DNA of 35,200 bases from Sulfobacillus benefaciens (lineage in GTDB: Bacteria > Bacillota > Sulfobacillia > Sulfobacillales > Sulfobacillaceae), in NCBI GenBank assembly GCA_003023725.1, contig PXYT01000039.1, positions 1 through 35,200 of the forward strand, read 5' to 3'. Shown piece by piece: positions 1 to 35,200 of the stretch. Numbering within the stretch: position 1 is the stretch's first letter; each line of letters opens with the position of its first letter. The notes beneath the pieces were generated by a model. That model saw only the letters and a list, made by a program, of their open reading frames with translations, made no database searches and was not told where the DNA came from. The position numbers were made by a program, and so were the translations under genes.

Positions 1-426
1 CAATGAGGGATGGGACGATGGAACGGTGCACGCGAAGTGAATCGACGCGCTTCCTCCCCATGCCTCAAGGCAGGGGCTCCCGCGCTAGTTTTTGGTGGTC
101 TATTTAAACATAGTTCCCAAATAGGCTATCCAACAAAGAAATGCCCGGAGCCACGCAAAAACGGCGCAAGAGCAAAATTTGCGTGGGACACGGTGAAATC
201 CGGATGCACAAAAGCCAGAAAATCCCCCTGCGCGACCAGGGGGATGGGTGAGGACTCTATCGGTGTCGCCGGATAGCGCGCCATCTGAGATATAGTGCAA
301 GGCCTGACAAAGAGACTGACCCTGTGCAACGCGGTCTTCCTGCCGAACTAGGCGCCCCGGCGTGCTATCGTGATATTCCAAGCAGGGGCCCAACGGCCTC
401 TTGTGAGAACGGGGGAGGAGACGGGG

Positions 427-591
427 ATGAGCCGTGAGCAAAAACTGCAATATTGGGGACTGATAGGAGAATTGCTGATTACGGGCATTCTCATGACGGT
501 CTTCTTCCATCGCTATTGAGTTGTCTTGATCGTGGCTGGTATGGCCGTGACTTGGATTGGAGGGCGTGTTGTTAGGCGGCTTTTCGAATAG
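427..591 (+). pseudogene. Small two-helix membrane protein interrupted by an in-frame TGA
   Basis: An ATG at 427 sits 6 bases after a strong ribosome binding site (GGAGGAG, 414-420). The frame reads 30 codons to a TGA at 517-519, then continues for 23 more codons to a TAG at 589-591. The first part ends in a hydrophobic helix (LLITGILMTVFF). The part after the TGA is another hydrophobic segment (VVLIVAGMAVTWIGG) with a basic tail (RVVRRLF). The two parts together look like a normal 54-residue protein with two membrane helices, so the TGA looks like a nonsense mutation, recoding, or a sequencing error. The 30-residue product alone would be a one-helix peptide. Family not recognised. Confidence 0.5.
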
Positions 592-955
592 GAGCCGAGC
601 CCTATAATAGGGGTACTTGGCACAAAAATGAAAGGGCCCACGACAGACGTCAGCCGCTTCCAAGCTTGTAACCCGTGCTGAGTTTGGTGCCGGAACTGAG
701 CCAGCGCGGCCAATCCTAATTGATCCTCCGCCATGGATCGCGCTCATCCACGACTTTAGCCGAGGATGGGAGAGCATCTGCACGCCAATTGCCGTATCGC
801 CAGGGAATAGGCCTGTATTCGCCGATCTTTATTGTGGGCCGCTTGACGTAGAACCGGTGATCGAGCGCAGCATCCGCCGTCGTAATCCTGTTCCCATTGG
901 CCCACACACTGAGGATTGCCACACTGGTTTTCTCGGACGCACACGAGATGGCCAT
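513..955 (-). other. Coding-like remnants, two short overlapping minus-strand frames
   Basis: Two short minus-strand frames (716-955 and 513-734) overlap at a stop/start junction near 716-734. They have balanced, protein-like composition, for example the stretch starting MAEDQLGLAALAQF. Neither has a convincing ribosome binding site, and the second runs antisense to the small membrane ORF. They may be pieces of a decayed gene. No family was recognised and both could be chance. Confidence 0.15.
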
Positions 956-1648
956 CCAGGTCTAAAGGTACTCTTGGCGAGGCTTCCGACGACTTTAAGA
1001 TCTCCGGCTATGTGGGAACCCCTTCACCCGCCCAATACTTATGGGTCATGCTGAGGTCTAAAGAACGGGGATTTACGCCCCATTTTGGTAAAGACGTTGA
1101 CTCGTCTGGTAACAAGCATCCGTCTTGAGGCGCAATCTTCAATTGTAGACAGAGCGAACACAACCAAATGTCTTGGCGAGAATTTTTTTGTTTGTCTGGT
1201 GGGTAGAGAGATGGGTAACCTCTTTTCTTCATACTTACCCTATCCCACATAGCGCGTCAAGATTTAAAACTTCGCCTGATATCCCCATAACTAGAGGTTT
1301 TACGGCGTATCTGATACCGATATCCGTTGTCAACGTGAAAACGCAGAACACGGGACCGAAGCATTGAATCGCTCTGCGTATGTCAGGGCTCTAACCCACG
1401 CTCACTTGTCCTTTTGAGCGATACACACCTCTGAGAAAGATACCTCAATGGAGTGTGGCATGCTATATCACGCCGCGGACAAGTTGGCATGGTCGCTATT
1501 CTTATCCTTACACCAATGCGCCCCGGAAACCGGAATCGTAAGAACTACATCGTCCCCTTCCTATGGCCTATCCACCGTAACCTCAAACCCCTCGTGAGCG
1601 TTATGACAGACAGACAGTAACAGGCAGTCACATTGAGGAGGACAACTT
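592..1648. other. Gap without an intact gene
   Basis: About 1.05 kb without a convincing complete gene. It contains the possible remnants at 513-955 and a 25-base repeat at 1057-1081 that recurs at 22622-22646. No tRNA-like or riboswitch-like fold was recognised. Confidence 0.5.
1057..1081 (+). repeat. Repeat copy 1, possible IS200/IS605-type end hairpin
   Basis: TCTAAAGAACGGGG followed by ATTTACGCCCC. It matches the minus strand of 22622-22646 at 21 of 25 positions. The GGGG/CCCC arms can fold into a short hairpin followed by ATTTT. Similar 'TCTAAAGAC-GGGG-TTTAC-CC' hairpins are found, from memory, at ends of IS200/IS605-family elements. No transposase gene is present beside it, so at most this is a leftover end. 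Confidence 0.3.
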
Positions 1649-3544
1649 ATGAGAAAGGGATCCATGGCACTCATGGCGCTTATGTCCGTAGTTGCTCTGG
1701 CGGGATGTGGAGTGAGTGCGGGTATCCCTCCGAGCTCGTCGCCTACCTCCGTATCATCGCAAGGGGCCCGACCATCTCCATCCAAGGAGACGTCGCATCC
1801 TTCGGTTTCTGGGCAGAAAACTTCATATATCACCTCTGCAACGGCAAATGCCACAATCATGCATGTTGTCTATTTTCTGAATTCGCAACGCGGATTCCTG
1901 GCGGGCTTGGGAGGAATATGGAAAACACAAGATGGCGGTCGGAAATGGGTCGTCGTGAGTCACGATGCCCACAACTTCCAGGGCATGCAATTTGTCAACA
2001 GTCAAACCGGGTGGGCATGGAACTATCAGACTATCCTTCAAACCACAAACGGCGGCAATAGCTGGAAATCCCTGTACCGTGGTACCGTTCCCATCATATC
2101 GGTAAGTTTTACCGGAACTCGCACAGGATATGCTGTCATCGGAACGCCCAGTGCGCCCACAGGACCAGGAGAACCGGGAAATGCTTTGTACCGCACTGAT
2201 GATGGCGGAGCCCATTGGAATAAGCTATCGACACCTTTCCACCCTATGGCAGTCGCTTTCTCGGGACCAAATTACGGCTGGGCAGTAGGACACAGTCAAG
2301 TCTGGAAGACCATCGACGGAGGCAACAAATGGATGCCGGTATACCACTACGGCAGTGCCACACCGATGGCTGCCCAAATCAAGCTGGCTGGCCTAAATAA
2401 TGTTTGGGTCCTTCTGCAAGGCGGGTCGGGAATGAATCAAACAGCCTATACCGTCATTCACGGTAATTCCGGAGGAAAGTGGGAGGTCGTAGCGGCTAAA
2501 TCGACAGCCGGTGCCGGTCCGGCACCAGATGCGCCGACTGGAGCTCCTGACGCACCCGGACTTGCACCAGGGCCATGGACCGTTGTGAACAGCAGCACGG
2601 TTGTTCTCGGCGGAGTGAGCCCAGCAGCGAATTTGGGCACGACAGCAATTTGGCTCACCAAAAATTCCGGACACAGCTGGAATCAATATTCCTCCATTTA
2701 TGGTGCCAATGGCGTTCCCGGCCCTTCCGCGCTAAGCTTCGTGTCTCCCAAGCGAGGATGGCTAATTGACGGGATGAACAATACGCAGGTGCTTGAAACA
2801 ACCAATGGGGGAGTCTCTTGGCATCAGATTTTTCCGTCACCGGATCCCGTCGCCGGAATCAGTTTTGTCGAAAAGTCCACCGGTTATGGCCTGGGTGCAC
2901 CCGGACATCCCAATCAAATTGTTGTCACACATAACGCCGGCCGTACCTGGTCTTCTCTTGCCCACCTCCCGTTATCACCGGCACCGCAGTACGATTACCC
3001 GGGAGACGTTATCGATTTTACCAGTCGTTCTACCGGTTGGGCTATGAGAAATAACGGGTTGTGGAAGACAGAGAACGGCGGAAAGACCTGGTCCGGGCAA
3101 ACCTTGCCCGATTGGACGTCTCAGGACTTTTTGAACCAAGTAGATTTTGTAGGCCAAGACGGCGTGGCAGGATCGCCATTGTATAATTATTGCTGGTGGA
3201 CCGTCAACGGAGGAAGAACCTGGAACTATGCCCAGCACGAGAGTTTCGTTCAAGCCCTTACGAACATGAACAGAGGTATTCATCAAGAGATCGCCCGTGT
3301 GGGGAAGAATCCCGTGCAAGCGGAAGGATTTAGCTCCACACTGTGGATTCTGTTCGAAAATGGTGCATGGGCTCTGTCCGCCAACAACGGACAGTCATGG
3401 ACCTTGCATCCCGCATCAGCCAAGATGGGCTACGATTTCAATGATTTGAGTTTTGTTAATGGAAGCGATGGATGGGCCGAGAACTCCACGGGCAGTCTTT
3501 GGCAGACGGCCAATGGAGGCCGAAGCTGGCAAAAACTGCCCTGA
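1649..3544 (+). CDS. Secreted lipoprotein with YCF48/BNR-type beta-propeller repeats
   Basis: 631 residues, ATG preceded by GAGGAGG (1635-1641). The N-terminus is a lipoprotein signal (MRKGSMALMALMSVVALAG-C), so Cys20 should be lipidated and the protein held on the outer face of the membrane. Eleven copies of a short motif of the type 'hhh-TxNGGxxW' run along the protein (e.g. WKTQDGGRKW, LQTTNGGNSW, WKTENGGKTW, WQTANGGRSW), each usually preceded by a 'G(W/Y)A' strand. This is the signature of the YCF48/photosystem II assembly-like and BNR/sialidase-like propeller families, which in non-photosynthetic bacteria are poorly characterised surface proteins. A flexible Ala/Pro/Asp/Gly-rich linker near residues 286-309 separates two propeller halves. 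It stands alone; no neighbour indicates a substrate. Confidence 0.85.
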   Translation: MRKGSMALMALMSVVALAGCGVSAGIPPSSSPTSVSSQGARPSPSKETSHPSVSGQKTSYITSATANATIMHVVYFLNSQRGFLAGLGGIWKTQDGGRKWVVVSHDAHNFQGMQFVNSQTGWAWNYQTILQTTNGGNSWKSLYRGTVPIISVSFTGTRTGYAVIGTPSAPTGPGEPGNALYRTDDGGAHWNKLSTPFHPMAVAFSGPNYGWAVGHSQVWKTIDGGNKWMPVYHYGSATPMAAQIKLAGLNNVWVLLQGGSGMNQTAYTVIHGNSGGKWEVVAAKSTAGAGPAPDAPTGAPDAPGLAPGPWTVVNSSTVVLGGVSPAANLGTTAIWLTKNSGHSWNQYSSIYGANGVPGPSALSFVSPKRGWLIDGMNNTQVLETTNGGVSWHQIFPSPDPVAGISFVEKSTGYGLGAPGHPNQIVVTHNAGRTWSSLAHLPLSPAPQYDYPGDVIDFTSRSTGWAMRNNGLWKTENGGKTWSGQTLPDWTSQDFLNQVDFVGQDGVAGSPLYNYCWWTVNGGRTWNYAQHESFVQALTNMNRGIHQEIARVGKNPVQAEGFSSTLWILFENGAWALSANNGQSWTLHPASAKMGYDFNDLSFVNGSDGWAENSTGSLWQTANGGRSWQKLP

Positions 3545-4290
3545 AAGAAAAACCGAGGCGGACGCTGCACGTATCCGGCGAAGTGGATGAAGGATACGGC
3601 TTTACCGAGAGACGCTCCGTATTTGTGGCCGGTCGTTGGCAAGACACTTTACACAAAAAGCACGCATTTATTCCGCTTGTGAACGCCGCTCGCACGAGGA
3701 GTTATTTCCTCTCGCTTCGATGACGGGCCGAACCTGTGCCCACGGTCGTGGCTGGCCCGCAAAATCTCCATTTCATCGCTCGAACTCTTGATTTCCATGA
3801 TTGCGTCGCATAATCACAGTGTGGGTAATACTGTCAGTAAAGTTCGCGAATTGCGACGCAAAGATTAGTCCAGATGACCGCTTTGACGCCACCTACTCAT
3901 TGCTTGTGTGACGTTAAAATTCTCCATGTCTTCTCCGGTTATAAATAGAGCAGCGCCGAACATCACGAATCGTTCGTGCTCTGTGTGGAACAACTGTAAA
4001 ACCCTGGGCACTTTATGACGGCCATGATGATATATTCGCAAGGTGGTATCCAGTTATTGTTCCTGTAACGTTTGAGGCAATAGCTTGGGAAATACCAGGG
4101 CGGCCCTCACAACTGCATGCTTGATGGAGAAAAGCTCTAAGGTACCTTTCGCTAACACTTCAGGTGTCGATGAAATGCCGCAAAGCGTTTATGCCCATAA
4201 AAAAAACTTCAGGTCTTCTGAACAAGCACACAAGGTCTTCCTTCTGTTATGCTCATCACAAATGAAATCGGCGACAGGGAGGAACATGTC
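3545..4290. other. Intergenic region upstream of the cytosine deaminase gene, with inverted repeats
   Basis: No gene seen. A 10-base perfect inverted repeat has arms TTGCGTCGCA (3801-3810) and TGCGACGCAA (3852-3861), 41 bases apart. A second dyad, CACGAA-TCG-TTCGTG (3964-3978), lies just after a TATAAA-like box near 3940-3946 and could be an operator. The start of the next gene is about 310 bases further on, so these sites would belong to a long leader or another transcript. Confidence 0.35.
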
Positions 4291-5580
4291 ATGGAGCGGT
4301 GGAATTATGTCATCAGAAACGCGAAACTTACCGGTGCTAGGAGTGTCGACATTGCCATAAAAGATGACCGCATTGCGGATATCGCTGACAACATCGCTGA
4401 AACGGGGATAGAAGAAATAGATGCCCATGGTCAGCTGGTTACCGTGCCATTGGTTGACGCGCATATTCACCTCGACGCAACCCTTACGGTGCCAGAACGC
4501 ACCACTAACCATTCTGGTACGCTATTGGAAGGCATTCAACGTTGGAGCGAGATAAAACCCGACCTTACGGTGGAGGATGTCAAGACGCGAGCCAGAGAGG
4601 CCATCCTTTGGGAAGTCGCACACGGCACATTGCAAATACGGAGCCACGTGGACATCTGCGACGAAAAACTCACAGCCCTCCATGCACTGCGTGAACTAAA
4701 AGACGAGATGGCCGAACTGGTCGATCTGCAACTGGTGGCGTTTCCCCAGGAAGGCGTGCTTTGCTATCCGCATGGACAAGAATTAATGGAAACGGCCCTC
4801 CATGAAGGGGCCGATATCGTGGGCGGCATTCCCCACTATGAATGGACACGCGAAGACGGTATTCGGGAACTGGAGTACGTTTTTGAACTGGCCCACCGAG
4901 AAGGACGGATGATTGATGTGCACTGCGACGAAACAGACGATCCCGAGTCTCGCTTTGTCGAAACCATGGCGCGGCTCACGAAGGTCTACGAATGGGAAGG
5001 ACGCGTAAGCGCCAGCCATACCACCGCTATGCACAGCTACAACCCGGCGTACGGGTTCAAATTGCGTCGCATTTTACGGCAATCTGACATGGCCATTATC
5101 GCCAATCCGTTGACGAATGTCGTACTGCAAGGCCGGTTCGATGACTTTCCCAAACGGCGCGGCATGGCTCCTATCAAGGAATTGGATGCTTATGGAATTC
5201 CAGTTGCCTTGGGATTTGACTGCATCATGGATCCCTGGTACCCGCTGGGAACCGGAAACCTTCTGCAAGCCGCGTGGATGGCGCTGCATCTGGGACATAT
5301 GACCGGAGCCCAGGAAATGGAACGGGTTTTCCGAATGGCCACCGTCAATGGACAAAGCGTCTTCTATCCGGGTCAGCCGAATGATCTTGTCGCCGGGCGC
5401 CCGGCAGACCTGGTGATTTGGGATGCTCCCTCGGCCATCGAGGCCCTGCGTCTTTTACCGGTTGCACAGACTGTCATGCGGCACGGGCACATTGTCGCTC
5501 AAGCTGAACCTTCTCGCCATCAAGTCTATTATCAAGGCCAGAATTTGACGGTGAATTTCAGGCCTCGTACTGCACGTTAG
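4291..5580 (+). CDS. codA: Cytosine deaminase family amidohydrolase (CodA-like)
   Basis: 429 residues, close to the 427 of E. coli CodA. The ATG at 4291 was chosen because AGGGAGG (4276-4282) lies 8 bases upstream. An earlier in-frame ATG at 4249 has no such site. Metal and catalytic residues keep a constant offset of 3 from the E. coli enzyme as I recall it: His58 and His60 (DAHIHLD), Gln153 (FPQEG), His211 and Glu214 (HCDE), His243 (SHTTAMH), Asp310 (GFDCIMDPWYPLG). The reaction expected is hydrolytic deamination of cytosine to uracil and ammonia in the cytoplasm (pyrimidine salvage). Two residues next to the metal Asp differ: E. coli His312 and Asp314 correspond to Phe309 and Cys311 here. 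Substrate preference may therefore differ (another aminopyrimidine or purine-like base). It is monocistronic, without a cytosine permease beside it. Confidence 0.85.
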   Translation: MERWNYVIRNAKLTGARSVDIAIKDDRIADIADNIAETGIEEIDAHGQLVTVPLVDAHIHLDATLTVPERTTNHSGTLLEGIQRWSEIKPDLTVEDVKTRAREAILWEVAHGTLQIRSHVDICDEKLTALHALRELKDEMAELVDLQLVAFPQEGVLCYPHGQELMETALHEGADIVGGIPHYEWTREDGIRELEYVFELAHREGRMIDVHCDETDDPESRFVETMARLTKVYEWEGRVSASHTTAMHSYNPAYGFKLRRILRQSDMAIIANPLTNVVLQGRFDDFPKRRGMAPIKELDAYGIPVALGFDCIMDPWYPLGTGNLLQAAWMALHLGHMTGAQEMERVFRMATVNGQSVFYPGQPNDLVAGRPADLVIWDAPSAIEALRLLPVAQTVMRHGHIVAQAEPSRHQVYYQGQNLTVNFRPRTAR

Positions 5581-5799
5581 CCGTTGAAAGCGAAGTCGAC
5601 GCCGAAATACACACCCGAGTTCTTTTTCCCGGGCATAGCAAATTGTGCCCTGTACCGTACCTTTCATCACCGTAATCGGGTGGCAAATGGAAATACCCGC
5701 AATGGCAAAAAAGAGGGCAGGAGGAGCCAGTATTATTGCCGGAGGGGAAATTAATCAAGGATGCGCGGCGTGCCAATCCAGCACGATCGGAACGTCCCG

Positions 5800-7311
5800 T
5801 TAGATTTCGGGGCTTGTCGTTGACGCACAAAAAACGCGTCCCTTGCCACCGTCCTTTGCCGTGTATAGCGCACGGTCAGCCTGCTGAAACAACAATTCAC
5901 TGCTGAGTGGACCTGTGATTGCCGCAATTCCTACGGACATCGAAATCGGCGGGTTTAAGTTCAGCCGGATATCCTGATAGATGCGATCAATCATTTGCAT
6001 CACGTCTTGTCGACTTGAGGAACTGGCCATCAGAGCAAACTCATCTCCTCCCACCCGGTAGCCCTTGACAGTTGGTTTGTCTGCAATAGCTTGGCGCAGA
6101 GCCGCCGAAAATTGTTGGAGGATCCTGTCTCCAGCACGGTGGCCAAAAGCGTCATTGATCTTCTTAAAGTTGTCGACATCCAACATAGCGAACCATAGTG
6201 GGGATTCTTGACACGCTTTCTCTGCGTTCTGGTTTAGATCCCGCCACAACGCACGATGATTCCATAACCCTGTCAATTCATCATGGTCGATTTGATACCG
6301 CAATTTGTCCAATAATTCAACATTTTCCCACGCCGTAGACACGTGAGAACCCACCACCGAACCCATGGAAATTATTTCTGCCGCCATGCGGCGGAAGCGA
6401 TCATGCCACAAGACGAGAACTCGGCCCGTCTCTTGCGTTCTGCCCAATAAAGGAATTATCAAGAGATCGGATGGCTTGGGACCCTTGCTTAGAAAACGCG
6501 GCAGACGATGATATGGTATCAACAGCGGTCGTTGCAACCGCTTTATCACTTCATACCAGGACACGTGAAATTGACTGATTTCGGGCTGCCACCCAGAACT
6601 TGCGTTTTGGCGATAGGATCCGTGCAAGATGAACTGCCGATCACGTACTTCCCCCCAAAGAGCCCCATCGAATCCGAGAATCAAAGGCGTCCAATGTACC
6701 GCCGTCTCGATCACTTTCTGTGTCGAAGTTGCAGAGGTCAATTCTCGGCTCATAATCTCGATGCGTTCAAGTCGTTGAATGCGTTGTTTTTGTATCGTCA
6801 TTTGCTGGTTTTGGTAAATTGCTTGGGCTATGCTTCTGAGCACGGTTTCCAAGACAATGTTATCGGCGGCGGACAAACTCTGAGGTTTCAGGCGAAACAT
6901 CCCGAGCATACCGACTATGCGGTCTTTGGCCAAACGAAGGGGATACCAAATTCCGAAGGAAATAGCTACACTGTCGATCTCTCCCTGGGACAGCGTCACG
7001 GTTTCTCCGCGCAGGATTTGATCAACGGTGTCCGGCGTCAGGATGTCTGTAGCGGGATTGTACTGCTCATTGCGATTACCCAGTTTTCCCAAAAGGTTCA
7101 TGGTATTGTCGTTGCGATCATACCCCAGGACAAGAATGATATCCACTTCCAAGGTCATGCTGAGGATCTTGGTGATACGATAGATCATGTCCTCTAGACC
7201 CGTGGCATCGAGTATAGCCGCCTGCAACTGAGCAATTTCGGAGAGTGACACAAAGGCACGATGAGATTCGGCACCATTCATTCCATCATTTAGTATTGTA
7301 GGTTCGGACAC
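5800..7311 (-). CDS. Diguanylate cyclase with two GAF-like sensor domains
   Basis: 503 residues. GTG start at 7311 preceded on the minus strand by AAAAGGGGGGCGG. Residues about 25-170 look like one GAF domain and about 185-335 like a second, divergent one, joined by a helical segment. A GGDEF domain follows (about 345-500) with the HDELTGLWN entry motif and the active-site signature GGDEF at residues 421-425, so cyclase activity (2 GTP to c-di-GMP) is likely. The RxxD inhibitory site that normally sits five residues before GGDEF is absent (KPTV there), so product inhibition through that site is not expected. No membrane helix is visible, hence a cytosolic sensor. The truncated FIST gene lies 36 bases upstream on the same strand and was probably co-transcribed. 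Confidence 0.88.
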   Translation of the reverse strand: MSEPTILNDGMNGAESHRAFVSLSEIAQLQAAILDATGLEDMIYRITKILSMTLEVDIILVLGYDRNDNTMNLLGKLGNRNEQYNPATDILTPDTVDQILRGETVTLSQGEIDSVAISFGIWYPLRLAKDRIVGMLGMFRLKPQSLSAADNIVLETVLRSIAQAIYQNQQMTIQKQRIQRLERIEIMSRELTSATSTQKVIETAVHWTPLILGFDGALWGEVRDRQFILHGSYRQNASSGWQPEISQFHVSWYEVIKRLQRPLLIPYHRLPRFLSKGPKPSDLLIIPLLGRTQETGRVLVLWHDRFRRMAAEIISMGSVVGSHVSTAWENVELLDKLRYQIDHDELTGLWNHRALWRDLNQNAEKACQESPLWFAMLDVDNFKKINDAFGHRAGDRILQQFSAALRQAIADKPTVKGYRVGGDEFALMASSSSRQDVMQMIDRIYQDIRLNLNPPISMSVGIAAITGPLSSELLFQQADRALYTAKDGGKGRVFCASTTSPEI

Positions 7312-7347
7312 GACCGCCCCCCTTTTGGCCTTTATTCGGTCACGGAA

Positions 7348-7779
7348 TTATAATCCTAAGGCTGTAATGGTTGCATTGTGGTATCCAAGCAATCCATGTA
7401 TCCTAGCAAATTCGCCATATCCATAGGCACCCATGGTCACCAATTCCGGCGCCATGCTGTGGACTCGTTGGGCTTCCTCAAACGTTCGATCGCCATAGAC
7501 CCCTTCGCGAGCCACGCAACTGAAGATCAGAGCCGTAGACGGCTTGGTTCCTTCGGAAAAGGGTTTGCTCAATGCGGCCATCACGGTGTCGACCGCGTGC
7601 ATAAGACTTTCGTGGGTGCCGTTCAGCATTCGCACAGCGCTGTAGACAGGAACGGGGGAGAACAGCAAGATACTTTGGCCGTCCGGTGAGCCGAGAATAT
7701 GGCGCACAATAAGGTTGTCTTGATGTAGGATGCCTATGGGGTGAGTCAGGGCTACGGTGGAAAGGCGTTCTGTTTCACT
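7348..7779 (-). pseudogene. FIST-domain sensor protein, C-terminal remnant (5'-truncated)
   Basis: The open frame runs from just after a stop at 7780-7782 to a TAA at 7348. It encodes roughly 143 residues that match the C-terminal half of FIST signal proteins: a 'hPIGI...IVRHILG' strand pair, 'AVRMLNG', 'TALIFSCVAREGVYG', and the ending 'GAYGYGEF...YHNATITALGL'. Intact FIST proteins are about 380 residues and bind small ligands upstream of signalling domains. The N-terminal half is missing. The first usable start in frame is a GTG at 7707, which would cut into the conserved part. The gene next to the break (7807 onward) reads away on the other strand. The neighbouring diguanylate cyclase was probably its signalling partner. 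Confidence 0.6.
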
Positions 7780-7806
7780 TCACGCTTAATGAAGGTTGGT
7801 AATATC

Positions 7807-8322
7807 ATGCAATTGAATTGGACGAACATTGAGAAGGCAATGTCTGTTTGGTCGCAAGGCTCTCAGGTTTTTCGCCTCGAAGACTTCAATTTTGCGCAAT
7901 ATACCACAGAGGATTACAACGGGCAGGATGGTTCGATGGCACAGGCGACATGGCAATTTTGGCTGGAAGGCATTGCGCCTAGCGATACTCCCCCCAGTGA
8001 TGCAACAGTGCGAGCAGGGTGGCATTACACACGTCAACCTGGCGAGAATTTTGCCGTGTTGACAGCCATTAATCGTTATCCCGATCGGTTTCTGCCGCCC
8101 ATGGATCCTGAGCTCCCCTTGGATGAGCTACCCACCTTGATCTATGCTATTGCCATGAATCTTGATTTCTGCGCCCACGTCTTGTTAGATAGGCGATATC
8201 CCGAACCCCGCACTCAACGCGACGCCATTCTCACAATTTTGGGGGCGTGGGAAGAAGAAAGAGAGCGCACACTGTACTGGACCATCCGCACAATCGCGGG
8301 TCAGCCGTGCGTCTTGGTCTGA
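7807..8322 (+). CDS. Uncharacterised Trp-rich acidic protein, paralogue A
   Basis: 171 residues from ATG 7807, preceded by AAGGTTGGT (7793-7801). An in-frame ATG at 7789 has no ribosome binding site. The protein is acidic, soluble and rich in Trp, Tyr and Pro, with no signal peptide or membrane helix. Features shared with its neighbours are a 'W.hWL......AGWH' region with 'FAVLT', a segment 'LDELPTLIYAIAMNLD', and a C-terminal 'AILTILGAWEEERER' helix ending 'IAGQPCVLV'. The last block aligns with the C-terminus of the next gene ('AIERILTAWKNQRDQ' and 'IDGDPCGLL'). The two genes are 23 bases apart on the same strand, so likely an operon. Function unknown; no family recognised. Confidence 0.7.
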   Translation: MQLNWTNIEKAMSVWSQGSQVFRLEDFNFAQYTTEDYNGQDGSMAQATWQFWLEGIAPSDTPPSDATVRAGWHYTRQPGENFAVLTAINRYPDRFLPPMDPELPLDELPTLIYAIAMNLDFCAHVLLDRRYPEPRTQRDAILTILGAWEEERERTLYWTIRTIAGQPCVLV

Positions 8323-8345
8323 ATGCAGGCATGGAGGAAATGACT

Positions 8346-8855
8346 ATGCCCCCCATCAGTAAAGTGGCTGCTTTGATCGCAGCCTTCCAAGAGGTGCCCT
8401 TACACCCCGGCAACATGGATCGCACTGAACCTTACGACCAATCTTTCGGATATCACGTGTGGCGGATTTGGTTGGCCTGGTTGCCGGGCCCCGGAGAATC
8501 CCCGGAGTGGGTGGGAGGTGGTTGGCATGTACAGCGGCACCGAAGTGGACGATTTGCCGTTTTAACACATGACGGTCCCGTCCAGGTCATGAATGAAATC
8601 GGGCCTGACCTTCCCCTGAGAAACCGCCCTTATGACCCCTGGGCTAATAGGTGGTGTATTGTCGGCTGGGGATCCACAGGATCTGAAGCGTGGGAGTCAG
8701 ATTTAGCCGATCAACCTCCGAGAACGTGGGCTGGCGCCATTGAACGGATTTTGACCGCGTGGAAGAATCAGCGAGATCAAAGCTATGGTCCTTATTTACG
8801 ACGTGTTGCTGCAACAATCGACGGAGATCCGTGTGGCTTGTTGGATATCACATGA
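8346..8855 (+). CDS. Uncharacterised Trp-rich protein, paralogue B
   Basis: 169 residues. The ATG at 8346 was preferred over ATGs at 8331 and 8340 because GGAGGAA (8333-8338) lies 7 bases before it. It contains 'WRIWLAWLPGPGE', 'GGGWHVQRHRSGRFAVLTHDG', 'LPLRNRPYDPW' and a C-terminal 'AIERILTAWKNQRDQ' helix followed by 'IDGDPCGLL'. It resembles gene A through the FAVLT and C-terminal blocks. It also resembles the minus-strand gene at 9118-9597 through 'LRNRPY' and the following region. No signal peptide or membrane segment. A weak GC hairpin without a T-run (CCCGG/CCGGG, 8871-8886) follows it. Function unknown. Confidence 0.7.
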   Translation: MPPISKVAALIAAFQEVPLHPGNMDRTEPYDQSFGYHVWRIWLAWLPGPGESPEWVGGGWHVQRHRSGRFAVLTHDGPVQVMNEIGPDLPLRNRPYDPWANRWCIVGWGSTGSEAWESDLADQPPRTWAGAIERILTAWKNQRDQSYGPYLRRVAATIDGDPCGLLDIT

Positions 8856-8898
8856 AGTCGGGATAGTATGCCCGGGCAATACCGGGGGTTATGTCACC

Positions 8899-9096
8899 TT
8901 AACGGATCAAACGATCCCACAGGGTCAGCCAGGCCTTTTGTTCGGCAACAGTAATAATGGTGCGATCGTTTTTGAGCAAGACCGAGCTGTGCCCCCTGGA
9001 GACCCAATCCAAAAACCGCTCTCGTACCCCCATATGGTATTGACATCCATCCTCTGGCCTATTTTGGAGCGTATCTCGGCTGTTCATTTGCGCCAT
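8899..9096 (-). CDS. Small uncharacterised basic protein
   Basis: 65 residues, starting 21 bases downstream of the stop of the minus-strand paralogue C, so probably its operon partner. The C-terminal half is a regular basic and hydrophobic pattern (FLDWVSRGHSS, TIITVAEQKAWLTLWDRLIR). The ribosome binding site is weak (GGGAAACC directly before the ATG). It fits the gap between two convergent genes exactly, which supports its being real, but it has no recognised family. Confidence 0.45.
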   Translation of the reverse strand: MAQMNSRDTLQNRPEDGCQYHMGVRERFLDWVSRGHSSVLLKNDRTIITVAEQKAWLTLWDRLIR

Positions 9097-9117
9097 GGTT
9101 TCCCATTGCCCGGCGTG

Positions 9118-9597
9118 TTAACCCGGTTCCGTTATATGAATCCACGGGGGGTTGTCAGGCGTGGCGCCAGCCTGGTAGGCCAGGAGAGCCTCTCCTTGCC
9201 CGAATAACTTTTCATCCATGTGTGTTGCAATCGCGGAGATGAAATAAGGGAGTTTATCTGGGCTTGTCAAATTGAGTTGTGAATCGGCATGCCATGCCAA
9301 ACCAAAAAATTCGGGATCGCCTACGGGATCGAGGTAATAGGGACGGTTTCTCAATTCGGGATCCCTGTCATCTTGAATATACAACCACCAGTGGGAACGA
9401 GTGCCTTGAATGGTCCATTGCCAGGCGGGACCACAGGGTTGATCAGGAATCGCGCGGATAATTCCGCGGGTTGATTGATGTATGAGAGCGTCATAGAGGC
9501 GTTCTAAAAACTCTTGTTCCTGGCGGTGCCATTCTTCGGCTGATTTCGCCAGGGTAGGAGGGTATAAAGATGGTTGACGCTTTCCTCGCATTCGCAT
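9118..9597 (-). CDS. Uncharacterised Trp-rich protein, paralogue C
   Basis: 159 residues, ATG 9597 preceded by AAGGGAGA 7 bases upstream. The middle, 'PELRNRPYYLDPVGDPEFFG', aligns with 'LPLRNRPYDPW' of gene B. 'PDKLPYFISAIATHMDEKL' aligns with 'LDELPTLIYAIAMNLD' of gene A. The N-terminal part ('EEWHRQEQEFLERLYDALI' ending 'IPDQPCG') resembles the C-terminal helix and 'GQPC/GDPC' ending of A and B, so the module order appears shifted, as in a permuted or tandem-module protein. This is a by-eye alignment. It has no signal peptide or membrane helix. Function unknown. Confidence 0.65.
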   Translation of the reverse strand: MRMRGKRQPSLYPPTLAKSAEEWHRQEQEFLERLYDALIHQSTRGIIRAIPDQPCGPAWQWTIQGTRSHWWLYIQDDRDPELRNRPYYLDPVGDPEFFGLAWHADSQLNLTSPDKLPYFISAIATHMDEKLFGQGEALLAYQAGATPDNPPWIHITEPG

Positions 9598-9915
9598 GGT
9601 TAATGTCTCCCTTAGAACGGCTCAGGTATCCCGTTGTCGTATTAATGTTTTCGATGACGAGCGACTGTTGCCACTTGAGTCTTTTGAATCGCCCTCAAGC
9701 TCACAAAAGATACGGAAGCGGCGAATGTCGATGTGACCTCCAAACATCGAAAGAATCCGAATCTGCTATCCACAAATTGGGTATCGGATCCATTTGAGAG
9801 ACTTCTGTTTCTGGCCCCCTTATTGCTCCATTCCATATTCTTACCCATTTCAACCATCATCCGCTGCGACGTCTCAAAATCATGGGATCGGGTAAAAGAG
9901 GGCATTCTGGATAGG
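9598..9915. other. Short gap, nothing recognised
   Basis: About 320 bases between the start of paralogue C and the stop of the rhodanese gene. No gene, hairpin with T-run or known motif is visible. The missing 5' part of the FIST gene is not here. Confidence 0.4.
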
Positions 9916-10221
9916 CTAAACTTCCACTGGACCTGGCCACGCCAACATCCCACCCGCGACATTCATCGCACGGTAGCCTTTTTCGATTAAAAACTCAACC
10001 GCCTCGGCGCTGCGTCGGCCGCTAAAACACACCAAAGCCAAAGGGCGCGCTGTCGGCAACTCCGGGTACCGCTGATACAACAGCGTCAAAGGCATCGAGA
10101 CGGCCCCTGGGATCTTGCCCATTTCTAGTTCTTCGGGTTCACGCACGTCGACGACCACCCAGTCGGAATCCGAATGCGACCAAATAGTCCAAAATTCGTC
10201 AGCCGCCAGTTCGACTTCCAT
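9916..10221 (-). CDS. Single-domain rhodanese-like sulfurtransferase
   Basis: 101 residues. The start at 10221 was chosen because GGAGGTGG lies just upstream on the minus strand; a further in-frame ATG at 10248 would put that site inside the gene. Rhodanese features in order are 'VVVDVREPEELEMGKIPGAV' (CH2A-like entry), 'SMPL', and the active-site loop with Cys65 in 'CFSGRRS', then 'AVEFLIEKGY' and 'NVAGGMLAW'. The family moves sulfane sulfur from donors to acceptors via a Cys persulfide in the cytoplasm. Length and six-residue active-site loop fit the stand-alone GlpE/PspE-like class. It is monocistronic; a weak TTGAAT-N17-TAGACA promoter-like pair lies upstream on the minus strand. Confidence 0.85.
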   Translation of the reverse strand: MEVELAADEFWTIWSHSDSDWVVVDVREPEELEMGKIPGAVSMPLTLLYQRYPELPTARPLALVCFSGRRSAEAVEFLIEKGYRAMNVAGGMLAWPGPVEV

Positions 10222-10772
10222 CGTTCCACCTCCGATATCATTATTCATTCATAACATACCGCATATACGCCTTAATGTCTATCATGGTAGTCATGTTTAT
10301 TCAAATATCTATCGAGTAACGCACAGAGTTCAAAATTCATGAAGTGGATTAGCGATACCAGAGGAGCCGTTAGATCCCCTGGTTGAACAGAAGCGCCTCA
10401 CGCACCCCCGCCCTTGGCTTTGATACCGGCAGAAAAAGGGAAAGTTCTATTGGCGTGGATTTGGCAACCAACATGAATCTGATAACTTCACGAGGTTTGG
10501 TTAACCGACAACCAGGGATGACTCGCCTCAGGGGCAGGGAACCGAGCTTAACCAGAGATCTTCTCCGGTTACAGGATTGGCTAAAACGACCACCAGATAA
10601 AATAGTCCTGAACCTGATTCACGGCTCTGACGCCGCTCGTCCACAACTTCCTTCATGTCCCGTGGAACCCAGTGCCCCGGTCAACCTACGTTACACCAGC
10701 ATCAAGACAACATAAGACGCAATCAGCACACTCAAGAAGCCCCCAAGAGAGATGGGCGTGTCATTGCGGCCA
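10222..10772. other. Gap without a convincing gene
   Basis: About 550 bases. One plus-strand frame (10383-10715, 110 codons) is open but has no good ribosome binding site and a low-complexity basic composition, and I do not recognise it. It may be a remnant or chance. Confidence 0.35.
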
Positions 10773-11612
10773 TCATGATGATTGTGTGATTTGTGGCAAC
10801 AGATAGTTTAGCATAAGGGTGGCCAAGCCATGTTCTCCGGAGGGGAGTGAGGTTTGTACGCGGCGAAACAACACGGTGCTCTCGGGATTCCGAATCAGAG
10901 GAGCGTAAGCAATTCCATTCACGGCGCGTCCACGGCCCTTATACTGATAGAAGCGAAGATTGGGTGCGGCGTGATACCCAGGAATGGTTGCCGCGTGGTC
11001 CGCATATCCCCACATGCCTTGATACCGCTGCCGAATCCAAGAAAAGTACGGATAAGCTTCACTCCACGCACACCCAACGCAGGCTCCGGCCGTTTCCAGG
11101 CTAATACCGATCCCGTGGTGAAGAGATGTTCCTGCAGGATGCAAGTTCACGGATTTAGAGCCGTCGGTTCCTTCGGCCGATGAACCTGTCCACCCCTTGG
11201 GTATCAAAAAGATATAGCCGTCTGTTCCCACCGCTTGGATTTGCGAAGCCCAGTTTCGTGGCACGCGGACTGTCACTTGGGAGGGATAACGAAAAGATAC
11301 GGGATTGGTCCCAAACAACGGAGTGATAGTCGATACGCTTAAGGTCACGGCTCGTGTCCGAGACCGGGGGAAGGGCGCTGTCGACGGGTTTCGTTTTGAC
11401 GACGAGGCTCGGTTTTTCTCCCGTGGCTTGGTGGAGTGCGGGGCTGGAGAGGTGTCTTCTTGGGTACTGCGAGAGGGTAAAACAGCACTGTGGTGTGTAG
11501 CCTGCTGGCTGCCCATTGCCTGTGAATGGATGTGGCGTTGAAATCCAACCAATGCCAGCCCGGAACCGATCATGAGGCCAGCAACAGTCCCCAGGAACGA
11601 GATTTTTTTCAC
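10773..11612 (-). CDS. Secreted or membrane-anchored uncharacterised protein, DUF4850-like
   Basis: 279 residues from GTG 11612, preceded on the minus strand by GGAGGTGG. An upstream in-frame ATG would place that site inside the gene. The N-terminus is a signal or anchor (VKKISFLGTVAGLMIGSGLALVGF). A Ser/Thr/Arg/Lys/Pro-rich linker follows, to about residue 85. Then comes a globular domain with 'VTVRVPRNWASQIQAVG', 'FLIPKGWTGSSAEGTDGS', a Cys pair 'GACVGCAWSEAYPYFSW' and a C-terminal beta-rich part. The 'PKGWTG...GADG' and 'ACVGCA...APYF' pattern reminds me of DUF4850 proteins of Bacilli; that assignment is from memory and unverified. The CxxC-like pair could form a disulfide outside the cell. 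No operon partner. Confidence 0.7.
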   Translation of the reverse strand: MKKISFLGTVAGLMIGSGLALVGFQRHIHSQAMGSQQATHHSAVLPSRSTQEDTSPAPHSTKPREKNRASSSKRNPSTAPFPRSRTRAVTLSVSTITPLFGTNPVSFRYPSQVTVRVPRNWASQIQAVGTDGYIFLIPKGWTGSSAEGTDGSKSVNLHPAGTSLHHGIGISLETAGACVGCAWSEAYPYFSWIRQRYQGMWGYADHAATIPGYHAAPNLRFYQYKGRGRAVNGIAYAPLIRNPESTVLFRRVQTSLPSGEHGLATLMLNYLLPQITQSS

Positions 11613-12421
11613 GCAACAACCACCTCCAGAGTGAGTCATGCACCAAACAGGTTGCAAATAAGTGTCAGGCGATGCGATTCTTATGGATCCGTGTCAAAGT
11701 TAACAACATTGGCTCCCAAACAACATTGAGATGAAAAACTATCCAGTTCAACGGTTTTCAAACAAAGCCTGGTGGCCTGTTAGCCGCGGCAGCCACTGCC
11801 CTCTTGAAGGATTGAGCATCGCGAAGCTTCGCCATACAGCCGTGGCGGACAACCCGGTACTGTCTCGAATCTCGTGCAGTTGTCAATTTTCTAAGGAATT
11901 TTGCTCTCGGCGCGCCATACCATTTCGGAAGGGATTTGATAAACTCTAATGCCCAACAGCAAGACGCTTTGACGGATATTTTGTCGTCAGATCAAAGCTC
12001 ACGCACGTAGAAATTCCTCTGATATCTCCTTGCAACCGTGCAGGGAAAAGGGCCAAGAAAAGATCCCGGACCGTCTTTCGTCTTTAGACTCTATGGCACA
12101 AAACGCCAATACCGTCCTCTTAGTCGAGCTTTGCCACGCTTAGTCAAACTCTCTCCTTAAAATGTCAAATGCGTTCAAAACTGCGCCATTGCGACCTCAC
12201 ATGAGTCCCAATAGCATGCATACATAGCGCCCGAGTCGGTTCTGATTACATACCATCATGCGACAAAAACCCATTCAGTTTTCTTCATTGTATCGGCTGA
12301 GAGGGGAAATTTCTACAAGTTTTGCGAATGGTTGCGATACGTCACCCCGGGAAAGACGAAGGGTCAGGCAACATCGGCACGGTCTAAGCCACAACTGCAC
12401 CCTGCCGATGTTGCGTCAGGA
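11613..12421. other. Gap without a convincing gene
   Basis: About 800 bases between two minus-strand genes. Short open frames exist (for example 11731-11949 plus) but none has a ribosome binding site or a recognisable product. A 'GGCTGAGAGGGG' string near 12295 was inspected as a possible TPP riboswitch core and did not extend. Confidence 0.4.
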
Positions 12422-14137
12422 CTACTTGGAAACCCACCAATAATTGGGAGACAGAACAGCCCCCACCGGGTCAAAAGTTCGCACAGTGCCATGAATATTT
12501 GTCGCATGTTCGTTAAACTGCGGAATCCAGGGAATAAACACGGCTGGCAAATGGGATGCCGCGTAAGCTTCATATTTATACAGCGCAGCCGTTGTTTGCT
12601 TCGTACTTCCGGGTTGGTAGGAATCGGCAATGAGCCGGTTCATAACCTGACTGTTATAAGAGCCCGAATTTTCCGCACCGGTACTTGAAAACAAACTTCC
12701 CCCCGTTGGATAAGGATCGGTACCATAGGTCCAGCCCCCATTCCAGTAAATCATAGCCCATTTGGAGGCATTGGCGGGTGAGTAACTAATCACGGTGTCG
12801 AAGGGCTGGGACACGAGGTGCACATCAATGCCCTCCAATGCCCAGGTGTTCTTCAACAACGAAGCCACATCCGTAGCGGTCTGGCTGCCGGAGGCATAGT
12901 CCAAAGTAAACGCCAGCTTTATGCCGTGTTTTGTCATGACGCCATGATTCAAATGCCATCCGTGCTGCTCAAGCAGCTTTTTCCCGGCAGCGGGGTTATA
13001 AGGATAGGGGTTGCGAGCAAGTGCCGGATCAAAAAACGGCGTATGGGGTTTCGGCGCTATTATCGTATCATCCACGGTACCGTATCCATGATACAGATGG
13101 TCAATGATGCCTTGCTGATTGACTCCCATCTGCAGCGCTTGACGCACGGCCAACGACTGAAAGGCCTTGCCAATTCCGTTAGGAGCCCCATTGCTGAAAT
13201 TATCGACAATATAATTGAATCCGACCAGATAGGGCGTGGACAAGACGTCGTGAGACAGTTGCTTTCGTGACCCCAACAACGATGGCGGCAGGTAGCCCAC
13301 ATTGACACTCCCCGTTCTCAGCGCGCTGAACTCATTGGCGGAAGATGTTTCGTATTGAAACACAACGCGTGATAGCAGGGACTTGTGGCCGTCATAATGC
13401 GGATTAGGAACGAAAACCCAACGATTATTAGGTTGCATCGAAGAAAAATGATACGGCCCATCAACCACGCGGTAAGGTGCCGCGTTCGGAGAATTGGACA
13501 CAGAGTGAATAAACTGAAGTTCTTTAATCATGTTGTGCGGATATTTATCCCACACCGACTGCGGAATGGGAATAATTTGATTGATGCCATTGTGCAAAAA
13601 CCATTGTTGGTTTTTCGGAGCGGTTAAGGTAATGATCACTGTATGTTGGCCGACAGCTTTGACGCTCTTCCACAACTTGGGCATGCCTCCGGAGCCAGCA
13701 CCGGAAAAACCCCAGGGCAAATTGGAGGCGCCCGAACTGGCGGCTTTCATCAGTTCATAAGTAAACACCACGTCCTTGGCCGTCACGGGCCGACCATTGG
13801 ACCAATGCCATTTCCGGTGCAATTTAACCACGTAACGGGTCCCCTGAGGGTTCCATGTAACCGATGAGGCCAATGAGCGGTGATAGTTAACCTCATCGTC
13901 CGCCGAAATGTGTAAAAGCGGTTTGTACATAAGTTCGTCTACTTGGTAATTCACTACTGAATCTGCAGTTAAGGACACCAGCGGAAAAAACCAGTTGGGA
14001 GATGTTTGCACGGGCAAAGCAATGACAGCAGTGCCTCCGGTCGTCGGGTGTTGGCTGGCGACCGTATTGCTTCCACATCCTGCCACTCCCAACGCCACGA
14101 ATGTCGCCATCGCTAGAAGAGGATAATAAACCTTCAT
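12422..14137 (-). CDS. ABC transporter substrate-binding lipoprotein, family 5 (peptide/nickel type)
   Basis: 571 residues. The start at 14137 is preceded by AAAGGTTG and directly gives a lipoprotein signal (MKVYYPLLAMATFVALGVAG-C), with the lipidated Cys at 21. Hallmarks of the SBP_bac_5 (OppA/DppA/NikA) family are visible: 'DELMYKPLLHIS' near the N-terminus, 'YVVKLHRKWHWSNGRPVTAKDVVFTYELMK', 'VRQALQMGVNQQGII' and a 'PYPTGGSLFSSTGAENSGSYNSQVMNRLI' C-terminal region. Such proteins capture oligopeptides or similar ligands outside the membrane and deliver them to an ABC permease. No permease or ATPase gene of that type is adjacent, so it is an orphan in this window. Confidence 0.9.
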   Translation of the reverse strand: MKVYYPLLAMATFVALGVAGCGSNTVASQHPTTGGTAVIALPVQTSPNWFFPLVSLTADSVVNYQVDELMYKPLLHISADDEVNYHRSLASSVTWNPQGTRYVVKLHRKWHWSNGRPVTAKDVVFTYELMKAASSGASNLPWGFSGAGSGGMPKLWKSVKAVGQHTVIITLTAPKNQQWFLHNGINQIIPIPQSVWDKYPHNMIKELQFIHSVSNSPNAAPYRVVDGPYHFSSMQPNNRWVFVPNPHYDGHKSLLSRVVFQYETSSANEFSALRTGSVNVGYLPPSLLGSRKQLSHDVLSTPYLVGFNYIVDNFSNGAPNGIGKAFQSLAVRQALQMGVNQQGIIDHLYHGYGTVDDTIIAPKPHTPFFDPALARNPYPYNPAAGKKLLEQHGWHLNHGVMTKHGIKLAFTLDYASGSQTATDVASLLKNTWALEGIDVHLVSQPFDTVISYSPANASKWAMIYWNGGWTYGTDPYPTGGSLFSSTGAENSGSYNSQVMNRLIADSYQPGSTKQTTAALYKYEAYAASHLPAVFIPWIPQFNEHATNIHGTVRTFDPVGAVLSPNYWWVSK

Positions 14138-14264
14138 GGGAATCAACCTTTCTCGCTCAAGTCGTGCTTTTTCAATTGTTATCAGCGTGACTCGTTTCCC
14201 TTCGTCTCCTTGCAACGGCTTGGAAGTTCAGCCAGTTTGCAAGATTATGCCTAGAGAATGAATA

Positions 14265-14310
14265 ACAACACTGTTAGTTGTCAGTATAACCTCGGAATTC
14301 AAGTTGTTCA
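14265..14310 (-). promoter_or_regulatory. Putative promoter and operator dyad for the substrate-binding protein gene
   Basis: On the minus strand TGAACA (14305-14310), 16 bases, TATACT (14283-14288) resembles a housekeeping promoter. Immediately downstream lies the dyad ACAAC-N7-GTTGT (14265-14281), which would cover the transcription start and could bind a repressor. Assigned by eye; the 5' leader would be about 140 bases. Confidence 0.35.
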
Positions 14311-14586
14311 TTATATTTTTTATCAATTTTTAAGAATACCCCTGGATCGGTGACCAAACGAACGGATGATCATCTAATCTAAAGGATAAGTCACCCGCCG
14401 GCAGTTACAGGGCGAGATAATGTGGGCGCCAAGAACCGTATCCCTTACATAGTTCCTCTGCCCATACCGTGGGCAATCCGTTCATAAAGACTTGGCGACA
14501 CCTTAAATATCATTATGGAATAAGCCCTCTGATTCATCATAGGGCAGCGTATAATAACGGTAATGTCACAAAACAGGAAGTGGATG

Positions 14587-15243
14587 ATGTTTACACCTGT
14601 CGCTCATCACATATGGCGATGGTTGACTCCGGACCCAGAGGATCACTGGATGATGGTGGGCCACTTGATTCAGGGAAATCAAGGGGTTGTCTTAATCGAT
14701 CCCCCGATGCGTCCCGATCTTCCCGCTACCTTGCAGGCGTTGGGCGGCGTGCTCGCAATTATTCTGACAACGCACGACCATACACGCGGTGCACGGTCCT
14801 TAGGCCAAACTTTTCGTGCTCCAATTTATGTTCCGGCTCAAGCCTCCCGAACAAACCTCTTCCGAGCAGGCATTAACAATCCGGTATTTTACGACGAAAC
14901 AACACCCCTTCCGCTGGACCTTCGCGCTGTCCGGTGCACCGTCGCTCTCCCTTTGTGGCAGAGTGAAACCGATCCCTATGTGGACGAAATGATGCTGGTG
15001 CTGCCGGGAGGCATGGTGGCTACGGGAGATTTGGTCATGGGAAGTGAAAACGGCACGTTGCTTGCATGTCCGGAAGGATTTAACGACCCAGCCGATAAAG
15101 ACAAAGTCAAAGCCTCCCTGGCAGTGTTTGCTAGCAGGCTTCCCAAAGACAGCACAACACTGCTTGCATCCCACGGCAGCGATATTATCCGGGATTTGCC
15201 GGAACTCATCTATACCCGCCAACGAGACTTTGGACTTAGTTGA
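14587..15243 (+). CDS. Metallo-beta-lactamase-fold protein with incomplete metal site
   Basis: 218 residues. AGGAAG (14575-14580) is 6 bases before ATG 14587; ATGs at 14563 and 14584 are less well placed. The fold is suggested by 'GHLIQGNQGVVLIDPPM', the 'IILTTHDHTRGA' loop, 'MLVLPGGMVATGDLVMG' and the late 'LLASHGSD'. In the canonical HxHxDH motif the two first His are present (His63, His65), but the Asp-His pair reads Arg67-Gly68. The usual third His before the 'GD' strand is not evident. Asp148 and His196 remain. It may bind one metal ion, bind ligand without catalysis, or act as a divergent hydrolase. It is divergent from the substrate-binding protein gene, with about 450 bases between. 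Confidence 0.75.
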   Translation: MFTPVAHHIWRWLTPDPEDHWMMVGHLIQGNQGVVLIDPPMRPDLPATLQALGGVLAIILTTHDHTRGARSLGQTFRAPIYVPAQASRTNLFRAGINNPVFYDETTPLPLDLRAVRCTVALPLWQSETDPYVDEMMLVLPGGMVATGDLVMGSENGTLLACPEGFNDPADKDKVKASLAVFASRLPKDSTTLLASHGSDIIRDLPELIYTRQRDFGLS

Positions 15244-15429
15244 AAATGAGGGCATGGGAGGGGCAAAGTAATCTTTTCTTCATGAATCGGCGAACACAAT
15301 TTTTAACCCACTTCCTGCGGGAGTGTGACAATAGGGTTATAACAGGATTGGTCATATGATCCCCGATCAGATTGATTTCCCCCAAAACCTTTTAACCTAG
15401 CGGTTGCAAGTTAAATGGAGAGCTCACTT

Positions 15430-15810
15430 TTGAAAATCGAAGAACAAGGGGATCCGTGGATTCGAACCCGTGTCTCACTCCCTTCAGTTCCATTTTCAGG
15501 CCCTGTTCAGCTTGCACCGGGTTGGCCGCCGGAACCCATTTGGGAAGCCGTGTCGACTTTAGCAAAAATCTATCCTTTTTTGCCGCAAATCAAAATCGAC
15601 AGAGTAACCCGCGAACACACGCCAAACTCGCGGAGAATGTGGCTCAGCTATATCCGCAAGGCTATTTATCCAGGGGAAGGGCCTGGTTTGGCACGGCTGT
15701 CTACCCAAGCACCTCACACGACTCATAGTTGTGGATATTACAGCCATCCGCCCATGAAACCACGTTTCCTAACACCTCATTGGTCTATGGAGTGTGCCAC
15801 TGCTTTTTGA
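15430..15810 (+). CDS. Hypothetical protein, possibly a remnant
   Basis: Open frame from TTG 15430 (GGAG at 15417-15420; ATG 15415 in the same frame is an alternative) to 15810. The first 80 residues look like a normal soluble protein ('LAPGWPPEPIWEAVSTLAKI', 'RRMWLSYIRKAIYPGEGPG'). The last 45 are His/Pro/Thr-rich and less natural. In the second half another plus frame ('VAQLYPQGYLSRGRAWFGTA') also looks coding, so a frameshift within a decaying gene is possible. No family recognised. Confidence 0.3.
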   Translation: MKIEEQGDPWIRTRVSLPSVPFSGPVQLAPGWPPEPIWEAVSTLAKIYPFLPQIKIDRVTREHTPNSRRMWLSYIRKAIYPGEGPGLARLSTQAPHTTHSCGYYSHPPMKPRFLTPHWSMECATAF

Positions 15811-16583
15811 TGAAACTCCCAACCCTGATGGAAAATGTTACCCCCAACCGATGGCTACGCCAGCCCTGGCACTTTTAGACTGAGCCGAACACCGGTGGCC
15901 TAGGTAATTACCGTGCAGAGCCAGTATCATTTGTCAACAGTCGAAAAGTTTGACTGACATGCCCGACCAATCACTGATCATCAGACTCGCGATTCCAAGA
16001 AGCATGGGTTGCTCAGATGTCAACCACGGTCAACCACAGAATTCTTAGCCGCATGCGCGGTAGCCTGAACTCTCTTCGCCGGACCCACCTTTTACGACAC
16101 TATGAGCGGGTATTGCGTGAAAACAAGATGTCTTTCAACCGGTTGACATGTACTGTCAACCGGTTGAATTATTATCAACTCCACCATCACATCTTGACTC
16201 GGTCCGCGCGAATGGCATAAGGTGTTTTGGAGACATTTCATCATTCTCCGCTGTGGTTGTGGACACCAGGGAACCGAGTTGGTCTTAACATCACCAAGCG
16301 TCTTAGGAGTTTTCCATCATTCAAGCCACCTCCGGACCCGTCAACCGGTCAAATCGGTCCGAACGTTCCGCGACGCACAGTCGGCGGGGGCAACAAACCA
16401 AGCCGGACGCCAGACACAAATGAAAGAACATCTCGGTTTTTTCCTCTTAATTATCGTCAAGCTCTTCACGGCCCCGGGGGAATATAGTCTGGCGATTCTC
16501 GTGAGTGCGTGCGCCATAGAGTTATATGGGGATGTTTTCTCGAGCCGGATGGATGAAATGACTGTAAGGACTCTTTCTATGAT
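15811..16583. other. Gap with operator-like palindromes, no convincing gene
   Basis: About 770 bases without a supported intact gene. The notable content is the palindrome at 16134-16168 and scattered GTCAACC motifs (16019-16037, 16340-16350). The plus frame 16222-16686 has a membrane-like stretch (FFLLIIVKLF) but no start signal and probably belongs to decayed sequence leading into 16584. Confidence 0.35.
16134..16168. promoter_or_regulatory. Perfect 15-base inverted repeat, candidate tandem operator
   Basis: Arms TTCAACCGGTTGACA (16134-16148) and TGTCAACCGGTTGAA (16154-16168), separated by TGTAC. Each arm itself contains the 12-base palindrome TCAACCGGTTGA, so two identical dyads lie 20 bases apart. 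That is the usual arrangement for two regulator dimers on one DNA face. A TTGACA (16143-16148) lies inside the first dyad with AATTAT 18 bases downstream, so it could overlap a promoter. Downstream genes are decayed. Confidence 0.5.
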
Positions 16584-16693
16584 GAGATCTGGCAAAGAAG
16601 TTTGTTCGAGAGTTCCACCAGGACCTTGCCGAAATCACGAGAGAACGTTGTTTAAAAATTTTCTTGTCGAAAGAACAGGACACTAAGGAGTGA
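16584..16693 (+). pseudogene. 3' end of a decayed gene
   Basis: The frame ending at the TGA of 16691-16693 encodes a natural-looking charged helical tail (KKFVREFHQDLAEITR, KIFLSKEQDTKE). Its last codons contain AAGGAG, the ribosome binding site of the following decayed gene, a typical operon junction. Upstream of 16584 the frame is closed by several stops and coding-like stretches jump to other frames. Family not recognised. Confidence 0.3.
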
Positions 16694-17326
16694 ACGGGGG
16701 TTGCGTCGGTTGCCGAAGTTGATCATCCCGGCGATTCTGGTTGCGAACATGGAATTCACAATATTCCTTTTACTCCGGCCACTACTCCTGAAGACATCCC
16801 GCCCGCCATTATCGATTCCGCTACAGGGGATCGGCACTTTTACCGTAGGGCTTCCATTGACACCTGCATCTGTTGGGGACACAGCTTACATTAATTTTCC
16901 GTTTCGAATCTGGTTTGCGCATCTTTCGGCCGCTCTTTCCCTACTGCACCTGTCCTTGACGGAACATCCGGCATCGATTCGCATGAAGAGACTGAAATGG
17001 TTGGGTACATCGCACTCTTCCCAGCGCTCGAAATTCATGGTAGGGGCCACTGAGCTCGCGACCGCTCTGCCGGCGCGAATCCAGTGGCTGGGGCCTTATA
17101 TAAAACCCACAACCGCTTATCTGAGAACACGGATGCACGGCTTTGTGCATCCGACACGCCCGTTTCTCCATGTGTCACACCTATTCGTGGCCGATGCCTG
17201 GGCGCATCTTCGTTCCCATCCGGTATGCTTTTGGCTGACGGCGCCCAACAAAATATCGAGACCTGTGATCTTTCACGATTTGGGAACGAGAACGTGTTTG
17301 TACCCCTATCGAGGCGCCACTTTTGA
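16694..17326 (+). pseudogene. Decayed gene with in-frame stops
   Basis: One plus frame carries protein-like sequence across stops at 16892-16894 and 17051-17053 to a TGA at 17324-17326 ('EHGIHNIPFTPATTPEDIPP', 'FPTAPVLDGTSGIDSHEETE', 'LADGAQQNIETCDLSRFG'). AAGGAG (16685-16690) lies upstream, but only a GTT codon (16700) stands where a GTG start would be expected. A longer uninterrupted frame in another phase (16701-17495) has a much less natural composition. I could not identify the ancestral protein. Confidence 0.33.
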
Positions 17327-17829
17327 AACGTCGGGGTATCACCGGACTTCCCGGAGATGGATGTGTGATGCTGCCCTCGTGCCGCTCTTCGCGCCGGGGC
17401 CACAGTCATCTTTTCCCCGTGCTCTGCCGGAACGGAATTCTTTAGTCCGTATTCGGTGGAAATTACCGGCAATCAGGCTTTTCAGCCCTTGGTGAAAAGG
17501 TCTAAGCTCAACGACAGGCGGCCAGTTCTGTGGGTTCGTTCCCATCATAAATGCATGAGATCATAAAGATATATTGGCATTTACCGTACCGCGGTTTGCC
17601 GCAAAGCCCAAAAGCGGAAGCAATTTTGCGTATAGGTTCATTAGATTAGCCGTTATTCACCCAGAATTCATGGAAGAAGACAGCGGCAGTCCTGGAAATG
17701 TGAGATCCGGGCCCATGACTTACGCGAGTTTAACAGCGTTTGACCATGACTCCTCCTCATCACAATCAAAGATAAAGGGGGACAAAGGCACCAACAAAGG
17801 ACTTGTCACATGTGGGAAGGGAGCAGCAA

Positions 17830-18786
17830 ATGCACAATTATACGAAAGACCAGGACAAATCAGATGTCATGATAAAGTTTGATAGGGTCACCAAAAAATA
17901 TCGCGGGTTAACGGTCGTCGATCACATCTCTTTTGAGGTCTATCGCGGTGAAATTTGCGGATTCTTAGGTCCAAATGGGGCCGGCAAGACCACTAGTCTT
18001 CGCATGTTATTGGGACTGCTCCGGCCGACCTCGGGACGTATCGAAGTTCAAGGCACGGATGTGCACCGCAATGCCCCTGCGGCCCTGGACGGCGTCGGCG
18101 CCATAGTGGAAGAATCCCGCTTCTATCCTTATCTCAGTGGTGAACAAAACCTGCGGCAGGCATTGCGCTTGCGCAATTTGGATATCACAGAAACCGCTAT
18201 TGAAGAGCGGCTAGAGGCAGTGGGGCTAAAGGAAGCACGTAGCCGCCGTGTCAAAGGCTACTCATTAGGAATGCGGCAGCGACTGGCGCTGGCGCTGGCC
18301 CTGTTGCAGGACCCAGTCATTCTTGTCCTGGACGAACCCATGAACGGTCTGGACCCGACTGCGATGCGGGAATTCCGTCTCCATTTGCTTCAGTTGTCCC
18401 AATCCGGTGTAACCGTCTTACTGTCAAGCCACATTCTTTCTGAAGTGGAACAATTGGCCACCAGACTGGTTTTCATTAATCATGGCCATATTGTCGGTAT
18501 TGAGGATCTGAGAACGGATCAGGCTGCTCAAGCCTATATCCGTTGTGCCGAACCGAAACGTCTGGGCGCATGGTTTGATACCAGAAACATCGAGGCAGAG
18601 GCAACGGAAGACGGGGGATATCGTCTCCATTTGGAGCGAACAGAGGACATGGCTTCTCTCATTCGCCGATTGGTTCACGACGGCATGGATATCCTCGAAG
18701 CCAGGCCTTATAAAGAGAATTTGGAACGTCAATATATGGATCGAATGGCTATCACTGAAAAGGAGACTCAAAATGTCGAGGCATAG
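17830..18786 (+). CDS. ABC transporter ATP-binding protein (ABC-2 export type)
   Basis: 318 residues, ATG 17830 with AAGGGAG (17817-17823) 6 bases upstream. Walker A GPNGAGKTT at 47-55, ABC signature at about 144-150 (YSLGMRQ, the SLGMRQR variant typical of drug and lantibiotic exporters), Walker B ending Asp168-Glu169, H-loop His201. A C-terminal extension of about 90 residues after the nucleotide-binding domain is usual for this DrrA/BcrA/CcmA-like class. It would power the permease encoded next. The genes overlap by 14 bases and the permease's AAGGAGA site lies within this gene, so they are translationally coupled. Substrate unknown. Confidence 0.92.
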   Translation: MHNYTKDQDKSDVMIKFDRVTKKYRGLTVVDHISFEVYRGEICGFLGPNGAGKTTSLRMLLGLLRPTSGRIEVQGTDVHRNAPAALDGVGAIVEESRFYPYLSGEQNLRQALRLRNLDITETAIEERLEAVGLKEARSRRVKGYSLGMRQRLALALALLQDPVILVLDEPMNGLDPTAMREFRLHLLQLSQSGVTVLLSSHILSEVEQLATRLVFINHGHIVGIEDLRTDQAAQAYIRCAEPKRLGAWFDTRNIEAEATEDGGYRLHLERTEDMASLIRRLVHDGMDILEARPYKENLERQYMDRMAITEKETQNVEA

Positions 18787-19918
18787 CATCGGATGGGCCC
18801 TCTACCACAACGAATTGGAGAAGTTATGGGCTCACCGCGCCCGTGTGTTGCTCATTGCGTTTATTCTTATCGTGTTAGGCGGATCATTTATTGTCTACAA
18901 TAGTCATCAATCTGCAAAGACCATGCAACGGCAAACTATTGCCATGATGCAGAGCCAAGTCGCAACCCTCCACCATCAAATAAAACAAAGTTCGGGCACG
19001 CACAAAGCCATGCTTGTGACCGAGTTGAAAGGGGACGAACAGGGTCTGCGGCAAATGACTTCCCAGCATAACACCCTGAATGTCGCCTCTCAAATCAAGA
19101 TGTTGAAGACAGAACTCAAGCACTCTCCATTGGCATCTCAGGGTCCGGACCGAGAAGAATTGGCCCAATACCAGTCTATGGCGTCCCATGGCATTCGCTC
19201 GTACAACCCCAATGCCGAGAACGGATTTCGACTGGCTGGCCAGGTATTCAGCAACCCGGCGATGATGGTGTTTGCACTTTTGGCTGTGGGTCTTGCGGCG
19301 GACCGCATCTCATCGGAAGTGGAGGGAGGGACCTTGGGCGGTTTGTTATTGCATGCCCCTTACCGGTTGAAGGTTTATCTAGCCAAGTTACTAGCGTCAT
19401 TAACGGTAATCTGGGGATTCATGGCTGCAGCCGCAGTGGGATTCTTCATAGCCGGCAGCGCCTTCTTTGGCATTGGCTCCGCCCAAGTGCCGCACGTCGT
19501 CGGAATACGCGTCAACATCTTGCCCGGTTCGCCGGCGCAGGTTCAAGTGCCTGTCCAAACATTTCATCTCCTCCCTCAGTGGTCGTATGATCTCTTGTCC
19601 TTGGCCCTCGCCATGATCGCCATGGGAGCACTGGTAGCCATAGCGCTCATGATCTCGATATTGACCCGTTCCACCGTCATAGCGCTCATCATAGGAGCTT
19701 TGCTGGTGGTAAGTGGGGCTCTTTCGCATCTTTTAGGATTTTTCGCCGCTTGGGATCCCGTGGTTCAACTACCCCTCATGGCGGATTGGACACGAAAAGC
19801 TACCGCGCAATTTTCCATACACGGATTTTCCTTAGAATCCGGGTTGATGGTCGTATTCACTTGGACTGCCGCTGCGATAGTCGTGGGATTGTGGTATGCT
19901 CAGCGCCTGGATGTATAA
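18773..19918 (+). CDS. ABC-2 type exporter permease with long extracytoplasmic helical insert
   Basis: 381 residues from ATG 18773, with AAGGAGA (18760-18766) upstream inside the ATPase gene. One membrane helix (about 25-43) is followed by about 110 hydrophilic residues rich in Gln, His, Lys and Met with heptad-like spacing (for example QRQTIAMMQSQVATLHHQI). Roughly five further helices lie between 160 and 375, with 'DRISSEVEGGTLGGLLLHAP' before the second group, a hallmark of ABC-2 permeases (the region coupling to the ATPase). Six helices match the family norm. The helical insert should lie outside the membrane. Partner of the upstream ATPase; substrate unknown. Confidence 0.85.
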   Translation: MSRHSIGWALYHNELEKLWAHRARVLLIAFILIVLGGSFIVYNSHQSAKTMQRQTIAMMQSQVATLHHQIKQSSGTHKAMLVTELKGDEQGLRQMTSQHNTLNVASQIKMLKTELKHSPLASQGPDREELAQYQSMASHGIRSYNPNAENGFRLAGQVFSNPAMMVFALLAVGLAADRISSEVEGGTLGGLLLHAPYRLKVYLAKLLASLTVIWGFMAAAAVGFFIAGSAFFGIGSAQVPHVVGIRVNILPGSPAQVQVPVQTFHLLPQWSYDLLSLALAMIAMGALVAIALMISILTRSTVIALIIGALLVVSGALSHLLGFFAAWDPVVQLPLMADWTRKATAQFSIHGFSLESGLMVVFTWTAAAIVVGLWYAQRLDV

Positions 19919-20164
19919 CATCCTGACAGGGTGAGTGCAGGTCACAATAATTCATGAGCACATTCTTCACAGGGTTCCTCGCACTCCCTCTACACGCCCC
20001 CAAGAGATTAACCGACATCACGATCGCGGCTTTTGTGGAGATGCAACAATACTGAGTTTTACGCCACCCTGTCACGCCATCATACCTTGTGCCGGATTTA
20101 AGATTTCCTTACCCGAATACTATTCAGAAGACATTAGTCCCCGTCGATCCGAGCCACCAGAGGC

Positions 20165-20218
20165 CTTAAGTAGGGAGGCGGCCACCGCAATCATGTAGTC
20201 CCCGCCTCCCTACTTAAG
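20165..20218. repeat. Long hairpin, 17-base perfect inverted repeat
   Basis: CTTAAGTAGGGAGGCGG (20165-20181) pairs with CCGCCTCCCTACTTAAG (20202-20218) across a 20-base loop. There is no T-run after either arm, so it is not a standard intrinsic terminator, though it lies 250 bases past the permease stop and could stop or protect transcripts from both sides. Confidence 0.55.
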
Positions 20219-20427
20219 TTGTTATGGGAAAACGTGAAACAGCCGCCTTTCACCGCCGGCGATACCTCGTCAAACCAACGTTGCCATGCCGTTCGTGCTG
20301 AATCGTGCCACAGGAAAGACGCACCTCACTTCGCTTTCCAAGCCCATTGTCGATTCGAGACTGAATGTTTTATGATCGACATTGTCAAAGTGATGGTCTT
20401 GTTGATGAAAGGCGGGTGTGATTCTCC

Positions 20428-20613
20428 ATGGCCGATATCATTGGTTGGATTCTCACTATTGGCGGTGGTATCTTCTACATTCTGGCTCTGGGCTTCTTGA
20501 TAACGCACCATCCCGCACTGCCTGTTAGGGAAGGACTTCCTATTGGCGTATTGTCTCCTTGGCCTTTTTTTATCGGGCTGGCAATTTTGACACGGCATTC
20601 TCTGTATTTCTAA
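20428..20613 (+). CDS. Small two-helix membrane protein
   Basis: 61 residues. Two hydrophobic helices (IIGWILTIGGGIFYILALGF and WPFFIGLAILT) are joined by a short Pro-rich loop with 'HHPALPVREGLPIG'. The ribosome binding site is poor (AAAGGCGGGTG, about 10 bases before the ATG). Support comes from the clean membrane topology and from the gene being framed by two long hairpins (20165-20218 and 20667-20711). No recognised family. Confidence 0.5.
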   Translation: MADIIGWILTIGGGIFYILALGFLITHHPALPVREGLPIGVLSPWPFFIGLAILTRHSLYF

Positions 20614-20666
20614 TCCTTCGCACCGAACTGAGGAGTCCACCCTGTGGAGGGTTCCGGGTTGATCCG

Positions 20667-20711
20667 TAATACGTATAAACCCCTGGGACACCCAGGAGTT
20701 TATACGTATTA
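20667..20711. repeat. Long hairpin, 21-base inverted repeat with 3-base loop
   Basis: TAATACGTATAAACCCCTGGG (20667-20687) pairs with 20691-20711 with one mismatch (C/T) across an ACA loop. No T-run follows. It lies 54 bases after the small membrane gene and could be a bidirectional stop or a protein-binding palindrome. Its sequence is unrelated to the hairpin at 20165. Confidence 0.55.
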
Positions 20712-20714
20712 AGC

Positions 20715-20999
20715 TTGGAATGTATATCTCCCTCGACTCAGAAAACCCCCATCCGTAACAGACCCTGTGGCAAAGACTGCGAGACGCCTGCTTTTCTCTT
20801 GGGATCCTTGGCAATTCAATCCCTTCATCTAACTTCAAGTCGGGTCATAGCAGGAGGATTCAGCGATCATCATGTGGACTTTGATGGCACACTGCACATC
20901 ATCCCCACGGCGTATAACATTGACAAAGATCGTGCTCAGCAGCAAATTTCCAGAATCATTTTACACAGGATTCTTTCCGGCCAATTGCGATCCTGTTAG
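20715..20999 (+). other. Coding-like stretch, possible gene remnant
   Basis: A 94-codon frame whose second half is natural-looking ('GGFSDHHVDFDGTLHIIPTA', 'DRAQQQISRIILHRILSGQL'). The beginning has no ribosome binding site. A GGAGG at about 20851 has no in-frame start at proper distance. Possibly the end of a lost gene; not recognised. Confidence 0.2.
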
Positions 21000-21962
21000 C
21001 GCTCAGGACGAGTTCATCATCCCCCTCACTTCCCAATGGAAATATTATACATATGAGGGCCATCAACGTCGGTCCGAGGCTCTGTCTATGACTCGCACAT
21101 CTTCCAGAAATTGAATAATCCCCGGTTTCTACCATCGCCGTGCGCCCTTATGAAGACCACCAACGAGCGCCGTTATCCTCAACCATGCCAGCGTTAAGTG
21201 ATCATTTTCATTTCATCACGTGAATAGATCGACGTGACCAATCACAACATTAAGTCAGGCCAATCTGTCTTCCCCTGTCTCTCGCTTATCAGTTAATCGC
21301 AATGGTGGATAACTTTGTGAAAGATTTGTGACGAGCCACTGGATCGCATCGAATATTTTCCTCCATTGCAAATTAGGAATGGAGGGTAATCATTGCCGGG
21401 ACGGGCCTCCTCTCCTCGCGATGCGATCGCCACAGAAAGAGCGGCTTTTCCGGGATAAGCTGTCCCCCAAGGAATGCCACTCCTAGGCCCGGGAATTGGC
21501 GGGATTTGCCGCACCTGGTGACAAATAAGGCTGGTGCGTCCTGGGGCACCTGATAAAGGAGATATAAGCCATGCGGTAGACACGGAAATCGTCGTCGGTA
21601 GAGATTGTGCTGATGACCAGCATCGTAATTGTCGTGGCGCAAGAACGATCCCGGGTATACGGTGTGGGTTAGCCCCAGGTGAGCCAGATACGCGGCGCGC
21701 CGCAAGCCGTCGAGGGCGAAAACCGATCGCTTGGATAAGGCCATTTTGGCCCGGCTGGGCTGGTATGAGCGATCAGTTGAGCCCCAGCTCTAACGCATGT
21801 ATGAGGGAAGTCCTACGTACGTGGGGGGAACCGGAGGTTCCCCAAAAAGATTTTGTTGCAAACGGAACCGGATTCAAAAGCCTTGACAATCCAATCTAAG
21901 GCGAGTTATTTTACATATGGATAACGTCAAAGATAGTCAACAACAAAAGGAGGGATACCGTG
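21000..21962. other. Gap with a GC-rich block, no convincing gene
   Basis: Between 21373 and 21860 the sequence is GC-rich, open on both strands for over 100 codons, and ends in a hairpin-prone segment near 21797-21843 (GGGGGGAACC-GGAGGTTCCCC). None of the frames has a ribosome binding site or a recognisable product. The possibilities are a remnant or a structured RNA. Confidence 0.3.
21883..21911 (+). promoter_or_regulatory. Putative promoter of the hsp20 gene
   Basis: TTGACA (21883-21888), 17 bases, TTATTT (21906-21911): a perfect -35 with a weaker -10, about 45 bases before the ribosome binding site. No CIRCE-type repeat (TTAGCACTC-N9-GAGTGCTAA) is present, so HrcA control is not suggested. 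Confidence 0.4.
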
Positions 21963-22421
21963 ATGAGCCTGTTTCCCATGCGTCGTAACGGGGTGCGTGA
22001 CCCCCTAATTCAATTGCACAACGACGTGAACGAAGTATTTGACCGGGTATTTCGGGGATGGGGTTTCCCTAGCGCTATCGATGCTCGGTCGGTATGGGAG
22101 CCCAACCTGGATGTCGATGAGGATGATCGCCACTATTACCTACACATGGACATGCCGGGAGTCGATACCCAGGATGTCTCCGTGGAGGTGGATAACGGCG
22201 CCATAATTATCAGCGGTGAGAAGCGGGACGAGCGCGAAAAGAAGGGCCGCCGGTCTTACACCAGTGAGCGGTATTACGGTCGATTCTATCGTGAGATCAC
22301 GTTGCCGCTAGACGCCGATCTGGAACAACTGAAAGCAGAGTTAAAGAAGGGCGTATTGACCGTGACGATCCCCAAAAACGCGTCCGCAGCCCGGCGCACA
22401 ATTCCGATTCAAGGTGAATAG
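21963..22421 (+). CDS. Small heat shock protein, Hsp20 family
   Basis: 152 residues from ATG 21963 (8 bases after AAGGAGGG, 21947-21954); a GTG at 21960 is equally possible. Residues 1-45 are the variable N-terminal arm (MSLFPMRRNG, VNEVFDRVF). The alpha-crystallin domain follows: 'WEPNLDVDEDDRHYYLHMDM', 'PGVDTQDVSVEVDNGAIIIS', 'GEKRDERE', 'RFYREITLPLDAD' and the diagnostic 'LKKGVLTVTIPK'. A short C-terminal tail has the anchoring I-x-I-like element (TIPIQGE). It is an ATP-independent holdase that keeps unfolding proteins soluble in large oligomers. Monocistronic. Confidence 0.95.
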   Translation: MSLFPMRRNGVRDPLIQLHNDVNEVFDRVFRGWGFPSAIDARSVWEPNLDVDEDDRHYYLHMDMPGVDTQDVSVEVDNGAIIISGEKRDEREKKGRRSYTSERYYGRFYREITLPLDADLEQLKAELKKGVLTVTIPKNASAARRTIPIQGE

Positions 22422-22621
22422 GAGGGGGAGGACAGCGTTTCATTAGATAGCCCTCTCTCGAGAATCTGTGATGGCGAATCCGTGGCGCAAGTGTGGCAAG
22501 GCACCGGCAATTCGCTTGTTTGAGGGTGCGAGAGGGTAAATCATGCAAGGAAGAGTCGCTAATGGTGAACACGCCGATTCGCAAGAGTCGTCTCGGTTCA
22601 CTCACCGTGGGTGGACATTTA

Positions 22622-22646
22622 GCGGTGTAAAGCCCCGGTCTTTAGA
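22622..22646 (-). repeat. Repeat copy 2, possible IS200/IS605-type end hairpin
   Basis: The minus strand reads TCTAAAGACCGGGG then CTTTACACCGC, matching 1057-1081 at 21 of 25 positions. TAAAG and CTTTA can pair around the G-rich centre. The GCCCTCC/GGAGGGC hairpin about 85 bases upstream on the same strand could be part of the same lost element. No transposase is nearby. Confidence 0.3.
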
Positions 22647-22728
22647 CATTGGGCGAGCGGTTATGCCCCAAACAGGATAACCTTCTTGGCTGCCGATAAT
22701 TAGGGGGTTGCCATACGGAGAAAAAATT

Positions 22729-22755
22729 GCCCTCCTGGGGTCGTCCTTGGAGGGC
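22729..22755. repeat. Short hairpin
   Basis: GCCCTCC (22729-22735) pairs with GGAGGGC (22749-22755). Followed on the plus strand by GGTCTGCTTTTA, at best a weak terminator for the hsp20 transcript about 300 bases upstream. Confidence 0.3.
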
Positions 22756-23053
22756 GGTCTGCTTTTAAGCTGTCCGCATACCTTTTCGTCCGGATTCCAT
22801 CCCCGAATGGTTAACCACTTCACGTCTGCTTTCATCCCTTTCATCCAAAAAAGCTGCACGGATATCTCCATAAACCCGAGAAAGAGGTAATATAAGCGGT
22901 AACAGCTAATTATGGTTTTTCCCTACCAGTTTATGCGAAGGCACACCATTATCTTCAAGCGCATAGATAAATGCCGCCGCATTCGGCATATTTTCGGGCC
23001 ATGACGAAAGAACGGCGTGCCACGCGCACCAAATCCGCCAGAAGGAGAGAACG

Positions 23054-24388
23054 ATGACTCTCGACAATATTTTCCAAAAAGTCAAACATGAACACATACG
23101 CTTTGTCCGGTTTTTATACTGCGACAATGGCGGAATCATCCGCGGAAAATCCGCTTATGCTCCCACGCTGACCGCCCGTATGACCGGCGGTATCGGACTG
23201 ACAGTGGCGATGCAGGCCATGAACAGTCTGGACCAGCTGCAACCGATGAAAGGCATGGGGCCTGTAGGGGAAGTGCGATTAGTCCCGGACGCCTCCACGT
23301 TTCGCATTTTACCGTATGCGCCGCACAGCGCAGCAGTACTAACGGATATGACCACTCTTGAAGGAAATCCGTGGGAGGCTTGTCCGCGCAGTTTTCTTGC
23401 CCGCATGGAGCTAAAGGCCCGCGCTTTGGGTATAACCGTTCTCGCCAGTATCGAAAACGAATTTAGTCTAATCCTGGATGACAAGCCGTGGGATGACACC
23501 TTGTGTTTTTCCTCGCAAGGCATGCTGGCTTCCCAGGAGTTTGTAGACGAACTGGCCGAAGATCTGGATCACCAGGGCATTGTGCTGGAGCAATACTATC
23601 CCGAGCTGGCGCCCGGCCAGCATGAAATCTCTGTCCGGCACCAGGACGCCATGCGAGCCGCCGATCAGCAAATTTACACCCGGGAAACCATTCGTGCGGT
23701 AGCGGCCAATCACGGTCTTCGAGTCTCATTCGCTCCCAAACCTTGGGTGGATCAGGCCGGAAACGGAGGCCATATACACTTCAGTCTGGTGGATGAAGCC
23801 GGAAACAATCTCATCTATGAGCCCCATGACCCATATCAGCTCAGCCCTCTTGGCTACGAGTTCATGGCTGGCATCCTCTTCCACCTGCCGGCCCTTCTGG
23901 CCCTCACGGCACCCACAGTGAATTCTTATCAGCGACTCGTCCCCAATACCTGGAGCGGAGGCTATTCCTGCTGGGGACCTGATAACCGGGAGGCTCCCTT
24001 GCGAATTGCCTCTCCTCTCAAATCCCGGGAGAGCCAAAGTGTCAATATTGAGCTAAAAGCGGCCGACTTGTCGGCAAACCCGTATTTAGCACTGGGAGGT
24101 CTGATAGCCGCAGGATTGGACGGAATCACGCAACACCGGGAAATCGGAAAACCTGCCTTGGTCAATCCCGATCAATTAACCGACCATGAACGTCAGATCA
24201 TGGGCATCGTCAGATTACCGCAGACTCTTAGCAGAGCCCTTGACTATCTGACCCAAAACCCGGTGTTGACTGACGCTCTGGGAGATTTGTTGCTGAATAG
24301 TTATGTTGCCGTCAAACGATCCGAGGTGGCATTTTACGACGATAAATCTCCTGACGACATTGCAGCATGGCACCGCTTTCGCTATTAA
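23054..24388 (+). CDS. Glutamine synthetase family protein (FluG C-terminal-like)
   Basis: 444 residues, ATG 23054 with GAAGGAGAG just upstream. Catalytic-site blocks of the type I glutamine synthetase fold are present: Glu134 and Glu136 (IENEF), Glu184 and Glu191 (PELAPGQHE), 'NGGHIHFS' (237-244), 'NSYQRLVPNTWSGGYSCWG', 'DNREAPLRI', and 'VNIELKAADLSANPYLALGG'. The N-terminal beta-grasp part is short. The family couples ATP hydrolysis to ligation of ammonia or an amine to a glutamate-type carboxylate. Sequence style ('ANPYLALGGLIAAGLDGI', absence of the GlnA adenylylation region) is nearer to the FluG/gamma-glutamyl-amine ligase branch than to housekeeping GlnA, but the substrate cannot be read from sequence. 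Its stop overlaps by 4 bases the stop of the convergent amidohydrolase gene. Confidence 0.85.
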   Translation: MTLDNIFQKVKHEHIRFVRFLYCDNGGIIRGKSAYAPTLTARMTGGIGLTVAMQAMNSLDQLQPMKGMGPVGEVRLVPDASTFRILPYAPHSAAVLTDMTTLEGNPWEACPRSFLARMELKARALGITVLASIENEFSLILDDKPWDDTLCFSSQGMLASQEFVDELAEDLDHQGIVLEQYYPELAPGQHEISVRHQDAMRAADQQIYTRETIRAVAANHGLRVSFAPKPWVDQAGNGGHIHFSLVDEAGNNLIYEPHDPYQLSPLGYEFMAGILFHLPALLALTAPTVNSYQRLVPNTWSGGYSCWGPDNREAPLRIASPLKSRESQSVNIELKAADLSANPYLALGGLIAAGLDGITQHREIGKPALVNPDQLTDHERQIMGIVRLPQTLSRALDYLTQNPVLTDALGDLLLNSYVAVKRSEVAFYDDKSPDDIAAWHRFRY

Positions 24389-25497
24389 ATTTGATACACT
24401 CTCCGGCAGTTCTGCCATGCCATCATTTCTACCCACTTCTCCACCACCTGAGGCAAGAGATGATGCTCCGTCACAAGGTATTCGCAATATTTTTTCAGAC
24501 TTTCCCGCCACAACTGAGCCGCCAGGGCAAAACTTTCGGGACGGCTATGGGCATCGGAGGCAAACAAGAACCGGCTGGCCGGAGCCAGCTCGAGAGCTTC
24601 GGCCACGATCCGGCGTGATCCACTCGCGGCCAGAGGTAAAGCCAGAGACACGTCAAAATACACGGCGGGGTAAACCGACGCCAAATAACCTGCTTCCCGG
24701 TGATAGGGGTAGGTATGAAGAAGGAGAACCTTAAGTCCATGGGGGGTGAAAGTCTCTAAAAAGTTCCGCAGCAGCAAGGGATTTCCCTGAGACAAATCCA
24801 TGTCGCGATCCCCGTATCCGGTATGAAATTGAATGGGAAGCGTTTCCTCGATGAGAATAGGAGCCAGTTCCCAAAGCAAGTAATTGAGCAAAGAAGCGTC
24901 AGTAAGCCGATTCTGTCCTCGTCTCTTCATGCACTCAAAGGCAGCCTGCGCGTCTTCATGCCTCACCTGCGCAATGTTTAGTCCGCTACGGTAGGCCACA
25001 ATCGACTTGACGCCGACATATCCCTCAGCGCGCAGAGCTTTCAGTGACCCCTTCAAAAAGTGAATCCAGTCCCCAACACTGTCAAATTGGCTAAAAACGG
25101 CCTCGGCTGCCCGTTCGATACGGAAAATCGGTGAGATCGACATGGTGAGAAGAGCTTCCATCTCCTTGAGCGTGCAGGCACCTGGCGGAACAAACCCCGT
25201 GTCCACCAGCAATTTGTTATAACCGGCTTGGTGTAAGAGACGGGAGGCATAATCCGAGAAATCCCTGTCCTTTAGGGCGTGTTGGACCATAGTGGCATCC
25301 ACTTCTGTTCCCAGCTCCCGGGCGGCGACAGCCAAGGCTCTCCAGTACACAACGGTTTCTTGGATGTCTGCCAGGGGATAGCTCTCCGGGGCTTCGCTTA
25401 AAGCATAGGCGAAGCTTTTCATATCATCCGCCCGCTTTCGTCCCACGATAAGGTGGCAATGATGGTCCCACAAGGGAACCGTATCCATCCAATTCAC
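24385..25497 (-). CDS. Amidohydrolase family protein (FluG N-terminal-like)
   Basis: 370 residues, GTG 25497 preceded on the minus strand by GAGGAGGAACGTT. The TIM-barrel metal-site motifs are visible: 'LWDHHCHL' (His13, His15), 'GVKSIVAYRSGL' (the position of the bridging Lys), 'IQFHTGYGDRDMDLSQGNP', 'KVLLLHTYPYHREAGYLA', 'YFDVSLA' and the late Asp in 'FLFASDAHSRPE'. This is the amidohydrolase_2 class that forms the N-terminal half of fungal FluG and plant nodulin/GS fusions. Here it sits tail to tail with the glutamine-synthetase-like gene, so the two are a functional pair by family precedent. The reaction is unknown; hydrolysis of an amide made or used by the ligase is a guess. Confidence 0.85.
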   Translation of the reverse strand: MNWMDTVPLWDHHCHLIVGRKRADDMKSFAYALSEAPESYPLADIQETVVYWRALAVAARELGTEVDATMVQHALKDRDFSDYASRLLHQAGYNKLLVDTGFVPPGACTLKEMEALLTMSISPIFRIERAAEAVFSQFDSVGDWIHFLKGSLKALRAEGYVGVKSIVAYRSGLNIAQVRHEDAQAAFECMKRRGQNRLTDASLLNYLLWELAPILIEETLPIQFHTGYGDRDMDLSQGNPLLLRNFLETFTPHGLKVLLLHTYPYHREAGYLASVYPAVYFDVSLALPLAASGSRRIVAEALELAPASRFLFASDAHSRPESFALAAQLWRESLKKYCEYLVTEHHLLPQVVEKWVEMMAWQNCRRVYQI

Positions 25498-25916
25498 AAC
25501 GTTCCTCCTCGCTGGTCTCTTAGAAAAGCATCAGCGCAAACACCGACGCAACCGCCGCTCAAGCCCGATAATCTCATGCCGTGCCCCGAGAAGTTTTATG
25601 GGTTTTTTACAATTGTCTATTGTGTATATTCTAGCAAACGGGACCACTCGTGATCCGAAGAGGGTTGTTCATGAGGATCTGGTGCATTTGCATTTGTTCA
25701 ACTTATTCCACCTCAACCGGCCAGGCAACCAGATGGAGGGTTTCAGCCGAAAATAAGATCGCGCGTATGGTTATGTTCGTTATGACTGTGTATTTGAATT
25801 TTGTGGCAAGGGTCCTGGGACCGCTTTCGCGGAACACCAGCTGACACATCCCGGTAAGAAATCGCGTCGCTGCACAGAACCCATGTTCCCATCACCCCAT
25901 CCGCACCCGTCTCCCA

Positions 25917-25957
25917 TTTCCCGGCCGCTCGGTGCCCGGCACTGAGCGGCCGGGAAA
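25917..25957. repeat. Near-perfect 41-base palindromic hairpin
   Basis: TTTCCCGGCCGCTC (25917-25930) pairs with GAGCGGCCGGGAAA (25944-25957), and inside them GTGCC pairs with GGCAC around a single C. No T-run follows on either strand. It could insulate the two divergent transcription units or act as a protein-binding site. Confidence 0.55.
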
Positions 25958-26050
25958 GGAAGCAAGCGGACAGCGTCGCGTTCAAGATCGGACAGCCATG
26001 GAAAACCGGTTGTCAAACAAGTGCTGCGCACCTCAAAGCGATTTTCGTCA

Positions 26051-26088
26051 TTTGTCACAAACTCTTTTCTTTTCTAGAAAGCTATAAT
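26051..26088 (+). promoter_or_regulatory. Putative activator-dependent nirB promoter
   Basis: A perfect -10 box TATAAT (26083-26088) lacks any -35 box at 16-18 bases. Instead two palindromes precede it: TTTGT-C-ACAAA (26051-26061) and TTTCTAGAAA (26071-26080). With transcription starting near 26095, the first is centred around -39, the usual place for an activator that contacts polymerase. Confidence 0.4.
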
Positions 26089-26126
26089 TCCCATATCCGT
26101 TACCACTTTCAAAATGGAGGTCGAAT

Positions 26127-28541
26127 ATGAGGCGTTTGCTTATCATTGGTCACGGTATGGCAGCAACCCGCCTTGTTGAACGGATTGTGGAACTGGATCC
26201 GGAGACATATCACGTGAGTCTTGTTGGCGAAGAACCATATCCTGGGTACGATCGTATTCAGTTGTCGCAAATTCTTTCAGGCATTGCCAACCCAGAGGGT
26301 CTCGTGCTCAAAGACCGGCCATGGTATAAGATCCACAATATTGCCCTCAAAACGGGTGAGAAGGTCATAACGGTCAATCCCGGAGACAAGTCCGTACTTA
26401 CTGATTGCGGTTCGCATTTGAACTACGATGACCTGGTGTTTGCAACAGGCTCTACCCCCCAGAGAATTCCGGTTCCGGGCGCCGATTTGCCGGGTGTGGT
26501 CACTTTCCGGACGCTCGACGACTGCAAACGCATATTGCATCTCGGAAGATCCGACACCAAAGCCGTCGTGATCGGGGGCGGACTGCTGGGCCTCGAAGCG
26601 GCGCATGGATTACGGGCTCTAGGTATGCAGGTGACGGTCGTGCATGGGGTCAAGACTCTCATGGAACGTCAACTTGATTCCCCGGCAGCCAAGCTGTTGG
26701 AAAAGACATTGATCCAGCGGGGCTTGCAACTGGAAATGAACCGCCTGACTACCCGCATACTCGGCCACGACCGGGTTGAAGCCGTTGAGTTCTCAGACGG
26801 CCGCAGGATCCCCGCTGACCTCGTAGTCATGACGGTAGGCATCCGTCCCAATGTCACACTGGCAAAATCTCTAGGCTTGAACGTTAATCGAGGCATTGTT
26901 GTGGACGATTTCATGAGGACGTCTCACCCTCATATTTGGGCAGTGGGGGAGTGCGCCGAGCATAACGGCACCTTATATGGCATTGTCGCTCCGCTCTACG
27001 AACAAGTGGAAGTCCTAGCCAAGCGGCTCTTGAATATCTCCTCAGAGCCTTACACGGGTTCCGTTCCTGTGACGAAGTTAAAAGTCTCGGGAGTGGACGT
27101 GTTTTCGGCCGGAACGTTTTATGATGAGGAGGAGGATGAGACCTCAGATACGCTGGCCGTGCTCGACAGCCTAAAAAACCATTACCGAAAGGCTGTCTTT
27201 CGCAACAGGCAGCTGGTGGGAGCCGTTCTCTACGGAGATACGGCTCTGAGTGCCCGGTACTCCGCTCTCATTCGCCGGCAGACCTCGGTCGAGGAATTCG
27301 TGGAATCCGGCCTCTGGGATAATCATACCGCCTCTCAAAATGCGCTCTCTATTGAATCCTGGAAGGCGGAAGATGTCGTCTGCGGGTGCATGGGGGTTAG
27401 CAAAGGCACCATTGTCGATGCAATCCGCGAGAAGGATTTGGATACGGTGGACCAGGTACGTCTTCATACCGGCGCATCGCGGTCGTGCGGCAGTTGTCGG
27501 CCCTTATTGGCTCAGTTGCTCACACTGACCACTGGACTTGAAACCGTGGATAAGACGGGTGGTCTCTGTGCCTGTACAGATATGGGGCACGAACAGGTGA
27601 TTCAGGCCATTCGAACCCGTAAATTGTCCAGTATTTCGGAAGTCATGAGGGAACTGGGCTGGAACACCGCCGAAGGATGCCCCAAATGTCGGCCCGCCGT
27701 GAACTATTATCTTCGGGTTTTTCGTCCGCAAGAAGCAGCGGATGATCCCGCCTCCCGTCTTGTGAACGAACGCCTGCACGCCAACATTCAAAAGAACAAT
27801 ACGTTTTCCGTAGTTCCTCGCATATACGGCGGGGTCACCAATTCGTCCCAGTTACGCCGGATCGCCGACATTGCGGATAAGTACCACGTTCCCATGATCA
27901 AAATCACAGGGGGCCAACGCATCGACTTGTTGGGGATTCGCAAGGAGGACTTGCCGTCCGTCTGGGAAGATCTGGGCATGACCTCGGGCTATGCCTATGG
28001 AAAAGCCATGCGCACAGTGAAAACATGCGTCGGTACGGATTTCTGCCGGTTTGGCACCCAGGATGCCATCGGTACCGGTATTCGTTTGGAACACCGCCTG
28101 CAAGGACTGGACACCCCTCATAAAGTGAAAATGGGTGTGTCCGGATGCCCTCGCAATTGTGCTGAATCGACCGTCAAGGACGTCGGAGTGATCGGCGTTG
28201 ACGGAAGTTTTGACATGTATGTCGGGGGCAACGGAGGAACAAAAGTCCGCGCTGCCGATCTGCTGATTCGAGTCGCAACCCAAGACGAACTGGAAGAATG
28301 GACCCTGGCCTTCCTGCAATATTACCGTGAAAATGCCCACTACCTGGAGCGCACGGCCGCGTGGATAGAGCGAGTGGGCATCGAGAGTATAAAGAGCGCC
28401 CTGACCGACGAATCGGTTCGCAAAACTTACGCCGGAAAACTCCGAGAAAGCCTATCCACATGGCGGGATCCGTGGCAGGCCATCGTGGATTCAGAGAACG
28501 AACGGAGCCAGTTTGCAACCTTATCTCTCGAACCATCTTAA
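26127..28541 (+). CDS. nirB: Nitrite reductase [NAD(P)H], large subunit
   Basis: 804 residues, the usual length in Bacilli. ATG 26127 preceded by GGAGGTC. Domains in order: FAD/NAD(P)-binding oxidoreductase (1-330; 'LIIGHGMAATRLVERI', 'VVIGGGLLGLEAAHGL', 'HIWAVGECAEH'). Then two BFD-like [2Fe-2S] domains with Cys419, 421, 454, 457 and Cys481, 483, 518, 521. Then a ferredoxin-like half-repeat (about 535-615) and the siroheme/[4Fe-4S] domain with Cys634, Cys640, Cys674 and Cys678 ('TCVGTDFCRFG', 'SGCPRNCAES'). It reduces nitrite to ammonium with NAD(P)H in the cytoplasm, with six electrons passing FAD, FeS and siroheme. nirD follows 146 bases on. The siroheme dehydrogenase gene is in the convergent operon. 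Confidence 0.97.
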   Translation: MRRLLIIGHGMAATRLVERIVELDPETYHVSLVGEEPYPGYDRIQLSQILSGIANPEGLVLKDRPWYKIHNIALKTGEKVITVNPGDKSVLTDCGSHLNYDDLVFATGSTPQRIPVPGADLPGVVTFRTLDDCKRILHLGRSDTKAVVIGGGLLGLEAAHGLRALGMQVTVVHGVKTLMERQLDSPAAKLLEKTLIQRGLQLEMNRLTTRILGHDRVEAVEFSDGRRIPADLVVMTVGIRPNVTLAKSLGLNVNRGIVVDDFMRTSHPHIWAVGECAEHNGTLYGIVAPLYEQVEVLAKRLLNISSEPYTGSVPVTKLKVSGVDVFSAGTFYDEEEDETSDTLAVLDSLKNHYRKAVFRNRQLVGAVLYGDTALSARYSALIRRQTSVEEFVESGLWDNHTASQNALSIESWKAEDVVCGCMGVSKGTIVDAIREKDLDTVDQVRLHTGASRSCGSCRPLLAQLLTLTTGLETVDKTGGLCACTDMGHEQVIQAIRTRKLSSISEVMRELGWNTAEGCPKCRPAVNYYLRVFRPQEAADDPASRLVNERLHANIQKNNTFSVVPRIYGGVTNSSQLRRIADIADKYHVPMIKITGGQRIDLLGIRKEDLPSVWEDLGMTSGYAYGKAMRTVKTCVGTDFCRFGTQDAIGTGIRLEHRLQGLDTPHKVKMGVSGCPRNCAESTVKDVGVIGVDGSFDMYVGGNGGTKVRAADLLIRVATQDELEEWTLAFLQYYRENAHYLERTAAWIERVGIESIKSALTDESVRKTYAGKLRESLSTWRDPWQAIVDSENERSQFATLSLEPS

Positions 28542-28687
28542 ACCACCATGCGACGTGGAGGGGGTGCCGGATAAGCCCACGGCGCCACCTTGAATTTTAG
28601 CCAAGCAGGGTTTCCACGGAGGGCTCAACCAGCGTATCCAGAAAATATTCTTTGGCCCAGAAGGCACAGACCAAGGAGTGAATGGTG

Positions 28688-29065
28688 ATGACATGGTTTA
28701 AACTCATGAAACTGCATGACTTGGAGCCAAAAAGGGGACGAAAGGTGACCATCGCCCAATGCGAAATCGGCATCTTTCGCCTCTATGACGGCAGCCTTCG
28801 GGCTATAGGCAACACGTGTCCTCATCGCCAAGGGTCTTTGACCGATGGCATCGTCAGCGGCCATTACGTGTACTGCCCCCTTCATGACTGGAAAATTGAT
28901 TTGAATACGGGACTGGCAGAGGCTCCCGACGAAGGAGCAACCGAAATGTTCGCCGTCAGGGTGGATAGCAGCAATAACGTGTATGTGGCCATGGATGATG
29001 ACATGGCGCGTGCCATGTGTCTCAATCCTTCTCAGTCCGAAGAAAGTCTGTCCACGAAGAACTGA
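28688..29065 (+). CDS. nirD: Nitrite reductase [NAD(P)H], small Rieske subunit
   Basis: 125 residues from ATG 28688. AAGGAGTG (28673-28680) gives good spacing to 28688 or GTG 28685, and poor spacing to ATG 28682. The Rieske [2Fe-2S] ligands are Cys44 and His46 ('TCPHRQG') and Cys63 and His66 ('YCPLHDWK'), with the following 'IDLNTG' turn. NirD-type proteins pass electrons within the NirBD complex. The C-terminal 20 residues (ARAMCLNPSQSEESLSTKN) extend beyond the domain and are encoded over the 3' end of the convergent TrpD2-like gene (34-base overlap, 29032-29065). Confidence 0.93.
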   Translation: MTWFKLMKLHDLEPKRGRKVTIAQCEIGIFRLYDGSLRAIGNTCPHRQGSLTDGIVSGHYVYCPLHDWKIDLNTGLAEAPDEGATEMFAVRVDSSNNVYVAMDDDMARAMCLNPSQSEESLSTKN

Positions 29066-30105
29066 CTGTTCTCTCGCCATTTCTGGAGAAGCGAAGCCAC
29101 AAGTCCCCCGTCCACGGCTTCCTGCGCGGCTTCCACTCCTTCCGTCCAGCTGGGTGTATGGCCCATAAGCCACAGCCCAACTCCAGCATTTAAAAGAACG
29201 AGATCACGCAAAGGATGGGGTTCTCCGGCTAATATCGTCTGAGTAGCCTGGGCCTGTTCCTCGGTTGTCATGCTGAGTCGGTTCACGACGGGATTTAAAC
29301 GGGCAGCCCGAGGATCAATCTCAAACTCTTGTGCGGTTTCGCTCCGGGGATTAATCTTCCACACCACACTGGGGCGATGGACAAAAAGATCTCCGGATCC
29401 CTCTACTCCGACCACCAGCAGAATCTCCCGGTAGTGGGTGAGATGCGATAAGAAATCCTTAAGCACGTGATGGCGGCTTTGATGAAACATGCCCGTGATC
29501 ACTCTGGCATTTCCGGCCGGATTGAGCGTTTTCTCCACTGTGTTGAAAAGAGTACGCATGGACAACTCTTCACGAAGAACGCGAAGACGTCCAAGCGGGG
29601 GACAGATTGCTTCCGTATTCACAAAGGCCGAACCACAGTGTTGATATACCGTTTTAGAATCAGCCTCGCCTGTGAAGAGAGGTAGGTTCAGGGCCTGCAA
29701 GACATCATAAAGTCCAGTGCCCCGCTTCGGAGGCAAGGACTTCAATACCCCGTGGAACAACACGGGAATGCCCAGCGATCTAAGAATGAAACCGGCGGGA
29801 ATGGCGCTGAGAAAACTTTTCCGTCTGCCGTCAAAAGGATCCACGATGTCGAGACCGTCCTCAGAGAGCCATTGCCCCCCTGTGTCCTCACACCGTGAGC
29901 GCAAGGCAGAAGAAAATGCCAATAATTCCTCGGCGGATTCGGTTTTAATGCGCTCGGCAGTCAAAAAAGCGCCAATTTGGGCCGAGGACGCTGTGTGATC
30001 CAAAATGGCGTCTGCCGCTTCCCGGGCTTCAGTGAATGTCAAATGACGCGCCCCCCTGGCTCCCCGGGCGACCTCCTTCAATAGATCCGCAAACGGTGAG
30101 CGCAT
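29032..30105 (-). CDS. TrpD2-like anthranilate phosphoribosyltransferase homologue
   Basis: 357 residues. ATG 30105 follows AAGGAGGGAGTGGAA; an upstream in-frame ATG would swallow that site. The N-terminal helical domain has 'LTFTEAREAADAILD' and 'QIGAFLTAERIKTESAEELL'. The phosphoribosyl-site loop, GTGGD in TrpD, reads 'DIVDPFDGRRKSF', as in the TrpD2/YbiB subfamily. 'GIPVLFHGV', 'NPAGNARVITGMFH' and 'LVVGVEGSGDLFVHRPSVVW' follow. TrpD proper is about 340 residues and makes phosphoribosyl-anthranilate. TrpD2 proteins lack that activity and E. coli YbiB binds nucleic acids. Homologues are known near nitrate assimilation genes in cyanobacteria and Firmicutes. Last gene of the nitrate operon; role there unknown. 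Confidence 0.85.
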   Translation of the reverse strand: MRSPFADLLKEVARGARGARHLTFTEAREAADAILDHTASSAQIGAFLTAERIKTESAEELLAFSSALRSRCEDTGGQWLSEDGLDIVDPFDGRRKSFLSAIPAGFILRSLGIPVLFHGVLKSLPPKRGTGLYDVLQALNLPLFTGEADSKTVYQHCGSAFVNTEAICPPLGRLRVLREELSMRTLFNTVEKTLNPAGNARVITGMFHQSRHHVLKDFLSHLTHYREILLVVGVEGSGDLFVHRPSVVWKINPRSETAQEFEIDPRAARLNPVVNRLSMTTEEQAQATQTILAGEPHPLRDLVLLNAGVGLWLMGHTPSWTEGVEAAQEAVDGGLVASLLQKWRENSQFFVDRLSSD

Positions 30106-30197
30106 TTCCACTCCCTCCTTCATATTTCGGGATACCCACAAAGAACTTCCTCAAAATCCAGTCATCATGATGGCCATAACTATTCCCTCACTCAAGG

Positions 30198-31448
30198 TCA
30201 GCAGTCCAATTCGGCAGGGAAACGTTGGGGGTTTTGCGAGCGAGGGGGAGAGGACAATCTGATGTACCGGATGACCCCAAGCCCCACCAGCGCGAGACCC
30301 AGGAAGACGAAAAATCCGGTGGAGCCGTGACGAGATCCTCCCATCACCGCCATAACCGGGGGAATCAAGAATCCGCCCAAGGCCCCCAACCCGCCGATAA
30401 TCCCAGACGCCCCGCCCACGGCATTCGGGATGACAAACGGGACCATTTTGAACACCGCCCCATTTTGAATTCCCATGCCTACTCCCATCAGCCAAGTTCC
30501 ACCTAAAGCCCATGACAGAGAGGATGCGTCCGAAATGACTCCAGCAGCCAGAGCCATGACCGCTAACGCCCCCACAATGACGGCGCGGGGACTGATTTGG
30601 TCCGCCAGCCATCCCCCGAGAATGCGGATAAGGGAGGTAATCACGGTAAAAATCAAAGTGAAGAGCCCCGCTGACACTAAGGCTACGTGGTAGTTTGCGG
30701 AGAAAAACTCCGGTAACCAGGCCACCAGCGCCAAGAAACCGCCAAAGCTAACAAAATACAAAAAGGTGAGAGGCCATGTGGCCGGAGTGAGAAAGGCGGA
30801 GGACAACGGTCGGGAAGACGCCATTGGGCCAAGCAGAGAAATGCGCGGTGATTTCACTGTATAAAGTATCGTCACGACAGCCAGACACACAGCCCACAGC
30901 GCGTAAGATCCCATCACCCCCTCGCGCGCAAATGCATATGGCAAAAGCACAGCAAAGAGACCGGGTGCCAGATTGCCGAGACCGGCATAGGATGCCAGCC
31001 ATACGCCCTGGCTGCCGTCCGTCACAGCATAAGACACCTGGGCAATGCCCACGGGGAATGTGGCTATGCCAGCCCCAACCAGGGCACCCAGCAACAGTAA
31101 CACCCCAAACAACCGGTCCATGTGCATGGGATAATAGATTCTCATCAGCCATATGACGCCAACTATTCCCAAAAAGGCGGACACCAAAAGAATCTGGAAG
31201 GGACGTTTAAACCCGACGCGATCAGTCCAAGCTCCAAACGGGATTCGCAGCAACGCCCCCGACAGGTTGGGGACCGCTGCTAAAATACCCGCCTTGAGTG
31301 GCGATAGGTGCATGAGCTGGACAAACTTTGGCACCAGGGGACCATAAATGGACAGTCCAGCAAAACCCATAAAAAAGGCCATGGTGGGCCACAACACCTG
31401 ATTCCAAGGGCGGATTTTCGCGTTCAATGAAGGGTTCTTCTCTGCCAT
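30198..31448 (-). CDS. NarK/NasA-type nitrate/nitrite transporter (MFS)
   Basis: 416 residues, about 12 membrane helices. ATG 31448 preceded by GAGGGA; the upstream open frame overlaps the dehydrogenase gene and is not used. Family marks: 'FMGFAGLSIYGPLVPKFV' in helix 1, 'PFGAWTDRVGFKRPFQ' (the MFS A-motif between helices 2 and 3), 'YAGLGNLAPGLFAVLLPY' and 'GIIGGLGALGGFLIPPVM'. The last two are Gly-rich helices 5 and 11 that form the nitrate signature of the NNP family. It would import nitrate across the cytoplasmic membrane for the reductase encoded upstream. It starts 13 bases after the siroheme dehydrogenase gene. Confidence 0.92.
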   Translation of the reverse strand: MAEKNPSLNAKIRPWNQVLWPTMAFFMGFAGLSIYGPLVPKFVQLMHLSPLKAGILAAVPNLSGALLRIPFGAWTDRVGFKRPFQILLVSAFLGIVGVIWLMRIYYPMHMDRLFGVLLLLGALVGAGIATFPVGIAQVSYAVTDGSQGVWLASYAGLGNLAPGLFAVLLPYAFAREGVMGSYALWAVCLAVVTILYTVKSPRISLLGPMASSRPLSSAFLTPATWPLTFLYFVSFGGFLALVAWLPEFFSANYHVALVSAGLFTLIFTVITSLIRILGGWLADQISPRAVIVGALAVMALAAGVISDASSLSWALGGTWLMGVGMGIQNGAVFKMVPFVIPNAVGGASGIIGGLGALGGFLIPPVMAVMGGSRHGSTGFFVFLGLALVGLGVIRYIRLSSPPRSQNPQRFPAELDC

Positions 31449-31461
31449 TTTGTCCCTCTTT

Positions 31462-32076
31462 CTAAGATCTTGCCTGTCTGCCCTCACCCTCAACAGCAAG
31501 TCTTTGGGTCGTCTCGTCATTCGACACAAAATTCGACTGGACCAATTCCCAGGCCCGCTCCTTGAGAGTAGGCGCCGGAGTGCCTTGTTTTCGAAGATCG
31601 GCAATCTCACAGACCAAGTTCGCCCACTTGCGGCCGAATTCTGACTGGAGACGTAAACATAGAGCCTTTGCCAAAGCCGGAGCCTGACCCGAAGTGGAAA
31701 CACTGATCACCAAACTATCCCGGCGAAAGTGGCTGGCACTGTAAAATTCGCATAATGCCGGCGTATCGACGACATTTATCAGATGATGATAAGCTTTGGC
31801 CCACTCCCAAGCTTTCCTCAACTCGTCCATATCATGGGTGGCAATATAGGTTATGCGACTGTCAACAAAATCCCCTTCTGTCACACATCTGGGCAGCCAG
31901 GTGATGAGAGCCTGTTTCGCCCATTCTCTGATAGCGGGAGATGCGTCCGGGCTCACCGCCGTAATATGAGCCCGGGCCTCCAGTAACACCTGAATTTTCC
32001 ATTCCGCCTCGGCTTCTCCCCCGACAACCACGACGGGAAACTGAGCCATATCCAACATTACTGGCAACATGGCCAT
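31462..32076 (-). CDS. Precorrin-2 dehydrogenase / sirohydrochlorin ferrochelatase-like protein
   Basis: 204 residues, the size of stand-alone SirC/YlnF/Met8-type proteins. ATG 32076 with AGGAGGACC upstream. An N-terminal NAD-binding Rossmann fold has 'FPVVVVGGEAEAEWKIQVLL', with Glu replacing the third Gly of the usual GGG. Then 'RITYIATHDMDELRKAWEWA', 'NVVDTPALCEFYSASHFRRD' and 'VISVSTSGQAPALAKALCLR', which correspond to the substrate cleft and the SAT-like segment of the family. It oxidises precorrin-2 to sirohydrochlorin with NAD+ and may insert iron, giving siroheme for NirB. Second gene of the operon, 20 bases after nitrate reductase. The uroporphyrinogen methyltransferase gene is not in the window. 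Confidence 0.88.
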   Translation of the reverse strand: MAMLPVMLDMAQFPVVVVGGEAEAEWKIQVLLEARAHITAVSPDASPAIREWAKQALITWLPRCVTEGDFVDSRITYIATHDMDELRKAWEWAKAYHHLINVVDTPALCEFYSASHFRRDSLVISVSTSGQAPALAKALCLRLQSEFGRKWANLVCEIADLRKQGTPAPTLKERAWELVQSNFVSNDETTQRLAVEGEGRQARS

Positions 32077-32096
32077 AGATGGTGGTCCTCCTTTGA

Positions 32097-34247
32097 CTAC
32101 GGGGCTATAATAGAACGCCGGGTATCCACTGTCCTGGAATTGTCGGTTTCTTCGTGGGCGGCGTCGTTCGGGGTTACGGGCGAAAGTGCGACCACCGTAT
32201 GTTTAAACTCCGGCATTCCTGAAAGGCCCAAAGGAGATGCCGGGATGAAGTGATTGACGGCAGAATCCAAGGCATTGTGCATACTCACGAATACCGTGTC
32301 CGGCCGAATGTCCCTGGTCACACGAGCCTTTAGGGTCAAGCGCCTGTCAGTCGCATTGGTAATGGTCAAAGGCTCACCGTCGCGAATCCCCAGTTGGCCG
32401 GCCGTATGATGATGGATGAACACCACATCCGCAGGCCGGTTTAAGCCGGGAATGTGACGCGTTTGGGCCCCGCTGTTATAATGGGTTGCCGTCCGTCCCG
32501 TTATGAGGTGAAAGGGGCACCCAGGTGTAGGGAGTTCTGTGGCGGGTCCCGGAAGCAAAATGCTGAAACGAGCCTTGCCGTCGGGCGTGGCGAAGCCATT
32601 TTCATAAAGACGGGGCGTTCCTTCCCGCCTATTCTCGGGAACAGGCCAATGAGGCATCGCTCCGGCCATAAGGGCGCTCCATGAGGTTCCGGAATAGTCC
32701 GAGGCCGAGTTTTTGGTGGCAAGAATCATTTCCTCAAAAATTTCCCTAGACGAGCGATACGGGAAATACCGGTCCGCTCCAAGCCTATTCGCCAATTCTT
32801 TGAGAACCTGCCAATCCTGATATCCAGGACTCGTCCGATCGGGTGACGAGAGCGGACGCACGGCCACAATCCGGGCTTCCACTGTCGTCACGGTTCCTTG
32901 ATTGATGCCAAACCCTCCCGTTGGCAATACAATATCGGCCGCCTCGGCGGTTTCAGTCAGAATGGGGTCCAATACCGCCAGAAATTCTAGGTTTTCGAGA
33001 GCACTTTGAACCGCTGGCGTGTCCGGCGCAGACAGTAAGGGATTAGCTCCCACCACCATCAGTCCTTTGATCTGACCCCGGTTAATAGCCGAAAAGAATT
33101 CTCCCGCCGTAAAACGTCCGGGACCCGGGATTCGAGCCGTTTCAATACCCCAAACACGGGCGATATGCTCGCGATCTGTCGCGCTCGTAATCGACCGGGA
33201 ACCGGGCAGTTGGTCAGTTTTTTGACCCAGTTCACGCCCGCCCTGACCATTCGCCTGGCCGGTCAACATAATCGCACCGGTACCCGGTCTTCCGATCTGT
33301 CCTGTAGCCAACACAACATTTAAGAAGGCGGACACCGACTCAACGCCGTATCGATATTGTTCTATGCCGCGCCCATGTAAAACCATCGCCCGGGGCGAGC
33401 GGGCAAAAATCCGAGCAACACTTTCAATAATGTCCGGTGCAATGTCGGTTAATAAGGACACAACAGCCGGGGTATAGTGGCGCGCCTGGAAACGGACATC
33501 ATCAAATCCCTGAGTTTTCGCAGCGATGAAGGCCTCGTTTGTCAAATTTCCTTCAATTATGGTGTGAAGCAACGCCCACGCCAAAAACCCATCGGTTCCC
33601 GGCCGGATCGGCAAATGATACTGAGCGGCTTTGGCCAGAGGAGTGCGTCTGGGGTCGACGACGATTATGGTGGCACCCCGTCTTTTCGCTTGCTTTACGG
33701 CACGCATCGCCATGGGATGGGCTTCACTCAAATTACTGCCCACAAATAACAGAGTCTCAGCCTGCCGTACGTCTTCGAACGTGGCCGTAGGCCGATCCAA
33801 TCCGAACATTGTGACATATGCTTTGGCCGCTGAAGACATGCAAAACCGCCCATTATAGTCAATTTCCCGGGTTCCCAGGGCTAGGCGGGCGAACTTTCCC
33901 AAAAGGTACGCCGTTTCATTAGTGAGTGCACCACTGCCGTAAATGGCCATACTGTCAGCTCCCCATTTCCGCTGCACATCTCGGATACGGGCAGCCGTCA
34001 TGTCGAATGCCGTGGACCAGAGGACTGGAGTCAGAGGCTCGGAACGACCCTCTCGCGCCAAGGGATGAAACTGCCTCTGACGGTGATGAAGAATATCGAG
34101 GCTTGCCAACCCTTTTTGACAAAGGTGTCCTTCGTTGATAGGGTCGTTGGGATTGCCCACAATGCGCACGGCGGACGAATCGCCCTTAATCGCTACGCCG
34201 CACTGCAATGCGCAAAACGGGCAAGGAGTAAAGTCGCTTGGCATCAT
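32097..34247 (-). CDS. nasA: Assimilatory nitrate reductase, molybdopterin catalytic subunit
   Basis: 716 residues, ATG 34247 (or the adjacent ATG 34244) with GGGAGGGCCC upstream. An N-terminal [4Fe-4S] site has Cys9, Cys12, Cys16 and Cys43, then Lys45 for electron transfer. The molybdenum ligand is Cys136 in 'DYNGRFCMSSAA'. Mo-bisMGD-binding segments include 'LLFVGSNLSEAHPMAMRAV', 'VVDPRRTPLAKAAQYHLPI', 'VVLATGQIGRPGTGAIMLTG', 'GLMVVGANPL' and, in the C-terminal molydopterin-binding domain, 'LITGRTATHYNSGAQTRHIP' and 'VFVSMHNA'. No Tat signal, so cytoplasmic, as expected for the assimilatory type. No C-terminal BFD [2Fe-2S] domain is present (as in the ~710-residue NarB/NasC form), so electrons come from ferredoxin or a separate partner not seen here. 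First gene of the operon nasA-dehydrogenase-transporter-trpD2. Confidence 0.95.
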   Translation of the reverse strand: MMPSDFTPCPFCALQCGVAIKGDSSAVRIVGNPNDPINEGHLCQKGLASLDILHHRQRQFHPLAREGRSEPLTPVLWSTAFDMTAARIRDVQRKWGADSMAIYGSGALTNETAYLLGKFARLALGTREIDYNGRFCMSSAAKAYVTMFGLDRPTATFEDVRQAETLLFVGSNLSEAHPMAMRAVKQAKRRGATIIVVDPRRTPLAKAAQYHLPIRPGTDGFLAWALLHTIIEGNLTNEAFIAAKTQGFDDVRFQARHYTPAVVSLLTDIAPDIIESVARIFARSPRAMVLHGRGIEQYRYGVESVSAFLNVVLATGQIGRPGTGAIMLTGQANGQGGRELGQKTDQLPGSRSITSATDREHIARVWGIETARIPGPGRFTAGEFFSAINRGQIKGLMVVGANPLLSAPDTPAVQSALENLEFLAVLDPILTETAEAADIVLPTGGFGINQGTVTTVEARIVAVRPLSSPDRTSPGYQDWQVLKELANRLGADRYFPYRSSREIFEEMILATKNSASDYSGTSWSALMAGAMPHWPVPENRREGTPRLYENGFATPDGKARFSILLPGPATELPTPGCPFHLITGRTATHYNSGAQTRHIPGLNRPADVVFIHHHTAGQLGIRDGEPLTITNATDRRLTLKARVTRDIRPDTVFVSMHNALDSAVNHFIPASPLGLSGMPEFKHTVVALSPVTPNDAAHEETDNSRTVDTRRSIIAP

Positions 34248-34640
34248 CAGGGCCCTCCCTCGATGAATGACTGGCCGATAGGGTCTGAGTGGGAAAACGA
34301 GTCAATTCACGCGCATTCTATCACAACGCAAAGGACAATATCTAACAAAACTTGTGATGGCATGTCATGTTTGTTCAATGGAACAAATCCGATAGATAAA
34401 GGAATCCCATAGATAAGAGGATAACTTTATTTATGTGCCAAGATACGTTATTGTGTATTTCGTGGGTTTTATCGTGATCCACATTCATCTTTACGCATGA
34501 CACTCTTGTTCGTGCGTCTGCCAAAAATCTAACATCTCTAACCATGAGGTGAAGACACATCTTACAGCCGAACATCCACGTTTCTCAAAGTTCCTTTATC
34601 GGTCCGGTCACGCTAAAAGAAGGGAGGAGCCGGTGATGAA
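34248..34640. promoter_or_regulatory. Divergent regulatory region between nasA and the truncated haemoglobin gene
   Basis: The minus strand has a -10-like TAGAAT (34315-34320) without a good -35. Upstream of it is an interrupted dyad with AACAAA (34344-34349) and TTTGTT (34370-34375) flanking TGTGATGGCATGTCA (34353-34367), itself an imperfect dyad. This suggests an activator site serving nasA, possibly both genes. The rest is AT-rich with no gene. Confidence 0.35.
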
Positions 34641-35006
34641 TTGCGGAGGAAACCCACACCATCTCTGTATGACAAATACGGGAAGTCCGTCGACGATTTT
34701 GTAGGGCTATTCTACCGGAAGGTTCTCGCCGACAAAACGTTGGCTCCGTTCTTTGCCGGAGTCAATATGGAAAGGCAGCACCGGCACACGTCGGCTTTCA
34801 TGACCTATGCCTTAGGAGGACCTAATCACTTTACGGGGAGAAATATGGCACACGCACATCGTGGGCTCAAGATCACATCTTATCATTTTCATCGAGTAGC
34901 CGATCACCTTTCCGAAGCAATGAAAGAACTCAAGGTAGAGGAGAGTGACAGGGAAGTCATCCTAAACACCATTTACACCATGGAGAACGATATTGTGGAA
35001 GGTTGA
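34641..35006 (+). CDS. Group I truncated haemoglobin (trHbN)
   Basis: 121 residues, the usual size. The frame has no ATG near its beginning; TTG 34641, 11 bases after GGGAGGAG (34623-34630), is the best start. The family normally begins at 'SLYDK', residues 8-12 here. Tyr25 is the B10 position (GLFYRKVLAD) that binds O2/NO ligands. 'MTYALGGPNHFTGRNMAHAH' holds the CD/E to F region, and His73 is the likely proximal haem ligand. 'HFHRVADHLSEAMKEL' and 'MENDIVEG' end the G-H helices. trHbN proteins turn nitric oxide and O2 into nitrate in the cytoplasm, fitting a position divergent from nitrate reductase, where NO is a by-product of nitrite handling. Confidence 0.9.
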   Translation: MRRKPTPSLYDKYGKSVDDFVGLFYRKVLADKTLAPFFAGVNMERQHRHTSAFMTYALGGPNHFTGRNMAHAHRGLKITSYHFHRVADHLSEAMKELKVEESDREVILNTIYTMENDIVEG

Positions 35007-35064
35007 AACGCTTGTTTCACCGATAGGAATCGGCGATTACAGCCACTGGTTTCTGCCATGAGCC

Positions 35065-35083
35065 TTTTCCGCTGTGCGGAAAA
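35065..35083. terminator. Hairpin after the truncated haemoglobin gene
   Basis: TTTTCCGC (35065-35072), TGT, GCGGAAAA (35076-35083): a perfect 8-base stem with a 3-base loop, 58 bases past the stop codon. The stem begins with T residues and no T-run follows it on the plus strand, so termination is plausible but not clear. Confidence 0.35.
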
Positions 35084-35200
35084 ATCGGGCTGTGGATAAC
35101 CTTTTTATGGCATTATATGCCAGATATGAGTCGTGCTGTCCATGACAACAAGGCTTGCCCGGGACGCGTAGGCCGCGGCGATCGCTGACCACCCAGGCCC

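Follow-up and report, generated by a model that had tools for sequence, protein, structure and literature searches.

At one locus of Sulfobacillus benefaciens, a gene of the glutamine synthetase (GS) fold and an amidohydrolase gene run towards each other and overlap by four bases at their ends. An earlier note on this DNA likened the pair to the two domains that are joined in FluG of fungi and nodulin-GS (NodGS) of plants. In moulds sporulation is under the control of FluG, and in plants NodGS influences how roots develop. The locus raises the question of whether the two genes are genuine partners, what they would do together, and whether their tail-to-tail arrangement has a meaning of its own. 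We addressed this in the whole stretch of 35,200 nucleotides that carries them (contig PXYT01000039.1; hereafter, the window) and in related genomes. The pair of families, their operon and the FluG parallel are already in the literature (PMC6478659, PMC5403932), and the window pair is a further case of this known ligase/hydrolase pairing, in an orientation that is locally derived.

The two genes and the two halves of FluG

The putative ligase gene (P0001; 23054-24388 on the + strand, 444 amino acids, ATG start) is identified by its open reading frame, Pfam domains, active-site residues and position in a tree, and the amidohydrolase gene (P0002; 24385-25497 on the - strand, 370 amino acids, GTG start) by its open reading frame, Pfam domain, residues and structural model. 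As described in the earlier note, they lie on opposite strands with overlapping stops, the TTAA at 24385-24388 providing a TAA stop codon on each strand. Just 5' of either start codon is a purine-rich Shine-Dalgarno-like stretch, AAGGAGA at 23042-23048 (+ strand) for the ligase and GAGGAGGA at 25510-25503 (- strand) for the amidohydrolase. An identical convergent layout with the same 4-base TTAA overlap is found in a genome of the same genus (G360, locus L037), whose two encoded proteins are 73% and 64% identical to those of the window. Near the pair in that locus is a gene for TnpB, an IS200/IS605-type RNA-guided nuclease (L037:5570-6976).

P0001 matches the Pfam families Gln-synt_C (5.7e-91) and Gln-synt_N_2 (1.2e-28), and its best PDB match is PA5508, the gamma-glutamyl aromatic monoamine ligase of Pseudomonas aeruginosa (PDB identifier 4HPP). 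The overall identity of the two proteins is modest; all 11 of the 11 catalytic positions compared are identical, and E134, E136, E184, E191, H240, H242, R294, R312, R317 and E333 of P0001 correspond to the PA5508 catalytic set. The ATP, metal and glutamate-binding residues of gamma-glutamyl-amine ligases (PA5508, GlnA3 and PuuA) are likewise kept. At the position of the catalytic Glu of true glutamine synthetases P0001 has W300, and the DGSS motif of the ammonia site, looked for in P0001, is absent; it is on these two features that we take the protein as a gamma-glutamyl-amine ligase. The active-site comparison with GlnA and FluG that the earlier note had suggested shows a FluG-like Trp in P0001, unlike both of the genome's other GS genes, GlnA-type paralogues with Glu at that position and the DGSS motif. 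A Trp replacing the GS catalytic Glu, together with the loss of the ammonia-site Asp, is the pattern of the C-terminal half of FluG and NodGS.

Against the GlnA equivalog model TIGR00653 P0001 scores 242.7 bits (cut-off 429.15), and against NF045547, the NCBIfam equivalog for gamma-glutamylputrescine synthetases of PuuA type, 454.7 bits (cut-off 650). Since the latter score is below its cut-off, the amine need not be putrescine. The ligase tree groups P0001 with PA5508 and almost all of the ligases encoded next to an amidohydrolase in a clade of 42 rows (SH-aLRT 99), apart from GlnA; PuuA forms a distant long branch. Judged from residues and phylogeny, P0001 is very probably a gamma-glutamyl-amine ligase. 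The earlier note had named a position among housekeeping GlnA proteins as fatal to its proposal; the separate clade, the absent DGSS motif and W300 all speak against such a position.

P0002 matches the Pfam family Amidohydro_2 (3.1e-12), and a search of NCBIfam with it returned no matching model. Its single clear PDB sequence match is LSEI_0440 of Lactobacillus paracasei (casei) ATCC 334 (PDB identifier 2QPX), which is about 40% identical and was found with E-values of 4.5e-97 using a profile built from P0002 and three relatives and 2.5e-86 using the single sequence. The AlphaFold2 model of P0002 (mean pLDDT 92.7) could be superimposed on 2QPX with a Z of 51.8 and an RMSD of 1.6 over 363 residues, and the next structural match has a Z of 29 at 15% identity. 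A binuclear metal site is predicted at H13, H15, K164, H225, H261 and D315, the equivalent of K164 being carbamylated in 2QPX, and Y169 is the predicted substrate Tyr. These seven residues align with the published 2QPX/FluG list and reproduce the pattern of the N-terminal half of FluG and NodGS (HxH, K, H, H, D plus Tyr); all seven are kept in 91 of 92 aligned sequences. For FluG, residues were compared with published tables. Uronate isomerases, the Planctomyces amidohydrolase 4i6v and phosphotriesterases were also considered as guides to function; they have only the fold in common with P0002, at roughly 10-16% identity, and no reaction can be assigned to it from them.

In Aspergillus nidulans, LSEI_0440 replaced the N-terminal half of FluG and PA5508 its C-terminal half (PMC6478659). 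As the best PDB matches of P0002 and P0001 are these same bacterial proteins, the comparison with FluG is well founded, and the parallel drawn in the earlier note stands: each gene is homologous to one of the two FluG/NodGS domains, and each of the listed FluG metal and catalytic residues has an identical or equivalent counterpart in the two proteins. The likeness to A. nidulans FluG and plant NodGS/CsTSI covers both domains, the metal ligands of the hydrolase, and the Trp and catalytic residues of the ligase. The difference is one of architecture, FluG and NodGS being single fused polypeptides whereas the window has two separate, convergent ORFs on opposite strands.

Conservation of the pair

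The survey of related loci was seeded on the amidohydrolase alone, blind to its neighbours, and GS-like genes were then looked for nearby. It took in relatives from the phylum and class to which the window belongs, together with 80 named loci in GTDB genomes, making 92 non-redundant loci in all. A GS-like gene lies within 300 bp of the amidohydrolase in 65 of the 92 loci and inside the locus, beyond 300 bp, in a further 11; 16 loci, some of them short contigs, have no ligase gene visible in the sequence examined. In most adjacent pairs (49 of 65) the ligase is followed by the hydrolase on the same strand, in many cases with an overlap or a gap of a few bases; this is the reverse of the FluG/NodGS fusion order. 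Eleven pairs, those of actinomycetes, are divergent, three run from hydrolase to ligase, and two are convergent, namely the window and L037 from the same genus. No amidohydrolase-GS fusion ORF was seen in the roughly 92 surveyed loci or in 39 positive genomes of actinomycetes.

The window's 4.56-Mb genome has three GS genes, and we estimate that random placement would bring one of them this near to the amidohydrolase in well under 1% of cases. Given the same arrangement in G360 and the pairing in 65 of 92 loci, the adjacency is not due to chance; the earlier note's expectation of a conserved partnership is borne out across many phyla, in place of random neighbourhoods. Annotated plasmids of Deinococcus, Allomeiothermus and the haloarchaeon Haladaptatus carry the pair in ligase-to-hydrolase order. 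The two genes also co-occur at the level of genomes: within the window's family and order, ligases of the partner type (>700 bits) are found only in hydrolase-bearing genomes (G360, G352, G158 and the window's own), and G340, G324, G375, G383 and G367 have no hydrolase and only GS genes of lower score, the best reaching about 345-366 bits. By-products of the work are the locus survey itself and the observation that Lacticaseibacillus proteins closely related to LSEI_0440 are themselves encoded 3' of a ligase gene. In L. zeae and L. chiayiensis, the hydrolase (88% identity to 2QPX) follows the ligase gene at a distance of 76-79 bp and is co-directional with it, in contrast to the convergent window pair.

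Some loci depart from the usual composition. The ligase of L034 (G158, 9571-10917) contains one in-frame TGA, reflecting a pseudogene or a metagenome-assembly error, and an actinomycete contig (L181, G489) encodes the ligase-hydrolase pair twice in succession, in a span of about 8 kb. Several family-level relatives have, next to the pair, a further GS-like paralogue whose residue at the Trp300 position is Phe (L037:11795-13132, L038:8960-10414, L055:9312-10649, L061:5897-7291); in L061 it adjoins the hydrolase without the usual ligase. The window's genome lacks this Phe-type paralogue.

A candidate pathway through gamma-glutamyl amides

Across the surveyed loci, the recurrent neighbours are an amino-acid/polyamine-type permease family (37 loci), a PuuD-like Peptidase_C26 gene (13 loci, Lactobacillaceae included), SDR dehydrogenases (12), M20 peptidases (7), class III aminotransferases (6) and branched-chain-type ABC transport. 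In addition, a PuuC/betaine-aldehyde-dehydrogenase-like gene lies just 5' of the hydrolase in L038, and an SDR gene directly 3' of it in two Alicyclobacillus loci; in Allomeiothermus, the pair comes after a gene for an N-formylglutamate amidohydrolase. A Peptidase_C26 is also encoded in the window's genome, away from the pair. Lactobacillaceae loci L067-L075 have both an amino-acid permease gene and the PuuD-like Peptidase_C26 gene beside the pair, which suggests two different hydrolases serving one pathway.

In Streptomyces coelicolor, glnA3 (SCO6962) makes gamma-glutamylpolyamines, and SCO6961 of the amidohydrolase 2 family, encoded 3' of glnA3, is polyamine-induced and was proposed to be a deglutamylating hydrolase (PMC5403932, PMC9397018). 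The window pair shares with this operon the adjacency of a GS-like ligase gene and an Amidohydro_2 gene (PMC5403932), SCO6961 being likened by its published description; SCO6962-SCO6961 is co-directional, likely co-transcribed and induced by polyamines, whereas the window pair is convergent on opposite strands. A Streptomyces plasmid locus (L187) has the ligase-to-hydrolase pair as in SCO6962-SCO6961. A NodGS-type protein of tea (CsTSI) forms theanine (gamma-glutamylethylamide) from glutamate and ethylamine (PMC9909507). On the strength of the neighbour genes, the Streptomyces pair and theanine synthesis by the tea protein, we favour a pathway of amine assimilation through gamma-glutamyl amides.

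We hypothesize that the pair constitutes a two-gene bacterial FluG/NodGS module, in which a gamma-glutamyl-amine ligase acts with an amidohydrolase of the same pathway that probably hydrolyses the gamma-glutamyl amide; we put the probability of this reading at about 0.68. As to substrates and order of steps, we infer that P0001 would convert ATP, glutamate and a primary amine to a gamma-glutamyl amide, and would not be a glutamine synthetase. P0002, as a putative binuclear-zinc amidohydrolase, would then belong to the same small amine-assimilation or detoxification pathway and most likely regenerate glutamate by hydrolysing the gamma-glutamyl amide or an oxidised product of it. The E. coli Puu pathway (PuuA-PuuD) is similar in that an amine is glutamylated and the glutamate later removed, with permease and aldehyde dehydrogenase partners; E. 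coli PuuD, however, is a cysteine hydrolase of the class I amidotransferase fold, unrelated to the TIM-barrel metal hydrolase P0002.

The steps could also run with the amidohydrolase first, freeing the amine from an N-acyl or other amide, after which the ligase would glutamylate it and a PuuD-like or N-formylglutamate-amidohydrolase-like enzyme would remove the glutamate. The PuuD-like hydrolase found with the pair in 13 loci, among them those of Lactobacillaceae, and the N-formylglutamate amidohydrolase gene preceding it in Allomeiothermus are what such a scheme calls for, but in the sequence examined a second gamma-glutamyl hydrolase is not obvious at most loci, and the commonest operon order is ligase to hydrolase (49 of 65), although gene order does not fix reaction order; we regard it as possible, if rather unlikely. 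These same genes, together with the Peptidase_C26 of the window's genome, indicate that deglutamylation may not be the task of P0002. We would tentatively entertain, as less likely than not, that the FluG-type amidohydrolase is not a remover of glutamate and catalyses an undescribed metal-dependent step in the gamma-glutamyl-amine pathway of bacteria, haloarchaea, fungi and plants, in which case the bacterial pairs could reveal the chemistry of FluG's N-terminal half.

The earlier note's suggestion of a gamma-glutamyl signal that the pair would make and break down, after the biology of FluG, draws on the developmental roles of FluG and NodGS and on the proposal of theanine, from a plant NodGS-type protein, as a nitrogen signal (PMC9909507). 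We consider it improbable, as the permease, aldehyde dehydrogenase, SDR and aminotransferase neighbours and the polyamine induction in Streptomyces point to metabolism, and no regulator is consistently found beside the pair. For the favoured module of ligase and gamma-glutamyl-amide hydrolase, the survey supplies many natural partner pairs, and those with a permease, aldehyde dehydrogenase or PuuD-like gene narrow down the pathway. The bacterial pairs are simple to express and bear on the reactions of both FluG halves.

Beside the pair in the window is an assimilatory nitrate/nitrite set (26127-34247), with a NirB-like large subunit on the + strand and a TrpD2-like glycosyltransferase, a NarK-like MFS transporter, a siroheme synthase N-terminal-like protein and a NasC-like molybdopterin oxidoreductase on the - strand. 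A tie between the pair and these nirB, nasC-like and narK-like genes was considered and rejected, no neighbour family of this kind being conserved across the surveyed loci.

Origin of the convergent overlap

In the ligase tree, the window's ligase falls with those of L037 and L038 in one clade (100) that nests among lineages with the ligase-to-hydrolase order, and on this topology the convergent orientation is derived from co-directional operons. The genes of L038 are also convergent, but about 3 kb of DNA that includes an MFS transporter gene separates them. Most simply, one inversion in the common ancestor of the three would account for the layout: one gene of a ligase-to-hydrolase operon would have been turned around once to give the convergent 4-base overlap, each gene keeping its own Shine-Dalgarno-like site.

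The earlier note had seen in the overlap a possible means of mutual regulation, either transcript being antisense to that of the other gene. The overlap is indeed kept in G360, but the convergent layout occurs in just 2 of the 65 adjacent pairs, confined to the window's own small clade, the convergent genes of L038 are separated by about 3 kb, and a scan around the pair for promoters and terminators revealed no site between the genes above chance, as gauged by shuffles. Convergent 4-base overlaps are, moreover, common in bacteria, and we consider a regulatory role very unlikely. A reading of P0001 as an ordinary glutamine synthetase and of P0002 as its unrelated neighbour, which the Gln-synt_C match at 5.7e-91 might invite, is scarcely credible in view of the missing DGSS motif, the Trp in place of the catalytic Glu, the score of 242.7 against 429 bits for the GlnA equivalog, the tree placement, the conserved pairing and the two GlnA-type paralogues elsewhere in the genome.

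For the window itself the consequence is mainly one of correct annotation: the GS-like gene at 23054-24388 should not be annotated as glutamine synthetase, and the convergent layout at 24385-24388 should not be read as functional. Elsewhere in the window, an unrelated protein of the Amidohydro_3 family is encoded at 4249-5580, and an ORF at 1649-3544 contains repeats matching the YCF48 (PSII_BNR) beta-propeller family.
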